DNA of 64,000 nt, from positions 372,001 to 436,000 of the forward strand of contig JAUIHT010000001.1 in the NCBI GenBank assembly GCA_030432235.1, read 5' to 3'. The notes under the pieces were generated by a model. The model made no database searches, was not told the DNA's origin, and worked only from the letters and a program-made list of their open reading frames with translations. The translations under genes and the position numbers were made by a program. Of the stretch, positions 1 to 64,000 are shown one piece after another (the stretch's first letter is position 1; every line of letters starts with the position of its first letter). Origin of the DNA: Verrucomicrobiia bacterium (lineage in GTDB: Bacteria > Verrucomicrobiota > Verrucomicrobiia > Opitutales > Cerasicoccaceae).

Positions 1-143
1 ATGGTAATCAAGGCCAGCGGCTCCAGGATGGCCCACGCGTACCCGAGCCGGAAGCGGCCGAAGCGGGCGTTTAGCTCGCGCACAATCAGTGCGAAAACCA
101 CTGCCTTCTGGATTTGCCAGGGACTTTGCTTTGCAATCGCCAT
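1..143 (-). CDS. Polysaccharide ABC transporter permease, N-terminal part (KpsM/Wzm-like)
   Basis: This gene is cut by the left edge of the window; only the first 47 residues are visible, reading leftward from an ATG at 143. The peptide contains LIVRELNARFGRFRLGYAW, followed by a short stretch ending LEPLALIT. That is the typical start of ABC-2 type permeases that export capsule or O-antigen chains: a cytoplasmic R-E-L-x-x-R-F-G helix before the first membrane span. It begins 22 bp after the stop codon of the glycosyltransferase at 166-1023, so the two are probably co-transcribed. The partner ATPase would lie outside the window. The family call is good for such a short piece; the exported polymer cannot be told. 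Confidence 0.72.
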   Translation of the reverse strand, partial: MAIAKQSPWQIQKAVVFALIVRELNARFGRFRLGYAWAILEPLALIT

Positions 144-165
144 CGGGGTGCTATCCGATCAGGCC

Positions 166-1023
166 TTAGGGTATGCGTATGAGCATGGCAAGAGCCTTTA
201 GGGCCAGGCGCGGATTCATTCTCCAGAAGCACCGCGCATAGCGATTGAAATACTCTTTGGGCCATTGTGGGCGGGACCATTCGCTGGTCACTGCCCGCCA
301 TTTGCCCATCAGCCGCGCCTCGTTGGCGTCCATATGGTCAAGCCGTCCTGGGGAGCTGCTGACGTGATGGTAGATGCGGCTGTCGTAGGAAACATAAACG
401 GGATGGCCTGCCAGACGCAGGCGGATGCACAGATCTATATCTTCGGAGCCGTTGATGTAGTGCTCGTCGAAGCCGCCCATCTCCAGAAAACGGCTGCGCT
501 CGACCAGGAAGCAGGCGGCCGAACTGGCCAATTTTTCCTCGTAGCTGCCTTTGGGAAAGCGTTTTCGGCCTTTGAAACTGTGAAAAGGAAGGCCGTCGGG
601 GGCAAAGGCAACCCCGGCGTGGTCGATCAGGCCCTTGCGCGGGTTGATGTGGATGTTGCCGATGCCGCCGGCCTCGGGATGCTCCCGCAGGAGCTTGAAC
701 ATGGGCTCAAGCCAGCCGGGTGTGAGCTTCAGATCGTTGTTGAGGAAGGCCAGGTAGCGCCCGCGTGCCATCTTTGCGCCAAGGTTATTGTTGGCCGCAT
801 AGCTGCGCTTAACCTCATTGAGGTGTATTCGGTAAGGGGGCGAGGGCAGGGTACTGATGTACTCCCGGGTGCCGTCGGTGCTCAGATCGTCGATGAGGAT
901 GATCTCATAGCGAAATCCGGAGGGCAGGGTGCTTTCCAGCGAGCGAAGGTAAGCCTGGGTCAGCTCCAGACGGTTGAAGAGGGACGAAATAATGGAGATG
1001 TCCGGGACCGGATTCTCAGGCAT
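166..1023 (-). CDS. Family 2 glycosyltransferase
   Basis: This is a GT-A fold glycosyltransferase of 285 residues. The N-terminus holds the nucleotide-sugar fold (DISIISSLFNRLELTQAYL, then EIILIDDLSTDGT), followed by the acidic motif FLNNDLKLTPGW and, later, a GSEDIDLCIRLRLAG segment typical of rhamnosyl- or polymer-type GT2 enzymes. It would transfer a sugar from an NDP-sugar onto a growing surface glycan. I chose the start at 1023 because GGGAG lies 8 bases upstream; an in-frame ATG at 1080 would add 19 poorly conserved residues. It sits just upstream of a polysaccharide export permease and is divergent from the dTDP-sugar genes, which fits O-antigen or capsule synthesis. Donor and acceptor are unknown. 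Confidence 0.9.
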   Translation of the reverse strand: MPENPVPDISIISSLFNRLELTQAYLRSLESTLPSGFRYEIILIDDLSTDGTREYISTLPSPPYRIHLNEVKRSYAANNNLGAKMARGRYLAFLNNDLKLTPGWLEPMFKLLREHPEAGGIGNIHINPRKGLIDHAGVAFAPDGLPFHSFKGRKRFPKGSYEEKLASSAACFLVERSRFLEMGGFDEHYINGSEDIDLCIRLRLAGHPVYVSYDSRIYHHVSSSPGRLDHMDANEARLMGKWRAVTSEWSRPQWPKEYFNRYARCFWRMNPRLALKALAMLIRIP

Positions 1024-1336
1024 GGCAGCAACTCCCCCGGCGGTGGCCGTGGTTATGGGCTCGGAATGACTGACAAGCATCGATTCGATAGGAAACGTAA
1101 AAAGCTCAACCTGCCACGAATCCCGGGCCTGCCTGCCGGTGTTGTGGGACCCCTGCCGGGGATGACTTGCCGGTGTATAAGGCCTTTATGGCTCAGGCTT
1201 GGTTGACTATTAAAAAATGACATTAAGCACATCGTCTGCCACTTTGACAAACCTATTCTCGGCCTCCCGATGGCGAGGGTTGAGCGTATAAGGGCTTGAC
1301 CATAGGGGCAATCTGCGAAAAGCCTAATCGCTTTTT
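1024..1336. other. Divergent intergenic region
   Basis: This 313-bp stretch separates the leftward glycosyltransferase from the rightward dTDP-sugar operon and must hold both promoters. It has AT-rich patches around 1205-1235 and TTGACA-like hexamers, but I found no pairing with a convincing -10 element and no gene or RNA. Confidence 0.4.
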
Positions 1337-2278
1337 ATGATACTACTTTTGGGTGCATCAGGGTATGTAGGGGGCGCGTTTCAGAACGTCCTCGCGAATA
1401 TGGATCGACCTTGCTTCGCGGCCAGCCGCTCGGAGCATGGATATGCTACCCGGGAGGGCCTCGCCAAGCTCGTTGCGGAGGTCAAACCGCAGTTTATCGT
1501 CAATTGCGCCGGTTACACTGGCAAGCCCAACGTCGATGCCTGCGAGAGCGACAAGGCCGCCTGCCTGGATGGCAACGCTGTGCTGCCTGGCTATGTGGTG
1601 GAAGCGGCCCGTCAGGCCGGAATCCCCTGGGGGCATGTTTCCAGCGGATGCATCTTTTCGGGAAATGGCCCCGGCGGTGACGGTTTTCGGGAGGATGACG
1701 CGCCGAATTTCTGTTTCCGTACCAACCATTGCAGCTATTATTCCGGCACCAAATCCCTCGGCGAGGAGAGTCTCGGCTACCGCGAGGTCGATGACGGGTC
1801 GGGTCGCCTGAAGTGGCTCTCGGAGCAGGAGGACGGCTTCATCTGGCGTCTGCGCATCCCCTTTGACAACGAGTCGAGCCCGCGCAATTACCTGCAGAAG
1901 CTGATCAACTACAAGCGCCTGCTCTCGGCCACCAATTCGCTCTCTCATCTGGAGGAATTCGCCCGGGCCTGCCTGGACTGCTGGTTCGAGCGCGTGCCTT
2001 TCGGCATCTATAACCTCACTAACCCCGGCCGCATCACCACACGTGAAGTGACCGATATGATGCTGGCCGAAAACAAACGCCGGGAAAAAAGCGGCCAGGC
2101 TTCACCCTTTCCCCAGGCTTTTGACTACTTCGACGACGAAGACGAATTTATGCAAAAAGCGGCCATCGCTCCGCGTTCGAACTGCGTCATGAACACGGAA
2201 AAGGCGCAGGCTGCCGGTATCCGCATGACCCCGGTCCACGAAGCCGTCGAGCGCAGCCTGCGCGATTGGGCCGCCTGA
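1337..2278 (+). CDS. RmlD-like NAD(P)-dependent sugar-nucleotide reductase
   Basis: This is an extended short-chain dehydrogenase of 313 residues. The nucleotide-binding glycine motif is at the very start (LLLGASGYVGGAF). The catalytic pair is in SYYSGTKSLGE (Tyr-x3-Lys, near residue 135-140), and SSGCIFSGNG matches the RmlD-type region before the active site. By position, next to rmlA and rmlB, it should reduce a dTDP-4-keto-6-deoxy sugar. The sequence departs from classical RmlD in the C-terminal half, and no rmlC epimerase is present in this operon, so the product could be a sugar other than L-rhamnose. The next gene starts 14 bp downstream. No strong ribosome-binding site is visible before the ATG. 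Confidence 0.78.
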   Translation: MILLLGASGYVGGAFQNVLANMDRPCFAASRSEHGYATREGLAKLVAEVKPQFIVNCAGYTGKPNVDACESDKAACLDGNAVLPGYVVEAARQAGIPWGHVSSGCIFSGNGPGGDGFREDDAPNFCFRTNHCSYYSGTKSLGEESLGYREVDDGSGRLKWLSEQEDGFIWRLRIPFDNESSPRNYLQKLINYKRLLSATNSLSHLEEFARACLDCWFERVPFGIYNLTNPGRITTREVTDMMLAENKRREKSGQASPFPQAFDYFDDEDEFMQKAAIAPRSNCVMNTEKAQAAGIRMTPVHEAVERSLRDWAA

Positions 2279-2292
2279 ACCCCTGAACTCTT

Positions 2293-3189
2293 ATGAATCG
2301 CAAAGGCATCGTACTGGCCGGTGGCTCCGGCACCCGTTTGCATCCTCTTACGCTGGCCATCAGCAAGCAGATCATGCCGGTTTATGACAAACCGATGATC
2401 CATTATCCGCTGTCGGTGCTCATGCTCGCCGGCATCCGTGAGATTCTCATCATCTCCACCCCGCGCGACCTGCCGGTTTTCCGGGAACTGCTCGGAGATG
2501 GCACCCAGTGGGGCGTTTCCATCTCTTACGCGGAACAACCCAAGCCCGAGGGCCTGGCCCAGGCCTTCATCATCGGGGAGGAGTTCCTCGCGGGTGCGCC
2601 CGCCTGTCTTGTGTTGGGGGACAACCTTTTCTATGGGGACGAGCTTCGCCGCCGCCTGCGCAGCGCCGCCGAGCGCGAAACCGGGGCTTCCGTGTTTGGT
2701 TACCCTGTCAACAACCCTTCCGACTACGGCGTGGTCGACTTCGACAGCAGCGGCAAGGTGTCTTCCATCGAGGAAAAGCCTGCCAAGCCCAAGTCCCGCT
2801 ATGCCGTTCCCGGGATTTACTTCTACGACGCGCGCGTCTGTGAATATGCCCGCGCCCTCAAGCCCTCGGCCCGCGGCGAGCTGGAAATCACCGATTTGAA
2901 CCGCGTTTACCTGGAGAAGGATGAGCTGCACGTGGAGCTGCTCGGGCGCGGCACCGCCTGGCTCGACACCGGCAACCCCGATGCCCTTCTCGATGCCGCT
3001 ATCTTTGTGCGCGTGATCGAGAAACGCCAGGGGCTGAAGGTCGCCTGCCTGGAGGAAATCGCCTGGCGTCAGGGCTGGATAGATTCCGAGCAATTGCAGG
3101 CCTGCGCGGAAAGCTTGGCCAAGACCGCCTACGGGCAGTACCTTTTCTCCCTCTTGACCGAATCGAAGGTCCCCCAATCCGAACAATAG
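2293..3189 (+). CDS. rmlA: Glucose-1-phosphate thymidylyltransferase
   Basis: The enzyme joins dTTP and glucose-1-phosphate to give dTDP-glucose, the first step of dTDP-deoxysugar synthesis. The 298-residue length matches RmlA. The sugar-nucleotidyltransferase signature [17 protein letters not shown] lies at residues 9-25 and is followed by [23 protein letters not shown] carries the metal-binding aspartate, and [14 protein letters not shown] is the usual C-terminal motif. It is the second gene of a tight operon (14 bp after the reductase, 10 bp before rmlB). Nothing unusual is seen and the identification is secure. Confidence 0.96.
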
Positions 3190-3199
3190 GCTACCAAGC

Positions 3200-4255
3200 A
3201 TGAAAATACTGGTTACTGGAGGCGCTGGCTTTATCGGGTCCAACCTGGTGCGCCATCTGATTCGCGACACCCGGCACGAGGTCGTCAATCTCGATGCACT
3301 CACTTACGCCGGGAATCCCGAGTCCCTCGTCGATGTGGCCGGCGATTCCCGCTATGCCTTTGAGCAGGTGGACCTCCTCGATGCCGCCGCGCTGCAGAAG
3401 GTCTTCCGCGAGCACCGCCCCGGCGGGGTCATGCACTTGGCGGCGGAGTCCCATGTGGACCGCTCCATCGACGGCCCCGGCGCCTTCATCCAGACGAACG
3501 CCATCGGCACGTTTAATCTCTTGCAGGCCGCTTTGGGCTATTGGCAGGAGCTGGAGGGCGAGGCCAAAGACAGTTTCCGCTTTCTGCACGTGTCCACCGA
3601 CGAGGTTTACGGCTCGCTCGGCCCGAACGACGCGGGTTTTTCGGAAACCACGCCCTATGATCCGCATTCGCCGTATTCGGCCAGTAAGGCGGCCAGTGAT
3701 CATCTGGCACGCGCCTGGCGGGATACCTACGGTCTTCCCACCCTCGTCACGAATTGCTCCAACAACTACGGGCCTTACCAGTTCCCGGAGAAGCTTATCC
3801 CGGTGGTCATCCTCAAGTGTCTGCGGGGCGAGTCCATCCCCATCTATGGCAAGGGCGAAAACATCCGCGACTGGCTTTACGTGGGCGACCACGCCGAGGC
3901 CCTGCGACTGGTCCTGGAGAGGGGTGCGCCCGGAGAAACCTATAACATCGGCGGGAACAACGAGCGTCGTAATATCGACCTCGTCCGCGACCTTTGCGCC
4001 ATCCTCGACGATTTGCGCCCGCGCGAGTCCGGCTCCTACGCCGACCTCATCACCTTCGTCAAAGACCGTCCCGGGCATGATATGCGTTACGCCATCAACG
4101 CGGAGAAAATTCGACGCGAGCTGGGTTGGGAGCCGAAGGAGGACAATACCTCCGGCCTGCGCAAGACCGTCGCCTGGTACTTGGATAACACCGAATGGTG
4201 GGAGCGCATCCTCAGCGGCGATTATCGTCTTGAGCGGCTCGGCCAGGGGGCTTAA
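3200..4255 (+). CDS. rmlB: dTDP-glucose 4,6-dehydratase
   Basis: This enzyme converts dTDP-glucose to dTDP-4-keto-6-deoxyglucose with bound NAD. The 351-residue protein begins with the Rossmann motif [13 protein letters not shown]. The active-site segment STDEVYGSL holds the Thr-Asp-Glu trio used for dehydration, and [11 protein letters not shown] holds the catalytic Tyr-x3-Lys. [14 protein letters not shown] is characteristic of RmlB. It lies 10 bp after rmlA and 9 bp before a small membrane protein gene. With the RmlD-like enzyme it supplies a 6-deoxy sugar for the adjacent glycosyltransferase. Confidence 0.97.
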
Positions 4256-4264
4256 GCCCACAGT

Positions 4265-4753
4265 ATGCGTTTGTGGGTAGCCATTGCGGCCTGGACCCTG
4301 GTGCCTTTTGGCGTCATCGGCCTGCTCTGGTCATTGGTTGACTTCAGCCTGGCGGGCACCCTCATCAACGTCGTGCTCATTGTCATCGGCCTGCACGATA
4401 TCGTGCAGCTTCGCCACCTCGGGCAGGAGCCTCGCCGCTGGCGCAGCCTGGCCGTGACGCAGTTGCTGATCGGCCTCATAATCGGTGGCTCCCTGCTGTG
4501 GCTGCGGCATGGCATCGGGGATAGCGAACTTTGGCAAACCACCCGAAGCGAAGTCATCGAGGCTTTGGTGAAAATAACCGGCGCACCGAGGCGCGATGCC
4601 ATTCAAGCGGTCGACCAGTCCTTTGCCGTTGTGGACTGGGGGTTGCTCATCGGCGGAGTGGCCGTCCTACTCTCGCAGCTTTGGATGGCCGTCAAAGCCT
4701 GGCGGCTGGCCGATGCGCCCCGCGTTCCGCCGCCTCTGCCGAAGAGGCATTAG
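4265..4753 (+). CDS. Small membrane protein of unknown function
   Basis: I do not recognise this 162-residue protein. It has about four hydrophobic segments, near residues 5-27, 32-50, 64-82 and 122-145, and ends in a proline-rich basic tail (PRVPPPLPKRH). It starts 9 bp after rmlB, so it is probably co-expressed with the dTDP-sugar genes. Its last 4 bp overlap the end of the convergent kdsB gene. Codon usage and base composition match the neighbours. A role in the inner membrane linked to surface glycan assembly is only a guess from position. Confidence 0.7.
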   Translation: MRLWVAIAAWTLVPFGVIGLLWSLVDFSLAGTLINVVLIVIGLHDIVQLRHLGQEPRRWRSLAVTQLLIGLIIGGSLLWLRHGIGDSELWQTTRSEVIEALVKITGAPRRDAIQAVDQSFAVVDWGLLIGGVAVLLSQLWMAVKAWRLADAPRVPPPLPKRH

Positions 4754-5493
4754 GCTTGGGCGGCAAGATTCGCCTTAGCCAGATCTTCGGCGGTGTCGAC
4801 CCCCAGGGGCCGATAGGCCGTCTCGATGCAGTGGATGCTCAGGCCTGCCTCGATGAAGCGGAGCTGCTCCAACCTCTCGGCCTGCTCCAGCGGACTCGGC
4901 GGCAGCGCTGCATAATCTTCCAGGACGGGCCGCGCGTAGCCGTAGACCCCGATGTGCACCCAGTGGAGGCCCTGCGTGTGCCACTGCGCCGGCTCCACGC
5001 CACGTATGTAAGGCGCCGTGCTGCGCGTAAAGTACAGCGCGCGTCCTTGATGGGCGCGCACCACCTTGACGCGGTTGGGGTTGGTCAGCTCCTCCGGGTC
5101 GGTAATTGGGTAGGTTGCCGTGACGAGGTCGTCGCCATGCTGCTCCCAGGCGGCCACAAGGCTGTCAAGGAGCTCCGGCGGGATGAACGGCTCGTCCCCC
5201 TGCACGTTGATAACAAAGTCGCCGGCCAAGTCCCCGATGATGCTGGCGATGCGTTCGGTGCCGCTGGCGCAGTCCGGGCTGGTCATGACCGCATGCGCGC
5301 CCCAGCTCTGCGCGGCTTTCAGGACCTCGTCGGAGTCGGTGGCGATGAGCACCTCCGAGGCGCGTGCCATCTTGCCCGCCTGCTCCCAGACGCGTTGCAG
5401 CATGGGCTTACCCGCGATGTCGAGTAGCACCTTGCGCGGCAGCCGTGTGGACCCCAAACGGGCAGGGATGACAACGGAGACTTTCGCGGGCAT
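4750..5493 (-). CDS. kdsB: 3-deoxy-manno-octulosonate cytidylyltransferase
   Basis: KdsB activates KDO with CTP to CMP-KDO for the lipopolysaccharide inner core, so the host has an LPS-bearing outer membrane. The 247-residue protein opens with VSVVIPARLGSTRLPRKVL, the CTP-binding signature, followed by DIAGKPMLQRVWEQA. NVQGDEPFIPPELLD holds the magnesium-binding aspartate region, and HIGVYGYARPVLE is the usual KdsB C-terminal segment. It runs opposite to the dTDP-sugar operon and converges on it with a 4-bp overlap. Length and motifs are ordinary for the family. Confidence 0.96.
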   Translation of the reverse strand: MPAKVSVVIPARLGSTRLPRKVLLDIAGKPMLQRVWEQAGKMARASEVLIATDSDEVLKAAQSWGAHAVMTSPDCASGTERIASIIGDLAGDFVINVQGDEPFIPPELLDSLVAAWEQHGDDLVTATYPITDPEELTNPNRVKVVRAHQGRALYFTRSTAPYIRGVEPAQWHTQGLHWVHIGVYGYARPVLEDYAALPPSPLEQAERLEQLRFIEAGLSIHCIETAYRPLGVDTAEDLAKANLAAQA

Positions 5494-5615
5494 GTTCTTC
5501 AGGTTGCCATGGTTTGACCCACCGCCAACTCAAAAACGCGCGTCTTATTTTCAGCAGCGCGAGCGATGAGTTGCCTCACCTAGCGCGCTTTTATAAAAGT
5601 TGTAGCCGTTATTTT

Positions 5616-5804
5616 GCAGGCCAACGGCCTGATCCAACGTAGCCTAGGGCAACGCCCTAGGATTGAGAGAGGTAACAGACTCGCAGGCTGAAGGCCTGCC
5701 ACAAACGTAGGGCATAGTTGGAGCAGGCCTTCAGCCTGCGATAATTGTTCATCAGCCAACCAGGGGCGTTGCGCCTGGCTACGGTGGATAAGGCTTTCAG
5801 CCTT
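5616..5804. repeat. Cluster of six short REP-like hairpins
   Basis: Six short perfect or near-perfect inverted repeats lie within 190 bp: AGGCC/GGCCT at 5618-5630, CCTAGGGC/GCCCTAGG at 5643-5661, GCAGGC/GCCTGC at 5683-5699 and again inverted at 5723-5739, CCAGGGGC/GCGCCTGG at 5760-5778, and AAGGCT/AGCCTT at 5790-5804. Loops are 3-5 bases, and most units share an AGGC-x-GCCT core. They fill the gap between kdsB and the aminotransferase gene. They resemble REP or RAYT-type intergenic elements; no transposase is nearby. Confidence 0.7.
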
Positions 5805-5827
5805 GATGACTGTACTCTGAACCAACC

Positions 5828-5849
5828 AGATAACGATACGACGTTATCT
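5828..5849. terminator. Strong inverted repeat after the pyrimidine operon
   Basis: An 8-bp perfect stem (AGATAACG / CGTTATCT) encloses a 6-base loop. It lies about 20 bp beyond the stop codon of the leftward aminotransferase gene, where a terminator or 3'-end stabiliser would be expected. No run of T follows on either strand, so it may protect mRNA rather than end transcription on its own. Confidence 0.4.
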
Positions 5850-5869
5850 AAACTCGCCTAGTGAGGCCT

Positions 5870-7203
5870 TCAAAGGCCGGTTAGGGCGGTGTCGACGACT
5901 TCGAGCATGAATTTTGCGTCGGCCTCGGTCCAGCACATGGGTGGTTTTATGCGCAGGGTGTTGCCCCAGAGGCCACCCTTGCCGATGAGCAGGCCGAGCT
6001 CACGGCATTTTTCAAAGACCGCCATGCATTCGGCCGAGGCGGGCTCTTTGGTAGTGCGGTCCTTGACCAGCTCGACGCCGAGCATGAGGCCGCGTCCGCG
6101 CACTTCACCAATGATGGTGTGCTTTTCCGCCAGTTTGTTGAAGCCCTCGATGAGTTGGTTGCCGATTTTCAAGCTGTTGGCCTGGAGGCCTTCCTCGTCG
6201 ATGACCTGCAGCACGGCGCGGCCCTGCGCGCAGGAGACCGGGTTGCCGCCAAAGGTGTTGAAGTGGATGCGCGTGGCCAGGGCCTGGGCAATCTCCGGCG
6301 TGGTCACGACGGCAGCCAGCGGACAGCCGTTGCCGATGCCCTTGGCCATGGTGACGATGTCCGGGATGACGCCCTGGGTTTCGAAGCCCCAGTAGTGCGT
6401 GCCGGTGCGGCCAAAGCCCGCCTGGACCTCGTCGGCCACGCAGAGCCCGCCCGCCGCGCGCACATGCCCGTAGGCTTCCTGGAGGTAGCCGGGGGGAAAC
6501 TCGACCGCGCCACCGACGCCCTGGATGGACTCCGCGAAGAAGGCCGCGACGTTCCCGGAACTGCCGAACTGGATGAGGTTCTGGACGTCCGCGGCGTACT
6601 TTTTGCCGGCCTCGGGGTCGTCCTTGCCGTAAGGGCCGCGGTAGGGGTCGGGTGCGATGGCGTGCTGGACGCCGAAGCTGTGCGGGACGTTGAACTTCCA
6701 GGTGTGGTGGGAGGTCAGCGCCATGGTGCCGGGGCTGCCGCCGTGGTAGGCGTTGCGCAGCGCGACGACGTCATAGTGCCCGGTGTAGGCGCGCGCCATC
6801 AGCATGGCCAGGTCGTTGGCCTCCGAGCCGGAGTTGACGAAGTAGCAGACTTTCAAGTCGCCGGGCATCTTGGCGGCCAGCTCCTTGGCGTACTCGGCGA
6901 TGACGGGGTTGAGGTAAATCGTGGTCGTGTGCGCGATGGTCTCGTTCTGCGCGTGGGCGGCGGCCACGACCTTCGGGTGGCAGTGTCCCACGCTGACCGT
7001 TACGATGCCGCCGAAGCCGTCGAGGTAGCGCCGCCCGGTCTCGTCGAAGAGCCACTGGCCCTTGCCCTCGACGATCATCAGGGGCTTCTTGTAATAGTGG
7101 AAGATGGCGGGCGAGACGTGGGCCTTGCGCATGGCAAGGACCTCCTCGGCGGTGGGCCCGGTGTAGGGCATGGGCGTGATGTCGCAGGGCGGAAGTTCGG
7201 GTT

Positions 7204-7207
<4 letters not shown>
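5870..7207 (-). CDS. Class III aminotransferase, probable beta-alanine/(R)-3-aminoisobutyrate:pyruvate aminotransferase (AGXT2-like)
   Basis: This PLP enzyme of 445 residues belongs to the class III (ornithine/omega) aminotransferases. [13 protein letters not shown] supplies the cofactor-binding aspartate and [15 protein letters not shown] the Schiff-base lysine. The N-terminal segment [31 protein letters not shown] is very close to the AGXT2 group, shown here by motif only. As the last gene of the leftward pyrimidine operon it most likely converts beta-alanine and beta-aminoisobutyrate to (methyl)malonate semialdehyde for MmsA. Its ATG overlaps the permease stop codon by 4 bp (ATGA), a sign of translational coupling. 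The glyoxylate/alanine activity of AGXT2 is an alternative. Confidence 0.87.
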
Positions 7208-8691
<1,484 letters not shown>

Positions 8692-8715
8692 GAAAAGACG
8701 GCGAATGTAAGAAGA

Positions 8716-10098
8716 TTAAAAGTGGCTTGGGGTGCGCTTGAGGAATTGGCCGCGGCCGACCGTGCCGCAGAATTTGCCGTCGCGCACGGCGACCTCTCCG
8801 CGGACCGTGACGACGGAGGGGCGGCCCTCGATTTCCCAGCCTTCGAAGGCGTTGTAATCGATGTGCATGGTCTGTGTCTTAGCAGAGAGCTTGCCACGGT
8901 ACTCGGGATCGTAAATGACCAGGTCGGCATCGCTGCCTACCTGGATGGCGCCTTTTCGCGGATACAGGTCAAAAATCTTCGCGGCCTGGGTACTGGCGAC
9001 ATTGACGAAAGTGTTCAGGTCGAGCTTGCCGGTCTTGACGCCATGCGTGTAGAGCAGATTGACGCGGTCTTCCAGCGCCGGGATACCGTTGGGTATCTTG
9101 GTAAAGTCGTCCTTACCCATCGGCTTCTGCCCTTCGAAGTCGAACGGCGCGTGGTCGGTGGCGACGGTCTGGATGAGCCCGGTGCGCAGGCCGTCCCAGA
9201 GCACGGACTGGTTGGAAGCATCGCGCAGGGGCGGGGACATGACGAATTTAGCGCCCTCGAAGTCCGGCAGCTCGGCGTAGGTCTTGTCGATGACCAGATA
9301 CTGGATGAGCGTTTCGACGGAGACGTTGACCCCGCGCAGGCGCGCCTCGATGGCTTTCTCCAAGGCTTCCTTGCAACTGAGGTGGACAATGTAAACCGAC
9401 GCGCCGGTTAGCCCCGCAAAGGTCATCAAATGATGCACGCCCTCGGCCTCGACCAGGGGAGGGCGGCTGTCATGATGTGCGCCCGTTCCGGTAATGCCTT
9501 GGGCCAGCAACTCCTTTTGCAGCTCGGTCACGAGAGTCTCGTTTTCGCAGTGAGCGCAGACCACCACCCCGAGCTCCTTGGCCAGCTTGAGGGCTTGGAA
9601 CAGTTCGGTGTCGTCGATGCCAAAAGCACCTTTGTAGGCGAGAAAGATTTTGAAGGAACTGACCCCGGCCTCGACGATCTCCTTGAGCTGGGCGGCGCTG
9701 TTTTCGCCGAATTGCGTCACGCCCATGTGGTAGCTGTAGTCGCAGGCGGCCTTGCCGGTAGACTGCTCGTTCCAGGTCTCGAAACCCTCGGCAGGGTCGG
9801 TGCCGCGCGCGGGCACACACATGTCAAAAATGGTGGTCGTGCCGCCGACCAGCGCGGCCTTGCTGCCGGTCTCGTAGGTGTCCTTGGAGAAGGTGCCCAT
9901 GAAGGGCAGATAGATGTGCGTGTGCGGGTCGATGAAGCCGGGGAACACGTACTTGCCGGTGGCGTCGATGATCTCCGCGCCTTCAGGGGCCTCCAGTCCG
10001 ACACCGATTTGCGTGATGGTTTCGTCCTCGACGTAGATATCGGCGACGTAGTCATCCGCTGCGGTAACGATGCGTCCGTTTTTAATCAGAAGTGCCAT
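8716..10098 (-). CDS. hydA: Dihydropyrimidinase
   Basis: This zinc amidohydrolase of 460 residues opens the ring of dihydrouracil and dihydrothymine to N-carbamoyl beta-amino acids, step 2 of reductive pyrimidine breakdown. Visible active-site parts are GFIDPHTHIYLPF (metal-binding His-x-His), SSFKIFLAYKG (the lysine that becomes carboxylated), VCAHCENETLV (metal His) and TDHAPFD (metal Asp). It lies between mmsA, with a 124-bp gap containing a long inverted repeat, and the NCS1 permease, 24 bp away. The gene set around it makes dihydropyrimidinase far more likely than a general hydantoinase. Confidence 0.95.
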   Translation of the reverse strand: MALLIKNGRIVTAADDYVADIYVEDETITQIGVGLEAPEGAEIIDATGKYVFPGFIDPHTHIYLPFMGTFSKDTYETGSKAALVGGTTTIFDMCVPARGTDPAEGFETWNEQSTGKAACDYSYHMGVTQFGENSAAQLKEIVEAGVSSFKIFLAYKGAFGIDDTELFQALKLAKELGVVVCAHCENETLVTELQKELLAQGITGTGAHHDSRPPLVEAEGVHHLMTFAGLTGASVYIVHLSCKEALEKAIEARLRGVNVSVETLIQYLVIDKTYAELPDFEGAKFVMSPPLRDASNQSVLWDGLRTGLIQTVATDHAPFDFEGQKPMGKDDFTKIPNGIPALEDRVNLLYTHGVKTGKLDLNTFVNVASTQAAKIFDLYPRKGAIQVGSDADLVIYDPEYRGKLSAKTQTMHIDYNAFEGWEIEGRPSVVTVRGEVAVRDGKFCGTVGRGQFLKRTPSHF

Positions 10099-10122
10099 GA
10101 TTCAGATGGGGTTTGGATGTTA

Positions 10123-10204
10123 ACCACGAAAAATACGAAAAGCACGAAAGAGGGAATCGATGAATAGCAGCAGAGATTTTCGTGAATTTCGTTACTTTCG
10201 TGGT
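10123..10204. repeat. Long imperfect inverted repeat between mmsA and hydA
   Basis: The arms ACCACGAAAAATACGAAAAG... and the reverse complement of ...TTACTTTCGTGGT pair over about 27 bases with a few mismatches and an AT-containing loop. It has the same overall design (a CACGAAA / CACGGAT / CACGCAGAG type arm) as the repeats at 17676-17745 and 21250-21330. It lies inside an operon, so it would form a large hairpin in the mRNA. Confidence 0.65.
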
Positions 10205-10222
10205 GGAAAATAATCTTTCGGT

Positions 10223-11704
10223 TTACTTACGCCAGACGTCTTCGACTTCGGAGCCGAACCAGCGCGAGGTGATGACTTTTTGTTGAGTATAAAACTGCAC
10301 TCCCTCTTTGCCCTGGATGTGCAGGTCGCCGTAGAAGGAGGCGTCCCAGCCGGTGAAGGGGAACATCGCCACGGTGGCGGGCACCCCGACGTTGACGCCG
10401 ACCATGCCGGCCTTGACGCGATGCTTGAACTCCCGTGCGGCGTGCCCCGACTGCGTGAAGATAGCCGCGCCGTTGCCATAGGCGGAGCGATTGGCCAGCT
10501 CGATGGCTTCGTCCAGCTTGTCCGTGCGCATGACGTTGAGCACGGGCCCGAAGATTTCTTCCTGCGCGATAGTCATTTCCGAGGCGACCTGATCGACGAT
10601 GGTGGCGCCGACGTAGAAGCCATTCGGTGCGCCGTCGACCTTCACGCCGCGGCCATCGCAAAGCACTTTCGCGCCCTGATCGGCCCCGCCGTCGATGAGC
10701 GAGACGACGCGGTCGCGGTGGGCCGCGCTGATGAGCGCGCCCATGTCCGGCTGCTGTTCAATGTCGGTGCGGCCCACGCGGATGGCTTTGGCGGCCTCGG
10801 TCAGGCTGGGCAGCATCTTGTCGGCGGCAGCCCCGACGGTGATGGCGGTGGAGCCGGCCATGCAGCGCTCCCCGGCGCAGCCGAAAGCGGCCGTGGCCAG
10901 GGCCTCAATGGACTTCGGCATGTCCGCGTCGGGCATGATCACGATGTAGTTCTTGGCCCCACCGTTGGCCTGCACGCGCTTGCCGTGCTTGGTGCCGGTT
11001 TCGTGGATATATTTGGCCACCGGCGAAGAGCCGACGAAGGAGATGGCTCGCACCGTCGGGTGGGTCAGCAAGGTATCGACGGACTCGCGCCCGCCGTGGA
11101 CGAGGTTGAGCACGCCTTCGGGCAGGCCCGCTTCCTGCAAAAGCTCGATCAGCAACACGGCGCTGAGCGGCACTTTCTCGCTGGGCTTGAGGACGAAGGT
11201 GTTGCCGCAGACCAGGGCCAGGGGAAACATCCACATCGGCACCATGACCGGGAAGTTGAACGGCGTGATACCCGCGCAAACCCCCAGCGGCTGGAGCACC
11301 GTCTCGCAGTCGACGCGACGGGCCAGGTTCTCCAGCGTGTCACCCATCAGCAGGGTGGGGGCGCCGCAGGCATACTCGACGTTTTCCATGCCCCGGTAGA
11401 CGTCGCCCCGGGCCTCGGACAAGGTCTTGCCGTGCTCGCGGCTGACCAGCTTGCAGAGCTTGTCGAAGTTCGTCTCGATGAGCTGCCGGTAGCGGAAGAA
11501 TATTCGTGCGCGTTCGATGGGCGGCGTCTCGCTCCAGACCGGGAAGGCGTCCGAGGCGGCTTGCACAGCGGCGTTGACCAGCGCGGCGTCACCCAGCGGG
11601 CACTCCGCAATGACTTCCCCGGTGGAGGGATTGTGCACGGGTGATGTCGGCAGGCCGTCAGGCGTGAACCAACGGCCGCCGATGAAGACAGGGCAGGGCT
11701 CCAT
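10223..11704 (-). CDS. mmsA: CoA-acylating methylmalonate-semialdehyde dehydrogenase
   Basis: MmsA oxidises malonate or methylmalonate semialdehyde with NAD and CoA, giving acetyl-CoA or propionyl-CoA plus CO2. The 493-residue aldehyde dehydrogenase fold includes ITPFNFPVMVPMWMFP, the family-typical substrate and cofactor segment, and GCAGERCMAGSTAI with the catalytic cysteine flanked as in MmsA rather than in ordinary aldehyde dehydrogenases. It starts 20 bp after preA, second in the leftward pyrimidine operon, where it would finish the carbon route from beta-alanine or beta-aminoisobutyrate. The assignment is firm. Confidence 0.94.
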   Translation of the reverse strand: MEPCPVFIGGRWFTPDGLPTSPVHNPSTGEVIAECPLGDAALVNAAVQAASDAFPVWSETPPIERARIFFRYRQLIETNFDKLCKLVSREHGKTLSEARGDVYRGMENVEYACGAPTLLMGDTLENLARRVDCETVLQPLGVCAGITPFNFPVMVPMWMFPLALVCGNTFVLKPSEKVPLSAVLLIELLQEAGLPEGVLNLVHGGRESVDTLLTHPTVRAISFVGSSPVAKYIHETGTKHGKRVQANGGAKNYIVIMPDADMPKSIEALATAAFGCAGERCMAGSTAITVGAAADKMLPSLTEAAKAIRVGRTDIEQQPDMGALISAAHRDRVVSLIDGGADQGAKVLCDGRGVKVDGAPNGFYVGATIVDQVASEMTIAQEEIFGPVLNVMRTDKLDEAIELANRSAYGNGAAIFTQSGHAAREFKHRVKAGMVGVNVGVPATVAMFPFTGWDASFYGDLHIQGKEGVQFYTQQKVITSRWFGSEVEDVWRK

Positions 11705-11724
11705 AATAGGTCAACCGGTTGGCG

Positions 11725-12852
11725 CTAGTTGCGGGCGAGGGCGTCGGATTGTTTGACGAAGTCGTCACCGCTCCACTCGCCGTCGGCCTTGACCATCTTC
11801 TTGGCTTTGGCCTCGGCCTCGGCTTCCTTGCGGGCCTTGCGACGCTCGACCAGGTCGGCGTGGGTGGTGAAGTACTGCAGACTGTGGCCTTTGAAATCGG
11901 CCAGCGTCTCGAACTTGTGCTCTTCCATGAAGGAAAGAAGCTCTTCGCACATCTTTTGAACATGGGCGTAGCCGAACTTCATTACACCGGTGCAGACTTG
12001 CACTGTGTCCGAGCCCAGGAGAATGAACTCCGCTGCATCAAAGCCGGTTTCGACCCCGCCGATGCCGGAGATGGTTTTGCCGGGGTATTCCTTTTCGATG
12101 ACCTTGGCGATTTCCATAACCATGCGCAGGGCGATGGGTTTGACCGCACGCGAGGAATAACCGCCGGGCGTGGTGAAGCCCTCGACCGTCGGCTCCGGGC
12201 GGAGCGTTTTCAAATCCACGCCCATGACGCTGCGGATGGTGTTGATCGCGCTGACGCCCTGACAGCCGGCCTTGAAGGCGGCGCGGGCCGGGTCCTCGAT
12301 ATGGGTGACGTTCGGGGTCAATTTTGCCCAGACGGGCTTGGTGGCGGCCTCCATGACCCAGCTCGAGACCTCGCCGAGGATTTCCGGGCTCTCGCCCATG
12401 GCAGCGCCCATCTTGCGTTCGGGCAGGCCGTGCGGGCAGGAGAAGTTGAGCTCGAAGGAGTCCACGCCGGCTTCCTCGCAGCGCCCGACGAGCTCGGCCC
12501 AGGCATCTTTGTTGTACTCCTCCATGATGGAGGCGATGAGGATGCCCTCGGGGTGCATGTCCTTGAGCTTTTTGAATTCCTCAATCCAGATGTCGAGAGG
12601 GCGGTCGCTGATGAGCTCGATGTTTTCCCAGCCGATCACTTCCTTGCCGTCGGCGGATTTTAGCTTGGCGTAGCGGGGGGAGACGTTGTTCACCTTGGAG
12701 GCGTCCAGGCTGACGGTTTTGGCAATCACGGCGCCCCAGCCCTCTCGAAAAGCGCGTGATATCACGCTGAGATTGGTTCCTGGAGGCCCGGAGCCGATAA
12801 CAAAGGGGTTGGGGAGCTTGAGTCCGTCGACGACGGTTTCTAATGTGGCCAT
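11725..12852 (-). CDS. preA: PreA-like dihydropyrimidine dehydrogenase catalytic subunit lacking the ferredoxin domain
   Basis: This FMN-dependent TIM-barrel enzyme of 375 residues should reduce uracil and thymine, the first step of the pathway. FELNFSCPHGLPERKMG contains the catalytic cysteine in the dihydropyrimidine dehydrogenase context, and SGIGGVETGFDAAEFILLG and VQVCTGVM form the FMN phosphate site. Known PreA proteins (about 411 residues) end with a two-cluster 4Fe-4S ferredoxin domain. Here the barrel is followed only by a charged tail (ERRKARKEAEAEAKAKK) and no Cys-x2-Cys-x2-Cys motif, and no preT gene lies nearby. The electron donor is therefore unclear. It is the first gene of the leftward operon. 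Confidence 0.9.
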   Translation of the reverse strand: MATLETVVDGLKLPNPFVIGSGPPGTNLSVISRAFREGWGAVIAKTVSLDASKVNNVSPRYAKLKSADGKEVIGWENIELISDRPLDIWIEEFKKLKDMHPEGILIASIMEEYNKDAWAELVGRCEEAGVDSFELNFSCPHGLPERKMGAAMGESPEILGEVSSWVMEAATKPVWAKLTPNVTHIEDPARAAFKAGCQGVSAINTIRSVMGVDLKTLRPEPTVEGFTTPGGYSSRAVKPIALRMVMEIAKVIEKEYPGKTISGIGGVETGFDAAEFILLGSDTVQVCTGVMKFGYAHVQKMCEELLSFMEEHKFETLADFKGHSLQYFTTHADLVERRKARKEAEAEAKAKKMVKADGEWSGDDFVKQSDALARN

Positions 12853-13024
12853 AGCTGGATTCCTTTCAATGCCGGGGGACGGGGTGGGACCGTCCGCGGG
12901 CGCGGGTTAGTGGTGATTAGGTGTCTTTTTAATAGTGTAGCCGTCTTGAGCCTCTGTTAAATACAAATCGCCGCCCCGGCGGTATGCCGGAGCACGCGAC
13001 TGCACTTGACAAAGTTGCCAAAGG

Positions 13025-13041
13025 CTGGCCTGTGAAATGCT
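13025..13041 (+). promoter_or_regulatory. Candidate sigma-54 promoter of the beta-ureidopropionase operon
   Basis: CTGGCCTGTGAAATGCT has GG and GC separated by exactly 10 bases. It matches YTGGC and G at the -24 element and 4 of 5 bases of TTGCW at -12. The predicted start near 13052 would leave only a 5-base leader before the ATG at 13057. Confidence 0.5.
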
Positions 13042-13056
13042 TACGTAGCAGTCTTT

Positions 13057-13926
13057 ATGCCTAGAATTATACGCGGAGGACTCATCCAGGTCAGCTCGAC
13101 CCACCCCGGGACGGAGCCGCTGGACACCATCAAGCAGGCCATGATCGAAAAGACCATGGGCTATATAGAGGCTGCGGCCGAGAAAGGCTGCCAGGTGGTC
13201 TGTATGCAGGAGCTGTTCTACGGCCCGTATTTTTGCGCCGAGCAGGAGATCAAATGGTATGATCTGACTGAGTCGGTGCCCGACGGGCCAACCGTGCAGC
13301 TCATGTGCGAGACGGCCAAGCGCCTCGGCATCGTACTTGTCGTGCCGGTGTACGAGGTGGAGCAGGCAGGCGTGTTTTATAACACCGCCGCGGTCATCGA
13401 CGCCGATGGCAAGTATCTGGGCAAGTACCGCAAGCACCACATACCGCATTGCCAGCCGGGCTTCTGGGAAAAGTTTTACTTCCGTCCGGGCAACCTCGGC
13501 TATCCCGTCTGGGAGACCGCCGTGGGTAAGGTGGGAGTGTATATTTGCTATGACCGCCACTTCCCCGAGGGCGCGCGTTGTCTGGGCCTGAACGGCGCGG
13601 AGATCATTTTCAATCCCTCCGCCACCGTCGCGGGCCTGAGCGAGTACCTGTGGAAGCTGGAGCAGCCCGCACATGCCGTGGCCAACGGCTACTTCGTCGG
13701 CGCCATCAATCGCGTTGGTACCGAAGCGCCCTGGAACATCGGCGAGTTTTACGGGCAGTCCTATTTCTGTAATCCACGTGGGCAGATGCTGGCCGTCGGC
13801 TCACGCGATCAGGACGAGCTTATCGTCGCTGATATGAATTTCGATGAGATCGCGGAGGTGCGCGCCGTCTGGCAGTTCTACCGTGACCGCCGCCCGGACA
13901 GCTACGGCGCCATCGTCGCGCCTTAA
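13057..13926 (+). CDS. Beta-ureidopropionase (nitrilase superfamily)
   Basis: This 289-residue carbon-nitrogen hydrolase should cleave N-carbamoyl-beta-alanine or N-carbamoyl-beta-aminoisobutyrate to the free beta-amino acid, CO2 and ammonia. The Glu-Lys-Cys triad is visible: CMQELFYGPYFC (Glu), GKYRKHHIPH (Lys) and VYICYDRHFPEGARC (Cys). The length and the EGARC context fit the beta-ureidopropionase / N-carbamoylputrescine amidase branch. The pyrimidine genes opposite it decide for the former. It is divergent from preA and followed 15 bp later by a deaminase gene. Confidence 0.9.
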   Translation: MPRIIRGGLIQVSSTHPGTEPLDTIKQAMIEKTMGYIEAAAEKGCQVVCMQELFYGPYFCAEQEIKWYDLTESVPDGPTVQLMCETAKRLGIVLVVPVYEVEQAGVFYNTAAVIDADGKYLGKYRKHHIPHCQPGFWEKFYFRPGNLGYPVWETAVGKVGVYICYDRHFPEGARCLGLNGAEIIFNPSATVAGLSEYLWKLEQPAHAVANGYFVGAINRVGTEAPWNIGEFYGQSYFCNPRGQMLAVGSRDQDELIVADMNFDEIAEVRAVWQFYRDRRPDSYGAIVAP

Positions 13927-13941
13927 CCACACGACTGCCTT

Positions 13942-14412
13942 ATGGATCATGAAGCGTTTATGAGGAGGGCGATTGAGCTCTCCAAAGAAAAGATGCAGGG
14001 AGGCGCAGGCGGCCCCTTCGGGGCGGTCATCGTCAAGGATGGTGAAATCATTTCCGAGGGCTGGAATCAGGTTACCAGCACGAACGACCCGACCGCCCAC
14101 GCGGAAATCGTGGCAGTGCGCAATGCGTGTAAAAAACTGAACAACTTCGAGCTGCACGGCTGCACCGTCTATACCAGTTGCGAGCCGTGCCCCATGTGCC
14201 TGAGCGCGATTTTCTGGTCCCGCTGCGCTAATATTTTCTACGCGAATACCCGCGATGACGCCGCCGCAATCCAGTTTGACGATCAAAAGCTCTACCGCGA
14301 GCTAACCTTGCCGTTCCACCGGCGCAAAATCCCCATGACGCAGATCAGCCGCGAGGAAGCTCTGGTCGCCTTTAAAATGTGGCAGGAGAAAGACGACAAG
14401 ATCCGGTACTAG
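13942..14412 (+). CDS. Nucleoside/guanine deaminase (cytidine-deaminase fold)
   Basis: This 156-residue zinc deaminase has the two signatures of the fold: THAEIVAVRNA-type (here PTAHAEIVAVRNAC, zinc-binding His and catalytic Glu) and SCEPCPMCLSAI (two zinc-binding cysteines). Its length and the N-terminal FMRRAIELSKE are like GuaD-type guanine deaminases, which turn guanine into xanthine and so would feed the purine route next door. Cytosine deamination, feeding uracil into the pyrimidine route, is the alternative. It follows beta-ureidopropionase by 15 bp and overlaps the convergent transporter gene by 4 bp. Confidence 0.85.
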   Translation: MDHEAFMRRAIELSKEKMQGGAGGPFGAVIVKDGEIISEGWNQVTSTNDPTAHAEIVAVRNACKKLNNFELHGCTVYTSCEPCPMCLSAIFWSRCANIFYANTRDDAAAIQFDDQKLYRELTLPFHRRKIPMTQISREEALVAFKMWQEKDDKIRY

Positions 14413-15401
14413 GTTTTTTTATCACCGGTGTGTGAGAGCCAGCCGGCCAGTGCGCCTTGCAGGGACAGGCAGAAGGGGTGAAAGAGCATGATCGGCAGCA
14501 ACACGAGGCTCAGCTCCACGCCGGTGCCGGCAAAGATGCTGGATGCCATCGGGACGCCCGCCGCCAGACTCTTTTGCGTGGCGCAGAAAAAGGCCGCGAT
14601 GGCGTCGGTGCGCTCGAACTTCATCAGGCGCAATACACCGTAGGCCAGGGCCGACACCAGCAGCAGGAAAAACAGGCTCATCCCGGCGGCGATAAGGAGC
14701 GATGCCGACGGCACCTTCGACCAGATGGCCTCCTTCACGGAGTTGCAGAAGGTGCAGAAGATGATGAAGAGGATGAGGAGCGTATTGAGCTGCTTGATGG
14801 AGCCTTTATGCCTCTTGATAAAATCTTTGCACGGACGCCACAGCAGGCGCACTACCTGACCTGCGATCAGGGGAAGCAGCACTAGCTTGCTGATGTCCAG
14901 AAGCAGCGGCGCCAGCGGGATGGGTTCGCCGGTCGTGGCCACCACCCAGGCCATCACCGTCGGCACGATGAACACCCCGGCGATGTTGGAAAAGGTCACG
15001 TTGAAAACCGCCGCCGCGGTCGTGCCCCCCGCTAGTGTCGTGTAGATAACCGCCGTCGAGATGGTCGTGGGCAGGATGGCGAGGTAAACGAAGCCCAGCC
15101 ACAAATCTTCCGGTAGCGTGCCTTTCACCAACTGACTCAGCCCGATGATCAGGATGGGCACCGCCACAAAACACCAAAGCTGGGCGAACAGATGCAGGCG
15201 TACCTTGGTAATGGCGGCGCGGACCTCGTCCAGCGGCATCGACATGCCTTGCAGGAAGAAGATGAGCACCACCGCCAGCTTGGTCGTTACCTGACTCTGC
15301 AGGAAGCCGCCCTTGGCTCCGAGCTCCGGCACCAGAAAAGCCAGGCCTATGGCCACGGCTACACCGATGACAAATTGGAGGGTGGCGATGAGTGGCTTCA
15401 T
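14409..15401 (-). CDS. Bile acid:sodium symporter-like transporter (YfeH/SBF-like family)
   Basis: This is a hydrophobic protein of 330 residues with about ten membrane spans. Family features are the early QVTTKLAVVLIFFLQGMSMP segment, AILPTTISTAVIYTTLAGG, and the late FFCATQKSLAAGVPMASSIF motif of the SBF-like group (YfeH type). These are putative Na+-coupled carriers of organic anions; substrates are mostly unknown. It converges on the deaminase gene with a 4-bp overlap and appears monocistronic. A link to nucleobase catabolism is possible only by position. Confidence 0.82.
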   Translation of the reverse strand: MKPLIATLQFVIGVAVAIGLAFLVPELGAKGGFLQSQVTTKLAVVLIFFLQGMSMPLDEVRAAITKVRLHLFAQLWCFVAVPILIIGLSQLVKGTLPEDLWLGFVYLAILPTTISTAVIYTTLAGGTTAAAVFNVTFSNIAGVFIVPTVMAWVVATTGEPIPLAPLLLDISKLVLLPLIAGQVVRLLWRPCKDFIKRHKGSIKQLNTLLILFIIFCTFCNSVKEAIWSKVPSASLLIAAGMSLFFLLLVSALAYGVLRLMKFERTDAIAAFFCATQKSLAAGVPMASSIFAGTGVELSLVLLPIMLFHPFCLSLQGALAGWLSHTGDKKT

Positions 15402-15552
15402 GGCGACCCACAGAATCCAAACGCGGGGGGCTTGTCAAAGCAGGATAGGGGGGGGCTGGGTGAGAGGGAGAGAGAAAGCGTGAGAGGGAGAATAGGGAAG
15501 AGGGATTTAACCGCGAAGGACGCGAATCACGTGAAGGAAGCGAAAAGGTAGT

Positions 15553-15571
15553 GTCCGCCGTCCCGGCGGAC
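15553..15571. repeat. GC-rich hairpin left of the AT-rich lipoprotein gene
   Basis: GTCCGCCG-TCC-CGGCGGAC is a perfect 8-bp stem with a 3-base loop. A related hairpin lies at 16325-16343 on the other side of the lipoprotein gene. Just left of it (15510-15545) is a single arm with repeated GCGAA units, like the arms of the long inverted repeats elsewhere in the window. Confidence 0.6.
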
Positions 15572-15651
15572 GTGGCACATGCGGCTTGTAACATGTGGCG
15601 AAAGCCTGTTTAAATCACGACGATGCTTTTAACTTTTAATAAGCTCAAAAA

Positions 15652-16302
15652 ATGAAAGCTCTCAATGTCGTTGTCATTATACTGTTATTAGTCACCGCTT
15701 GTTCAGCAGTTGAAAGCTCTACAGAAATTGAACAAAACGACATGCCCGTAAGCCTTATAGTCAGAGGGTTTTCCACCGACTGGGATTTTATGGGATTTGT
15801 TGACCCCACTTGTTATGAACACGACTTAAAAAAGCAGTGGACTCCTGAGCTACTACATCAGCACACACTGGAATCGATGAATAAGCATGAAGCTTTCTTT
15901 TGGGGATGTGCAGAAATGGATTGGAATTTAGTAATCAATCCAAATCACTTTGAAGACTATGAAAAGAAAGCTTCCAAGACTTTAACGGGTTACATTCATG
16001 TAAGAGGGAACCAGCTCGTGCTAACCTCAATGTCTTCTTTGTGTTACGCAGCCCAGTATCCTGAGGAAGTTAAGATACCTACTGAAGAAGATGTTCAAAT
16101 AGACATTTCACCTGGCATATACCGCATCACCGTTCTCGAGCTTTTCGATTATGACGGCTCTGAGCAGCTCCCGTCTGATGTTGATCCTGATTTTGATGAT
16201 CAAGCAATTCACTATGCGATAAGAATTGAAAAGACGGATGCTCAACCTAGCGAAGAGTATACAAGGATCCCATTGCTCCCGAGCTGCTTTCAGATTCAAT
16301 AA
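15652..16302 (+). CDS. Lipoprotein of unknown function
   Basis: I do not recognise this 216-residue protein. It begins with a lipoprotein signal peptide: MKALN, a hydrophobic run, then VTAC with the lipidated cysteine at residue 17. The mature part is acidic and has three more cysteines (near 60, 85 and 125), which could form disulfides in the periplasm. Its codons and its surroundings are clearly richer in A and T than any neighbour, and related GC-rich hairpins stand at both ends. This suggests recent acquisition as a small cassette. No partner gene lies beside it. Confidence 0.8.
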   Translation: MKALNVVVIILLLVTACSAVESSTEIEQNDMPVSLIVRGFSTDWDFMGFVDPTCYEHDLKKQWTPELLHQHTLESMNKHEAFFWGCAEMDWNLVINPNHFEDYEKKASKTLTGYIHVRGNQLVLTSMSSLCYAAQYPEEVKIPTEEDVQIDISPGIYRITVLELFDYDGSEQLPSDVDPDFDDQAIHYAIRIEKTDAQPSEEYTRIPLLPSCFQIQ

Positions 16303-16324
16303 TGCTGAGTGCTGTGTCGCTTCT

Positions 16325-16343
16325 GCCCGCCGTCCTGGCGGGC
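16325..16343. repeat. GC-rich hairpin right of the AT-rich lipoprotein gene
   Basis: GCCCGCC-GTCCT-GGCGGGC is a perfect 7-bp stem with a 5-base loop, closely related in sequence to the hairpin at 15553-15571. It lies 22 bp after the lipoprotein stop codon and could also act in 3'-end formation. Confidence 0.6.
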
Positions 16344-16430
16344 GCTATTTTTATTCTAAACCTTTGTGTACTTGGCGTTTAAGCCTCTGTACTCTATGCG
16401 ACTTCTTCGGTTGAAATATTCCAATCCGTG

Positions 16431-17657
16431 TTACCTGTCGTAGACGTCCATGGCGGCGTCGACGGGGTCGGCGGCGGAGAGCTTGGCGCCGTGGCGCAGC
16501 AGGACGCTCTGTAGCGCGCCGAGGGTTTGCAGGATGAATGGTTCGCGGCAGTTGTAGCCCATGTTGCCGATGCGCCAAATCTTGCCGTGCAGCGGGCCGA
16601 AGGAGGTGCCGATCTCGATGCCGAAGCGGTTCAGCATATCCGCGCGCACGGCGTCGCCGTTGACCTCCGCGGGGATGTACACGCCGGTGACGTTGTTCAT
16701 CTTGTGGGCGAGGTCGCCGAAGAGTTTTAAACCCATGGCCTGCAGGCCGGCCACCATGGCGTCGCTGCCGAGCTTGTGGCGCGCGATGCCGTTGAGCAGG
16801 CCTTCCTTGTAGAGGATGCGGGCGCATTCGCGCGCGCCATAGAGCATGGTGGTGGCCTCGGTGTGGTGATTCAGCCGCTGCTCGCTCCAGTAGGCCATGA
16901 TTTGCGCGAGGTCCAGGTAGTTGGACGTGATGCGGGAGCGCGTGCCGGGGGTGAAGCCCGCAGGCTGGATGCCTTTTTCCACGTGCCAGCGGTCTTTGAT
17001 CATGGCCGCTACTTTGTCATTCAAAGTAATCGGGCCGGAGCCCGACGGGCCGCCGATGCACTTCTGCAAACCTGCCGTGACCGAATCCAGCTCCCACTCA
17101 TCGACCGCCAGACGATTACCGGCGATGGAGGCGGTGGCGTCGACGTAGGTCACCGCGCCGTGGGCCTTGGCGATTTTGCCAACTTCCTCCAGCGGCTGGT
17201 TCATGGTGGTGGAGGTGTCGCCCTGGCAGATGGCCACGATCTTGGGCTGGAAAGCCTTCACCGCCTCCTCGATTTCCTCCGGCGGGAAGACCGTGCCCCA
17301 TTCGCGGTGGAGCACTTTGACTTCGGCCCCGAGGCGCGAGGAGATTTCCTCCAGCAGCAGACCGAATCGTCCGAAGCTGGGCACCAGTACGCGGTCGCCC
17401 TTTTCAATCAGCGAGCAGAGCACGGCTTCGATGGCGCCGCGCGAGGTCGTGTCGATGAGGAAGGTCCACTTGTTTTTCGTTTCGAAAACTTCCCGGTAGA
17501 GCGCCATGGCCTCGTTCATGTACTCGGTGAAAGCCGGGTCGAACTGCCCCAGCAGCGCGGCGGACATGGCGCGGTGCACGCGCGGGTCGGCATTGATGGG
17601 GCCCGGGCCCATGAGCAGGCGCGGCGGCGGATTGATTTCGTCAAATGGCAGTGGCAT
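16431..17657 (-). CDS. pucG: Class V aminotransferase, probable (S)-ureidoglycine:glyoxylate aminotransferase
   Basis: This PLP enzyme of 408 residues has the serine-pyruvate aminotransferase fold. The start LLMGPGPINADPRVHRAM is typical, and GLQKCIGGPSGSGPITL carries the PLP lysine. PucG converts ureidoglycine plus glyoxylate to oxalurate plus glycine. As the last gene of an operon that makes ureidoglycine from urate, this role is the best fit; alanine-glyoxylate or serine-pyruvate activity is the alternative. I set the start at the ATG at 17657. A reading frame open to 17780 would run through the inverted repeat at 17676-17745 and encode repeat-derived residues. Confidence 0.88.
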   Translation of the reverse strand: MPLPFDEINPPPRLLMGPGPINADPRVHRAMSAALLGQFDPAFTEYMNEAMALYREVFETKNKWTFLIDTTSRGAIEAVLCSLIEKGDRVLVPSFGRFGLLLEEISSRLGAEVKVLHREWGTVFPPEEIEEAVKAFQPKIVAICQGDTSTTMNQPLEEVGKIAKAHGAVTYVDATASIAGNRLAVDEWELDSVTAGLQKCIGGPSGSGPITLNDKVAAMIKDRWHVEKGIQPAGFTPGTRSRITSNYLDLAQIMAYWSEQRLNHHTEATTMLYGARECARILYKEGLLNGIARHKLGSDAMVAGLQAMGLKLFGDLAHKMNNVTGVYIPAEVNGDAVRADMLNRFGIEIGTSFGPLHGKIWRIGNMGYNCREPFILQTLGALQSVLLRHGAKLSAADPVDAAMDVYDR

Positions 17658-17675
17658 GGTGCAGGTTCTATTTTT

Positions 17676-17745
17676 AACCACAGATTTCACGGATAGCACG
17701 GATTCAATAACAAACTTATCTGTGTCATCCGTGTAATCTGTGGTT
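17676..17745. repeat. Long imperfect inverted repeat between allantoinase and pucG
   Basis: The arms AACCACAGATTTCACGGAT... and the reverse complement of ...CCGTGTAATCTGTGGTT pair over about 28 bases with roughly five mismatches. It is an intra-operon hairpin of the widely repeated ACCACAGATTACACGGAT type, comparable in design to 10123-10204 and 21250-21330. Confidence 0.75.
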
Positions 17746-17776
17746 GAAATTTGTTTTATTGAGAAAAAATTATTTT

Positions 17777-19099
17777 TCAAGCCATCGGGCGCAGGAGGCG
17801 TCCGCGTGGCGGCTCGCCGGTGAAGGGATAAATCTGCTTACCGCGCAGGAATGTTTTGGCAATGCAGCCCCGGAAGTTTTTCCCGATGTAGGCCGAGCGG
17901 GGGTTACGGTAGTGAAGGCTTTCGCGGGTGACGGTCGTTTGCGACTTGGGGTCGAACAGGACGAAGTCCGCGTCGTAGCCGGGTGCCAGTTTGCCCTTGT
18001 GTGCGCCGAGGCAGAAGCGTTTGGCGGGTGCGGCGGAAAGCACGGAGGCCAATACTTCGGGGGTCGGCTGCATGCAGCCCTCGGGAGCGGTCAGGCTAGC
18101 CAGCAACAACTGCTGGATGCCGGAGATGCCGCCCCAGGCTTCGAGAAAGGCCGCTTCCTTGAGCTCGCTGGTGCAGGGCGAGTGATCCGAGCCGACCGTA
18201 TCAATTTTGCCCGAGGCCAGCCGCACCCACAGGCCGGGGAGAGCGTCGATTCGCAGAGGCGGCGCGCATTTGGCATCCGGTCCGATGGCCTCGGCGTCGT
18301 CGGTGGTCAATTGCAGGTAGTGCGGGCACGTCTCGCAGGTGATGTCGACGCCGTTGCGCTTCAGCTCGCTGATGAGGTCTACCACGTCCGGGTGGCTGAC
18401 ATGCACGATGTGAACGGGACAACCGCTGGCCTGGGCCATCTCCGCGATGCGTTGGACGGCTGCTAACTCCGCCTCGACGGGCCGCGCGGCCTCCCAGGCG
18501 TGGGCGGGTTGACCGGTGCCGGGCTTGGGCTTGCCCAGTAGCGAGGGGTCTTCCGAATGGATGCCCAGCACGCGGCCGAGCTTGGCGATGGTCGCCATGC
18601 CCTTTTCCAGGGAGTCCCAGTCGACGTTTTGAAAATCGTCCGTGCCGCTCGGGCTGAGGAAGGCTTTAAAGGCGACGACACCCGCCTCGGCGAGCTCTTC
18701 CAGCTTGTCGAGATTGACCGGAGTCAGCCCGCCCCAGAGCCCGAAGTCCACCAGGCTCTTGCTCGCGGCCAGCTCGGCCTTTTCGTTAAACGAAGCGGCG
18801 TCGAGGGTGCTCGGGATGGAGTTGAGCGGCATCTCGATGAGGCTGGTGACGCCTCCGGCGGCAGCGGCGCGTGAGCCCGTGGCCCAGCCTTCCCATGCCG
18901 TGCGCCCCGGCTCGTTGAAATGCACATGCGCGTCTACCACGCCGGGCAGCGCCAGCAGGCCTTCGGCGTCAAGCTCCCTGCTCGCCGGACCCGAAACGGA
19001 CTCGCTGACTTCGGCAAACTTGCCGCCCTCGATGGCGATCTCGCAGGGCTCAAGGCCATACGGTCCAGTACAGGCGTTGTGGATGATGAGATCGTACAT
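17777..19099 (-). CDS. allB: Allantoinase
   Basis: This cyclic amidohydrolase of 440 residues opens the hydantoin ring of allantoin to allantoate. VVDAHVHFNEPGRTAWEGW holds the metal-binding His-x-His in the allantoinase-specific context. VVAFKAFLSPSG has the carboxylated lysine, VHIVHVSHPD a metal histidine and VGSDHSPC the metal aspartate. The start at 19099 (MYDLIIHNA) is the family-typical beginning. An upstream extension to 19210 would overlap the preceding gene by over 100 bp and is rejected. It lies 4 bp after the allantoate amidohydrolase stop codon. Confidence 0.95.
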   Translation of the reverse strand: MYDLIIHNACTGPYGLEPCEIAIEGGKFAEVSESVSGPASRELDAEGLLALPGVVDAHVHFNEPGRTAWEGWATGSRAAAAGGVTSLIEMPLNSIPSTLDAASFNEKAELAASKSLVDFGLWGGLTPVNLDKLEELAEAGVVAFKAFLSPSGTDDFQNVDWDSLEKGMATIAKLGRVLGIHSEDPSLLGKPKPGTGQPAHAWEAARPVEAELAAVQRIAEMAQASGCPVHIVHVSHPDVVDLISELKRNGVDITCETCPHYLQLTTDDAEAIGPDAKCAPPLRIDALPGLWVRLASGKIDTVGSDHSPCTSELKEAAFLEAWGGISGIQQLLLASLTAPEGCMQPTPEVLASVLSAAPAKRFCLGAHKGKLAPGYDADFVLFDPKSQTTVTRESLHYRNPRSAYIGKNFRGCIAKTFLRGKQIYPFTGEPPRGRLLRPMA

Positions 19100-19103
19100 G
19101 AAC

Positions 19104-20351
19104 TCACTTGTGCTGCGCGGCGATGTTTTCGATGACTTTTGAGTAGGCCTCCACGGATACACGGAGGTCCTGCGGTGTGACAAACTCGTCCGGGTGGTGG
19201 CTGATGCCATGACGGCAGCGGATAAACATCATCGCGGTCGGGCAAATGGCAGACATGGCGACGGCGTCGTGCCCGGCGCCGCTGGGGATGGTCAGGCTGC
19301 GCGGTTGCACGGAGCGCAGGGCTTGCTCGACGCAGCGAGTCAGCTTCAAGTCACAATCCACGGAGGGTTGCCGCATGACGTAGTCCCAGGTCATGCGCAG
19401 TCTGCGCCGATCGCACATGGCCAAGGCCAGGGCATGAAATTCTTCACTGGCGAGGTCGAGTGCGCCCTGGCGCGGGTGGCGCAGGTCGAGGCTGAACTTG
19501 GTCCACTCCGAGACGACATTGGAGGCGTTGGGGTGGTTTTCAATCATGCCAATGGTGGCGCGCAGCGGGAGGTCTTTTTCCGATGCCTTTTCGAGCATCA
19601 TGATAAACTCCGCCACGCCCACGAGGGAGTCGCGCCGGAGCGGCCAGGGCGTGGTGCCGGCGTGCGCTGCGGTGCCGCGGAAGACGACGCTGGCGCGGTT
19701 CTGCGCGGCGATGCCGGAGACGGCGGCGCAGGAGAGGCGCTGCTCTTCGAGGATGGGGCCTTGCTCGATGTGCGCCTCGAAATAGCCGAGGAGATTGCTG
19801 ACGGTCGGCGGGCTGTCGGCCAGGGCCTCGGGGTTCTCCGTGCCCCAGTCCTTCAGGGCTTGCTTCATGGAAACCCCGTTTTCGTCGGTCAGGTAAAGGT
19901 AGTCCTTGGGGAACTTGCCCGCGAGGTAGCAGGAGCCGAGATAGGCGCATTGAAAGCGGGCGCCCTCTTCGTCGGAAAAGCCGACCACGTCGAGGTTGAA
20001 GGGCAGCTCCTCCGGGGCGTGTTCCAGCGCGTCGAGCGCCAGGAGGAAGCCCAGGGGGCCGTCGTACTTGCCCGCACCTCGCACGGAGTCCAGATGTGAA
20101 CCGCAGAGCAACGTTGGCGCGTCGAGGCGCTTTTTGGCGCGGATGTGGAGGTTGGCGATGGCGTCCACCTCGACGATGAATTTGTCCGGGTCGAGCCAGC
20201 CGCGGATGGTCTCGTGGAGCTTGCGCAGCGAGGGGGACAAAAACCAGCGCGTGATGCTGCCAGGCTCGTCGGTGTGCGTAGCGATGATTTCCAGGCGCTC
20301 TTTCAGGAGCTCGGTACGTGCTTCAAAATCGGACATGGGAAAAGTGTTCAT
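19104..20351 (-). CDS. allC: Allantoate amidohydrolase (M20 family)
   Basis: This metal-dependent hydrolase of about 415 residues splits allantoate to ureidoglycine, ammonia and CO2. M20-type metal ligands are seen in LLCGSHLDSVRGAGKYDG, FSDEEGARFQ and EAHIEQGPILEEQ, and GAGHDAVAMS is the allantoate/N-carbamoyl amino acid hydrolase motif near the C-terminus. The start is uncertain: ATGs at 20396, 20351 and 20336 are in frame. The one at 20351 leaves a 14-bp gap to uraH, while 20396 would overlap it. Context fixes allantoate rather than another carbamoyl substrate. Confidence 0.92.
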   Translation of the reverse strand: MNTFPMSDFEARTELLKERLEIIATHTDEPGSITRWFLSPSLRKLHETIRGWLDPDKFIVEVDAIANLHIRAKKRLDAPTLLCGSHLDSVRGAGKYDGPLGFLLALDALEHAPEELPFNLDVVGFSDEEGARFQCAYLGSCYLAGKFPKDYLYLTDENGVSMKQALKDWGTENPEALADSPPTVSNLLGYFEAHIEQGPILEEQRLSCAAVSGIAAQNRASVVFRGTAAHAGTTPWPLRRDSLVGVAEFIMMLEKASEKDLPLRATIGMIENHPNASNVVSEWTKFSLDLRHPRQGALDLASEEFHALALAMCDRRRLRMTWDYVMRQPSVDCDLKLTRCVEQALRSVQPRSLTIPSGAGHDAVAMSAICPTAMMFIRCRHGISHHPDEFVTPQDLRVSVEAYSKVIENIAAQHK

Positions 20352-20365
20352 GGAAAGGTTCAAAA

Positions 20366-20722
20366 TCAACTGCCGCGGTAGGTGCTGTAGCTCCACGGGG
20401 AGACCAGCAGCGGGACATGATAGCCGCGCTCCAGGCTGCCGATGCCGAAGCGGATAACGACCGTGCCGAGAAATGGCTCTTCACTATTATCGACACCTTT
20501 GGCGGAAAAATAATCCGCCACGCCAAACTCCAACTGATATTCGCCGGGAGCGATGGCATCCGCGTCGAGCAGGGGCGTGTCGGTGCGGCCGTCGTCGTTG
20601 GTAACGGTTTGGACAATCGTTTCGAGCGTATCACCTTGAACGCGGTAGAGCGTGACAGACATCCCGGCGGCGGGAATCCCGTGGGCGGTGTCGAGTACGT
20701 GAGTGGAAAGTTTTGAGGGCAT
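20366..20722 (-). CDS. uraH: 5-hydroxyisourate hydrolase
   Basis: This transthyretin-related protein of 118 residues hydrolyses 5-hydroxyisourate, the product of uricase, to OHCU. The family hallmark is the C-terminal tetrapeptide YRGS, present exactly at the end (STYRGS). [17 protein letters not shown] near the N-terminus carries the active-site histidine. It is one base away from the uraD stop codon and 14 bp before the next gene, so this is a tight operon. No signal peptide is seen; it acts in the cytoplasm. Confidence 0.96.
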
Positions 20723-20723
20723 C

Positions 20724-21230
20724 TTATTCCTTAATCAAATCGTCGAGGCGGTAGCTGGCAATCCAGTGAATCTCTTCCAGGGCCTGGCGCAACTCCGCGT
20801 CGGCGTCGTTTTGTAGGCGGGCGCGCAGGGCGGGCAGGGCCTGGTCGGGACCTGCCTTGCGGACGCACTGGATGAAGGGGAAGTCGAACTTGTCGCGGTA
20901 TTCTTTATTGAGTTGCAGAAGCTCGTCCGCCTCATCATCGGCGAGGGCGTCCAGGCCCGCGCCACTTTGCTCTTTTTTGCTGTGGTCGGTCAGTTCGGCT
21001 TTGCGGTGCTTGCGTGCGACGAGGTCGGGGTGGGCTTTGATCAATTCGTGCTGGGCCTCGAGCCCGGCGGTGTCCACCACGCGGCGCAGCCCTGCCTTCA
21101 GAGCTTCCAGGTCGGCAAAGGGACGCCCCACCGCGGCGCGTTCGGGCACCCAGGGCGAGCTTTCGTAAATGCCCGACAGGGCTTCAGCAAAGGCTGCGTC
21201 GTCGAGATCGTTCAGTTCCGCGAGGGTCAT
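20724..21230 (-). CDS. uraD: OHCU decarboxylase
   Basis: 2-oxo-4-hydroxy-4-carboxy-5-ureidoimidazoline decarboxylase converts OHCU to S-allantoin. The 168-residue all-helical protein has [13 protein letters not shown] with the catalytic histidine, and [13 protein letters not shown] near residue 120, as in known UraD. The start at 21230 ([11 protein letters not shown]) is the conserved beginning. A longer frame from 21266 would be encoded by the inverted repeat to its right and is not credible. It comes third after uricase, which is typical for the pathway. Confidence 0.95.
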
Positions 21231-21249
21231 AAAAAAACAGATATTTGTA

Positions 21250-21330
21250 TCACGCAGAGACGCCAAGGCGCAAAGATTTGCACTGGCTCAATTTCTTTGC
21301 GCCTTTGCGTCTTGAGCGAAGCGGGCGTGA
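21250..21330. repeat. Long imperfect inverted repeat between uricase and uraD
   Basis: TCACGCAGAGACGCCAAGGC... and the reverse complement of ...CTTTGCGTCTTGAGC...GCGTGA form paired arms with the common CGCAGAGACGCAAAGGCGCAAAG theme. It fills most of the 127-bp gap inside the uricase operon and is the third member of the intra-operon hairpin series. Confidence 0.7.
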
Positions 21331-21357
21331 GATAAATGCGTTGTCATGGAAATCTAT

Positions 21358-22203
21358 TTAGTCCCGCTTGACCGTGGCGGAGATATCGCCGTAGGGGTCG
21401 CCAGTGGGGTAGAAGAGGGTGTTGCCGTTGGTGCGGTCAAAACGTTCCAGCGGATAGGTGACGTAGTGGACGTTGGGCAGGCGGTAGTTAATGGTCTCCA
21501 CCTCCGGCACGACCTTGAAGACCGCCTCCGCCATCTCGTAGATGGTGCTCTGGACAGACGGGCTGTAGTTCTCCGCAAAAATGGTCAGGGAGGCGTCGAG
21601 CACGGCCTTGCGCGTGGCGACGTAATCCGCCGGTGGCGTGGAATAAGTCCAGGTGCTGGCGATTTTGGTGGCCAGAATGCGGTCGTCGACCTCCGGCAGG
21701 CTGGTCAGGTCGCACTTGGGGAAGTTGACGAAGCCCGAGCCGGTGGACTTGAGCACGAACAGGTCCTCGATGCCGCTGCTGAGGGCCAGGCTGTCGCGCG
21801 TGCCCTTGAGCTTCACCACGGCCTTGCCGTTGGGTGCGGCCAGGAAACTGTGCGCATGCGGGCCGCTCGGGGTCTCGATGCGGTCCCAGCCGCTCTCGCG
21901 GATGGTGATGTTGAGGCTCTGCATGTCCGCGTAGCGGCCGAAAAACCAGTCCGCTAGGGCCAGGCCATACTCCTCGATGCTGCCCGTCAGCAGCTCGTGG
22001 GCGCTGACCATGATGTTGTTTTTGACCGTATCCGTCGGCACCGTGGTGGAGTTGTCGGCGGCCTCGAAGGCACAGTCGAAGTTGCCACTGGTCAGCACCT
22101 GCACCTCCAAATCGCGGATAACGTGTTTGTCGTCGCCCCGGAACACTTTCATGAGCCGGACGGCGGATTTTCCGTATTCGTGGAAGTCGATGCTCATTTT
22201 CAT
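21358..22203 (-). CDS. Urate oxidase (uricase)
   Basis: This cofactor-free uricase of 281 residues oxidises urate to 5-hydroxyisourate. FHEYGKSAVRLMKV contains the catalytic lysine region, and TVPTDTVKNNI holds the active-site threonine. SGPHAHSFL and TGSGFVNFPKCDLTSLPEVDDRILAT match the second T-fold half. The start at 22203 has AGGGG 8 bases upstream; an ATG at 22197 is also possible. A longer frame to 22278 lacks any uricase similarity. It heads the leftward purine operon and has a sigma-54-like element directly upstream. Confidence 0.95.
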   Translation of the reverse strand: MKMSIDFHEYGKSAVRLMKVFRGDDKHVIRDLEVQVLTSGNFDCAFEAADNSTTVPTDTVKNNIMVSAHELLTGSIEEYGLALADWFFGRYADMQSLNITIRESGWDRIETPSGPHAHSFLAAPNGKAVVKLKGTRDSLALSSGIEDLFVLKSTGSGFVNFPKCDLTSLPEVDDRILATKIASTWTYSTPPADYVATRKAVLDASLTIFAENYSPSVQSTIYEMAEAVFKVVPEVETINYRLPNVHYVTYPLERFDRTNGNTLFYPTGDPYGDISATVKRD

Positions 22204-22217
22204 AAAGAAACCCCTAC

Positions 22218-22234
22218 AGCAAATTTCCCGCCAG
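22218..22234 (-). promoter_or_regulatory. Candidate sigma-54 promoter of the uricase operon
   Basis: Read on the minus strand, CTGGCGGGAAATTTGCT has GG-N10-GC, CTGGC at -24 and a perfect TTGCT at -12. The predicted start near 22207 leaves only about 4 bases before the ATG at 22203. The spacing matches the candidate sites before azgA and beta-ureidopropionase. Confidence 0.52.
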
Positions 22235-22297
22235 GCCAGGCGCGAATCACAACGGCCCCGGCAACGAGCCCCGCGCACGGCAAAAGAATACCGGCAC

Positions 22298-22507
22298 CCG
22301 GACGCCTGCTGTCACTGCTCCGACGCCCATTTACATGGCTCAGATGACGACTTACAGGCTTCCGATACAAAATCACATCGCTCAGACGCATATTTGCAGT
22401 TATCAGATGCCGATTTATAGTAATCAGATGTAAAATTACGGTGCTTCGACAGCCGTTTGCAGTCTTCCGACGGCAATTTACATGGCTCCGACGCTCATTT
22501 ACGCCCG
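22298..22507. repeat. Ten degenerate 21-bp tandem repeats (SDxxLxx heptads)
   Basis: Ten consecutive units of exactly 21 bp start at 22298, 22319, 22340, 22361, 22382, 22403, 22424, 22445, 22466 and 22487, with no insertion or deletion. The consensus is TC(C/A)GA(C/T)NNNNATTTACANNNC; TC-GA and ATTTACA are best kept. In the plus frame the units read PDACCHC, SDAHLHG, SDDDLQA, SDTKSHR, SDAYLQL, SDADL-stop-stop, SDVKLRC, FDSRLQS, SDGNLHG and SDAHLRP. Two stop codons fall in the sixth unit (22418-22423). The array lies between uricase and vapB. It is not a CRISPR: the units are contiguous and have no spacers. Confidence 0.85.
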
Positions 22508-22640
22508 TGCGGCGCTGCTTCGATTTTACCTCGCACCATCAACATTTATCGAAAAGGTGTGAAGAAAGGGGTCTGACGCAAATTGCCAAGGGACGGTCTT
22601 TCGACTTGAAAAGCGCAGTAGGAATTCTATCCTCAAAAGT

Positions 22641-22865
22641 ATGAATTCGGTGGTGTCGGAAAAAGGGCAGGTGACGATTCCCAAGCGGCTGCGCGATCAG
22701 CTCGGGCTGAGGAACGGGACGGTGCTGGAGTTTCACGCGGAGAAAGGGACCCTGGTGGCGCGCAAGGCCGCCAAGGAAGACCCTTTGGAAAAATGGGCGG
22801 GCAAGGGCAAGTTGCCGTTCGCTGGCAGTGTGGATGACTACATCGACACCATTCGCGGACGATGA
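22641..22865 (+). CDS. vapB: AbrB/MazE-type antitoxin of a VapBC pair
   Basis: This DNA-binding antitoxin of 74 residues has a SpoVT/AbrB swapped-hairpin domain in its first 45 residues: VVSEKGQVTIPKRLRDQLGLRNGTVLEF. The C-terminal tail (EKWAGKGKLPFAGSVDDYIDTIRG) should wrap around and block the toxin. Its stop overlaps the toxin start (ATGA, 4 bp), the usual arrangement. Upstream, TTGAAA at 22606 and TATCCT at 22628 (16-bp spacer) may be a promoter with a very short leader. Confidence 0.92.
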   Translation: MNSVVSEKGQVTIPKRLRDQLGLRNGTVLEFHAEKGTLVARKAAKEDPLEKWAGKGKLPFAGSVDDYIDTIRGR

Positions 22866-23257
22866 TTACGGCGGTCGATACCTGCGTGCTGCTTGACTTG
22901 TTGCAGGCCGACTCGCCTTTTCACCAGTTATCGAAACGTGCGCTGGCTCTGGCCAAGCAGGATGGACGGCTGATCGTTTGTGAATGTGTTGTCGCGGAAA
23001 TCGGGCCTGCTCTGGGAGGCAAACCCGAGGAGTTTCTGGCCGATTTGGAGGTGGATTTTTTACCTGGGACTCAGGAATGTGCGTTACTGGCCGCTCGCAG
23101 TTTTCATCGGTATATTAAATCCGGCGGAAGGCGGGGTCGCATCATCGCGGACCACCTGATTGCCGCTCATGCGTCACTTTTGGCCGAGCGCCTGCTCACA
23201 CGCGACAAGGGTTTCAAGCGTGCTTCCATGCCCAGGGTTACGGTGTGGTATCCCTGA
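22862..23257 (+). CDS. vapC: PIN-domain ribonuclease toxin
   Basis: This VapC-type toxin of 131 residues should cleave RNA, often tRNA or rRNA loops. The PIN-domain acidic residues are visible: TAVDTCVLLDLL (Asp6), CECVVAEIG (Glu near 45), RIIADHLIAAHA (Asp near 99) and LLTRDKGF (Asp near 117). It is translationally coupled to the antitoxin. The pair interrupts the purine locus between uricase and xanthine dehydrogenase, so it is probably a later insertion; no transposase or integrase remains beside it. Confidence 0.93.
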   Translation: MITAVDTCVLLDLLQADSPFHQLSKRALALAKQDGRLIVCECVVAEIGPALGGKPEEFLADLEVDFLPGTQECALLAARSFHRYIKSGGRRGRIIADHLIAAHASLLAERLLTRDKGFKRASMPRVTVWYP

Positions 23258-23351
23258 GTGGGCGGCTCGCGCTGCGGCCTATCTCAATTGACTTGCCGCC
23301 GGATGGTCCTTGGCTCGTTCTGCGGTGATGAGCCGGTAGCTTGCTCAAAAA

Positions 23352-23368
23352 TTGGCACGCTCTATGCA
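23352..23368 (+). promoter_or_regulatory. Sigma-54 promoter of the xanthine dehydrogenase operon
   Basis: TTGGCACGCTCTATGCA is the best -24/-12 match in the window: TTGGCACG is perfect, the spacing GG-N10-GC is exact, and ATGCA matches 4 of 5 bases of TTGCA. The start would be near 23379, giving a 24-base leader to the ATG at 23403. Confidence 0.72.
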
Positions 23369-23402
23369 TTAGTTCACTTCCCGCTACCGGGTCGGATTCC
23401 CC

Positions 23403-24254
23403 ATGATGGGGGCCATTTGTTCTTCAGACATGGACTTGTATAATATTGACGAGATAGTCTGTCCCACCAATGAGGCAGGCGTGCCGGCCAAGAAGGCAGG
23501 TGACGCCTTTCTGGGTGGGGGGACTTGGTTGTATTCCACGCCGCATCCGTCGGCCAAGCGTCTCATCGACTTGTCGACGTTGCCCATCCAGCACATCGAA
23601 ATGGGCGAGGACGCGGTCTACATCGGCGCACCCTGCACCCTGGCGCAGTTGCGCGAGTCGGAGATCCTGCGCGCCTGGCCGGCCTTCGGGCTGCTGGACG
23701 CGGCCATCAACGCCTTGTCGTCTTCGTTCAAGGTGTGGGAACTGGCTACGCTGACCGGCAACGTCTGCCTCTCCCTGAACAAATGCACCACCGCGCCGGT
23801 CCTGATGCTGCTGGACGCCAGTTATGAGCTGCGCCTGGGCGATGAGCTGCGCTGGGTCAGCGCGGCAGAGTTCCAGACGGGCCACCTTGAGAACATTTTG
23901 CGCCCGGGCGAGTGGCTGCGCCGCATCCGTATCCCCTTTGCCAGCCTCGGCGGCGAGGGCGTGCTGAAGCGCATTTCCCTGACCGAGGAGGGCAGTGTGG
24001 TGGCGCTGGCCAGTGCCTATCCCGTACCCACCGGCGGCTTCCGCTTTGTGGTCTCCGCCGCCACCGTGCGCCCCGTGATGATAAGTTTTGACTCGTTACC
24101 CACCGCGTCCTTACTTCTGGAGTCGATGGAAAAAGCCATGGCGCAAGTGCCGCTCTACGCGGATTCACACGGTTCGGCTGAGTACCGCCGGGCCATGGCG
24201 CTCGACCTGCTGGAGCAGTGTCGCGGGTCGCTCCAGGGAGAAGCCGTTGCGTGA
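23403..24254 (+). CDS. Xanthine dehydrogenase FAD-binding subunit
   Basis: This is the electron-transfer subunit of a molybdenum hydroxylase, 283 residues long. The FAD-binding domain shows AKKAGDAFLGGGTWLYS (dinucleotide site) and, further on, LATLTGNVCLSLNKCT, the counterpart of the GGN(I/L)xx(A/S) motif. The C-terminal CO dehydrogenase flavoprotein domain follows. The start may instead be the ATG at 23430 (MDLYNIDEI), which better fits the family N-terminus; neither has a strong ribosome-binding site. The stop overlaps the next gene's GTG start (GTGA). The operon makes xanthine dehydrogenase for conversion of hypoxanthine and xanthine to urate. Confidence 0.9.
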   Translation: MMGAICSSDMDLYNIDEIVCPTNEAGVPAKKAGDAFLGGGTWLYSTPHPSAKRLIDLSTLPIQHIEMGEDAVYIGAPCTLAQLRESEILRAWPAFGLLDAAINALSSSFKVWELATLTGNVCLSLNKCTTAPVLMLLDASYELRLGDELRWVSAAEFQTGHLENILRPGEWLRRIRIPFASLGGEGVLKRISLTEEGSVVALASAYPVPTGGFRFVVSAATVRPVMISFDSLPTASLLLESMEKAMAQVPLYADSHGSAEYRRAMALDLLEQCRGSLQGEAVA

Positions 24255-26959
24255 AGCTGGAGGTAAACGGTGCCTGGGTGGAACATCCGGAGCACCCCGG
24301 TCAGACTCTGCTGAGCTGGCTGCGGGAGGCCGGTTTTCAAGGGCCCAAGCGCGGCTGTGAGTCCGGCGACTGCGGCTGCTGCACGAGTTGGCTGAATGGC
24401 AAACCGGTTCAGGCCTGTCTGACGCCCATCCATCGCGCCAAGGGCAAGCCCGTGCGCACCATCGAGGGGCTGGAGCCGGAGAATGCGGTCAAAACCGCTT
24501 TTAAAAACGCGCAGGGTTTCCAATGCGGCTACTGCACTGCCGGCATGGTGATGACGCTCGCGGGCATGCCGGAAGAGCTCAAAGGGGACGAGCCCCGCGC
24601 CTTCAAGGGCAACCTTTGCCGCTGCACCGGCTACGAGTCCATACGGGCCGCCTGCCAGGAACAGTGCGTGGTGGAGCCGTCCGGCGGCAAGGCCATCGGC
24701 CGCAGCGTGGAAAACGTCCACACGGATAACGTCCTGTCCGGCACGCCGGCTTACACGGCGGACTTCCCCGAGGCGGACATGCTGTTCATCAAGGTGCTGC
24801 GTTCACCGCACGCCCATGCGGAGATTCTTTCCATCGACACCACCGAGGCCTTGGCCATGCCCGGCATCGTGGCCGTGCTGACCCATCACGACGTGCCGCG
24901 TCGGCCTTACTCGACGGCTTGCCATGCGCCGCCTGCGCTCGACGCCCTCGACACTTTTATTCTGGATCGTAAGTTGCGCTTTAAAGGTCAACGGGTTGCG
25001 GTGGTCATTGCGGAGTCCAAGCGCGAGGCCGCGCGCGCCCTGGAGAAAATCCGCGTCGAGTACCGCGAGCTGCCTGCCGTCTTGACCCCGGAACAAGCCC
25101 TGGCCGAGGGCGCGCCGGTCATCCACGACGAGTCGGAGATTTCCGGTGTGGCCGATCCGGCTAAAAACATCGCCGCGCGCAAGACGGAGGAGCGGGGCGA
25201 TTTTGAAAAAGCCCTGGCGGAGTGCACCGTGACTTTCGAGGGCAGTTACGAGACCGCCCGTCAGCAACACGCGCACCTGGAGCCGCACGTGGCCACGGCG
25301 TGGGTCGACGACGACGGCGTACTGACTATTCGCTCCAGCACGCAGGTGCCCTTCCTCATGCGCGACTCCCTGTGCCGCCTGTTGGAGTTGCCCAAGGACA
25401 AGGTGTGCGTCCTCAAGCCGCAGGTCGGCGGCGGCTTTGGCAACAAGCAGGAGATGCAAATCGAGGACCTGGTTGCTCTGGCCACGCTCAAGACCGGACG
25501 CCCCGCGCACTACGAATACACGCGCGAAGAAGTTTTTACCGCTTCGACTTGCCGCCACCCGTTCACGTTGACCGTCAGCGGCGGGCTCGACGCGGAGGGT
25601 CGCCTGCACGCCCTCGGCATGCGTTACACTGCCGACACCGGGGCCTACGGCAACCATGCCTGGGACTTGCTCAACTGCTCCTCCTTCGAGGCGCTGGCAG
25701 CCTACAATTGTCCCAACAAGTTTCTCGATTCGCAGTGCGTCTATACCAACACCATGCCCTCCGGCGCCTTCCGTGGTTATGGCGCAACGCAGACCACCTT
25801 TGCGCTGGAGTGCTTCCTCGACGACCTCGCGGAAAAAGCCGACATGGACCCGGCGGAGCTGCGCAAGAAAAACGTCGTGCGGCCCGGCGATCCGATGAAT
25901 GTGGGCGAGCAAAACGCGCCGCATCACAAGGTCGGCAGTTGGGCCGTCGATAAATGCGAGGAGGCGGTGGCCGGGCGTCTGGCGGCCTTCGACCCCGCCG
26001 AAATGCCGGAAGGCGACGAGTGGAAAATGGGCATGGGCACTGCATTGGCGATGGTAGCCACCGGCATCGCGGTTATCGCCAAGGCGGGCGCGCGCTTTCG
26101 CCTTTTGCCGGATGGGCGCGTCGAACAGTCTTGTGGTAATGCCGACATCGGTACGGGTTCGGACACCACCCTGCGGCAGATTGCCGCCGATTGTTTGGGT
26201 TTGCCCTTTGAGCAAATTCTGTATCACACAGGTGATACAGCGAGGGTGCCTTACGATGTGGGCGCTTACGCCTCGGGCACGATGTTCATTACGGGCAAGG
26301 CGGTGGAAAAGGCCGCCACGCTGTTTCGTGTCGAACTGGCGCGCTACGCCAGCATCCTGCTGAAGTCGGACGTCAACGAATGTATCGTCGAGGACGGGCG
26401 CGTGAGGGACGGGGAAAACGTATGCACCTTTGCGGAAATCGCGGCCTTTGCCTCAAAAAGGGGAGAAACGGTGTCCGCCGAGGTGGAGCACGCCTCCGAT
26501 CCGGCCTCGATGAGCTTTGCCGTGCAGGGCGTGCGTTTGGCGGTGAACCTGCGCACAGGTGTAGTGAAGATACTGCAATGCATCCAGGCCCTCGATGTCG
26601 GCACGCTCATCAACCCGGCTATCTGCCGCGGCCAGGCCGTGGGCGGGGCCATGCAGAGCCTGGGGATGTGCCTGTTTGAGGACCTCGTGGTCGACGAGAC
26701 CGGAGCCATCGAGAACGCGTGGTTCCGCGACTACCGCATCGCGCAGTGCTGCGATGCGCCCGCGATGGAAACGATCTTTTTCGAAAGTCCGGACCCCTGG
26801 GGGCCGGCCGGGGCCAAGGCTATCGGCGAGCTGACCAGCAACTCCCTGCCACCCGCCTTCGCCAACGCCCTCAAGGATGCGCTCGGCTTCCGCATCCCAC
26901 GCATCCCGGCCAGCCCCACCCGCATCTGGGAAGCTTGCCGCGAAAGGGGCTGTGGATAA
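24251..26959 (+). CDS. Xanthine dehydrogenase, fused 2Fe-2S and molybdopterin-binding subunit
   Basis: This protein has about 902 residues. Residues 1-75 form a plant-type 2Fe-2S ferredoxin domain with Cys36, 41, 44 and 56 (GCESGDCGCC). Residues of about 80-150 form the second 2Fe-2S domain (FQCGYCTAGM and LCRCTGY). The rest is the molybdenum-cofactor part, with GGGFGNKQEMQIED, GAFRGYGATQTTFALE and the catalytic-glutamate motif GPAGAKAIGE near the end. This order resembles aldehyde oxidoreductases of the Mop type, but a separate FAD subunit is encoded upstream. I prefer the GTG start at 24251, coupled to the preceding stop (GTGA), over an ATG at 24218 inside that gene. Purine context supports xanthine as substrate. 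Confidence 0.92.
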   Translation: MKLEVNGAWVEHPEHPGQTLLSWLREAGFQGPKRGCESGDCGCCTSWLNGKPVQACLTPIHRAKGKPVRTIEGLEPENAVKTAFKNAQGFQCGYCTAGMVMTLAGMPEELKGDEPRAFKGNLCRCTGYESIRAACQEQCVVEPSGGKAIGRSVENVHTDNVLSGTPAYTADFPEADMLFIKVLRSPHAHAEILSIDTTEALAMPGIVAVLTHHDVPRRPYSTACHAPPALDALDTFILDRKLRFKGQRVAVVIAESKREAARALEKIRVEYRELPAVLTPEQALAEGAPVIHDESEISGVADPAKNIAARKTEERGDFEKALAECTVTFEGSYETARQQHAHLEPHVATAWVDDDGVLTIRSSTQVPFLMRDSLCRLLELPKDKVCVLKPQVGGGFGNKQEMQIEDLVALATLKTGRPAHYEYTREEVFTASTCRHPFTLTVSGGLDAEGRLHALGMRYTADTGAYGNHAWDLLNCSSFEALAAYNCPNKFLDSQCVYTNTMPSGAFRGYGATQTTFALECFLDDLAEKADMDPAELRKKNVVRPGDPMNVGEQNAPHHKVGSWAVDKCEEAVAGRLAAFDPAEMPEGDEWKMGMGTALAMVATGIAVIAKAGARFRLLPDGRVEQSCGNADIGTGSDTTLRQIAADCLGLPFEQILYHTGDTARVPYDVGAYASGTMFITGKAVEKAATLFRVELARYASILLKSDVNECIVEDGRVRDGENVCTFAEIAAFASKRGETVSAEVEHASDPASMSFAVQGVRLAVNLRTGVVKILQCIQALDVGTLINPAICRGQAVGGAMQSLGMCLFEDLVVDETGAIENAWFRDYRIAQCCDAPAMETIFFESPDPWGPAGAKAIGELTSNSLPPAFANALKDALGFRIPRIPASPTRIWEACRERGCG

Positions 26960-26986
26960 CGTATCCAGCCAGGGATGCGAGACACC

Positions 26987-27002
26987 CTTTTGTGAACAAA
27001 AG
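26987..27002. repeat. Inverted repeat between the xanthine dehydrogenase and amidase genes
   Basis: CTTTTGT-GA-ACAAAAG is a 7-bp perfect stem with a 2-base loop, with further weak pairing outside (GAGA / TCTC). It lies in the 104-bp gap within the operon and could reduce read-through or protect mRNA. Confidence 0.35.
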
Positions 27003-27063
27003 AGTTTCTCGCGCTCTTCCCAAAAAACTTTAATCTTGGCCAAAAGGAAAAGTTACTAATCGC

Positions 27064-27990
27064 ATGCATCATCACCTCGACCACTCCGTATCCCATACCC
27101 GCTGGAACAATTCTCTGCCGCCGCGCCTGACCATCGCCCCCGGCGACACGGTCACGATGAGGATGCGCGATTCCAGTGACGCTCAGGTCCACCCCGGGAT
27201 GGATGTTGCGGGTTACGCACAAATCGACCGTGAGCGTATTCATGCGTTGACCGGCCCGGTGGCTGTCGAAGGGGCGGAGCCGGGCGATGTGCTCAGTGTG
27301 GAGATTCTGGATATCGAGCATGAGGGTTGGGCCTGGACCAGTCTTGTGCCGGGTCTGGGTCTGCTTGAAAATCACTTCCCCGAACTTTTCCTCAAAATCT
27401 GGAAACTGGACGGCGATCAGACCACCTCCATCGCGGGCACGACGCTGGACCTGGCGCCTTTCTGCGGGGTGATGGGAGTGGCTCCCATTCATGACGGCGA
27501 GCACCGTACGCGACCGCCCTGCGTTTTCGGTGGCAACATGGACGTGCGGCATCTGGTCAAGGGCGCAACCCTCTACCTGCCGGTGCAGGTGTCCGGTGCT
27601 CTCTTTTCCGCCGGCGACGCCCACGCGGCGCAAGGCGACGGCGAGGTCTGCATCAACGGCATGGAGGCTCCGATGACCGCGACGTTCAAGTTCGGCCTGC
27701 AGAAGGGCGTATCCCTGAGCGCGCCCGAGGCTACTGTGCCGGGCAAGCTGGTGTCCGACCGCTACATGGCCAAGCCCTGGAAGGTCTTCATCGAGTCGGG
27801 GGCGGATTTCAAACCGCTCTGCCAAAAGGTCGTGCTACGCGCCATCGACTACATCGTGGGCCGCATCGGGTGCAGTGAGCAGGAGGCCTACATCCTGTGC
27901 AGTGTGGTGCTGGACCTGAAGGTCAGCCAACTGGTCAACGTGCCCACCATGACGATCTCCGGCTACCTGCCCGAAGCCATTTTTGATTGA
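27064..27990 (+). CDS. Acetamidase/formamidase family protein (FmdA/AmdA-like)
   Basis: This 308-residue protein has the beta-rich FmdA_AmdA fold: an N-terminal TIAPGDTVTMRMRDSSDAQ, then TGPVAVEGAEPGDVLSVEILDIE, FGGNMDVRHLVKGATLYLPV with probable metal ligands, and GDAHAAQGDGEVCINGMEAPM, the family signature. These enzymes release ammonia from formamide or short amides. Here the gene is third in the xanthine dehydrogenase operon and 3 bp before mocA, so its amide is probably an end product of purine breakdown. Oxamate or formamide are candidates by inference only. Confidence 0.85.
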   Translation: MHHHLDHSVSHTRWNNSLPPRLTIAPGDTVTMRMRDSSDAQVHPGMDVAGYAQIDRERIHALTGPVAVEGAEPGDVLSVEILDIEHEGWAWTSLVPGLGLLENHFPELFLKIWKLDGDQTTSIAGTTLDLAPFCGVMGVAPIHDGEHRTRPPCVFGGNMDVRHLVKGATLYLPVQVSGALFSAGDAHAAQGDGEVCINGMEAPMTATFKFGLQKGVSLSAPEATVPGKLVSDRYMAKPWKVFIESGADFKPLCQKVVLRAIDYIVGRIGCSEQEAYILCSVVLDLKVSQLVNVPTMTISGYLPEAIFD

Positions 27991-27993
27991 GCC

Positions 27994-28584
27994 ATGGAAG
28001 GCGGCCTGAATGGCATCGGGGTGGTGGTGCTGGCGGCGGGGGCATCGCGGCGCTTCGGTCCGGAGCCCAAGCAGCTTGCACTCGTCAACGGCGTACCGTT
28101 GCTGCGGAGTCTGGTGGAGGAAGTGTTGAAAGCGCGGTCGACCCAAACGCTGGTCGTGCTGGGCTGCGATTATTCAAGGATATCTCAAGTCGTGCCGCCT
28201 CCAGCTCATCCCGTGTTTTGTCCATCGTGGGAAATGGGTCTTAGCGAAAGCGTGAAGACCGGAGCAGAGCACGCGGCGTCTGCTGATTGGGATGCCGCCA
28301 TTTTTCTTCCCGGTGATTATCTGAACTTCGATCACCGCGCGTTGCTGGCACTGGCGGAAAGTTTTCACCCGGCTCAATTGGACGCCATCCATGCTGCGAC
28401 TTTTTCCGGGCAACGCAAGCCACCGGTGCTGGTGCCGCGCGGTTTGCTGGGGCATACTCAGGCCTTGCGCGGAGATGCTGGCTGGAAGTTGCTGTTCGGC
28501 TCGCTTCCAGTGATGGACGTTCCTTGCGACGCCTGGGGCGAGCCTGTGGATGTGGATACGCCGGAGGATTTGCCCCGCCGGTGA
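27994..28584 (+). CDS. Molybdenum cofactor nucleotidyltransferase (MocA/MobA-like)
   Basis: This nucleotidyltransferase of 196 residues begins with VVVLAAGASRRFGPEPKQL, the NTP-binding motif of MobA/MocA enzymes, and has IFLPGDYLNFDH for the metal-binding aspartate. Members that sit with xanthine dehydrogenase genes attach CMP to molybdopterin. It is the last gene of the rightward xdh operon. Its final 127 bp overlap, on the opposite strand, the 3' end of the xdhC-like gene, an unusually long convergent overlap. Confidence 0.87.
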   Translation: MEGGLNGIGVVVLAAGASRRFGPEPKQLALVNGVPLLRSLVEEVLKARSTQTLVVLGCDYSRISQVVPPPAHPVFCPSWEMGLSESVKTGAEHAASADWDAAIFLPGDYLNFDHRALLALAESFHPAQLDAIHAATFSGQRKPPVLVPRGLLGHTQALRGDAGWKLLFGSLPVMDVPCDAWGEPVDVDTPEDLPRR

Positions 28585-29537
28585 ATCGCCCCCGCTCCGT
28601 CGCGCAGGCTCTCGGCGTCGGCCCCGAAGAGGCAGGCGTGAATTTCCGCCAGGATGGCCAGCGCGACGCTTTGCGGGGAATCCCCGCCGAGGTCGAGGCC
28701 GGCGGGCGCGTGGAGTTTGTCGAAGGATTCCGTTAACTCGGGGAAGTGCTCCGCCAGATCGGTGGCGAGCATGGCGGCGCGTTGCCGGGAGCTGACGATG
28801 CCGACGTACGCGCTGCAGGAGCGTAGGCACTGCGCGGTCAGGCGTAAATCCACTCCGTAGCGGCGCGTCATAATGACGGCGGCGGCAAAGCTTTGCGAAG
28901 CTAGGGCGGCCTCGACCACGTCGGCGTTCAGTCCCGGTCCTTCGCTCTCGGTGAAGAGCGTGACGCGCCAGTTCAGGGCGCGGGCCTGCTCGACAAGCTG
29001 CGATGCTTCGCCCGCCTCGGCGAAGACAGCCAGCCCCGGCGGTGGCGGAATGCGCTCGCGCGTGCCTGTGCCGGAGAGGTATTCGAAGCGGGTTTGGCTT
29101 GGTGGGGTAGGGCGTTCGGTGACATGCCAGGAGCGGCTGATGTGTAGTCTCGTGTCGTCGGTTTTAAAGTGAGTTTCGATTTCGAGCGTACCGTGGCCGT
29201 CATGGCAAAAGCGGTCGATTTGCTCAAACAGAGCCAGGTGGGAGTCGGTGGTCAGGCGTTCGACCAAAACATGGAGCGTGCCCTGGCAGCCGATGTTGCC
29301 GGTGTCGGGCAGTGTCAGGCATGCGGCGTCCCGGTTGCCGAACTGGTCGCGCAATTGGGATTCGGCACAGTAGCCCGCCACGCATCCGGCTACGGTGCGT
29401 TCGCGTGTCATCAAGGCGCGCGCACCGGGGCGGCGAAATGAGGAGCCCTCGACTGCCAGCAGGGTGACCAGCCAGAGCTCCTGGCCGGCGACGAGCGCGG
29501 CCAGGGCCTGTTTGTGAATATTGTCCCAGGGCGTCAT
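28458..29537 (-). CDS. xdhC: XdhC/CoxI-family molybdenum cofactor chaperone
   Basis: XdhC binds mature molybdenum cofactor, promotes its sulfuration and loads it into xanthine dehydrogenase. The 359-residue protein has the N-terminal XdhC/CoxI domain (VTLLAVEGSSFRRPGARALMT, then GCVAGYCAES) and a C-terminal Rossmann domain ending in AYVGIVSSRQRAAML. The last 40 or so residues (after CLFGADAESL) are low in complexity and encoded entirely opposite the end of the MocA-like gene, so the tail is probably a stop-codon read-through extension rather than a domain. It shares a leftward operon with the HpxX/HpxY-like genes, ATGA-coupled to HpxY. Confidence 0.9.
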   Translation of the reverse strand: MTPWDNIHKQALAALVAGQELWLVTLLAVEGSSFRRPGARALMTRERTVAGCVAGYCAESQLRDQFGNRDAACLTLPDTGNIGCQGTLHVLVERLTTDSHLALFEQIDRFCHDGHGTLEIETHFKTDDTRLHISRSWHVTERPTPPSQTRFEYLSGTGTRERIPPPPGLAVFAEAGEASQLVEQARALNWRVTLFTESEGPGLNADVVEAALASQSFAAAVIMTRRYGVDLRLTAQCLRSCSAYVGIVSSRQRAAMLATDLAEHFPELTESFDKLHAPAGLDLGGDSPQSVALAILAEIHACLFGADAESLRDGAGAIHRRGKSSGVSTSTGSPQASQGTSITGSEPNSNFQPASPRKA

Positions 29538-30937
29538 GACAGTGCGGGAATCGTCGGGCGGAATTCAGCCGCGTGGCTTTCCAGGAAGCGGGCGACGCGG
29601 AATAGCAAGGGCTCGGTGAAGGGCGCGCCGATGAGCTGGACGCCGACCGGCATGCCGTGGCCGGTGCGGCAGGGTACGGTAATGACGGGCAGGCTGAGGA
29701 AGGACACCGGCTGGGTAAAAATGCCGAGGTTGGCGCGGGCGTTCATCTTGACGCCGCCCACCACCATATCCGGCTCGCCGATGGGAGGCGCGGTTACGGG
29801 CGTGGCCGGAGCCAGCAGGACGTCGAATTGGCCGAACAGTTTCCGCGCCTCGGCCTGGAGTTTTTTGCGCAGAAGCTGGGCCTGCAAATACCAGCCGGCG
29901 GGCAGACAGGTACCCGCGATCAGGCGTCGGCGCACCGCGAAATCGTAGTCCGCAGCGCGGCGGCGTAGTTTGTCGAGGTGCAACCGTCCGCCTTCGCAGG
30001 CCGAAGTCAGGAAAGCGGCAGAGCGCGCAGCGGCGGGCTCGGGGAAGTCCGCTTCCCGCGTAACACCCAACGCGTCCGCGACGGCGTTTATAGCCGCCGT
30101 CGCCGTCTCGTCGAGGGGGGACGTAAAGTAACCGCCGAGCCGGGCGATGCGCAGCCCGCTGATGTCGCTTGCGGCGGAGAACTCGATGGGCTCGGGAGGA
30201 CGGGGCGAGAGCACCGGGTCGCGTGAGTCGGGCCCGAGCAGGGCGTTGTAGGCCAGGGCGAGGTCGGCAGTGCTGCGGGCGAAGGGCCCGATGCAGTCGA
30301 GGGTTTCGGCGAAGGGAAAAGCGCCTGCCCGGGAAACGCGGCCATAGGTGGGACGCAGTCCGTAAACGCCGCAGAGGGACGACGGGACGCGGATGCTGCC
30401 GTTGGTGTCGCTGCCGATGGATAAGGGCAGTAGCCCGGCAGCGACGCAGGCGGCGGAGCCCCCGGAGGAGCCCCCGGTGATGCGTGTGGTATCGTGGGGG
30501 TTGTGACAGGGCCCGTAGTGCGCGTTTTCCGTGCTGAAACCGTAGGCGTATTCGTCCATCTGCTGGGTACAGCACAGCACGCCGCCGGCGGCTTCGAGCT
30601 TTTGGACGGCGCTGGCATCCTCCTCGGCGGGCGGGTTATCCGCCTCGATGATGGAGCCCGCCAAGGTCGTGATGCCTTGGACGTCGAAGAGGTTTTTGAC
30701 GCCGAAAGGCACCCCGGCCAGTGGCCCCGGATCCTCGCCCCGGGCGATTTGCTCGCGCACGGCCCGGGCTTTGCCCAAAGCGTGGTCGGCCAGGATGGCG
30801 TTGACGAGATTGAGTTGGCGGCCACCGCTCTCCAGCCCACTCAGGGCGGCCTCGGCCACCGCCACCGGATCGAGTTGTCCGGCGCGCACGGCCCGCGCGA
30901 TGCCGGCGGCGTCCTGGGGGAGTTCAGGCATCGGCAC
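29534..30937 (-). CDS. AtzE/HpxY-family amidase
   Basis: This amidase-signature hydrolase of 467 residues has a complete Ser-Ser-Lys triad: GVPFGVKNLFDVQG (Lys), TGGSSGGSAA (cis-Ser) and GSDTNGSIRVPSSL (nucleophile Ser). It overlaps the small HpxX/AtzG-like gene by 14 bp, as AtzE-AtzG and HpxY-HpxX pairs do; the small subunit stabilises the large one, as GatC does GatA. AtzE hydrolyses 1-carboxybiuret, and HpxXY of Klebsiella belongs to purine catabolism. Because a PucG-like enzyme here should make oxalurate, hydrolysis of oxalurate is my inferred role. An alternative is another N-carbamoyl or carboxy-amide. Confidence 0.88.
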   Translation of the reverse strand: MPMPELPQDAAGIARAVRAGQLDPVAVAEAALSGLESGGRQLNLVNAILADHALGKARAVREQIARGEDPGPLAGVPFGVKNLFDVQGITTLAGSIIEADNPPAEEDASAVQKLEAAGGVLCCTQQMDEYAYGFSTENAHYGPCHNPHDTTRITGGSSGGSAACVAAGLLPLSIGSDTNGSIRVPSSLCGVYGLRPTYGRVSRAGAFPFAETLDCIGPFARSTADLALAYNALLGPDSRDPVLSPRPPEPIEFSAASDISGLRIARLGGYFTSPLDETATAAINAVADALGVTREADFPEPAAARSAAFLTSACEGGRLHLDKLRRRAADYDFAVRRRLIAGTCLPAGWYLQAQLLRKKLQAEARKLFGQFDVLLAPATPVTAPPIGEPDMVVGGVKMNARANLGIFTQPVSFLSLPVITVPCRTGHGMPVGVQLIGAPFTEPLLFRVARFLESHAAEFRPTIPALS

Positions 30938-31124
30938 GATAGAGGAGCGCCATCTCCTCGTGGGGCTTGAAGGTGAAATGCTCGAAGTTGGCGTAGTGCG
31001 TGCGGAGCAGGTTCAGGTTTTTTACCACCTCGGCAAAGTCCTCTTCAGGCAAGGCCAGGCCGTGCGCCTGGAGGGCGGCGCGGGCCAGTCCCTCGGCATC
31101 GAATGGGGGCGAATCATCACTCAT
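30924..31124 (-). CDS. AtzG/HpxX-like small subunit (DUF4089 type)
   Basis: This helical protein of 66 residues has the pattern PFDAEGLARAALQAHGLALP, then EDFAEVVKNLNLLRTHYANF, ending HEEMALLYRAD. This is the length and layout of AtzG/HpxX proteins, the GatC-like partners of AtzE/HpxY amidases. Its stop lies inside the start of the amidase gene, so the two are translated together. It is first in the leftward operon and carries sigma-54-like elements 36-50 bp upstream. Confidence 0.85.
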   Translation of the reverse strand: MSDDSPPFDAEGLARAALQAHGLALPEEDFAEVVKNLNLLRTHYANFEHFTFKPHEEMALLYRADA

Positions 31125-31159
31125 GGTAGTTTGCGGGCGGGGTTGTTGCTGGCCCTTGA

Positions 31160-31187
31160 TGCTAGTCTCATGCCAAGAAGGTGCCAG
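31160..31187 (-). promoter_or_regulatory. Two overlapping candidate sigma-54 promoters of the hpxX-hpxY-xdhC operon
   Basis: On the minus strand, TTGGCATGAGACTAGCA (31160-31176) and CTGGCACCTTCTTGGCA (31171-31187) both have GG-N10-GC. The -12 GC of the second is part of the -24 of the first. Either would give a leader of about 25-36 bases to the ATG at 31124. The plus-strand azgA site lies only 17 bp away. Confidence 0.55.
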
Positions 31188-31203
31188 AAGTTTTCACTCG
31201 GAG

Positions 31204-31220
31204 CTGGCACTTGAATCGCT
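31204..31220 (+). promoter_or_regulatory. Candidate sigma-54 promoter of the purine permease gene
   Basis: CTGGCACTTGAATCGCT matches YTGGCAC exactly, keeps GG-N10-GC, and has TCGCT at -12 (4 of 5). The predicted start is near 31231, 5 bases before the ATG at 31236. Confidence 0.6.
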
Positions 31221-31235
31221 TATCCCCCTCTCCCG

Positions 31236-32561
31236 ATGGAATTTATAGAAAAGACATTCCGCCTGCAAGCCCATGGCACCACCGTGCGCCGGGAGGTTGT
31301 CGCGGGAATGACCACCTTTGCGGCGATGGCCTACATTCTCGTGGTGAATCCCTCCATCCTTGCCGATGGCACGGGCATGGACGAGGCGGGATTGGTCACG
31401 GTCACGGCGCTGGCGGCGGCCATCGGCTGCTTCCTCATGGCGGCGATGACGAACCTGCCCATGGCGCTGGCGCCGGGCATGGGTATCAACGCTTACTTCT
31501 CCCTCGTCGTGGTCGATGCCATGGGCGTGCCCTGGCAGGCGGCGCTGGGGCTGGTTTTCTGGAATGGCATCGTTTTCTTTCTTTTATCGATCACGGGCGT
31601 GCGGCGTCAGATTATCACCGCCTTGCCGCCTGCCATCCGCATCGGGACGCAGTGCGGGATCGGCTTTTTCATCGCCTTCATCGGCTTGCAGCATTCCGGG
31701 ATTATTACCAGTTCACCGGCCACGCTGGTGACGTCTGGCGAGCTGGTGGAACCGGCGCCACTGCTGACGCTAATCGGTCTCCTAGCCATGGCTATCCTCA
31801 CCCTCAAGCGTGTGCCGGGCAGTATTTTGCTCACGATACTGGCGGTGACCCTTGTGGGCCTGTGGGTGTCGACCGGCTCGGGGACCTTGACTCCGCACAC
31901 GGACGCTATCGTCTCGCTGCCCGCTCCGATCGGGCAGACCTTCCTGGCCCTGGATTTCTTTTACCTCTTTCGTGAGCCGGAGACGGCGATTCCGGTGGTG
32001 GTCACGCTGCTGCTGGTGGATATGTTCGATACGCTCGGGACGCTCGTCGGGCTGGGGCGGCAGGCGGGCCTGATGAACGAGCGCGGGGAAATGCCCAAGA
32101 TGAGCCGGGCTCTGACCGCGGACGCCACCGCGACGGTTGCCGGGACGCTGCTGGGCACTTCAACCACGACGACCTACATCGAGTCCGCCACCGGCATCGA
32201 GGCTGGCGGCAAGACGGGTCTGACGCCTGTGGTGGTAGGCCTGTGCTTCCTGCTGTCCCTGTTTTTCTCGCCGTTGATCACGATTATACCGGAGGCGGCC
32301 ACCGCACCCGCGCTGATCTTCGTCGGCATTCTGATGGCCAGCGGCTTGCGTGAAATCGACTTTGGCGATCCGGGGGAATCGGTCCCGGCGATACTCACGG
32401 TTTTGCTGATACCGCTGACGTTTTCGATCTCGCACGGGATTTTCGTCGGGCTCATTCTTTACGTGGTCATGGCCTTGCTGCTGGGCAGGCGGGAGCGTTT
32501 ATCCGTCGGGGCCTGTGTCATGGCGGCGATCTTCGTACTCTTTCTGGTTTGGCAGCGCTGA
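31236..32561 (+). CDS. AzgA/PbuG-type hypoxanthine-guanine-adenine permease (NCS2 clan)
   Basis: This purine base importer of 441 residues has about 12-14 membrane spans. The opening RREVVAGMTTFAAMAYILVVNPSIL is the AzgA/PbuG signature, followed by GCFLMAAMTNLPMALAPGMGINAYF. LLVDMFDTLGTLVGL and TSTTTTYIESATGIEAGGKTGLT are substrate-site motifs of this family. It is divergent from the HpxX/HpxY/XdhC operon across a 111-bp region with sigma-54-like sites on both strands. It would bring in hypoxanthine or guanine for the deaminase and xanthine dehydrogenase encoded nearby. Confidence 0.94.
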   Translation: MEFIEKTFRLQAHGTTVRREVVAGMTTFAAMAYILVVNPSILADGTGMDEAGLVTVTALAAAIGCFLMAAMTNLPMALAPGMGINAYFSLVVVDAMGVPWQAALGLVFWNGIVFFLLSITGVRRQIITALPPAIRIGTQCGIGFFIAFIGLQHSGIITSSPATLVTSGELVEPAPLLTLIGLLAMAILTLKRVPGSILLTILAVTLVGLWVSTGSGTLTPHTDAIVSLPAPIGQTFLALDFFYLFREPETAIPVVVTLLLVDMFDTLGTLVGLGRQAGLMNERGEMPKMSRALTADATATVAGTLLGTSTTTTYIESATGIEAGGKTGLTPVVVGLCFLLSLFFSPLITIIPEAATAPALIFVGILMASGLREIDFGDPGESVPAILTVLLIPLTFSISHGIFVGLILYVVMALLLGRRERLSVGACVMAAIFVLFLVWQR

Positions 32562-32683
32562 GGCCAAACACAGAGGTGGGAACATGTTGCCTGGTTGGCA
32601 CGACAAATGGTATTGTTACTTCTTTCAAACCATAGCTATTGCTTGGAATACCTCTGCATCAGTGATTTAGATAGATAAAATAT

Positions 32684-34594
32684 ATGGAATCGGAAACGTT
32701 CTGGACTAGTGGCGATGGCCAGATTCTCTCAGTCAAAGACACCTCGGGAGAATCCCTGAAGCTCGAAATGGCCTTTTGGCCGCACAACCCGAAGGAATGG
32801 GCGTTCATGCGCGAGAAGGCTGCGCTCCTGCGCTTTACCGAGCGCAGCATCCTGGCGCGCATCGGCATCGATATTCGCACCATCGGGAAACCCACGGTGG
32901 ACGGCAAGCGGCTCATTCTCAAGGGCGAGGCCATCCTTTTCGATTCCACGTTCCCCAACAAGGAGTACTGGAAAAACCTCCTGAAGCGTGGCACGCATGT
33001 GGGGCGTTTGTTTTATGCGCCGGCGGAGTCCAAGCTTACCTCGGAGGAGCTTTGGTGCGCCCTGGAAAGCAACCTGATCAAGCTGCCCAACTCCATGAGC
33101 ATCGACAGCGCGGGCCGGGTGTTCCTCAAGCCGCACGCCGTACACTATACGCTTTCGCAAAAGATGAAGCGCTCGCAGTTTGAGCGCTTGGTGACCCGCA
33201 CGGAGGGCCGCGCCTATCTGGATCGGGTGCAGGTCAGGCACGACACGAACATCCTGACGATCAAGCCGCACTCGGGTGTGCTGACCAGTTGCTCGATGTA
33301 CCTGAAGGAGCATTACGTGGTGCTCAACCAGGGCGAAGGTAACTTTGGCATCCACTGCGGCTCCGTGGTGCTGGACCCGATCAAGACCTTCGGCTCCAAC
33401 ATCATGCTGGAGATTTACAACCATGGCGACCAGCCCGTGGTGAATCCCGTGGTCTCCGTCGACATCTACAAGGCTCATGTCCCCGAAGACCCCGAGCTGG
33501 TGGTGCTCAAGCGCAAACGGGAGCGCATGTACTCGATATCGCAATCCGTCTTCGAGGCGCTGGATAAGAATCCGCCCAAACGCGGGAATCCGAAGGATTT
33601 TAAGCGCGAGCCCATCGTCATCGGCACGGGTCATCGACTGGACAACAACTGCCTGGTGGTCAAAGCCGGTGATAAAGGCACGGCCAAGGTGCTGGCCAAG
33701 CATCTCGAGGCAACCGGGCACCGCACCGTGTTCGAGGCGCTGGAGATGGCCCCCGAGGGTGCGGATACCGTCATCATGGATTACTTCCCGAATCTGGCGG
33801 AGCACATCGAGATGCTGACGCGCCTACCCAAGCTGAAGCTGAGCCGCATCATCTTCCGCAATCCGTCGCGCAACCACGGCTTTTTCCTTTCCAACAGCGA
33901 CCACGCGCGCCTGGAGGTCTACGAGGGTCTCGGCGTGGATGTGCACTGGTACAACCTGCTCTTCAACGACCTCTTCATTCACACCTATAAGAAGAATCGC
34001 GGCTACTTTGTGCGCGACGAGATGGTGACGCGTTTCCAGGAGTGCACCATCATGGCCTTCTACGGTTCGTCGGTCGAGCTGGAGCAAAAGGACATTGATC
34101 TCATCTCGGAACTCATCGACAAGGTCACCGGTTTCTTTGGCGGCAACCTCGGCGTCCTCACCGGTGGTGGACCCGGCGTGATGTCCCTCGCCATCGAACA
34201 GGGGCGTCAAAAGGGCGCGCTGACCGGCGGCTGCTTCCTCGAGCTGGAAGCCCAGCCGCCGAGCTATCCGGTGGACTTCTTCAACACCTTCCAGGAGACT
34301 GCGCGCCACAACCGCCAAAAGTGGTTTGAGGTGGCGGACTTCTGCATCTTCAACGTCGGCGGCGTCGGTACCCTGGAGGAAATCGGCATCGAGATGTGTA
34401 ATCTCAAGCTTGGCGTCAGGCCGCGCATGCCCTTCGTGTTCTTCAACGCCGGGTTCTGGAACCACATCAAGCTCCAGTTGGAAGAGATGGTGAAGCACAA
34501 GCGCGTCGGCGCCTGGCTGCCTGAGTACATTCTCTTTACCGATGAGCCGGCGGAAGTCGTCGAATTCTACCGTAAGAAGTTGCAGGTGCTCTGA
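32684..34594 (+). CDS. LOG-domain protein with a long N-terminal extension
   Basis: This protein has 636 residues. The C-terminal third (about 440-630) is a LOG / lysine-decarboxylase-like Rossmann domain with GGGPGVM near 494 and GGVGTLEE near 559, the nucleotide-binding signature of nucleoside 5'-monophosphate phosphoribohydrolases. The first 440 residues match nothing I know; they are soluble and well packed with charged residues, and IVIGTGHRLDNNCLVVKAGD near 300 could be a second nucleotide-binding fold. E. coli PpnN (454 residues) is shorter. It stands alone after the purine permease, so a role in nucleotide turnover is reasonable, but not proven. Confidence 0.82.
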   Translation: MESETFWTSGDGQILSVKDTSGESLKLEMAFWPHNPKEWAFMREKAALLRFTERSILARIGIDIRTIGKPTVDGKRLILKGEAILFDSTFPNKEYWKNLLKRGTHVGRLFYAPAESKLTSEELWCALESNLIKLPNSMSIDSAGRVFLKPHAVHYTLSQKMKRSQFERLVTRTEGRAYLDRVQVRHDTNILTIKPHSGVLTSCSMYLKEHYVVLNQGEGNFGIHCGSVVLDPIKTFGSNIMLEIYNHGDQPVVNPVVSVDIYKAHVPEDPELVVLKRKRERMYSISQSVFEALDKNPPKRGNPKDFKREPIVIGTGHRLDNNCLVVKAGDKGTAKVLAKHLEATGHRTVFEALEMAPEGADTVIMDYFPNLAEHIEMLTRLPKLKLSRIIFRNPSRNHGFFLSNSDHARLEVYEGLGVDVHWYNLLFNDLFIHTYKKNRGYFVRDEMVTRFQECTIMAFYGSSVELEQKDIDLISELIDKVTGFFGGNLGVLTGGGPGVMSLAIEQGRQKGALTGGCFLELEAQPPSYPVDFFNTFQETARHNRQKWFEVADFCIFNVGGVGTLEEIGIEMCNLKLGVRPRMPFVFFNAGFWNHIKLQLEEMVKHKRVGAWLPEYILFTDEPAEVVEFYRKKLQVL

Positions 34595-34719
34595 GTCCGT
34601 TTGGCCAAAAAAAAGAGCTATGGCTGGCTAGGTTTGTTGGGTTTTGTAGGCAGGAACTCTGCCACTCTGAATGTCATGGATGGATTCCATGGGAACAAGT
34701 TCTTGACAGTCTCCAGATT

Positions 34720-34739
34720 TTGCGTAAGTGTTTACGCAA
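34720..34739. promoter_or_regulatory. LacI-type operator before the giant secreted protein
   Basis: TTGCGTAAGTGTTTACGCAA is a near-perfect palindrome with GCGTAA half-sites. A TTGACA hexamer at 34703-34708 stands at the right distance for the palindrome to cover the -10 region. Related palindromes flank the LacI gene at 42009-42026 and 43190-43205. Confidence 0.72.
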
Positions 34740-34762
34740 GATTTTTAATCCAAGCCTGAATA

Positions 34763-37700
34763 ATGCACGCCAACGCACTTTTATCCGCATTTTCCCTGCC
34801 CCGGACCGCACTCTCCAGAGGAAGCTCCTGTTTGCTTCTACTGCTGGTGTTTGTCTACAATGCCTGGGGTGTGGATGCGCTTTCGGTCAAAAAAGGTCAG
34901 GGGAGTGAGATTCTCCTCGAGCTTGGGGGGGAGGCTGTGGATGCGAGCAAGACACGCGTTTATCTGGATATCGATGACGATGCGGGGACGGGCTTTGGCG
35001 ATCAAGGGGCCGATTACATGATCGAAGGTACGACGTTCTACCGGTATCCGGATGGTGCGATAGACTGGAATTGGCAGAAAGTGTACGCGGTCCCAACAGC
35101 TACGGTGGATGGCAAGCTGGTCTACACCTTTCGTGATTTGCCCAAGTTCAAGGTCTTACGGATATCGGTGGAGACCTTTGACGACTCGTGGGCTGTAGTG
35201 GATCGTTACCCGGGCTACGGTGCTATCTCGATTGACTCCGCTAAGCTTACGGAGGCCAAGCCTGCGGACGAACCGGGATTTCGCGCCGAGGCATACCGTG
35301 TCGGTAGCAAGGGGCTTGGCATCAAAGTGGTTGGAGAAGAGCTTCAGCCTGAGCGGTTGCGCGTCTTTTTGAATACGGACGGCGATAACACGACCGGGCT
35401 GGGGCCCTTCGGAGCCGATTACATGATTGAGGGGCTCACTCTTTATAGACACAGCGGCTCCGGCCAGGGCTGGGACTGGGAAACTCAGAGCACGCTGTTC
35501 CCGGATGCGGAGGATGGCGGCGTCTTCTATCGTCTGGACGATGTGGAGGTAGAGGACACCTTCGAGTTCAGCGCGGAAAAGACCGACAGCAACTGGGAGG
35601 TGCTTGAGCGTTATCCGAGCGAGGGGCTTGAAGTCAGGCGAAAATCCGAACTTAAAGAGTATTCTTACTTGAGGCCTGGCGGAAAAGCCGGGCCTAAAAA
35701 TTATCAAATTGAGGAGCTACTGGCTCATGTCCCGCCTTCACTGAGCATCACTTTTGACGAGCGGTTTTCCGGAATGCCGTGGCAGGAGGTTGCCGTGGAA
35801 GCACCTAAGTGGAAACCAGCGGGCGCGGATGAGTCGTTCGATTTGCAGTTCAAGCTTTGGGATGCAAAGTCGGAAACCGCGTATGTTCTCGAACCTGCCC
35901 GGATGCTCCAGGTGGGGGAGTGGTTCCAGTGGCGTGGAGAGGCGGATGGCGTGCACTGGCAAGTGATTGCGCATCCTGATGAGCGCGGCGACCTGGACTT
36001 GTTCGCTCGTTTACACAGCAAAGAGGAGCGTCTGCTGCGATTCGAAATAGCCGTGAAGCTGCCGATGGAGGAGTGGACCTGGCACGACGATGTCCAGTTT
36101 CGCCGCGAGATGACGGATGCGGTGGACGAGTATAGCTACACCGGAGGCAGTCCTTATGGCTGGGACGGACAAGTCTCGAAGTATCCCTTCGGCGTAATCA
36201 GCAAGGGCGACCAGTCCGTCGTGCTGGAAACGGATTTGAGCGAGCCGCGTGTTTTCAAAATCGCCGCCAGACCCGAAGAGGAAACGCTCTCTGTCATCTA
36301 CGATGTCGCCCTGACGCCTGAGACGAAAAAGTTTCCCGGTATGGCTACCTTTCACGCCAGCTTCCGCATGCGCGAGTCTACCGAGCAGGAGGCTTTTCGA
36401 GATGCGTTGGCAGAACTCTACCAGAATTATCCGGCTCTTTTCGAACGTCGCCCCGAAGCGGTCGGCCTCTGGATGCCCTTCACCGACATTTCGACGATCC
36501 CCGGAGCGGAGGATTTCGGCTTTGCCTATTACGAGAAGGGCGGGGCGGTGGGCTCCGATGTGGATTTCGCTCACGAGAACGGCGTGCTGACCATGGTGTA
36601 CACCGAGCCCTGGCTCTACTGGCTGCCCATGCCGGCGGGTGTTGAGCGCAATCCTGAAACGGCTTTGCGTCTGATGCGTCACCTGGCTGTTGGCGGTTTC
36701 AATAAAGCCAACGAGTTTGCCTCCGGTGGTCTTTTAGGCGCGGCGCGCGACGCCGACGGCGAGATCGTCATGACCTTTCAGGATGTTCCCTGGAATTCGG
36801 GCGCGCGTATGGAAGTCAGCACGGATCCCGAACTTCCAACACGGGCCGATGCACCGGCTAACCGTGCCATGGCGGAGTTCACCTTCATGAGCGAAGCGGT
36901 CGCGAACGAAAAAGTGGAAGGCATCTATCTCGATTCGCTCTCGGCCATGTTCATCATGGACTACAATCCCGAGGCGCTGGCGGTGGCCGATTATCCGGCG
37001 ACTTACACAACCGAAGACATGAAGCCGGGGCTGGCCACGCCGATTGCCGCTTATGAGTTTATCGCCGGACTCGGCAACTACATGCAGGCGCGGGGCAAGT
37101 TCCTCATGGGTAATTTCCCGTGCTGGAATTTCCCGTTCTTCATGCCTTACATCGATATCCCTGGAGAAGAGACGCATTGGTTTCACGAAGGGCATTATGA
37201 ACGCCTGCCCGACCACGAGCTGAACTACCGCCGCGCGATTTCCGGTCAGAAAGCCTGGGGCTTCTTGCTCAACGGTAAGTACGATCACTTCGAGCCTGAG
37301 TATGCCCGGCGTTACTTCGAGGACTGCCTGTTCTGGGCGTTCCAGCCGAGCCTTTTCAGTCACGATGCCGCCAACGATCCGTATTGGGAAAACGAGGCGT
37401 GGTATGAGCGCGACCGCATATGGTTCCGTCGTTACATGCCATGGATTCAGCGGCTGGCCAAAGCGGGTTGGCAACCCACCGGCCCGGCTTCCGTCCGGGA
37501 CGCAGCCGTCGAGCTGGAGCACTTCTACGGTCAGGGCGATGAGGCGCTTTTGCTGACCGTACGCAATGTCGGTGACTCTCCAATCGGCTCCGGGATTGAA
37601 CTGGAACTCGATGAGCCGCACAAAGACTGGGTCGTAGTAAATCCGCTGGATGGTCTTGCCGGTTGGCTCCTGCCCGATGAGCAGGGCGTGGTGGAGATAC

Positions 37701-38896
37701 CCATTTACCTGGAAGGAGATCAGGTGCGCGTGTTGACTGTCTTTCCCGCCGATGAGTTGGAAAGCGAAATCGCCTTTTTGGAGAAATGGGACAGTGGCGA
37801 GGGGCAGGAGGACCGGTTGGTGGATACCTTGCGTGCCTTGCAGGCTCAACGCGAGCTGGGTCTGGAAATCGCTATCGAGATTCCGCAGCCGGCGATACTG
37901 GGTGTCGACCAGACGCTGAACGTTCGCGTCAGTAACCGCAGTCAATCGCCACTTTATATCGAAAGCGCCAGGTTGATGGCCGCTGGTGATACGCGGGCAG
38001 TGTCCTTGGAGCCACTGGAGGTCGACCCCGGCTCGCAGGCGAGTTTTCTCGTCGCTGTTCCGGCCAGCTTCGACCATGACGCCTTTGTTGTTGAATTCAC
38101 ACTGAGCCTTGGGAACCAGCCCCAGTCGCTCGACCTCCCGGTTAACTGGACGCGCTTGAATCCGGTGGCGGTCCTGCTGAAGCATGATCGTGTCATTACG
38201 ATTCAGGAGCAGGCCAACATCCCTTTGTCTTTGCACAACCTGCTCGATGTGCCGACCGAGCTGAACGTTGTCTGGAGCGGTGATTTCGGCACGGGGCAGA
38301 TGAGCTTTCCGCTCGAAGCTGGCGTGGAGGAACGCGCATACCTGCCGATTGATCGCAACAGCAGGGCGACGGGACGCGTTCAGCTTACCGCCGATGCCTT
38401 GGGGATGAAGGTCTTTGAGGGTGAGGTCGATTTGGAGTTTCTGGGTGGGCAGGACAGCCTCGTGCGTGACAGCGCGGTACGGGTCGAAACCAGCGGAGAC
38501 TTCCCCGGCTACAGCCCGCAACCCTTACGTGATGGCGTTACCCGTCCGGGGCCGGCCGCGGTTTTCAACCAGGCGGCCTGGGCGTCGGCGGAGTCATCGT
38601 CCGCGCACTGGGTGCGTTTTTCTTTCCCGGAGCCGGTGGAAATCAGCGAGGTGAAAATCTACTGGAACCACGAAGACGGCGTGACCTATACCTCGAGGGA
38701 AGGGCTCGTTCGTGGAGTGACGCAGGATGGCAGGGAGCAGGAGTTGGACAGCTTTAGTAACGACGAAAGCACCGAGGTGACGACCCTGACATTCGAGCCG
38801 GCCCTGCTCTCGAGCCTGGAGATTCGTCAGCCTGCGCGAGGCGGTTCGGAATCCCGACCCAACCTGCTTTGGCTGACCGAGATTGAAGTGCGATAA
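34763..38896 (+). CDS. Giant secreted protein, glycoside-hydrolase-like with CBM9-like repeats and a F5/8-type C-terminal domain
   Basis: This protein of 1377 residues has a signal peptide in the first 40 residues (hydrophobic LLLLLVFVYNAWG). Residues of about 40-300 hold two similar modules, each with VYLDxDxDxxTGxGxxGADYMIEG, resembling CBM9-like sugar-binding or surface domains. The middle (about 500-900) looks like a TIM-barrel hydrolase: AVGLWMPFTDISTIPGAEDF, then VEGIYLDSLSAMF with a possible catalytic aspartate, and ETHWFHEGHYERLPDHELNYR. The last 140 residues look like a galactose-binding F5/8 type C (discoidin) domain (ASAESSSAHWVRFSFPEPVE). I cannot assign a GH family. A LacI-type operator upstream links it to the kinase/epimerase operon. 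Confidence 0.8.
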   Translation: MHANALLSAFSLPRTALSRGSSCLLLLLVFVYNAWGVDALSVKKGQGSEILLELGGEAVDASKTRVYLDIDDDAGTGFGDQGADYMIEGTTFYRYPDGAIDWNWQKVYAVPTATVDGKLVYTFRDLPKFKVLRISVETFDDSWAVVDRYPGYGAISIDSAKLTEAKPADEPGFRAEAYRVGSKGLGIKVVGEELQPERLRVFLNTDGDNTTGLGPFGADYMIEGLTLYRHSGSGQGWDWETQSTLFPDAEDGGVFYRLDDVEVEDTFEFSAEKTDSNWEVLERYPSEGLEVRRKSELKEYSYLRPGGKAGPKNYQIEELLAHVPPSLSITFDERFSGMPWQEVAVEAPKWKPAGADESFDLQFKLWDAKSETAYVLEPARMLQVGEWFQWRGEADGVHWQVIAHPDERGDLDLFARLHSKEERLLRFEIAVKLPMEEWTWHDDVQFRREMTDAVDEYSYTGGSPYGWDGQVSKYPFGVISKGDQSVVLETDLSEPRVFKIAARPEEETLSVIYDVALTPETKKFPGMATFHASFRMRESTEQEAFRDALAELYQNYPALFERRPEAVGLWMPFTDISTIPGAEDFGFAYYEKGGAVGSDVDFAHENGVLTMVYTEPWLYWLPMPAGVERNPETALRLMRHLAVGGFNKANEFASGGLLGAARDADGEIVMTFQDVPWNSGARMEVSTDPELPTRADAPANRAMAEFTFMSEAVANEKVEGIYLDSLSAMFIMDYNPEALAVADYPATYTTEDMKPGLATPIAAYEFIAGLGNYMQARGKFLMGNFPCWNFPFFMPYIDIPGEETHWFHEGHYERLPDHELNYRRAISGQKAWGFLLNGKYDHFEPEYARRYFEDCLFWAFQPSLFSHDAANDPYWENEAWYERDRIWFRRYMPWIQRLAKAGWQPTGPASVRDAAVELEHFYGQGDEALLLTVRNVGDSPIGSGIELELDEPHKDWVVVNPLDGLAGWLLPDEQGVVEIPIYLEGDQVRVLTVFPADELESEIAFLEKWDSGEGQEDRLVDTLRALQAQRELGLEIAIEIPQPAILGVDQTLNVRVSNRSQSPLYIESARLMAAGDTRAVSLEPLEVDPGSQASFLVAVPASFDHDAFVVEFTLSLGNQPQSLDLPVNWTRLNPVAVLLKHDRVITIQEQANIPLSLHNLLDVPTELNVVWSGDFGTGQMSFPLEAGVEERAYLPIDRNSRATGRVQLTADALGMKVFEGEVDLEFLGGQDSLVRDSAVRVETSGDFPGYSPQPLRDGVTRPGPAAVFNQAAWASAESSSAHWVRFSFPEPVEISEVKIYWNHEDGVTYTSREGLVRGVTQDGREQELDSFSNDESTEVTTLTFEPALLSSLEIRQPARGGSESRPNLLWLTEIEVR

Positions 38897-38931
38897 CTGG
38901 GCGGCTCGCTAGAGGAGGGCTTTGGCCTGCC

Positions 38932-39918
38932 TTAAACGGTGGTTGTCCGTGCGCTTTCAATGTAGGCCGTCAGGCCTTCCCGTAGTGGGACGGACGCGGA
39001 GAAGCCCAGCTTTTCGCGTGCAAATTCCGGAGCGCCGAGGGAGTGAATGATGTCGCCTGGGCGCGCTTCCTTGAAAACGGTTTCGTGTGTGTCCGGGAAT
39101 TGCTCGCGGAAGACCGCGAGGATATCAAGCAGGCTGGTGGCCGAGCCCGTGCAGACATTGAAAGCGTGGAAACCGTCGAGCGGAGAGCAGGCGGCCATGA
39201 CGTTCATGCGCGCGACGTCCTGCACACTGATGAAATCGCGCGTCTGCTGGCCGTCCCCGAAGACCGTTGGCGTCTGGCCTTGCAGGAAGCGGCTGAGGAA
39301 GATCGACAAGACGCCGGAGTAGGGGGACTTGGGGTCCTGCCGCGGGCCGTAGACGTTAAAGTAGCGGTTGGCGGTGGCGGTAAAGTGATAGGTGTTGGCC
39401 GCTGCCATGAGCAGCGCTTCGCTGGCGAGCTTGGCGCCACCATAGGGGGAGAGCGGCTGCTTCTCCGAGGTTTCCCGCAGGGGCAGCTCGGGGTTGTCGC
39501 CGTAGATAGCCGCGGACGAGGCAAACACGACGTTGCGCACATCGCATTTCTGGGCCGCGTCGATGACGGATTGGGTCGCCAGCACGTTGCGTTCGAAATT
39601 CAGGGCGGGGTTGTGGATACTCTCCTGCACGCTGACCAGCGCTGCCAGGTGGATGATGGCCTGCGGGTGAAAACGCTCAACGATTTGGTGAAAGGCATCT
39701 GCCTGGGCGACATCCTGGCATTCGAAGCGGAAGTCAGTGCTCTTCTTTGCGGTTTCGAGATTGGCCTCATGGCCGGTGGCAAGGTTATCGACGGCCAGGA
39801 CGGAGGTCCCTTGCTCCAGCAAGAGGTCGACCGTGTGCGAGCCGATGAAGCCCGCCCCGCCGGTGACGAGTACGCGGCGTTCGGGGTTATGGTGCTTCTG
39901 CATGACAAGGGGTTCCAT
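38932..39918 (-). CDS. NAD-dependent UDP-hexose 4-epimerase (GalE-like)
   Basis: This extended SDR enzyme of 328 residues starts with [19 protein letters not shown]. The catalytic Ser-Tyr-Lys are in VFASSAAIYGDNPEL and LSPYGGAKLASEALL, and NRYFNVYGPRQDPKSPYSGV is typical for UDP-GlcNAc/UDP-glucose 4-epimerases. The start may be the ATG at 39903 (MQKHHNPE). It overlaps the end of the nucleotidyltransferase gene by up to 32 bp and is third in the operon. With the kinase and nucleotidyltransferase it forms a Leloir-like set that would turn a free hexose or N-acetylhexosamine into a central UDP-sugar. Confidence 0.9.
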   Translation of the reverse strand: MEPLVMQKHHNPERRVLVTGGAGFIGSHTVDLLLEQGTSVLAVDNLATGHEANLETAKKSTDFRFECQDVAQADAFHQIVERFHPQAIIHLAALVSVQESIHNPALNFERNVLATQSVIDAAQKCDVRNVVFASSAAIYGDNPELPLRETSEKQPLSPYGGAKLASEALLMAAANTYHFTATANRYFNVYGPRQDPKSPYSGVLSIFLSRFLQGQTPTVFGDGQQTRDFISVQDVARMNVMAACSPLDGFHAFNVCTGSATSLLDILAVFREQFPDTHETVFKEARPGDIIHSLGAPEFAREKLGFSASVPLREGLTAYIESARTTTV

Positions 39919-40783
39919 GAATAGATTTCAGCGCTTCGACAACGCGTGGCTTGTCCTCCGGATAGGTGACGCCAAACCACGGGCTTTGGGTCAGCATGAC
40001 CTCGCAGGCGGTGAGTTTCTTTTCAATCATCTCATCCACCACAGTGGGTATGTAGCACTCTGATTTCAACTCCTGGCCGCGCACCTTCAGGAACTCAAGC
40101 AAGTGCGCCTCGATAGTAGCGAAGATGTCCGGCGTGAAGCCCCAGCAGTTCATCGACACGGCGGTGTCGGGCGCCAGCTCCCTACGCGTACCTTCCAGGT
40201 CGTTGCCATGGATGACGCCGCCGCTGTCAGGCTCGATTCCCGTGTACTCCTCGACCTTACGCAGCTGGGCATCCTTTAGCTGGCAGACGCCGCGATTGAC
40301 GCTGCCGTGCGGGGAGAGCGTTTTCTCCAACCGGTAGCCGACCATGCAGGTTGCGAGGCCGGACAGGGATGACAGCCGGTCCGCGAGAAGTACGTAGGCC
40401 TCGCTTCCGTAGTAGTCGTCCGCGTTGATGACGGCAAAAGGCTCGGAGATAACTCCGCGTGCGGCGTAGACGGCTTGAGCCGTACCCCAGGGCTTGGTGC
40501 GTTCCGGTGGCGGCGTAAATCCGGCGGGCAAATCCTCCCGAGACTGGTAGGCGAATTCCAAGGGGATGCGCTGGTCGTACCGGCTGCTGATGTGCTGGTG
40601 AAAGGCGGCTTCGAAATCCCGCCGGATGACAAACACGACCTTGCCAAAGCCGGCCTCGATGGCATCGGCGACGGCGTAGTCGAGCATGGTTTCACCATTC
40701 GGGCCCATGGCGTCGAGCTGCTTGAGCCCACCGTAGCGGCTGCCCATGCCGGCGGCTAGAATAAGGAGAGTGGGGGGATTCAT
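39887..40783 (-). CDS. Sugar-phosphate nucleotidyltransferase family protein
   Basis: The 298-residue protein begins with LLILAAGMGSRYGGLKQLDAMGPNGETMLDY, an NTP-transferase signature with a GG-x-KQ variation seen in a broad bacterial family. FAVINADDYYGSEAY gives the metal-binding aspartates, and TKPWGTAQAVYAAR is the usual substrate-contact segment. It should couple a sugar-1-phosphate to a nucleotide. Position between an N-acetylhexosamine-kinase-like gene and an epimerase supports a role as the activating step. Nucleotide (UTP or other) and sugar are not known. Confidence 0.85.
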   Translation of the reverse strand: MNPPTLLILAAGMGSRYGGLKQLDAMGPNGETMLDYAVADAIEAGFGKVVFVIRRDFEAAFHQHISSRYDQRIPLEFAYQSREDLPAGFTPPPERTKPWGTAQAVYAARGVISEPFAVINADDYYGSEAYVLLADRLSSLSGLATCMVGYRLEKTLSPHGSVNRGVCQLKDAQLRKVEEYTGIEPDSGGVIHGNDLEGTRRELAPDTAVSMNCWGFTPDIFATIEAHLLEFLKVRGQELKSECYIPTVVDEMIEKKLTACEVMLTQSPWFGVTYPEDKPRVVEALKSIHGTPCHAEAP

Positions 40784-40803
40784 CTCAAATGGATTGCTTG
40801 TGG

Positions 40804-41928
40804 TTAACGTGAAATTCCGGCATCGACGTAGTGCCGATGAGCGAGCTGCATGATGGTTTCCTGCTGCGCTTCGATGGACTTTGTCAGGGCAAACTGGCAG
40901 CGGGCTCTATCGAGGTTGTGAGCCGGGCGCTTTATCTTGAAGTAGCGATCGCCGTTGAGGTAGTCCGTGACGAAACGCATGCCGCACTCCAGGGTCATCA
41001 GCTTGGCCGAGCGTCCCAGGCCATCTACTTCATAGTCGTTGAGAAAGTCGCCGGCGGTACTGAGATAGCCCTCCAGCAGTGCCTCGAGCATGGGCATCTG
41101 CATGGATACTTTGGACAAATCCGTTTCGTCTTCCATGGCGGAGTTAGTCGCGGTGCGGACCATGTCGCTGAAGTCGTAAAGCACGCTGCCCGGCATCACG
41201 GTATCGAGGTCGATCACGCAGACGCCCTCGCCGGTAACGTCGTCCAGCATCACGTTGTTCAGCTTGGTGTCGTTGTGAGTGACGCGCTCAGGGATGTCGC
41301 CGGTCTCCATCAAGTTCGCCACCATGGCGAAGTCCGCTTCCCTTTCCTGGAGGAACTGAATCTCCGCCTTGACCTCGGCAGCCCGGTTGCAGGCGTCCTG
41401 TTCAAGCGCCTGGCGGAAGGCTTCGTAGCGCTTGGGTGTGTGGTGGAAATCGGGAATGGTTTCGGCCAGGCGCTCTCCGGGTAGGGTGGAGGCGAGTTTT
41501 TGAAAAGCCCCAAACGCGGCTGCGGCGGACCGTGCTTGTGCCGTCGAGACAATCTTATCGTAGGTGCGCGCCCGTTCGATAAACAGGTAGGTGCGCCAGT
41601 AGTGGCCTTCCGAGTCCTGCACATACGACTGGCCGTCCATGCCGGGAACCAGGGTCAGGCTTCGCCGCATGCGCTCCGGATTCCCTTCCTGGGCAAGCAC
41701 CTGCTGGTTGTGCGCGGTGACGCGCCGGATGTTCTCCATCAGTGACGGCGGGTCCTTAAAGACATGCTGATTGATGCGCTGATGGATGTAGCGCAGACGG
41801 TGCCCGGCCTGATCGTACTCGGCACAGTAGGTGTCGTTGATGTGGCCGCTGCCATAGGGATAAGCCACGACGAAGTCGGCGCGTATATCGAAGCGTTTGG
41901 CAATGGCCGAAAGGTCTGTTGATTCCAT
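40804..41928 (-). CDS. NahK-like anomeric sugar kinase (aminoglycoside phosphotransferase fold)
   Basis: This kinase of 374 residues has the choline/aminoglycoside phosphotransferase fold. The catalytic loop VTHNDTKLNNVMLDD and the metal motif VCVIDLDTVMPGSVLYDFSD are characteristic of NahK, the N-acetylhexosamine 1-kinase of the lacto-N-biose pathway. YPYGSGHINDTYCAEYD near residue 22 is the nucleotide-binding lid. It is first in a leftward operon, 20 bp before the nucleotidyltransferase gene. A LacI-type operator lies in the divergent region upstream. The sugar is likely a hexose or N-acetylhexosamine released outside the cell; which one is not shown. Confidence 0.88.
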   Translation of the reverse strand: MESTDLSAIAKRFDIRADFVVAYPYGSGHINDTYCAEYDQAGHRLRYIHQRINQHVFKDPPSLMENIRRVTAHNQQVLAQEGNPERMRRSLTLVPGMDGQSYVQDSEGHYWRTYLFIERARTYDKIVSTAQARSAAAAFGAFQKLASTLPGERLAETIPDFHHTPKRYEAFRQALEQDACNRAAEVKAEIQFLQEREADFAMVANLMETGDIPERVTHNDTKLNNVMLDDVTGEGVCVIDLDTVMPGSVLYDFSDMVRTATNSAMEDETDLSKVSMQMPMLEALLEGYLSTAGDFLNDYEVDGLGRSAKLMTLECGMRFVTDYLNGDRYFKIKRPAHNLDRARCQFALTKSIEAQQETIMQLAHRHYVDAGISR

Positions 41929-42008
41929 AATAAACGTCTCGGTTTTCGTGCGGGTTTCACCGCATATGAGATATCTTTCTAGAGTATGAGATTAAAAAGG
42001 CAAGAAAA

Positions 42009-42026
42009 TGCGTAAACGCTTACACA
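42009..42026. promoter_or_regulatory. LacI-type operator between the kinase operon and the Gfo/Idh gene
   Basis: TGCGTAAACGCTTACACA is an imperfect palindrome centred on CG with half-sites TGCGTAA / TTACACA. It sits 80 bp from the leftward kinase start and 43 bp from the rightward oxidoreductase start, well placed to control both. Confidence 0.68.
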
Positions 42027-42068
42027 AAAATCTTGACGAGTCACCTTTTCCCGACTTTGATGAGTGGC

Positions 42069-43184
42069 ATGAAGCTGGGAGTAATCGGCTTGGGCACACG
42101 CCTGAGTCACATGGTAAACTGCATGCGCGAGGTCGAATCCGGTCTGCAAGTAGTTGCGGCGCTTGATCCCGATGAGGCCTCGGTGCGCGGCTCCCTGCCG
42201 GAGAAAGACGCCCAATCGGTACGCTTTGTACGGACTGTCGACGAGATGGCTGCGGCGGGCGTAGATGCCATTGCGGTAGGGACGCGGTGCAACCTGCATG
42301 CGCAATACGCCATTGAGGTGGCCTCCACGGGGTTACCGCTTTTTCTGGAAAAGCCGGTCGCGACTACCCTGGAGCAGGCGATAGCGCTGGAAGAGGCCTT
42401 CCGGGCTTCGGAGTCCAACGTGGTGGTCAGCTTTCCGCTGCGTGCCTCCCCTCTCTGCGTGCGCGTGAAACACCTGCTGGAAGAGGGCACGGTCGGGATT
42501 CCCCAGCACGTCATGGCAGTCAATTACGTGCCCTACGGCGATGTCTATTTTAATTCCTGGTATCGGGACTACCAAGTTACCGGTGGTTTGTTTTTGCAGA
42601 AAGCAACGCATGACTTTGACTATCTGGCCTATTGTCTGAGGAGCCCGATTGTGCGGGTGGCCGCGATGCGGTCCTGCGGGCGTGTCTATCGTGATGCGAG
42701 CCTGAGCGAGGGTGAGTCGGACGCCAGCTGTGCTTATTTCGAGCATATCGGTACGCCGGAAACCGGGATGAACGAGGACTCCTCCGGCGCGCTGGTGGAG
42801 TTCGCCAATGGCGTGCAGGCAGTGTACACACAGGTCTTTTTCACGAAGAGAGGTGCGGGCAGGCGCGGTGCCGTGTTCTCAGGATACCGCGGCACGCTGA
42901 GCTTTGACTGGTACGAGAATAAAGCCAGTGTGGTTCATCACTTTGACTCTTTTAAGGACGACTACCAGGTAGACAGCGATTTGCCTCACCATGGCGGGGA
43001 CGGTGCCCTGGCCGAGAACTTCATCCGAGTTGTACGGGGAGAGGCGAACTCGATTTCCAGCATATGGGCGGGCCTGCAAAGCGTTTATGCCTGCCTTGCT
43101 GCTAAAGAAAGCGCGGAAAGCAATCAGTTCTGTGCCGTCCGCCAACTGACCAATCTGGAGCGAATAGAAGTTCCTTTAAGTTAG
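42069..43184 (+). CDS. Gfo/Idh/MocA family oxidoreductase
   Basis: This NAD(P)-dependent sugar oxidoreductase of 371 residues begins with MKLGVIGLGTRLSHMVNCM (dinucleotide motif) and has PLFLEKPVATTLEQA with the conserved Glu-Lys-Pro of the family. QKATHDFDYLAYCL supplies the catalytic His-x3-Asp-like region. The family acts on glucose, inositol and many amino- or deoxy-sugars. I place the start at 42069, directly before the dinucleotide fold; ATGs at 42060 and 42033 are in frame. It is 22 bp before the LacI gene and appears to form an operon with it. Confidence 0.88.
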   Translation: MKLGVIGLGTRLSHMVNCMREVESGLQVVAALDPDEASVRGSLPEKDAQSVRFVRTVDEMAAAGVDAIAVGTRCNLHAQYAIEVASTGLPLFLEKPVATTLEQAIALEEAFRASESNVVVSFPLRASPLCVRVKHLLEEGTVGIPQHVMAVNYVPYGDVYFNSWYRDYQVTGGLFLQKATHDFDYLAYCLRSPIVRVAAMRSCGRVYRDASLSEGESDASCAYFEHIGTPETGMNEDSSGALVEFANGVQAVYTQVFFTKRGAGRRGAVFSGYRGTLSFDWYENKASVVHHFDSFKDDYQVDSDLPHHGGDGALAENFIRVVRGEANSISSIWAGLQSVYACLAAKESAESNQFCAVRQLTNLERIEVPLS

Positions 43185-43189
43185 TGTTT

Positions 43190-43205
43190 GCGTAAATATT
43201 TAACC
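43190..43205. promoter_or_regulatory. Weak LacI-type operator overlapping the lacI start region
   Basis: GCGTAAATATTTAACC keeps one good half-site (GCGTAAAT) and a weaker second half. It ends one base before the regulator's ATG, which suggests autorepression at the translation-start region. Confidence 0.48.
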
Positions 43206-43206
43206 T

Positions 43207-44223
43207 ATGGCCCTCGATATTGTAGAATTCTCCAAGCAGGTCGGTGTATCGACCGCGACCGTGTCACGCGCTTTTTCCGGACGTGGCCGTATCAGTGATA
43301 AGACCCGTGAGCGCATTTTGGAAGAAGCGAGGCGGGTTGGGTTTACTCCCAATGTCCATGCCAGCCGCCTGAATCTGAAGCGTACGAGCCAGATCGGGCT
43401 GTTCTACAGCTTCTCCGAAGAGCCTATTTTTGATTACTACAATATGGAGCTGGCCCAGGAGATTGCCAAAGCCGCGGAAAAGCGGGGGCAGGCTCTTCAC
43501 CTTGAGTTAAGCCGCTCGGGCAAGTCGAACGAAGATCGCCTGCGCCAACTCACTCATGGCGCCGCGCTCGATGGCATCATCGTGGTCGTGGACGGACGGG
43601 CCAGCGGTGCCCGCCTGCTGGAGTCCATTCGGGGCTGCCCGGCGGTGGTCGTGACCAGCAAGCCCTGGTCTCCGGTGGGCAAAGAGATCGTGGTCGAACT
43701 GGATGTCTTTACGGGTATGGCTGAGGCCGTACGCGACCTGGCCAGTCAGGGCCATGAGCGAATTGGCTTTATCGATACGGCGGCCAATGGCGGCAAGTCG
43801 GCCGGCTTCAGTCGCATCATGAGAGAGGTTGGCCTGCGCGTGGACCCGAAGATCATCATCGAGGGGTCCATCAGTTTTGCGGACGGGCAGAAAGCTTTTC
43901 ATCAATTGGCTCCTCAGCAGCCATCCGCCATTTTGTGCGCTACGGATATCCTGGCCATGGGTGCGCTGAACGAGGCCAGCGGCATGGGGCTGCGGGTGCC
44001 TCAGGACATCTCGCTGGTGGGGATGGACGACCTGGCTTTCGCCGCCTACACCACGCCGTCGCTGAGCACGGTGGGCATCCCGCGCAGCCAGATCGCCAAG
44101 ACCGCCATCGACAGCATCCTTTCCCAACTGGACGACGAGGAGTCCGAGAAGCCGCGTGCTTCGGCACGCCACGTCATCGGTAGCTACTATGTGCCGCGCT
44201 CCTCGATCGGCCCACGGTCCTGA
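43207..44223 (+). CDS. LacI-family transcriptional regulator
   Basis: This repressor of 338 residues opens with the LacI helix-turn-helix at residues 3-25 (IVEFSKQVGVSTATVSRAFSG) and the hinge-helix region NVHASRLNLKRTSQIG. The periplasmic-binding-protein-like effector domain fills the rest (LAQEIAKAAEKRGQALHLE; ILCATDILAMGALNEASGM; SLVGMDDLAFAAYTTPSLSTV). It would sense a sugar or sugar phosphate from the surrounding locus. Palindromes with a common GCGTAA core lie before this gene, between the kinase and oxidoreductase genes, and before the giant secreted protein. Confidence 0.95.
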   Translation: MALDIVEFSKQVGVSTATVSRAFSGRGRISDKTRERILEEARRVGFTPNVHASRLNLKRTSQIGLFYSFSEEPIFDYYNMELAQEIAKAAEKRGQALHLELSRSGKSNEDRLRQLTHGAALDGIIVVVDGRASGARLLESIRGCPAVVVTSKPWSPVGKEIVVELDVFTGMAEAVRDLASQGHERIGFIDTAANGGKSAGFSRIMREVGLRVDPKIIIEGSISFADGQKAFHQLAPQQPSAILCATDILAMGALNEASGMGLRVPQDISLVGMDDLAFAAYTTPSLSTVGIPRSQIAKTAIDSILSQLDDEESEKPRASARHVIGSYYVPRSSIGPRS

Positions 44224-44270
44224 ACATTTTGAAATCCCAAAAATTATTAACAGCAAAACCAGTATAACCA

Positions 44271-44954
44271 ATGAAAGCATCCAACATACTCAAATCGGGC
44301 TTCTGCCTGTTCGGAGCGTTCGCTCTCTGTATCTCGGCCTATGCCGGAACTTACAAAACCATCACACTCGATGGTGACTTCTCAGACTGGGTCGGCGTGC
44401 CTATTCTGTCATCCAACACAACGGCAACGGGTAATCCGGTTGATTTCCTGACACTCTATGCGGCAAATGATGAGAATAATCTCTATTTGCGTGTCGTTTA
44501 CAATGACCCGGTAGCGGTCAATTTTGGTGGCACCACGATTTACATCGCTTTGGACAACGACAATAATCTTGCCACGGGTTTCAACATTTTCGGGAACAAC
44601 CTAATCGGTTCAGACATCGGCTGGTCTAATGACTTTCCGTTTGTCCAGACGAGCAGTAACTTCAACACGGGCGAGTCTCTTGATAATGCGGCGGCAGCGA
44701 TAGCGCTCTATAGTACCACTGTCTCGGAGCAGGAAATTGGTATCAGCCGGTCCGCCACGTACACCGCCAGTGGTGACACGATATTTCCCAGCAATACGAT
44801 TGGCTTGGCGATGTACACCTCCGGTACCACGCAGGACGATTTCCTCGGCGCGGGAACTTATACCTTTGCCGTTCCAGAGCCTGAGCATTTTGCGATGATC
44901 TTCGTCGGCGTGGTCGGCCTTTTGGCGGTTGCCCGCCGCCGTTTTCAGGCGTAA
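44271..44954 (+). CDS. PEP-CTERM protein with a CBM9-like domain
   Basis: This exported protein of 227 residues has a signal peptide ending in ISAYAG near residue 25. A CBM9-like module begins at ITLDGDFSDWVGVP and contains IYIALDNDNNLATGFNIFG, a pattern related to the two repeats in the giant secreted protein at 34763. The C-terminal sorting signal is complete: VPEPEHFAM, a hydrophobic helix and RRRFQA. It would be processed by an exosortase and held at or released from the surface with exopolysaccharide. It follows the LacI gene by 47 bp. Confidence 0.9.
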   Translation: MKASNILKSGFCLFGAFALCISAYAGTYKTITLDGDFSDWVGVPILSSNTTATGNPVDFLTLYAANDENNLYLRVVYNDPVAVNFGGTTIYIALDNDNNLATGFNIFGNNLIGSDIGWSNDFPFVQTSSNFNTGESLDNAAAAIALYSTTVSEQEIGISRSATYTASGDTIFPSNTIGLAMYTSGTTQDDFLGAGTYTFAVPEPEHFAMIFVGVVGLLAVARRRFQA

Positions 44955-44973
44955 AAGTTGCTTATCAGATGTT

Positions 44974-45639
44974 ATGCGGCGGATCTCACATACAGGGTTT
45001 TCCCTGGTTGAGCTGCTTGTAAGCGTGGCTGTGCTGGGAGTGCTGGCTAGTATTCTAGTCGCAGTGCTCGGCTCGGCCCGCCAGAGGAGCGATCTGGTGG
45101 GCAGTGTCTCCAATGTGCGTAGCATTGGGGGCGCTGTCCAGCTGTTCGCCGCGGATAATAACGGCACTACGCCCTATTGGTACAATGGAGATACAGACCG
45201 GTACTGGTGGGAATTGCTGCTTCCCTATTCTTTGGGCTATGAAGAATATCAGGAAGGCGGTGACTATTCCATTTATCATAGTCCAGCGCATGATGAGTTT
45301 GATGGCACCACCAAATACACCATTAACCAGACCATTTCCTATGGCTGGAATTACTTGGTCGGTGGGCGGCATGTTGGTGATAGTAGTTTTAAAGGGGATC
45401 ATGCCTTACCGACTTCTCTTTTTCCTGAGCCGGCAAACACGCTTATTCTGACGGATGGGCCAAAGTATGAGTGCTGGGGTTACATCACTCACCTCCGGCC
45501 CGGCGACCCGGATCGCTATGGTAATAATAAGCTCGTTTCGCTTTTCCTGGATGGGCACGTACAGCCTCTGCCTTATGAAGATCTTTCTCAAGAGGATCCC
45601 TACTTCAAAGTAATCAAGGAATTACCGGAGAGGAAATAG
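44974..45639 (+). CDS. Type II pseudopilin-like protein with prepilin signal
   Basis: The 221-residue protein has a type IV prepilin signal: a short basic leader, then the cleavage site before FSLVELLVSVAVLGVLASI. The mature part contains NVRSIGGAVQLFAADNNGTTPYW and ends with LVSLFLDGHVQPLPYED, the DGH motif of the DUF1559/H-X9-DG group that is greatly expanded in Planctomycetes and Verrucomicrobia. I use the ATG at 44974; the reading frame extends upstream to 44929 without meaning. It follows the PEP-CTERM gene by 19 bp. The function of these single pseudopilins in sugar loci is unknown. Confidence 0.88.
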   Translation: MRRISHTGFSLVELLVSVAVLGVLASILVAVLGSARQRSDLVGSVSNVRSIGGAVQLFAADNNGTTPYWYNGDTDRYWWELLLPYSLGYEEYQEGGDYSIYHSPAHDEFDGTTKYTINQTISYGWNYLVGGRHVGDSSFKGDHALPTSLFPEPANTLILTDGPKYECWGYITHLRPGDPDRYGNNKLVSLFLDGHVQPLPYEDLSQEDPYFKVIKELPERK

Positions 45640-45724
45640 CGTTTAACTTGTGCTGTAAAAGGTATATTCCCGTACCTGCTCAACATCGCCCCTATCTACA
45701 TGAGCAAACACTGCCCGTATCCCC

Positions 45725-47737
45725 ATGAGCACGCTTGACTGGGGCATTGTCGCGGCGTTCGTCTGTGCGCTCTTCGGCCTGGTACTTTATTCCCGGCGCT
45801 TCATGCGTGGGGTGGCGGACTACCTGGTGGCCAACCGTTGCGCGGGCCGCTATCTGCTCACTCTATCCGAGGGCATTGCCGGGCTCGGCGCCATTACTAT
45901 CGTCGGAGCCTTTGAAATTACGTATCAGGCCGGCTTTGTGCCCATTTGGTGGAGTTATTTCCTGTCACCGCTGGGGCTCATCATTGCCCTGTCGGGCTTC
46001 GTCATTTACCGCTTCCGGCAGACGCGATCGATGACCATGCCGCAGTTTATCGAGCTGCGTTACAGCCGGAGCTTTCGTGTCTTTTGCGGTTTGTTGGCCT
46101 TCTTGTCCGGGCTGATTAACTACGGTGTGTTTCCGGCCATAACGGCCCGCTTCTTCATCCACTTTTGCCAACTGCCCGATGTGATCCTTATTCTGGGTGA
46201 ACCGATAGCGGTCTTTCCTCTGGTCATGGCGGTCGAGCTGATCGTGGCCTTGCTCTTCGTTTTTTTCGGAGGGCAGATCACCGTGCTGCTGACGGACTTC
46301 GCCCAGTCGATGTTCAGCCTGATCGCCTTTCTGGTCATCTTGCTGTTTCTCATCTGGGCCTTCGACTGGAGCGAAATCATAAAGGGGCTGCAAACACGGC
46401 CGGAGGGCCAGTCCATGATTCACCCCTTCGAGGCGGGCGGGATGGCCGACTTCAACGTGAGCTACTACCTTATCGGCGTCTTCATGGTCATCTATACGAC
46501 CCGGGCCTGGCAGGGGAGCTCCGCTTACAATGCCTCCGCCCGCTCGCCGCACGAGGCTCGCATGGCCGGAATCCTGGGGCACTGGCGTGCCATGGCGCAG
46601 GGCATGGCGATGCTGCTGATGCCTCTGTGCGTGTTTGCCGTCCTGCACAATCCGGTCTTTGCTGAGCAGGCGGCGGAGATCACACGCAGCCTCAGCCAGT
46701 TCAACGAGCCGACCATCCGCAACCAGATGACGGTTCCTGTGGGCCTGCAGCATATTTTACCCATTGGCATTACCGGACTGCTGGCTACGGTCATCGTTGC
46801 GGCGGCCGTGAGCACGGACAATACCTACATGCACTCTTGGAGCAGCATCTTTATCCAGGATGTCATTTTGCCGTTCCGCAAGAAGCCGCTCAGTCAGCGC
46901 CAGCACATCCTGCTGCTGCGGATCGGCTTGGTGGGCGTGGCCGTTTTCGCCTGGTGCTTCAGCATGCTGTTTCCGCTAAGAGATTACATTTACATGTTCT
47001 TCGATATCACGGGGGCTATATTCCTAGGTGGCGCGGGCTCGGTCATCATCGGCGGCCTCTATTGGAAGCGTGGTACGACCACCGGAGCCTGGGCGGCGAT
47101 GATTATCGGGGCGGTGTTTTCGGCGGGCGGGCTGCTATTGCAATCCTACTGGGGGCAGGTGTCGCCTGTGCTGGTGGAGTGGTTTCCCGCCAGTGATTAC
47201 CTGATGGGCATTGCGGATGACTTCCCCTTCAATGGACGCCAGATGATGCTGTTCGCCATGCTCTCGGCCATTGTAGCCTATGTCGGCGTCTCCCTGCTTC
47301 AGCGGAGCGAACACAATATGGACAAACTGCTGCATCGCGGTCGGTACCGACGCCCGGACGATCCGTCGGTGGAAAAGCCGCTAAAGTCCTGGCGCAGTCT
47401 GGGGATGGGGCCTGAGTTCACCAAGTGGGATAAGGTCATCTACATCGGTACGTTCCTCTGGGTGCTGGGCTGGTGGTGCGTTTTTCTGGTCGGTAGCGCG
47501 ATCCATATGACCATCGGCATCAGCGAGGAGGCCTGGGTGAACTTCTGGCAGGTCAACTTGTGGATTTCCGTCCTGCTAGGGGTCTTTACCACCTTCTGGT
47601 TTATCATTGGTGGGGTAGGCGATGTGCGTCGCCTCTTTGCTGATTTGAAAAACAGTGCTGTGGATTCTCAGGATGACGGCTCGGTGATCGATGGCATGAA
47701 TTTGAATGATTTGGAGGTGCCTCATGAACAGCATTAA
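45725..47737 (+). CDS. SSS-family sodium:solute symporter
   Basis: This transporter has 670 residues and about 14-15 membrane spans. The N-terminus VADYLVANRCAGRYLLTLSEGIAGLGAITIVGAFE has the SSS arrangement, and RYSRSFRVFCGLLAF and AAAVSTDNTYMHSWSSIFIQDVILP are typical of a subfamily with a long C-terminal extension found in Verrucomicrobia. It should bring in a sugar or sugar acid with Na+. Its C-terminal 14 bp overlap the start of the beta-helix protein gene, so the two are coupled. A paralogue is encoded at 60620-62917. Confidence 0.92.
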   Translation: MSTLDWGIVAAFVCALFGLVLYSRRFMRGVADYLVANRCAGRYLLTLSEGIAGLGAITIVGAFEITYQAGFVPIWWSYFLSPLGLIIALSGFVIYRFRQTRSMTMPQFIELRYSRSFRVFCGLLAFLSGLINYGVFPAITARFFIHFCQLPDVILILGEPIAVFPLVMAVELIVALLFVFFGGQITVLLTDFAQSMFSLIAFLVILLFLIWAFDWSEIIKGLQTRPEGQSMIHPFEAGGMADFNVSYYLIGVFMVIYTTRAWQGSSAYNASARSPHEARMAGILGHWRAMAQGMAMLLMPLCVFAVLHNPVFAEQAAEITRSLSQFNEPTIRNQMTVPVGLQHILPIGITGLLATVIVAAAVSTDNTYMHSWSSIFIQDVILPFRKKPLSQRQHILLLRIGLVGVAVFAWCFSMLFPLRDYIYMFFDITGAIFLGGAGSVIIGGLYWKRGTTTGAWAAMIIGAVFSAGGLLLQSYWGQVSPVLVEWFPASDYLMGIADDFPFNGRQMMLFAMLSAIVAYVGVSLLQRSEHNMDKLLHRGRYRRPDDPSVEKPLKSWRSLGMGPEFTKWDKVIYIGTFLWVLGWWCVFLVGSAIHMTIGISEEAWVNFWQVNLWISVLLGVFTTFWFIIGGVGDVRRLFADLKNSAVDSQDDGSVIDGMNLNDLEVPHEQH

Positions 47738-49454
47738 GGCATGCACGATTGTTGGTTTGCTGTTGTCGGCGGTTGGCTTGAGCGCCGGCGACTTCTATGT
47801 CTCTCCCACGGGGGACAATGCGGACGACGGCAGCCAGGCGACCCCTTGGCTTACGGTCGGGTACGCGCTTACCCAGGCGCAGCCGGGCGATATCGTTCAC
47901 CTGCGCGCGGGTGAGTATCCCGAACGTGTTGTCATGACGCAATCCGGCCAGGCCGATGCCTACATCACGCTACGGGCCTATGACGATGAAGAGGCCGTCA
48001 TCGATGGCACCGGCCAAACCGTATCCGGGCGTCAGGGTCTGGTCGAGATTCAAGGATGCTCCTATGTGCGCCTGGAGGGGCTGACAATCCGCCATTTTTC
48101 GACCAGCAGCCGTGACCAGGTGCCGGTCGGCATTCTTTACGTTGGCTCGGGGACCGGCGTGGAGATTGTGGGCAACACCGTCGAGCAGATAGCCTCGACC
48201 GCGACGCCGCGCGCCAATAAGTTGGGCCGGGATGCGCACGGCATTGCGGTGTTTGGCACGGAGACCACTCTGATTAGCGAGTTGCTGATCATGGAAAATA
48301 CGGTACGCGATCTCACCTTGGGCTCGAGCGAAGCCATGGTCCTCAACGGTAATATTGACGGTTTTCGCATCCTCAACAACGTGGTGCAGGACTGCGATAA
48401 CATCGGCATCGACTGCATCGGCTTCGAAGGCACCGGGCCGTCGGATGCGCTCGACCAGGCGCGTAACGGCTGGATATGCGGCAATCGCGTCAGCGGCATC
48501 ACCGCAGTGTCGAATCCGTCCTACACCGAGCCGTCGGCAGGGGGCATTTACGTCGATGGTGGCCGGGATATCGTCATTGAGCGCAACGAGGTAGCGAACT
48601 GCGATATCGGCATCGAAGTGGCCTCCGAACACGCCGGAAAGGCGACCTCGAACATCATTGTCCGCTCGAATCTGCTGCGGGGTTGCCTGATGGCCGGGCT
48701 CTTCATCGGGGGCTATGAAGAGGGAACGACGGGCAGCGCGGAGAACTGCCTCATCACGCACAATACTTTTTATAACAACGACACGCAGGCGTCCAGCGAT
48801 GAGTACGGGCAGCTGCACCTCCAGTATGAGGTGCGCGACACTCAGATTCTCGGGAATATTTTCTACCATTCGATTACGAAGTCCGGCGAATACAACCTGT
48901 TCATCGTCCAGTGGAACAACACGGATTCCGGGCTGACCATCGACCGCAACCTGTATTACGGCCCGGATACGCCGGTTTGGGTGCTGGGAGACGACTGGAT
49001 TGAGGGTTGGTCGGACTACGATGCCTTAAGCCTGAGTGGTTCCTCGGAAGCTTGGGGTGACCCCCGGTTTGCCGATCCGGAAAACGGAGATTTTGGTCTG
49101 GAGAGCGATTCGCCGGCCATTGATATGGGGAGTTCCGATGACGAGGCGGGTGTTCGTGATTTGCCGGGTAACAATCGTCAGGAAGGTGCGTCGCTGGATG
49201 CGGGCGCGATTGAGTTTGGAGCAGCTTCCGGGGAGTTCGGCGCTCTCGATATCTCTGCCATCGGCCAGGAGGCGGTGCTTAGCCTGTCACTGGCCCCGGG
49301 GTGGATTGGCGCCTTGGAATCCAGTGATGATCTCAGCCGATGGCAGTTGATGCCGGGGCAGGTCATCGGCTCCATTGCGAGTGGCACAGAGGCCAGCCTG
49401 GGGTTGGCATGGATGGATTCCCGCAGCCGGTTTTACAAGCTCACCGTCTTCTGA
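47724..49454 (+). CDS. Secreted right-handed beta-helix protein (DUF1565-like)
   Basis: This protein of 576 residues has a signal peptide (MNSIKACTIVGLLLSAVGLSAG). It starts its mature part with FYVSPTGDNADDGSQATPW and IVHLRAGEYPERVVM, the DUF1565/pectate-lyase-like beta-helix start. Repeated N-x-V and I-x-N-x coils follow (IVGNTVEQI, MENTVRDL, ILNNVVQDC, ERNEVANCDIGIEV). It may cut or bind a polysaccharide, for example as a lyase or epimerase, but catalytic residues are not obvious. The start at 47724 has GGAGG 6 bases upstream. The C-terminus ends in the SRFYKLTVF type seen in many Verrucomicrobial exported proteins. Confidence 0.88.
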   Translation: MNSIKACTIVGLLLSAVGLSAGDFYVSPTGDNADDGSQATPWLTVGYALTQAQPGDIVHLRAGEYPERVVMTQSGQADAYITLRAYDDEEAVIDGTGQTVSGRQGLVEIQGCSYVRLEGLTIRHFSTSSRDQVPVGILYVGSGTGVEIVGNTVEQIASTATPRANKLGRDAHGIAVFGTETTLISELLIMENTVRDLTLGSSEAMVLNGNIDGFRILNNVVQDCDNIGIDCIGFEGTGPSDALDQARNGWICGNRVSGITAVSNPSYTEPSAGGIYVDGGRDIVIERNEVANCDIGIEVASEHAGKATSNIIVRSNLLRGCLMAGLFIGGYEEGTTGSAENCLITHNTFYNNDTQASSDEYGQLHLQYEVRDTQILGNIFYHSITKSGEYNLFIVQWNNTDSGLTIDRNLYYGPDTPVWVLGDDWIEGWSDYDALSLSGSSEAWGDPRFADPENGDFGLESDSPAIDMGSSDDEAGVRDLPGNNRQEGASLDAGAIEFGAASGEFGALDISAIGQEAVLSLSLAPGWIGALESSDDLSRWQLMPGQVIGSIASGTEASLGLAWMDSRSRFYKLTVF

Positions 49455-49496
49455 CATGTCAGACATGAGCTGTGCGCGTCACTTGGAAAAATCAAG

Positions 49497-49545
49497 TGGT
49501 ACCTGGGGTGGCACTCGAACCCGCTAATTTGGCACCTGGAAACTG
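49497..49545 (-). repeat. tRNA 3'-end fragment plus flank, copy A (candidate attachment site)
   Basis: Read on the minus strand this ends in GCGGG-TTCGAGT-GCCAC-CCCAGGT-A-CCA, i.e. a T-arm, acceptor strand, discriminator base and CCA of a tRNA. There is no anticodon arm, D-arm or 5' acceptor strand. Copy B at 63031-63079 is identical at 43 of 49 positions, and weaker similarity continues for about 80 bp to the right of each. The T-stem of this copy has decayed. The stretch 49455-49832 otherwise contains only this fragment and the AraC remnant. Confidence 0.75.
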
Positions 49546-49668
49546 AATCATATTGTTCATTTATCGATTTTTAACTAGTAACTTATGAATTCATCCAAGA
49601 AGAATTACCCCTATCAACTCCGGCAATATCTGGTAAGAATATGCATGTAGATTGGTAGGTATAACTGG

Positions 49669-49815
49669 ATAATCGACTTGCGCATCGGGAATGCATGTCG
49701 CGTGCTGAAGGATTCTGAAAGCTCGATTCAGTCTGTAGCCTTTGAGTGCGGTTTCAACGATCTGGCTTACTTCTACCGTGCTTTCCAAGCGCGGGTAAAA
49801 GTAACACCGTTATAG
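49669..49815 (+). pseudogene. Remnant of an AraC-family regulator (C-terminal helix-turn-helix only)
   Basis: This frame encodes about 48 residues ending in a stop at 49813. It reads RIGNACRVLKDSESSIQSVA followed by FECGFNDLAYFYRAFQA and RVKVTPL, the second helix-turn-helix and signature of AraC/XylS regulators. There is no start codon and no N-terminal part; the upstream DNA is the tRNA-end repeat. It lies 17 bp before the end of a complete, convergent AraC gene but is not a copy of it. Confidence 0.85.
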
Positions 49816-49832
49816 TATCGCCGGAATAAGGC

Positions 49833-50711
49833 TTAAAGAAGCTGGGCGTTTTTCTGATAGGAACTCGGGCTCTCATCGGCTTCCCGTCGAAACCAGCGTG
49901 AAAAGGTATGAATGGAAGGGAAGCCCATTTTTGCCGCGATTTCTGTAACGTTCAGGTTGGACTCGGCCAGTAGTTGTTGAGCCCAGGCAACCCGTCGGGC
50001 GGTGATGTATTGGTGTGGGGCGCAACTGAATGTCGCCCTGAATTTACGAACGAAATTTCGCGGTGACATGAAGGCAACAGCCGCTAGTTCATCCAGGCTT
50101 GGCGGGTTATCCAGCCTGCTGTCTATCAGGCATAGCACCGCGCTCATTGAGCGGCCGATCACTTCCTCGGTGTTCCAGCTTTCATTTAGATTATCGTTAC
50201 CTTGTTGGGCTGGCCAATAGCAGAGCACTTCTGTGAGGGCGACGCATTGGACCGGTGTACGCGAATGAGGCATCATTGCGAGGCGCACTAGCCGCTCCAA
50301 TGAGCGCATCAACCGGAAATCCGTGATCGTGAGGTGTGTATGTCGGCTTAAAAATCGGGAGCGAATCATCGGCCAGCGAGGATTCACCTGTATTTTCAGA
50401 CTGAATACTTTTGCGTCCGTACGATACGGGGTGAGCTCAATCTCGTGGCGTTCCCCTGGATAAATCGCAAATGCCGTGACGTGCTGGACTTCGATCCGCT
50501 GCTTGTTGATAGTCACATGGCCGGAGTAGCCATAATTTAAATCGAGCTGTAGAATATCTTTATGCTCGTGTGGCGGAATATTAATGGAGCCGTCGAACCC
50601 GTGACAGGCTGCCTGAATCAAGCAATATGGATTTTTGAATATCTTGGCCGACAACTCCAACAGGTGACTGTCAATGCTATGTTCACGCGCTTGGCTTGAG
50701 GGCACCGCCAT
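49833..50711 (-). CDS. AraC-family transcriptional regulator
   Basis: This regulator of 292 residues has an N-terminal cupin-like sensor (SINIPPHEHKDILQLDLNYG, FAIYPGERHEIELTPYR). Its C-terminal double helix-turn-helix runs from about 190 to 290: LDELAAVAFMSPRNFVRKFR and VTEIAAKMGFPSIHTFSRWFRREADESPSSY. It is followed by no other gene on its strand and preceded by the enolase-superfamily gene 18 bp upstream, so it is the last gene of the leftward sugar-acid operon and probably controls it. The effector is probably a sugar of the same locus. Confidence 0.93.
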   Translation of the reverse strand: MAVPSSQAREHSIDSHLLELSAKIFKNPYCLIQAACHGFDGSINIPPHEHKDILQLDLNYGYSGHVTINKQRIEVQHVTAFAIYPGERHEIELTPYRTDAKVFSLKIQVNPRWPMIRSRFLSRHTHLTITDFRLMRSLERLVRLAMMPHSRTPVQCVALTEVLCYWPAQQGNDNLNESWNTEEVIGRSMSAVLCLIDSRLDNPPSLDELAAVAFMSPRNFVRKFRATFSCAPHQYITARRVAWAQQLLAESNLNVTEIAAKMGFPSIHTFSRWFRREADESPSSYQKNAQLL

Positions 50712-50729
50712 AGTTTCAGATGAGGGGTT

Positions 50730-52178
50730 TTATGGTAACTTAGATTGCAGTGACTCAAAGGTCCAGTTTTCTTCGGGGATGCACCAGTCAAAATCAAATT
50801 CCGCTGCCATTCCCAAAGAAGGGTTTTGAAGTGAGTTTAGATTAAGCGAGCCCTTCTCGACAAGCAAGGTTACAGATTGATCGGGGGCGATTTTGTAAAG
50901 ATCGGGATGATTACGTTGCGTAAGCTGTCGTGCACTTTCAGGCAGATAGTCGATTCCTTTGAAGTAATGGAAACCATTGCGTTCGAGATGGGGAACATTC
51001 AGGCGGGCCATTACCGTGAGGTCCTGCAGCAGGGCGACCGGGCCTACGTTCGTTAAATCCTCTCCGCTGAGGATGGTTTCAATGCCTGATTTCCGCTGAC
51101 GGGCAATCAGGAGGCAGGCGTTAGCGATCCCCTTAAAGACGCCTTTGCAGTTTTTATGACTGGTACCGGTATAGCCCAGGTCGAGCGCTTCGCGGAGTGC
51201 GTCAAATCCCGCGTCCGATTCGTCGATAATAATAGGCGGACGGTGCTGCCATTGTTCCAGTTGCGCTTTGATCTCCGGGTTAAGCGCGGCTTTCCGGTGG
51301 ATGGGTTGCTCGATGAACAGGAGGCGTTCGAGCGCATCGGCGTCCAAAACGGCAGTCAATTTTTCCCACAGTTCACGTACTGCGAGCATGTCGGGGTACT
51401 GTTCATTGCCGTCGATGGAATAGTAAAAGTCGTTGCCGCGCTTGCTTTGGATAATCCGGATGATGTTGCTCAGGCGCTGGACGTCGTCGGTGATGTTTCC
51501 GCCCACCTTAAGTTTGAAAAAGCGGATGCCATAATGGGTGATAACAGACTCGAGGTCGGCGGGCAGCCCGTCATCCGTCCAGTCGGTAAGTTCCGATGCG
51601 TCGAGGGGATCGGACAGCCCCACTGTATGGCGGACTGAGATGGTCTGAAGGGGTTCCGAGGGAAGGTAATCCGTGCTGGTGGTCTGTTCCAGCTCGGGAT
51701 GGATGGCCCCCAGGCGCAGGCCCAATGCACCGCTGTCCAGAGCCCTGGCGAAGCTGAGGCCGGAGGCGCGGCAGTAGGCATCGATCATCGCGCGTTCGAT
51801 CAGGCTGACGCCGAACTGGGTCAGAAGCACGGGCAGGCCCTGCGCTTTGCCCCAGGCGCTTTGGTCGTGGTAAACGCGTTCCCACAGGGCAAAGACGCTG
51901 GATGACGGACCGGCTGCCGCGGCTAGATCGGCGGCGTGCCTGGCAACGCGTCGCATGTCGGCTATTTCATCCGCGAAGGACTGCTCCGGGTTTTTGGTGA
52001 ACCACTTGGGAGCCAGGTTGTCCGCGCTGTAGCCGTAGGCGGTTTTGCCGTCGATTTCCATCCGCACCCGCACAATCATGTGGGGAACCTCCGTCATTAC
52101 GGCGATGCCGTAACGGAAGGGAATGCGGGTGTGAATGTTGATGAAACCGAATCGTGTTTCTTGTACGGTGCAGCTCAT
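50730..52178 (-). CDS. Enolase-superfamily enzyme (mandelate racemase/muconate lactonizing type)
   Basis: This 482-residue protein has an N-terminal capping domain and a TIM barrel. Visible active-site elements are IRFFKLKVGGNI (the Lys-x-Lys base at the end of strand 2), YYSIDGNEQYP (first metal Asp), LLFIEQPIHRK (second metal Glu), IIIDESDAGFD (third metal ligand) and GTSHKNCKGVFKG (Lys region). Such enzymes take a proton alpha to a carboxylate, so a sugar-acid dehydratase or racemase is likely. The extra 80-100 residues compared with most family members are unusual. Its start overlaps the upstream Gfo/Idh gene by 4 bp. Confidence 0.85.
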   Translation of the reverse strand: MSCTVQETRFGFINIHTRIPFRYGIAVMTEVPHMIVRVRMEIDGKTAYGYSADNLAPKWFTKNPEQSFADEIADMRRVARHAADLAAAAGPSSSVFALWERVYHDQSAWGKAQGLPVLLTQFGVSLIERAMIDAYCRASGLSFARALDSGALGLRLGAIHPELEQTTSTDYLPSEPLQTISVRHTVGLSDPLDASELTDWTDDGLPADLESVITHYGIRFFKLKVGGNITDDVQRLSNIIRIIQSKRGNDFYYSIDGNEQYPDMLAVRELWEKLTAVLDADALERLLFIEQPIHRKAALNPEIKAQLEQWQHRPPIIIDESDAGFDALREALDLGYTGTSHKNCKGVFKGIANACLLIARQRKSGIETILSGEDLTNVGPVALLQDLTVMARLNVPHLERNGFHYFKGIDYLPESARQLTQRNHPDLYKIAPDQSVTLLVEKGSLNLNSLQNPSLGMAAEFDFDWCIPEENWTFESLQSKLP

Positions 52179-53230
52179 GTCCCTGCCTGCGCTAGGATTT
52201 CACGTGCCAGAATAGTCTCGGCCACCTCCATGGTTTTCAAGGCATCGCCAAAGTGCGAGCTGGGCAACTTTTGCTGAATCACCGCATCGATGAATTCGCG
52301 GTTCTTCGCCTGAAAGCCACCGTAGACGTAGTTCTCATCGCTTCCGCTGACGCGCTTTGTGTCGTAGGTTTCGCCTTGCGTGTCACCGTCCGCATAGAGA
52401 TGTCCGAGACCCTCGTGTTCGGCTTCTGCGCAGATGCCCGGTGCGTGCATTTCCACGTCGAATATTCGGCGTCCGCTGCTCCAACTGTTAATCAGCAGGC
52501 CTGTGGCCCCGTTGTCGAACTCCAGGAGTGCGGAAAGGAAATTGAGATCCGGCGTGTTGACCTTTTTGGCAACGCTGTGGACGCGTGTCACCTCGCCCCC
52601 GCAGATCCAGCGCAAGGTATCGATGGCATGCACGCCATCGTCCATCATGTGTCCGGGAGCCTGCGCGTAAGGGCCCGGTTCACATTTGTAGAAGCGGCAA
52701 AGCCCATGGACAATGGGGCCGCGCTCCAGGCAGGCTTCGCGAAGTTTAACCACCAGCGGCGCCGCGCTGCGCTGGAAGCCGACTTGTGTGATATTGCCAT
52801 GCTTTTCCGCCAGATGAGCGAGGAAGCGCGCCTGGTGAATGGTGATGCCCAGCGGCTTTTCAACGAATAGGTTTAATCCCCGCTCCAGGCACCAGATCCA
52901 GACCTCGTACATGTGGTGCGGGGGACCGACTGCGTAAACGGCGTCCGGCGCGATGTCCTCCACCATTTTACGGTAATCGTTGCCAACCTGGGGAATCTGG
53001 TACTGGTCGGCGAGTTCTTGTGCCCGTTGGGTGTTGAGGTCACAGATGCCTGTAATTTTCACATCCTTGAAAGATGCGAGGGAAGGGTAGTGTACCGCGC
53101 GGGCCATGTTGCCAGCGCCGATGAAGAGGACACGCACGGTTTTTGATGTGGATTGTGGACGCTCTTCGGTGATGGTTGCTGAGGAGTTCATAGGGGCAGG
53201 ATTAGGTATTGGCGAAAAGTTGTTTGGCAT
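52175..53230 (-). CDS. Gfo/Idh/MocA family oxidoreductase
   Basis: This NAD(P)-dependent enzyme of 351 residues has its dinucleotide motif in VLFIGAGNMARAVHYPSL (after a 30-residue leader), LNLFVEKPLGITIHQA (conserved Glu-Lys-Pro) and HMMDDGVHAIDTLRWICGG (catalytic Asp/His region). The start at 53230 has GAGGA 8 bases upstream but overlaps the isomerase gene by 29 bp; an ATG at 53191 would avoid this. It is in the middle of an operon with a TIM-barrel isomerase and an enolase-superfamily enzyme, a set that suggests stepwise oxidation, isomerisation and dehydration of an unusual sugar. Confidence 0.9.
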   Translation of the reverse strand: MPNNFSPIPNPAPMNSSATITEERPQSTSKTVRVLFIGAGNMARAVHYPSLASFKDVKITGICDLNTQRAQELADQYQIPQVGNDYRKMVEDIAPDAVYAVGPPHHMYEVWIWCLERGLNLFVEKPLGITIHQARFLAHLAEKHGNITQVGFQRSAAPLVVKLREACLERGPIVHGLCRFYKCEPGPYAQAPGHMMDDGVHAIDTLRWICGGEVTRVHSVAKKVNTPDLNFLSALLEFDNGATGLLINSWSSGRRIFDVEMHAPGICAEAEHEGLGHLYADGDTQGETYDTKRVSGSDENYVYGGFQAKNREFIDAVIQQKLPSSHFGDALKTMEVAETILAREILAQAGT

Positions 53231-54011
53231 AGGCGATGTCCTCGCGGGCCAAGCGATCTACGGAGGGCTCGTCGGAGTACTCGGCAGTCAGGCAAAGCGG
53301 TCCGCTCCATGAGCGTCGTTTGAGTTCCTGTGCTACAAAAGACCATGGGGCCATGCCGTTACGGCCGGTTGTCCAGTAGGGACGCCACTGGGCATATTCA
53401 GCTTCCGGGCCGTTGATCTGCTTCCAGAAGGCATTCTTGAGATTTACCATGCAAATCTTCGATTCGATGATATCCAGCGCGAGATCCATCGGCTCTCCGT
53501 TGAGGGCGTTATGCGCCGGATCCCAAACTGCGGCGATATGAGCAGGGTCGTAGCCTTCGAGCAACGTGCGCAGGCCCATGGCATTCGTGACCCAGCGGTC
53601 GCAGTGATTCTGCACGCCAATGGTGACCTTATATTTGTCCAAGAGCGGAACCAGCTGGTCCCACTCCTTGCGTTGCTGGGCTTCAAAGTCCAAATAGTTT
53701 GCGCCTTCGGGAATTTGCACACAGATGCGTATCATGGGGATCCCGCTTTCAGCACAGGCGGCCATGGTCGGCTCATCGACGGTGCCGGCGACACTGTGTA
53801 TTTTCAAACCGAGATCGGCCAGCGCACGCGTGGTGACAGGCAGGTCCTTTTCCACTTTTTCGGGAGCGACCTGATAGCCGGGGCGGACGGGTAATTCAAT
53901 ACCGTCGAAGCCCATGTCTTTGATCTTCGCTCCTAAGGCGTCGATGGGATCCTTCCACGGTTTGGTGAAAACACTAAACTCATATTCAGGGGGATTTTTT
54001 GCAGTTTCCAT
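53202..54011 (-). CDS. Sugar phosphate isomerase/epimerase (xylose isomerase-like TIM barrel)
   Basis: This TIM-barrel protein of 269 residues belongs to the AP-endonuclease-2 / IolE-like group. GFDGIELPVRPGYQ is the first strand, ALADLGLKIHSVAGTVDEP follows, and metal ligands appear in IGVQNHCDRW, AAVWDPAHNAL and CMVNLKNAFWK, with LTAEYSDEPS at the end. It would isomerise or epimerise a keto-sugar or inositol derivative. I place the start at 54011 (METAKNPPEY); ATGs at 54029 and 54095 are in frame and no ribosome-binding site decides. It is the first gene of the leftward operon ending in the AraC gene. Confidence 0.87.
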   Translation of the reverse strand: METAKNPPEYEFSVFTKPWKDPIDALGAKIKDMGFDGIELPVRPGYQVAPEKVEKDLPVTTRALADLGLKIHSVAGTVDEPTMAACAESGIPMIRICVQIPEGANYLDFEAQQRKEWDQLVPLLDKYKVTIGVQNHCDRWVTNAMGLRTLLEGYDPAHIAAVWDPAHNALNGEPMDLALDIIESKICMVNLKNAFWKQINGPEAEYAQWRPYWTTGRNGMAPWSFVAQELKRRSWSGPLCLTAEYSDEPSVDRLAREDIAYAKQLFANT

Positions 54012-54164
54012 TATGCCAGTATAGGGCATTGCTCTGCTTATGTATTTGGCTGGAATGGCCAAATGCTTGGATAAGTGAGTCATCTTTGACGCCACCCCGG
54101 AAAGACCGACGGACGGCCATTATACGGCATACGCACCCTTGCTTCGTGGCGCGTTCTGGAAGTT

Positions 54165-56618
54165 TTAAAATTGACCGTGTTGGGCTTGATAGGACTCGCT
54201 GATTTCGTTCTCGCTCAGGGCGCGCTGAAGCACACGGAATCGGGCGATATCTCCCCCGAAGAAATCTTTGGGGACTGAGTTGACGCTCGCGCCTAACACG
54301 CTGCCGGACTCGGTGCGCAGGCCTTGGCATGGCACGGGCTCTGCGGCTTCCACGCCATCGATGAAGAGGCGGATGTGGCTGCCGGTGAATACCGCGACGA
54401 GGTGGTGCCATTCGTCACGCGACAGAGGCGTTTGTCCTTCCAGGAAAACCGGATGGTGATACTCGTTGGTTCGCGTCAGGCGTACGGACAAATCGGGGCC
54501 CAGCTCGATGTCCAATACCGGCCTTTCCGAGGCAAACACGACTTGGTTTGCGCCGATTTTTTCCGGCCTGATCCATAGCTCCAGAGAGGCCGGGCCGGGG
54601 GGCATGGTCATGGCGTTTTTGGCGTGTGGAGAATAACTTTCCCCAAACTTCAGGTAGTCGGAAGTGCCGTTGAAACGAAGGAACCAGACTTTTGAAGCGG
54701 GGTCCTGAAGTATCTCGGGGCGTTTAGATTTGTCCTGTGGGAGCGTGAAATTTCTTCGTAAGGGACCTCGGTCGATCAGCTCGTCCCGACTTGTACTGAG
54801 GATATAATCCTGAACAGTGGCGGCATCCACATGCGGCGCGGGCATCTGCACGGGCTCCGGATACAGAAAGCGGTTGTCGCTCATGCGTACGACAGCCGTG
54901 TACCGGTCGACCTGATCCATCATCGTGCGTTTGGAGAATCCGTCTTCATAGTAGACCGGGCCATAGCCGGGGCCGTCGTAGAATTCTTCGACATACCCGG
55001 CCGTCAGCTCATCGGGGAGCAGGATGGGGTGGAGAGAGTTCGCATTGCGCTCAATCACGCCGCCGACCACATCTGTATCCGGCAGGCCCTCCAGTGTGAT
55101 GGTGCGTGGATAGAGGTTCTCCGGGCTTCCGGTTACTTTCAACCGCACGTTCGCCCGAGGGTAGATGCGGTGGAGGGGAACGTTGAGCCACTTACGCGCG
55201 ACATCGTCGCCGGCGCCGACAATGGCAAAACTGGCAAGGCGTCCTTGGGGGAGGGGCAATGCCTTGCCGTCTTCAAATAGGGTGACTTGCGGGGTACCGA
55301 AGCCATCGACAGGGAAGCCATCAGCCTGGAACCTCCAGCATAGGTGGCCGGGTAGCACTTCGGCTTTTACTTCAGGTAGTTGGACCGTGCTCCCATCGCT
55401 CAACGTGATTGTGCACTTAGCGGTGAAGGTCTGGTTGACTGTTTGGCTGCTCTCTTCGCCAGTGAGGTCAGGGCGCAACAAGACGACTTCAAAGAGGGCC
55501 GGTTCATCCACTGCAACCGCTTTGCGGTAGGTGACGAATGCCGTAACCTGAGTCAGCGCCGGCCATTGGCCCGTTTTCCATCGATGGCTGAAATAGCGGT
55601 TCAAATCGAGGAAGGTGAAGGTGGCGTTGGCAGAGCACTCCATTTCGGTTTCGGAGTAATCGTTCAAGGTGGTGAGGTAGACGAAATTCGGGTCGTCTTT
55701 GATGATCTCCAGCCAGGTTTGCCGAAAGCGCGTGGTTCCGTCGGGCGAGATCAAGTGGCCGACACGACGGGAACTGATGTAGCCCCAACGCACGCTGGCT
55801 CCGAATAGTTTCTCCGGGGACTGTTCCTGAGCCCAGGCCTTGAGACTGTCGATGATACTGTTGCCGGTGGTGAACCGGGAAGGGTCGCCGGCGAAATACC
55901 AGCCTCCGCTGAGCAGAGAAAGGCTCTCCTTGGCTTTCAGGGGCAGAATGCCCCGCTCCCAGACATCGGCGCCCAGGCCTGAGATGTCGCCGATGATGAT
56001 ATAGTTGGCGCCGGCAGCCGCATTGGCCTTGAGGACTTCCTTCCAGAACCCGGGCTCACGGTATCCAAAAGAGGTGATGAACGGCTTGTCGCCGACTTTG
56101 AACAAGTTGGGGTGGTTGATGATCTCTTTTTGCTGCCAAAGGTTGGCCAGAAACTGAGTTCCGCGGGTAGGCATGCGGTCGAGCATCAACGAAATCTTTA
56201 CCCCGGTTTCACTTAGCCGGGCTTCCTCAAGCCACCAGAGAATGTTCTCGAAGGAAGTGTCTTCAAAACAGTCCAGGTCGAAGGCGTTGATTCCCGAAGC
56301 CTGGGCATCCTGGAAAGTGGGAAAGAAGTGCCCGTGCTTGTACTGACCCCGCTTCCACTGATAGGGGATAAGCGGGGCGTTTTCATAAAAACTGCCGAAG
56401 GTCGAGCCGTCCTTCGAAAAGGCCCCCATTTCGAAGCGATACGAATCGGGCATGGACCAGAAGGCCACACTGCCAAGCAAGCTCTTGGGCATCTCAGGGG
56501 CTTTAGTCTGAGCCGCAAGTGGGGATAAGTTAGCGAGAAGAATCGCAGAGATGAGCCCTAGACATGCGCGGATGGGAGCCGATTTTCCGGGCATGCCCGG
56601 TAGGGTGAGATCGGTCAT
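54165..56618 (-). CDS. Secreted glycoside-hydrolase-like protein with C-terminal LamG domain
   Basis: This protein of 817 residues has a signal peptide (ACLGLISAILLANLSPLAAQ). Residues of about 45-400 form a TIM-barrel region resembling GH71/GH99 enzymes: GSVAFWSMPDSYRFEMGAF, ASGINAFDLDCFED, WWLEEARLSETGVKISLMLD, and FVYLTTLNDYSETEM. The last 150 residues are a LamG/concanavalin-like domain (ASLELWIRPEKIGANQVVF; EWHHLVAVFTGSHIRLFIDG). It probably acts on a polysaccharide outside the inner membrane. The family call is tentative. I prefer the ATG at 56618 to one at 56660, which would overlap the esterase gene. Confidence 0.8.
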   Translation of the reverse strand: MTDLTLPGMPGKSAPIRACLGLISAILLANLSPLAAQTKAPEMPKSLLGSVAFWSMPDSYRFEMGAFSKDGSTFGSFYENAPLIPYQWKRGQYKHGHFFPTFQDAQASGINAFDLDCFEDTSFENILWWLEEARLSETGVKISLMLDRMPTRGTQFLANLWQQKEIINHPNLFKVGDKPFITSFGYREPGFWKEVLKANAAAGANYIIIGDISGLGADVWERGILPLKAKESLSLLSGGWYFAGDPSRFTTGNSIIDSLKAWAQEQSPEKLFGASVRWGYISSRRVGHLISPDGTTRFRQTWLEIIKDDPNFVYLTTLNDYSETEMECSANATFTFLDLNRYFSHRWKTGQWPALTQVTAFVTYRKAVAVDEPALFEVVLLRPDLTGEESSQTVNQTFTAKCTITLSDGSTVQLPEVKAEVLPGHLCWRFQADGFPVDGFGTPQVTLFEDGKALPLPQGRLASFAIVGAGDDVARKWLNVPLHRIYPRANVRLKVTGSPENLYPRTITLEGLPDTDVVGGVIERNANSLHPILLPDELTAGYVEEFYDGPGYGPVYYEDGFSKRTMMDQVDRYTAVVRMSDNRFLYPEPVQMPAPHVDAATVQDYILSTSRDELIDRGPLRRNFTLPQDKSKRPEILQDPASKVWFLRFNGTSDYLKFGESYSPHAKNAMTMPPGPASLELWIRPEKIGANQVVFASERPVLDIELGPDLSVRLTRTNEYHHPVFLEGQTPLSRDEWHHLVAVFTGSHIRLFIDGVEAAEPVPCQGLRTESGSVLGASVNSVPKDFFGGDIARFRVLQRALSENEISESYQAQHGQF

Positions 56619-56640
56619 TTCGGGAGTTCGGATTGGTGAA

Positions 56641-58428
56641 TTAACGGGTAATGGTTTCAAAGGAGTCGAAATAGAGTTCGGCGCCCTCCGGGGCGGTGAG
56701 GCTCAGCTTGGCCAAGTCTGCGGAGGGGATAAAATGCCCTTTCGAAGGGTTGCCAGATGCGGGAGAGAAATCATCCCAGGGAATCGTCACCTCAGTCCAG
56801 TTGGAGCCGGGGGCGTCTTGATGGTTTTCCCAAACAAGGTAGTTCCCGTCGGTATCCTCTTCGCTCAATTCGACGGTATAGCCGGTATCGCTGGCTGATT
56901 TGACCCAAAAGCGAATGCCTTCAACGTCGGGATCAGAAAGGGCGTTTCCGCGAATACCGTGGCAGCTCATCGTGATCGCGCCCGTCAATTTCAGGCCTTT
57001 GGTGCCGTGGTGTGCCGCTTCCCCGGTGAACGCGAAAGTGCCCCTTTTGCTCGCACCTTGGGGGAATGAGGGCGGCCAGCGGCGCCCGACTTTCAGGAAT
57101 TCAAAATCCTCGGTGAAGTAACTGGGCTTGCCGTCGGATCTCCTGAATCCGTACGCGGACGGTACCATCCGTGCCATGGGGGTCGAAACGGATATATCGC
57201 GACTGTCGCTGACCAGGGCGAACCAGTCGATGGGTTGATCGATTTCCTCCACGGGAATGGAAGCGAGGTAGCCTTTTCTGGTTATTTCAACATCGGCTTC
57301 CAGCCAGTTGCGCGTCCTCCAGGGAGTGTCGCCATAGGAGTACCAAACCTTCGCCGAGACAATGGAATAGGACGATGCCGCTTGGAATGCCACTTCGAGG
57401 AATTTTCCTTTGCGAGAAGGCTTGCCGGACACTTGGCATTCGGGAAAGGGATCCCCTTCGTTCTTCAGGTAATAGTTCATCCAGTCTACCTCTTGCAGGG
57501 CACGATGCTGGAACTGGTCAACGCTGGATGCCCCGAGGTTGCCCCCGGCGAAATTCAAGCCATGACTGGTGTTGGGAGAGAATACGAGTTGCTTGTGCGA
57601 ACGGATGGCGTTGTAGGTTTTCATGACCGATTCGGGCCAGAAGAACCAGTCATTGGCCGCATAGGCGCCGAAAAAAGCCGCCTCGATGTTCCCGGCGTAA
57701 CGACCAGGGTCCAGAGTGCTCAGCCAGCGTTGTCGCGCGGGCTCTGGCAACTGCGCCAGATCGGCCATAAAGACAGTGCCCTGGTCGTAAAAGCCGCCAC
57801 CATAGGCGGCAAAGGCAGCCTTCACTTGATCCCCCAGCAATCCGCAGAGCATCGTTGTCATATAGCCGCCCCAGGAGCCACCGGTGATTCCGATGTTCTC
57901 GCTGTCGACATTATCCTGAGATTTAAGCAGGGCGAATGCATTCAGCCCCGCAACTACGCTGTCAAAGAGCCGGTTTTCCGGCGAGTCGGGTGGGAAGGTC
58001 CATATGCCCAGGCTTTTCTCGTCCCACGGGCCCTTGGATTTTATCTGGCGACCGCCGATTCCCGGATTGTCAAAAGCAAGTGCGACATAACCCAACCGGG
58101 CCCAGTCTTCGACCGCGGGGCGCAGTTGCTCTGCACTGGCGCCGCCTCCGTGGCAGATGAGGACGGCAGGATGTTTTCCTGGGGCCTGGGGAGCGCCCAT
58201 GATCGCGTAAATTTCAGCAGGTGCGCCATCAGACTGCCTGTGGAAGACAAATCGGAAGGATTGGATATCAACGGGACCGGGTGATGCCGTGGCAATGTGT
58301 TCCGAGATTTCCGGGACAGGTTGATCCAAGTACGGTGTGAAGGGATTAGCTTTATCTCCTCCGTAAGAAACCGTATGAAAGGCAACGGATACAAGCGTTA
58401 GGATGGTTAGAAACGGGAGTGACTTCAT
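56641..58428 (-). CDS. Secreted alpha/beta-hydrolase (acetyl-xylan-esterase/dienelactone-hydrolase type) with C-terminal carbohydrate-binding-like domain
   Basis: This protein of 595 residues has a signal peptide (MKSLPFLTILTLVSVAFHTV). The hydrolase domain (about 60-340) shows PAVLICHGGGASAEQ (oxyanion region), ITGGSWGGYMTTML with the nucleophile Ser, and NTSHGLNF with the catalytic His. Residues of about 460-595 form a beta-sandwich (KLTGAITMSCHGIRGN, GYTVELSEEDTDGNYLVWEN, YFDSFETITR) like CBM11/CIA30-type domains. It would remove acetyl or other ester groups from a polysaccharide before cleavage by the neighbour at 54165. The reading frame is open to 58593, but the leader and signal peptide begin at 58428. 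Confidence 0.86.
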   Translation of the reverse strand: MKSLPFLTILTLVSVAFHTVSYGGDKANPFTPYLDQPVPEISEHIATASPGPVDIQSFRFVFHRQSDGAPAEIYAIMGAPQAPGKHPAVLICHGGGASAEQLRPAVEDWARLGYVALAFDNPGIGGRQIKSKGPWDEKSLGIWTFPPDSPENRLFDSVVAGLNAFALLKSQDNVDSENIGITGGSWGGYMTTMLCGLLGDQVKAAFAAYGGGFYDQGTVFMADLAQLPEPARQRWLSTLDPGRYAGNIEAAFFGAYAANDWFFWPESVMKTYNAIRSHKQLVFSPNTSHGLNFAGGNLGASSVDQFQHRALQEVDWMNYYLKNEGDPFPECQVSGKPSRKGKFLEVAFQAASSYSIVSAKVWYSYGDTPWRTRNWLEADVEITRKGYLASIPVEEIDQPIDWFALVSDSRDISVSTPMARMVPSAYGFRRSDGKPSYFTEDFEFLKVGRRWPPSFPQGASKRGTFAFTGEAAHHGTKGLKLTGAITMSCHGIRGNALSDPDVEGIRFWVKSASDTGYTVELSEEDTDGNYLVWENHQDAPGSNWTEVTIPWDDFSPASGNPSKGHFIPSADLAKLSLTAPEGAELYFDSFETITR

Positions 58429-58432
58429 AGAG

Positions 58433-59200
58433 CTAGGGCGCTGCGCGACCGCCACCGGCCCATGCGTCCTTTGGCTGCCAATAATTGTATTCTCCGGTAG
58501 TGAGTTTTTGGACGTCGTAGAACAGGGAGACATGCCCATCGGCCCAGATGATGTTGTTGGCCCCGTCGTGTACTCCCCCGACATATTCGCCATTTTCGTT
58601 CCTGGCGGAATCGATAAGCATCATTTTGTCGTTTTGCACCGAGGTGCTGCCATTGCCGGGCAAGCCAGCCTCGGTCAGTAGCATCGTCTGGCTGGGGTGG
58701 GTGACAAAGTTCGTTTTTCGGTAGTCTCTCACCAGGCTGCTGGGCCCGAGTGAGAAGGTCATGCCATAATTGCGGAAGCTTTCCAGGGAATCGTTATTCA
58801 GTCTGGCCGCGATAACCTCCCCGTGAACCGGACAGTTCATATTGCTGACCACTTCCATCATGCCCTTGTAGTCCGTTGTTTTTGCTCCCAAATACGGTGC
58901 CACCGCATAGGCCCAGTAAGCAGGTGTGTTCCCGTCCAATGAAACGCTCACCGAGGGGTAATAGCCGTCGTGGTCAATGGTGTAGAGGTTGATTGCGCTG
59001 TAGCAATTTCTCAGGTTTTGCGTACAGGTGGCCAGGCCTGCCCGCTTTTTGGCTGCTGATATCACCGGAATCAGGATTGCGGCAAGTATGGCGATGATTG
59101 CAAAAGCCGCCAGGAGCTCGATCAAGGTGAACGCGAACTGGGGGGTAGGCTTGTATGGCAGGGCCGATTTCGACCTGCGGGATAACGATAGGGGCTTCAT
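58433..59200 (-). CDS. Type II pseudopilin-like protein with prepilin signal
   Basis: This protein of about 255 residues has a leader rich in basic residues followed by FAFTLIELLAAFAIIAILAAIL, the prepilin cleavage site and hydrophobic helix. The globular part contains NLRNCYSAINLYTIDHDGYYP and ends with NNIIWADGHVSLFYDV, again the DGH motif of the H-X9-DG pseudopilin group. It is comparable to the protein at 44974, but not a close copy. The start could be 59227 or 59200; neither has a ribosome-binding site. It is first in the leftward operon of esterase and glycoside-hydrolase-like genes. Confidence 0.88.
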   Translation of the reverse strand: MKPLSLSRRSKSALPYKPTPQFAFTLIELLAAFAIIAILAAILIPVISAAKKRAGLATCTQNLRNCYSAINLYTIDHDGYYPSVSVSLDGNTPAYWAYAVAPYLGAKTTDYKGMMEVVSNMNCPVHGEVIAARLNNDSLESFRNYGMTFSLGPSSLVRDYRKTNFVTHPSQTMLLTEAGLPGNGSTSVQNDKMMLIDSARNENGEYVGGVHDGANNIIWADGHVSLFYDVQKLTTGEYNYWQPKDAWAGGGRAAP

Positions 59201-59227
59201 ATTGGCAACATCGCTATTATCGTACAT

Positions 59228-59557
59228 ATACGTTCACTTGTCTTTGTTAGTCTAAGCCGTATTTTTATCAAATATAGACATCCGAATGAGAGGATATGGC
59301 CCATGCGTATGCCTCTTTATTTGTGTTCACCGGCGCAGGGGGAAGCAGTTGATGTAATCCTGTCATTGTCATAAGGATGCGTTGCTTGCTCCGTGTTCCA
59401 AATACCCCTGATATTTACCCGAACAGAGAGCTGATACGGGTGGTAAGCTTTTGGCTGAGAAAGCTAAAGACAAAAGCACCGCAAAGCGGTACCCTTGAGT
59501 TGCGAAAAATACGCGGTTTGCTTTAAACCTCTCGATTTCACAACCCAAACATAAACA
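59228..59557. other. Divergent intergenic region
   Basis: This 330-bp gap separates the leftward pseudopilin gene and the rightward PEP-CTERM gene. It is AT-rich near 59255-59285 and holds one imperfect inverted repeat (AGCTTT...AAAGCT, 59444-59463). Small open frames here have no coding character. Promoters for both sides must lie here, but I cannot place them. Confidence 0.4.
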
Positions 59558-60451
59558 ATGAAAATGACACCCCACACAAAACCAGGAGTTCTCCTGTTCG
59601 TTACTGTTCTGACCTATCTTCTTACCCTCAACCACGCATCCGCCGAGGTTATTGCCTATGAAGGCTTAGATTATTCCGCTGGTTCCGGAAACCTGTTGAA
59701 TGCGTCAGGCGGCACGGGCTGGACTGGCGGATGGTCCTCATTTGCCACCGACCCTTTCTTTAACACCATCGACAGTGGCAGCTTGAGCTACACGGACAAT
59801 GGCGCCGCCTCTTTGATCACGAGTGGTAATAGCGCTACGATTTCTTCCGCTAATACGACTTCGCCAAACTTTGAGCGCGATTTGTCATCCACCTTGACAC
59901 CGACCGACGGAAGCTCGCTCTGGATTAGCTTCTTGGGCAGGGGCTCTGGTGGTTCCTCTATGGGGTTCACGCTCGTGGACGGAAGCACGGATCTGATTCT
60001 ATTTGGAAATTCGCAGACGAATAATGTTTGGGGTATCCGACAGATAAGCGGAGGGAGCGGTTTTAATTCCACAGGTGTAACCATGACCGATTCCGTCGGC
60101 ACCCTGGGAGACACCTTTATGGTGGTTGCCAAGATTAGCTTCAAATCGGGTGCGGACACCGTAGAGTTATTCATCAATCCGGAAAGTTTGGGCGGAGCGG
60201 AGCCCACCTCGGGGACTTCCTTGGGCTATGCCACTCAGGAACTCGTAAATATTGCAAGTGTATCGAGCGTACGCGTGCAAGTCTCCACCGTACAACAAAA
60301 GTTTAGTTTTGATGAGATTCGCATCGGGAATAGTTATGCCGATGTAACGCCGGTTCCTGAGTCGAGCTCCACGGCCTTGCTCTTTGCATCATTGGTGGGA
60401 CTCTGGATCCTCTCAAAGCGTTTCCGAAAAACCGACAAGCATACGGTATAG
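59558..60451 (+). CDS. PEP-CTERM sorting-domain protein
   Basis: This exported protein of 297 residues has a signal peptide ending near ASAEVIAYEG (residue 30). The middle looks like a lectin-type beta-sandwich: IAYEGLDYSAGSGNLLNASG, GTGWTGGWSSF, and VELFINPESLGG, a pattern common in Verrucomicrobial PEP-CTERM proteins. The C-terminus has VPESSSTALL, a hydrophobic helix and SKRFRK, a complete PEP-CTERM signal. It is divergent from the pseudopilin gene and 168 bp before the SSS symporter gene. A role on the cell surface next to the degraded polysaccharide is likely; binding is not shown. Confidence 0.9.
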   Translation: MKMTPHTKPGVLLFVTVLTYLLTLNHASAEVIAYEGLDYSAGSGNLLNASGGTGWTGGWSSFATDPFFNTIDSGSLSYTDNGAASLITSGNSATISSANTTSPNFERDLSSTLTPTDGSSLWISFLGRGSGGSSMGFTLVDGSTDLILFGNSQTNNVWGIRQISGGSGFNSTGVTMTDSVGTLGDTFMVVAKISFKSGADTVELFINPESLGGAEPTSGTSLGYATQELVNIASVSSVRVQVSTVQQKFSFDEIRIGNSYADVTPVPESSSTALLFASLVGLWILSKRFRKTDKHTV

Positions 60452-60491
60452 GCGACCAGGCGTGGATCATTGATGCCTTTGATATAAGGAT

Positions 60492-60520
60492 TTGACGCCA
60501 AGACTATAGTATAAAATAAT
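60492..60520 (+). promoter_or_regulatory. Candidate sigma-70-type promoter of the second SSS symporter gene
   Basis: TTGACG (60492-60497) and AATAAT (60515-60520) are separated by 17 bases, in a very AT-rich stretch. A transcript would have a leader of about 90 bases before the ATG at 60620. No other good promoter is seen in the gap 60452-60619. Confidence 0.5.
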
Positions 60521-60619
60521 ATTAAATAACCTAAATTCCGCTCATACCGAAGGCGCTGATTGTTTGGGTGTCTGATGTGCGTCTCTCCGGTACGAGGTGG
60601 GGTTTCTTAAAGCGAGGTT

Positions 60620-62917
60620 ATGGGTTGGTTCGATTGGCTAATCGCTATTATCCCCGTTATCGGGATACTGTGCCTGGCGATTTACAGCCGCAGGTACGTG
60701 CACGGAGTCGTAGACTTCGTCGCGGCCGGGCGTGTTGCGGGACGTTATGTGATTTCAGTGGGAGATTTGACAGCGGGGCTCAGCGTCTTGACCCTGGTGG
60801 CGCTAGTCGAATCCAAGTATCAGGTTGGTTATGCGCTGACATTCTGGGAGTATCTGGTGATTCCTGTGGGTTTCATCATGGCGCTAACGGGTTACTGCAC
60901 CTATCGGTTTCGTGAGACGAAATCCCTGTCGATTGGCCAGTTTTTAGAGATGCGCTACAGCCGTAGCTTTCGTATCGTAGCTGCGATGATACGGACCTTG
61001 GCCGAAATGCTGGCTAATTCCATCGGGCCTGCTATTGCGGCTAATTTCTTTATCTACTTCCTGGGCTTACCGCACAAGGTGATGATCTTCGGTATCGCGT
61101 TGCCGACATTCTCGCTCCTTGTCGGCTTGGTGCTGTGTATGGCCATTGTGGTAATGTGGCCAGGCGGACGGGTGGGGCTGCTGATCAGTGACTCCTTTCA
61201 AGGGCTGATTTCCTACCCGATTTTTATCATCATTGCCGGCTACATCTTTTTCCACTTTTCGTGGGGTAATGATATCGCTCCGGTCATGATGGATCGGGTG
61301 CCAAACGAGAGCTTCCTGAACCCCTTCGATGTGTCGGAATTGAGAGACTTCAATATCTTTGCCCTCTTCGTAACCATTTTCGCCAGCGTGATCAATAAGG
61401 CCAGCTGGATCGGAAACGATACCACCAGTTGCGGTCGCACACCGCATGAGCAAAAAATGGCCGGTATTCTCGGGGCATGGCGAACCGGCTTCTCGGGGTT
61501 GATGTGTTTGTTGATTGCCGTGATGATTATCACTGTAATGACACATGAGAGATTTTCGGATCAGGCTCACGCGATCCGTCAACAGCTCTCTCAGAAGGTC
61601 TCTGATGAGACGGTGACATCCGCTGAGTTGAAGGACAATTTGGATCGGCGCATTTCGGACATCGGGGAACAGAGGCATCACATCGGGATCGACCCGGAAC
61701 TTTCCCGGGAAAATAATCTCGATACCGTTTATCTGGAAACAGCCCGTGAGGCATTGGGAGGTGACGGGGCGGGCAACTATAACTTTCAAAAGTACCGGAC
61801 GTTGTATAATCAGATGATGATGCCGGTGGCGCTTCGCAGCATGTTGCCGACGGGCCTCATGGGGCTGTTCTGTCTGTTGATGATTATGTTGATGCTCTCG
61901 ACGGACGATTCGCGCATCTTCAATTCGTCAACGACGATTGCCCAGGATGTTATCCTGCCCTTGCTCAAAAAACCACCCAGCCCGAAGCGGCACCTGCTGA
62001 TTTTGCGTGTCACTTCCGTTTGTGTGGCAGTTTTTTTCTTTGGCGCTTCCATGCTTTTCGTCCAACTCGACTACATCAACATGTTCATCACCATCATTTG
62101 TGCGGTCTGGTTGGGAGGGGCGGGACCGGTGATGATCTTTGGTCTCTACAGTCGTTTTGGGACGACCTTTGGGGCCTACTGCGCATTACTCTTTGGGTCG
62201 GGATTCTCCATCCTTGGCTACTTTTTGCAGCGCTACTGGGCCGAAAGCATTTACCCGCTACTGGAACAGCATGGCTGGAGTGAGCCGTGCGGGCGCATGC
62301 TTGAGATGATGTCCAGTCCCTTTCACCCTTATGTTGTTTGGGAGATGAATCCGGTGAAGTTTCCTATCAACTCCTACGAGCTATATTTTCTGGCGATGCT
62401 GATGGGCATTGCCGCCTATATCGCAGGTTCTCTAATCACTTACCGGAAGCCGTATAATTTGGACCGGCTTCTGCACCGGGGGGAGTATAATCTGGATGAA
62501 ACCAAAGATATTCGCTCTCCGTGGACATGGAAGAGCGTGTGGGGAAAACTCATTGGGATTACACCGGACTACACCAAGGGAGATAAGATTATTGCCTGGG
62601 CCGTTTTCGGGTATGCATTTGTGTATCAAATCGGCATTTGCTTCCTGCTGGTTATCGTGTGGAACCTTTTTTCTCCTTGGCCGATGGAGTGGTGGAGCAC
62701 GTATTTTTACGTGACCAGTCTGGTGGTTAGCGCTGTCCTGGCGCTCATTTCTACGGTGTGGTTCTTCATTGGAGGCGTCATTGATATCAAGAGGCTTTTC
62801 AAGGATCTAGCGGCACGGGTGGATAACCCACTTGATGATGGACGAGTCGAGGGACATGTCTCCTTGATGGATAAAGCGACCTTTGAAACGAAGACACATC
62901 AACAGCAAGAGGATTAA
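60620..62917 (+). CDS. SSS-family sodium:solute symporter
   Basis: This transporter of 765 residues has about 14-15 membrane spans, of the same subfamily as the protein at 45725. The N-terminus HGVVDFVAAGRVAGRYVISVGDLTAGLSVL and RYSRSFRIVAAMIRTLAEML are aligned by eye with the paralogue. It has an extra hydrophilic stretch of about 90 residues near 300-395 (QQLSQKVSDETVTSAELKDN region), which has no counterpart there. It should import the product made by the secreted hydrolase and esterase. GAGG lies 3 bases before the ATG. A tRNA-end repeat starts 113 bp after the stop codon. Confidence 0.92.
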   Translation: MGWFDWLIAIIPVIGILCLAIYSRRYVHGVVDFVAAGRVAGRYVISVGDLTAGLSVLTLVALVESKYQVGYALTFWEYLVIPVGFIMALTGYCTYRFRETKSLSIGQFLEMRYSRSFRIVAAMIRTLAEMLANSIGPAIAANFFIYFLGLPHKVMIFGIALPTFSLLVGLVLCMAIVVMWPGGRVGLLISDSFQGLISYPIFIIIAGYIFFHFSWGNDIAPVMMDRVPNESFLNPFDVSELRDFNIFALFVTIFASVINKASWIGNDTTSCGRTPHEQKMAGILGAWRTGFSGLMCLLIAVMIITVMTHERFSDQAHAIRQQLSQKVSDETVTSAELKDNLDRRISDIGEQRHHIGIDPELSRENNLDTVYLETAREALGGDGAGNYNFQKYRTLYNQMMMPVALRSMLPTGLMGLFCLLMIMLMLSTDDSRIFNSSTTIAQDVILPLLKKPPSPKRHLLILRVTSVCVAVFFFGASMLFVQLDYINMFITIICAVWLGGAGPVMIFGLYSRFGTTFGAYCALLFGSGFSILGYFLQRYWAESIYPLLEQHGWSEPCGRMLEMMSSPFHPYVVWEMNPVKFPINSYELYFLAMLMGIAAYIAGSLITYRKPYNLDRLLHRGEYNLDETKDIRSPWTWKSVWGKLIGITPDYTKGDKIIAWAVFGYAFVYQIGICFLLVIVWNLFSPWPMEWWSTYFYVTSLVVSAVLALISTVWFFIGGVIDIKRLFKDLAARVDNPLDDGRVEGHVSLMDKATFETKTHQQQED

Positions 62918-63030
62918 TCACGGATGCTTGGACATTGTGAAAAGTCGAACAGATCGTCCTCATTTTATGCGAAGTCGACTCGGGTCCGTTTGACAGGAAT
63001 CGGACAGGGACTCCGTAACTCGTTGATTAG

Positions 63031-63079
63031 TGGTGCCTGAGGCGGGACTCGAACCCGCTAATTTGGCCCTTGGAAACTG
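63031..63079 (-). repeat. tRNA 3'-end fragment plus flank, copy B (candidate attachment site)
   Basis: On the minus strand this ends in GCGGG-TTCGAGT-CCCGC-CTCAGGC-A-CCA: a perfect T-stem and loop, a 7-base acceptor strand, discriminator A and CCA. The acceptor CTCAGGC would pair with GCCTGAG, the usual 5' end of tRNA-Leu, but no such sequence or anticodon arm follows. It is a direct repeat of copy A (49497-49545). The rest of the gap 62918-63298 shows no gene. Confidence 0.8.
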
Positions 63080-63298
63080 TTTCAGATCACTCGTTTATTG
63101 GCTGATAATGAGCGGGTTATGGATTCGATCAAGGAAATGATCCCCTGGCAACATCGGCCCAATTGCTCGGGTGCGCAACTGTTTTCGTATGAGAATATTT
63201 GATGGGTTAAAGGCAGAGATTATCGTTCGGGTATGAGTAATTGCGGTCATGTTTACCTCATTGAGAGGTAGGTAAAACTTTTTTCAAGAATTCGAGCT

Positions 63299-64000
63299 AT
63301 GTGCTTTAAAATATGCCTTATTGGTTGCGGAGATTTTGCCTCTCAGGTCCATGGTGCTGCGCACTTAAACTACGCCAATAGCGATCCCTCGGTTGAGCTT
63401 TCTGCTTGTTGCGATCTAAATGGTGAATTGGCCAAGGCGTTCGGGGCGCGATTTGGGTACCGACGCTACTACACGGACATGGAAGCAATGATGGATCGGG
63501 AATTACCGGATGCCGTGATCGTACTTGTCATGCCACAGGCCACGGCCAGGGTAGCCTCAGCGGTATTACGACGGGGGATCCCCATTTTTCTGGAAAAGCC
63601 TCCAGGGATGAATCTCAAGGAAATTGATGATCTTATTACTATCGCGGCGGAGTACATGGTGCCGAATCAAGTCGCCTTCAACCGTCGCTATATGCCGCTG
63701 ATGCTGCGGGCTCGAGATATCATTGAGGAGGGAATTTATCCTATACAGCAGGTGAATTATAGCATGATTCGTTATGCTCGGGACGACCCTGATTTTTCAG
63801 TCACTTCCATCCATGCGATTGACGCCGCTATGTTTCTCGCTGGCAGTACGTACCGGAAAATGAATCTTCATTTCGAAGTACTTGAAGGGGTTGAGGCGAG
63901 CCGCTCTAATGTTTCATTGTATGGTGAATGTGAATCGGGGACTTCAATAAATATCAATATTCAACCGATGGCAGGCTATCTGTCGGAGTCCTTTAGTGTG
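63299..64000 (+). CDS. Gfo/Idh/MocA family oxidoreductase, N-terminal part
   Basis: The gene runs off the right edge; 234 residues are visible. It begins MCFKICLIGCGDFASQVHGA (dinucleotide motif), then ELSACCDLNGELAKAFGARF, IPIFLEKPPGMNLKEIDDL with the conserved Glu-Lys-Pro, and VTSIHAIDAAMFLAG with the catalytic Asp/His region. Two of these motifs are diagnostic for the family. It lies 220 bp after the tRNA-end repeat and opens a further sugar-type gene block. The codon phase runs exactly to the last base of the window. Confidence 0.88.
   Translation, partial: MCFKICLIGCGDFASQVHGAAHLNYANSDPSVELSACCDLNGELAKAFGARFGYRRYYTDMEAMMDRELPDAVIVLVMPQATARVASAVLRRGIPIFLEKPPGMNLKEIDDLITIAAEYMVPNQVAFNRRYMPLMLRARDIIEEGIYPIQQVNYSMIRYARDDPDFSVTSIHAIDAAMFLAGSTYRKMNLHFEVLEGVEASRSNVSLYGECESGTSININIQPMAGYLSESFSV

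Follow-up and report, generated by a model that had tools for sequence, protein, structure and literature searches.

The lnp/galacto-N-biose pathway of Bifidobacterium, which includes an N-acetylhexosamine 1-kinase (NahK), presumably keeps a nucleotidyltransferase and a 4-epimerase in one operon, and the locus described here likewise brings NahK, nucleotidyltransferase and 4-epimerase together in one predicted operon. The profile of GNB/LNB phosphorylase (GH112, PF09508) was matched in none of 10 genomes, but likewise in none of 14 control genomes. With the local LacI-family regulons of the survey PMC4052901, as its main text presents them, the locus shares an even 18-bp palindrome, few sites, sugar genes and likely autoregulation. 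In that text, even palindromes belong to 1251 of 1303 regulators, a CG centre is given for 1173 of these, and different or degenerate centres for 49 and 29; the palindromes described here differ in being centred on a pyrimidine-purine step that is itself degenerate (TG, CA, TA, CG). The third point of comparison is the group of endo-galactosaminidases PelA (GH166), Sph3 (GH135), Ega3 (GH114) and GH191, treated in the part of PMC12054363 considered here, in which the catalytic pair of PelA is numbered Asp160/Glu223. The clusters of relatives carry PelA-like genes and, in three cases, Sph3-like ones.

The window is a stretch of 64,000 nucleotides from a Verrucomicrobiia bacterium of the Cerasicoccaceae. 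On sequence grounds, it is likely to carry a local LacI regulon whose substrate would be a Pel/galactosaminogalactan-type polymer of alpha-1,4-GalN(Ac), with three palindromes acting as operators of the adjacent LacI protein. The sites, their conservation, the gene families and the predicted fold of the giant secreted protein come from computation.

Table 1. Putative operators and genes of the locus (positions in the window)
Feature	Position	Strand	Sequence or basis	Remark
Operator 1	34721..34738	.	TGCGTAAGTGTTTACGCA	near-perfect 18-bp palindrome, 24 nt 5' of giant ATG
Giant secreted protein	34763..38896	+	sequence and predicted fold	1377 aa
UDP-GlcNAc/UDP-GalNAc 4-epimerase, PelX-like	38932..39918	-	match to 6wjb	
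Sugar-1-phosphate nucleotidyltransferase	39887..40783	-	best solved relative 3pnn	3pnn uncharacterised
N-acetylhexosamine 1-kinase (NahK-like)	40804..41928	-	homology to 4wh1	
Operator 2	42009..42026	.	TGCGTAAACGCTTACACA	near-perfect 18-bp palindrome, between divergent nahK operon and gfo
Gfo/Idh/MocA family protein	42069..43184	+		start set at ATG 42069; TTG 42033 possible
Operator 3	43189..43206	.	TGCGTAAATATTTAACCT	weak copy, 0 nt before lacI ATG
LacI-family regulator (LacI-1)	43207..44223	+	PF00356, PF13377 matches	
PEP-CTERM protein	44271..44954	+		has a domain in common with secreted regulon proteins in G005
Type IV pilin-like (N-methylation) protein	44974..45639	+		
Sodium:solute symporter	45725..47737	+		
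Right-handed beta-helix protein	47724..49454	+		signal-like N-terminus, by eye

A preliminary description had placed three GCGTAA palindromes before the giant gene, between the kinase operon and the Gfo/Idh gene, and at the lacI start. The coordinates bear this placement out, and sites 1 and 2 are near-perfect, whereas site 3 is a half palindrome with an intact left arm and a degenerate right arm. Operator 2 lies 80 nt from nahK and 42 nt from the ATG of gfo, or 6 nt from the alternative TTG; counted in the longer frame, alignments of Gfo to relatives start at residue 13 (G002, G006, G054), residue 9 (G004) or residue 1 (G003, G005). The gap of 22 nt between gfo and lacI is filled by operator 3.

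The GCGTAA half-site alone carries no meaning: 27 copies were observed with 22.2 expected, a number reached in 20/100 shuffles, so that there is no enrichment, and half-site counting was dropped as uninformative, its counts lying near those of controls. GCGTAA-N2-6-TTACGC occurs at three places in the genome, against two for its reversed control. Allowing up to 2-3 mismatches gave the 18-mer no consistent excess over its reversed control (pooled over mismatch levels), and looser motif searches, which were not steadily above that control, were abandoned. At 0 mismatches, TGYGTAARYGTTTACGCA is found only at sites 1 and 2 within 5,724,694 bases; the pattern was derived from these two sites, so the information lies in the next-best place of the genome, which has 2 mismatches. 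The symmetric 16-mer GCGTAAACGTTTACGC, made from the motif of the preliminary description, gave two matches with ≤3 mismatches in 0/100 shuffles of the window (mean 0.21). One palindrome with 2 mismatches, G000:C42:560605, lies near a PIN-domain gene and was left out of the regulon count.

Conservation was followed with a search pattern fixed from the window's sites before the relatives were scanned. Among six giant-bearing genomes of the family, 18 of 19 distinct sites with ≤1 mismatch stand at genes of the system (counted by reading), the one counted outside being G005:C1:581423; four family genomes without the giant have three such sites in total. This association of near-exact sites with system genes holds even where the genes are scattered. 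G005, a 5.8-Mb genome, has four exact sites at four separate places, preceding homologues of the giant, of the beta-helix protein, of the nahK/gfo pair and a protein of the 811-aa type. In G054, from another family, the entire cluster recurs; there an operator precedes the giant gene, and gfo is preceded by a weaker one. Operator 1 is invariant in 17 of 18 columns across 5 genomes, and footprints give site identities of 0.99, 0.90 and 0.85, compared with 0.58-0.69 in the flanks. The centre of the palindrome is pyrimidine-purine in 20/20 near-exact sites (≤1 outer mismatch), varying between TG, CA, TA and CG, so that the CG pair is present in only some of them; such a centre is absent from 3 of 9 two-mismatch sites. 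Because they are conserved at four orthologous loci, which at the level of sequence is the decisive evidence, the sites are judged to be more than chance. That they are palindromes without function retains hardly any probability: half-sites and loose matches do occur at roughly the frequency of controls, but relatives conserve near-exact sites at the same genes, and the footprints speak against chance for sites 1 and 2. Site 3 is the weakest and falls outside the near-exact criteria. The concern that the motif might be frequent in unrelated places would apply to loose matches but does not apply to near-exact ones.

The regulator encoded next to operator 3 matches PF00356 with 40.1 bits (cut-off 27) and PF13377 with 96 bits (cut-off 26.5), and LacI-1 is thus predicted to combine a LacI helix-turn-helix with a periplasmic-binding-like sensor domain. 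Even palindromic operators appear conserved upstream of its predicted targets, operator 3 only partly. Of 10 genomes, 5 have LacI-1 and the very same 5 have NahK; LacI-1 or LacI-2 (E up to 1e-60) is present in 6/6 giant-bearing genomes and 0/4 others. VSTATVSRAFSG is common to LacI-1 and LacI-2 in 9/9 sequences and VSTATVSRAFSGRGRIS in 8/9, the exception being G005. In G006 the giant is retained together with its operator, but NahK and LacI-1 are both missing. This genome, together with the 80 LacI-like candidates that a first look yields in the window's own genome, could suggest that the sites are real but bound by a different LacI-type regulator, LacI-1 being a bystander. We consider this very improbable, since the G006 cluster holds LacI-2 with the same recognition helix as LacI-1, the two regulators follow the giant as counted above, and site 3 abuts the lacI gene.

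The kinase matches 4wh1 over residues 6-355 (E 4.3e-76) with HNDTKLNN and IDLDT kept, and its sequence thus points to full-length homology to characterised NahK, both motifs included. A small residue in place of Tyr299 of E. coli GalE has a role in UDP-GlcNAc/GalNAc 4-epimerases. In the cluster epimerase a Ser aligns to this Tyr299, and the catalytic Ser and YxxxK are retained in the alignment with 6wjb, its top solved match (E 9e-61); these residues argue for a UDP-GlcNAc/GalNAc 4-epimerase. The structure 6wjb is named PelX in PMC9165828. The proposal that the released sugar is phosphorylated and activated to a UDP-sugar is borne out by these matches to NahK and PelX and by the sugar-1-phosphate nucleotidyltransferase fold of the third enzyme. 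PelX, the best solved relative of the epimerase, serves Pel synthesis and supplies UDP-GalNAc for it in Pseudomonas protegens, according to the part of PMC9135694 considered here. The cluster could on this basis be biosynthetic, the three enzymes feeding UDP-GalNAc to the organism's own exopolysaccharide and the hydrolases trimming it, a part that PelA plays in pel operons. This is improbable: neither a glycosyltransferase nor a polymer synthase was seen among the scanned genes of the window and relatives, which are part of the neighbouring genes, and the locus encodes a sodium:solute symporter as well as a LacI regulator. In the catabolic reading the cluster epimerase would, unlike PelX, work in the reverse direction.

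The giant has a hydrophobic, signal-like N-terminus (by eye), followed by two N-terminal repeats, a predicted beta-sandwich and catalytic barrel at about 310-930, and a weak F5/8 type C end. Its relatives occur in 54 of 387 genomes of the phylum, 35 of them strong. No match was obtained to PF03537 or PF12138 at E up to 0.01. Its sequence matched no solved structure at E ≤1, and its profile found one unrelated row alone among solved structures (E 0.48); the giant was not assigned to GH114, GH166 or GH135 by sequence match. The top Foldseek matches of the model include the alpha-N-acetylgalactosaminidase NagBb and a blood-type galactosaminidase, with PelA 34th; NagBb 5wzq (GH129) gives a Foldseek E of 1.2e-11, a TM of 0.40 and a VIA Z of 15.2, without a sequence match. 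Ega3, PelA and GH191 reach Z 15.2-16.5, tied with GH66 and GH31 chains, and the structural ranking is unspecific, GH66 and GH31 being on a par with GH191 and PelA (Z 15-17.5). The secreted cutter anticipated by the preliminary description thus gains a predicted glycosidase fold, while the ranking does not single out a family. As in PelA, Sph3, Ega3 and GH191, described in part of PMC12054363, the modelled barrel appears to have strands inserted after strand 3, and D724 and E803 seem, by reading of the model, to be placed like the Asp/Glu pair that characterises such barrels at strands 4 and 6. Unlike these enzymes, the giant has 1377 aa, added domains and no sequence match to them. In 30 distinct alignment rows, D724 is Asp in 27 and E803 Glu in 25; in all 32 rows of alignment A3, which the structure prediction took with its duplicates (L091 = L084, L095 = L087), D724, E803 and D798 are kept in 28, 25 and 32. 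On its model, the giant is a candidate for a new glycoside hydrolase family. Alongside its relatives in the more distant genomes G016, G029, G062, G065, G221, G352 and G379, no other cluster protein was found in the stretches fetched, using a simple ORF caller. The relative in G083 has a symporter, a PEP-CTERM-like and a Gfo-like protein as neighbours, and that in G213 a LacI-like and a PEP-CTERM-like protein.

Hydrolases in relatives' clusters, labelled GH114 in Pfam, match 5tcb by profile (E 2.8e-24), and the alignment pairs both the FLDT Asp and the residue altered in 5tsy, a Glu (E218A); by sequence they match PelA (GH166), both catalytic residues included. An Sph3-like protein occurs in 3 of 10 genomes, behind weaker operators (2-3 mismatches). 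In the window's own genome neither PF03537 nor PF12138 finds a match, PelA-like and Sph3-like genes are lacking, and the 811-aa type of protein was not found apart from the giant's repeat; the substrate in the source organism therefore rests on the giant, NahK and its kin. GalNAc is common in other glycans. The same LacI regulon might thus serve another GalNAc or hexosamine glycan, mucin-like or a sulfated algal or invertebrate one, with relatives' PelA- and Sph3-like enzymes as side activities. The lack of PF03537 and PF12138 matches in the window's genome would fit, as would the likeness of the giant's barrel not only to PelA but also to GH129 and blood-type alpha-GalNAcases. We regard this as rather unlikely, given that three separate links of the Pel/galactosaminogalactan type (PelA-like, Sph3-like and PelX-like) meet in one regulon family. 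A polymer of that type is the probable source of the sugar, which is itself probably GalNAc.

Beyond the genes of the preliminary description, the regulated unit probably runs through gfo, lacI, PEP-CTERM, pilin, symporter and beta-helix genes to 49454. The G005 homologue of the beta-helix protein (38% identity), located elsewhere in its genome, has an exact operator of its own. The PEP-CTERM protein is possibly a surface glycan binder; its AlphaFold model (pLDDT 58) was set aside as too weak. GH109 comprises NAD-dependent alpha-GalNAcases. For the Gfo/Idh protein this reading was set aside: its solved matches, 39 in number, are named as oxidoreductases of some type (dehydrogenase, reductase or oxidoreductase, a few after biosynthesis genes), and none of them is called a glycosidase.

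From these features we infer promoters, repression, inducer, substrate, transport, operon extent and pathway direction as follows. Three units would be controlled: the giant hydrolase; nahK-nucleotidyltransferase-epimerase; and gfo-lacI-PEP-CTERM-pilin-symporter-beta-helix. When the inducer is absent, a LacI dimer would sit on each palindrome, the hinge opening the central pyrimidine-purine step; a literature search on the LacI hinge found nothing. A conserved, -35-like TTGAC starts 18 nt upstream of operator 1, which would overlap the expected -10 position after it, and another conserved TTGAC starts 6 nt past operator 2. Consensus scans found no sigma-70 promoter at operator 1 or operator 2, and the sole match, at operator 3, was discarded as it overlies the start codon. 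Transcription would be blocked because operator 1 overlaps the -10 position and operator 2 sits between two divergent genes. With polymer present, a small amount of released sugar would act as inducer. The giant would cut the GalNAc-containing polymer extracellularly, probably a chain of alpha-1,4-linked GalN/GalNAc like that in Pel or galactosaminogalactan, and the sugar may be imported by the symporter. NahK would form GalNAc-1-phosphate, the nucleotidyltransferase UDP-GalNAc and the epimerase UDP-GlcNAc, the sugar ending as a building block of the cell.

Altogether, the anticipated regulon of a LacI regulator, a secreted cutter, a kinase and a UDP-sugar step is supported on comparative grounds by operators that are conserved at the same places and follow scattered genes. 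In its fullest form, which we put forward tentatively, it would be a catabolic regulon dedicated to Pel/galactosaminogalactan-type alpha-1,4-galactosamine polysaccharides in the Cerasicoccus family and a neighbouring family, with the giant founding a new glycoside hydrolase family, a PEP-CTERM-anchored glycan catcher, and the biofilm glue of other microbes as food. If true, it would be a LacI regulon in a phylum unmentioned in the main text of the LacI-regulon survey PMC4052901 ('verrucomicrob' occurs 0 times there). It would also put a name to the substrate, the sensor and the complete pathway for polymers of a class familiar chiefly as the biofilm glue of bacteria and moulds, and a large uncharacterised enzyme family would become a source of possible biofilm-cutting catalysts.

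The three palindromes sharing a GCGTAA half-site that the preliminary description had proposed are present before the gene of a giant secreted protein (1377 aa), between nahK and gfo, and at the start of lacI, but the last is weak, with only one good arm. The half-site itself is not enriched in the window (27 occurrences versus 22.2 expected, with 20 of 100 shuffles reaching 27). GCGTAA-gap-TTACGC is found at 3 places genome-wide versus 2 for the reversed control, and the 18-mer at 2 to 3 mismatches shows no consistent excess over the reversed control, for which counts were not split by mismatch. Beyond sites 1 and 2, which lie 7.3 kb apart, the 5.7 Mb genome holds no match below 2 mismatches to TGYGTAARYGTTTACGCA, a pattern derived from these two sites themselves. 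The rarity resides in the near-exact motif, not in the half-site. The same genome also carries a lone palindrome, TGTGTAAACATTCACACA (contig C42; L039:10606-10623), amid small ORFs including one for a PIN-domain protein.

Predicted operators and genes of the window (sequences in the common orientation)
Feature	Position	Strand	Description
636-aa protein gene	32684-34594		upstream of giant
Site 1	34721-34738		TGCGTAAGTGTTTACGCA
Giant gene	34763-38896	+	secreted protein
nahK	40804-41928	-	kinase
Site 2	42009-42026		TGTGTAAGCGTTTACGCA
gfo	42069-43184	+
Site 3	43189-43206		TGCGTAAATATTTAACCT; single good arm
lacI-1	43207-44223	+	regulator
PEP-CTERM and pilin-like pair	44271-45639
Beta-helix gene	47724-49454
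Four neighbouring genes	49833-54095	-
Second symporter gene	60620-62917		sodium:solute symporter

An orthologous locus exists in four members of the family (G002, G003, G004 and G006), with 55-58% identity between the giants. In all four the giant site matches exactly TGYGTAANYNTTTACGCA, a pattern derived from the window's sites, while the nahK/gfo site carries 0-2 mismatches and the site after gfo 1-3; in G006, nahK is absent and the conserved site precedes gfo alone. In ungapped alignments, which somewhat understate flank identity, the giant site reaches an identity of 0.99 versus 0.61 and 0.58 in its 60-nt flanks (n=5), the nahK/gfo site 0.90 versus 0.65 and 0.67 (n=5), and the lacI site 0.85 versus 0.69 and 0.62 (n=4, without G006, which lacks lacI-1). 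TTGAC starts 17-18 nt upstream of the giant site and 5-6 nt past the nahK/gfo site across the four genomes measured; consensus promoter scans called no promoter around these two sites.

Sites differing from TGYGTAANYNTTTACGCA at no more than one position were counted, by reading, across ten family genomes, each distinct place once. The six giant-bearing genomes hold 19 such sites, 18 of which lie at genes of the system (2/2 in the window's own genome, 4/4 in G002, 2/2 in G003, 3/3 in G004, 6/7 in G005 and 1/1 in G006, the seventh G005 site, unexamined, being counted as outside); the four family members that lack a giant have 3 between them. Most revealing is G005, where the cluster is split up and the genome's four exact sites stand at four separate chromosome places: one precedes a distant giant, one a 985-aa protein belonging to the 811-aa type (whose gene follows an Sph3-like gene in relatives), one a homologue of the window's beta-helix gene (38% identity), and one lies between nahK and gfo. 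The operator motif travels with the system genes, and this distribution supports the proposal that LacI and the palindromes form a regulon. G054, from another family of the same taxonomic order, carries in a single stretch nahK, nucleotidyltransferase, epimerase, gfo, two LacI genes, PEP-CTERM, pilin, PelA-like hydrolase, symporter, beta-helix and giant, with an intact-arm operator copy before the giant and a 2-mismatch copy before gfo. Of the two G054 LacI genes, the one beside gfo (L130:4384-5399) gives matches in two reading frames, suggesting a frameshift downstream of its helix-turn-helix; for the second, near the giant, a single frame matches.

The window LacI (LacI-1) has the standard two domains, and LacI-1 (at least 60% identity) and NahK co-occur in the same five of ten family genomes. 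A second paralogue, LacI-2 (45-47% identity), adjoins the giant in G002, G003, G004 and G006. VSTATVSRAFSG is common to the nine LacI-1 and LacI-2 sequences compared, and VSTATVSRAFSGRGRIS to eight of them, the G005 copy differing by one letter; these shared elements would explain how G006 keeps the operator with LacI-2 only. The hinge leucine of LacI-type regulators wedges into the central step of the operator. When the regulon stretches were searched with the four central bases free and the outer 14 positions scored, a pyrimidine-purine step lay at the exact centre in 20/20 sites with at most one outer mismatch and in 6/9 two-mismatch sites, counts that are not independent trials since the sites share descent. 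The step itself varies (TG, CA, TA, CG); CG is the usual centre, occurring in 1173 of the 1251 even-palindrome regulators of PMC4052901.

The giant has no Pfam match except a sub-threshold F5/8 type C end; NCBIfam and solved-structure sequence searches gave zero matches, and its family profile retrieved a single unrelated row among solved structures (E 0.48). Of 387 sampled Verrucomicrobiota genomes, 54 encode relatives of the catalytic region (35 at E <=1e-50). Residues 310-930 gave a confident AlphaFold model (pLDDT 92, pTM 0.92), whose strand and helix order was read as a beta-sandwich together with a (beta/alpha)8 barrel that has extra strands following strand 3. MYORG, the NagBb alpha-N-acetylgalactosaminidase, a blood-type galactosamine galactosaminidase and a 3,6-anhydro-galactosidase head the Foldseek rows, with PelA at row 34 (E 6e-5, TM 0.62 on target). 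VIA-align Z scores of 15-17.5 are alike for cycloisomaltooligosaccharide glucanotransferase, GH66, GH191, PelA, GH31, Ega3 and NagBb, and with such a tie the fold by itself does not identify the substrate. Alignment A3 (32 rows, 10 of them from earlier loci and 22 selected from 30 loci of the phylum-wide search; 30 distinct) points to D724 (Asp in 27 of the distinct rows, Glu in 3), E803 (Glu in 25) and D798 (Asp in 30) as the best predicted catalytic candidates. The predicted barrel supports the idea of a sugar cut outside the cell, with the secreted giant as candidate hydrolase. The 636-aa protein directly upstream of the giant has a C-terminal LOG/lysine-decarboxylase-like domain after a long N-terminal part lacking Pfam matches. 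On G006 contig C54 (L066:1106-11534), a 1352-aa protein without Pfam match and a 766-aa protein share 80-83% identical segments and adjoin a symporter.

Between pilin and symporter, the G002-G006 clusters encode a hydrolase above the PF03537 Pfam cut-off, with an F5/8-type domain resembling the giant's C-terminus; no near-exact operator was found directly upstream of it in these clusters. A profile built from these five hydrolases and their counterpart in G054 aligns with the hydrolase domain of PelA (5tcb, E 3e-24), including both the FLDT Asp and the Glu mutated in 5tsy. G002, G003 and G004 also encode a Spherulin4 protein (PF12138, E 2e-42), the G002 copy matching spherulin-4 structures 5d6t and 5c5g (E 1e-12). 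Its upstream operators are weak (2-3 mismatches); the next gene, for the 811-aa protein, is preceded by an operator that departs from the motif once in G002 and G004 and twice in G003. According to PMC12054363, 5c5g is Sph3, and the substrates of PelA, Sph3 and Ega3 are exopolysaccharides containing galactosamine; the three enzymes have in common a modified barrel with an Asp/Glu pair. Pel structure is treated in PMC9135694. A polymer of this kind is the probable substrate. The window's genome gave zero PF03537 or PF12138 matches, and its search with the 811-aa protein matched the giant's shared repeat alone. A second, larger symporter in the window is 65% identical to one upstream of the G002 Sph3-like gene. 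Literature searches that paired these enzymes with Verrucomicrobia, NahK, LacI or utilization loci gave no Pel- or galactosaminogalactan-use regulon among the titles and abstract openings listed, from which subscription journals are mostly absent.

The kinase aligns over its full length with N-acetylhexosamine 1-kinase (E 4e-76), retaining HNDTKLNN and IDLDT. The nucleotidyltransferase best matches the uncharacterised 3pnn (E 2e-87) and weakly UTP-glucose-1-phosphate uridylyltransferases. The epimerase has as its best solved-structure match 6wjb (E 9e-61), named PelX in PMC9165828, and carries a serine at the position of E. coli GalE Tyr299, which decides acceptance of N-acetyl sugars. These three matches agree with the suggested phosphorylation and activation to a UDP-sugar and make it more specific, UDP-GalNAc/UDP-GlcNAc being the likely product.

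The PEP-CTERM and pilin-like pair is kept in G002-G006 and G054, and is odd for a polysaccharide-use locus; the PEP-CTERM protein shares a domain with the G005 985- and 689-aa proteins. The minus-strand neighbours (an AraC regulator, an enolase-superfamily protein, a second Gfo/Idh and a xylose-isomerase-like TIM barrel) look like a separate sugar pathway. Altogether, comparative genomics makes a strong case for a local LacI regulon, and the small regulon first suggested can be specified further. In the most likely scheme, LacI would repress the giant as one unit, nahK-nucleotidyltransferase-epimerase as a second and gfo-lacI-PEP-CTERM-pilin-symporter-beta-helix as a third, the genes of the last being separated by 22, 47, 19, 85 and -14 nt. 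Because the space between gfo and lacI is taken up by site 3, this copy probably serves as an auxiliary operator or a roadblock and not as the operator of a promoter of its own. Outside the cell, the giant would cut the polymer, and the PEP-CTERM protein may retain glycan at the surface; inside, GalNAc would be converted to UDP-GalNAc and UDP-GlcNAc.
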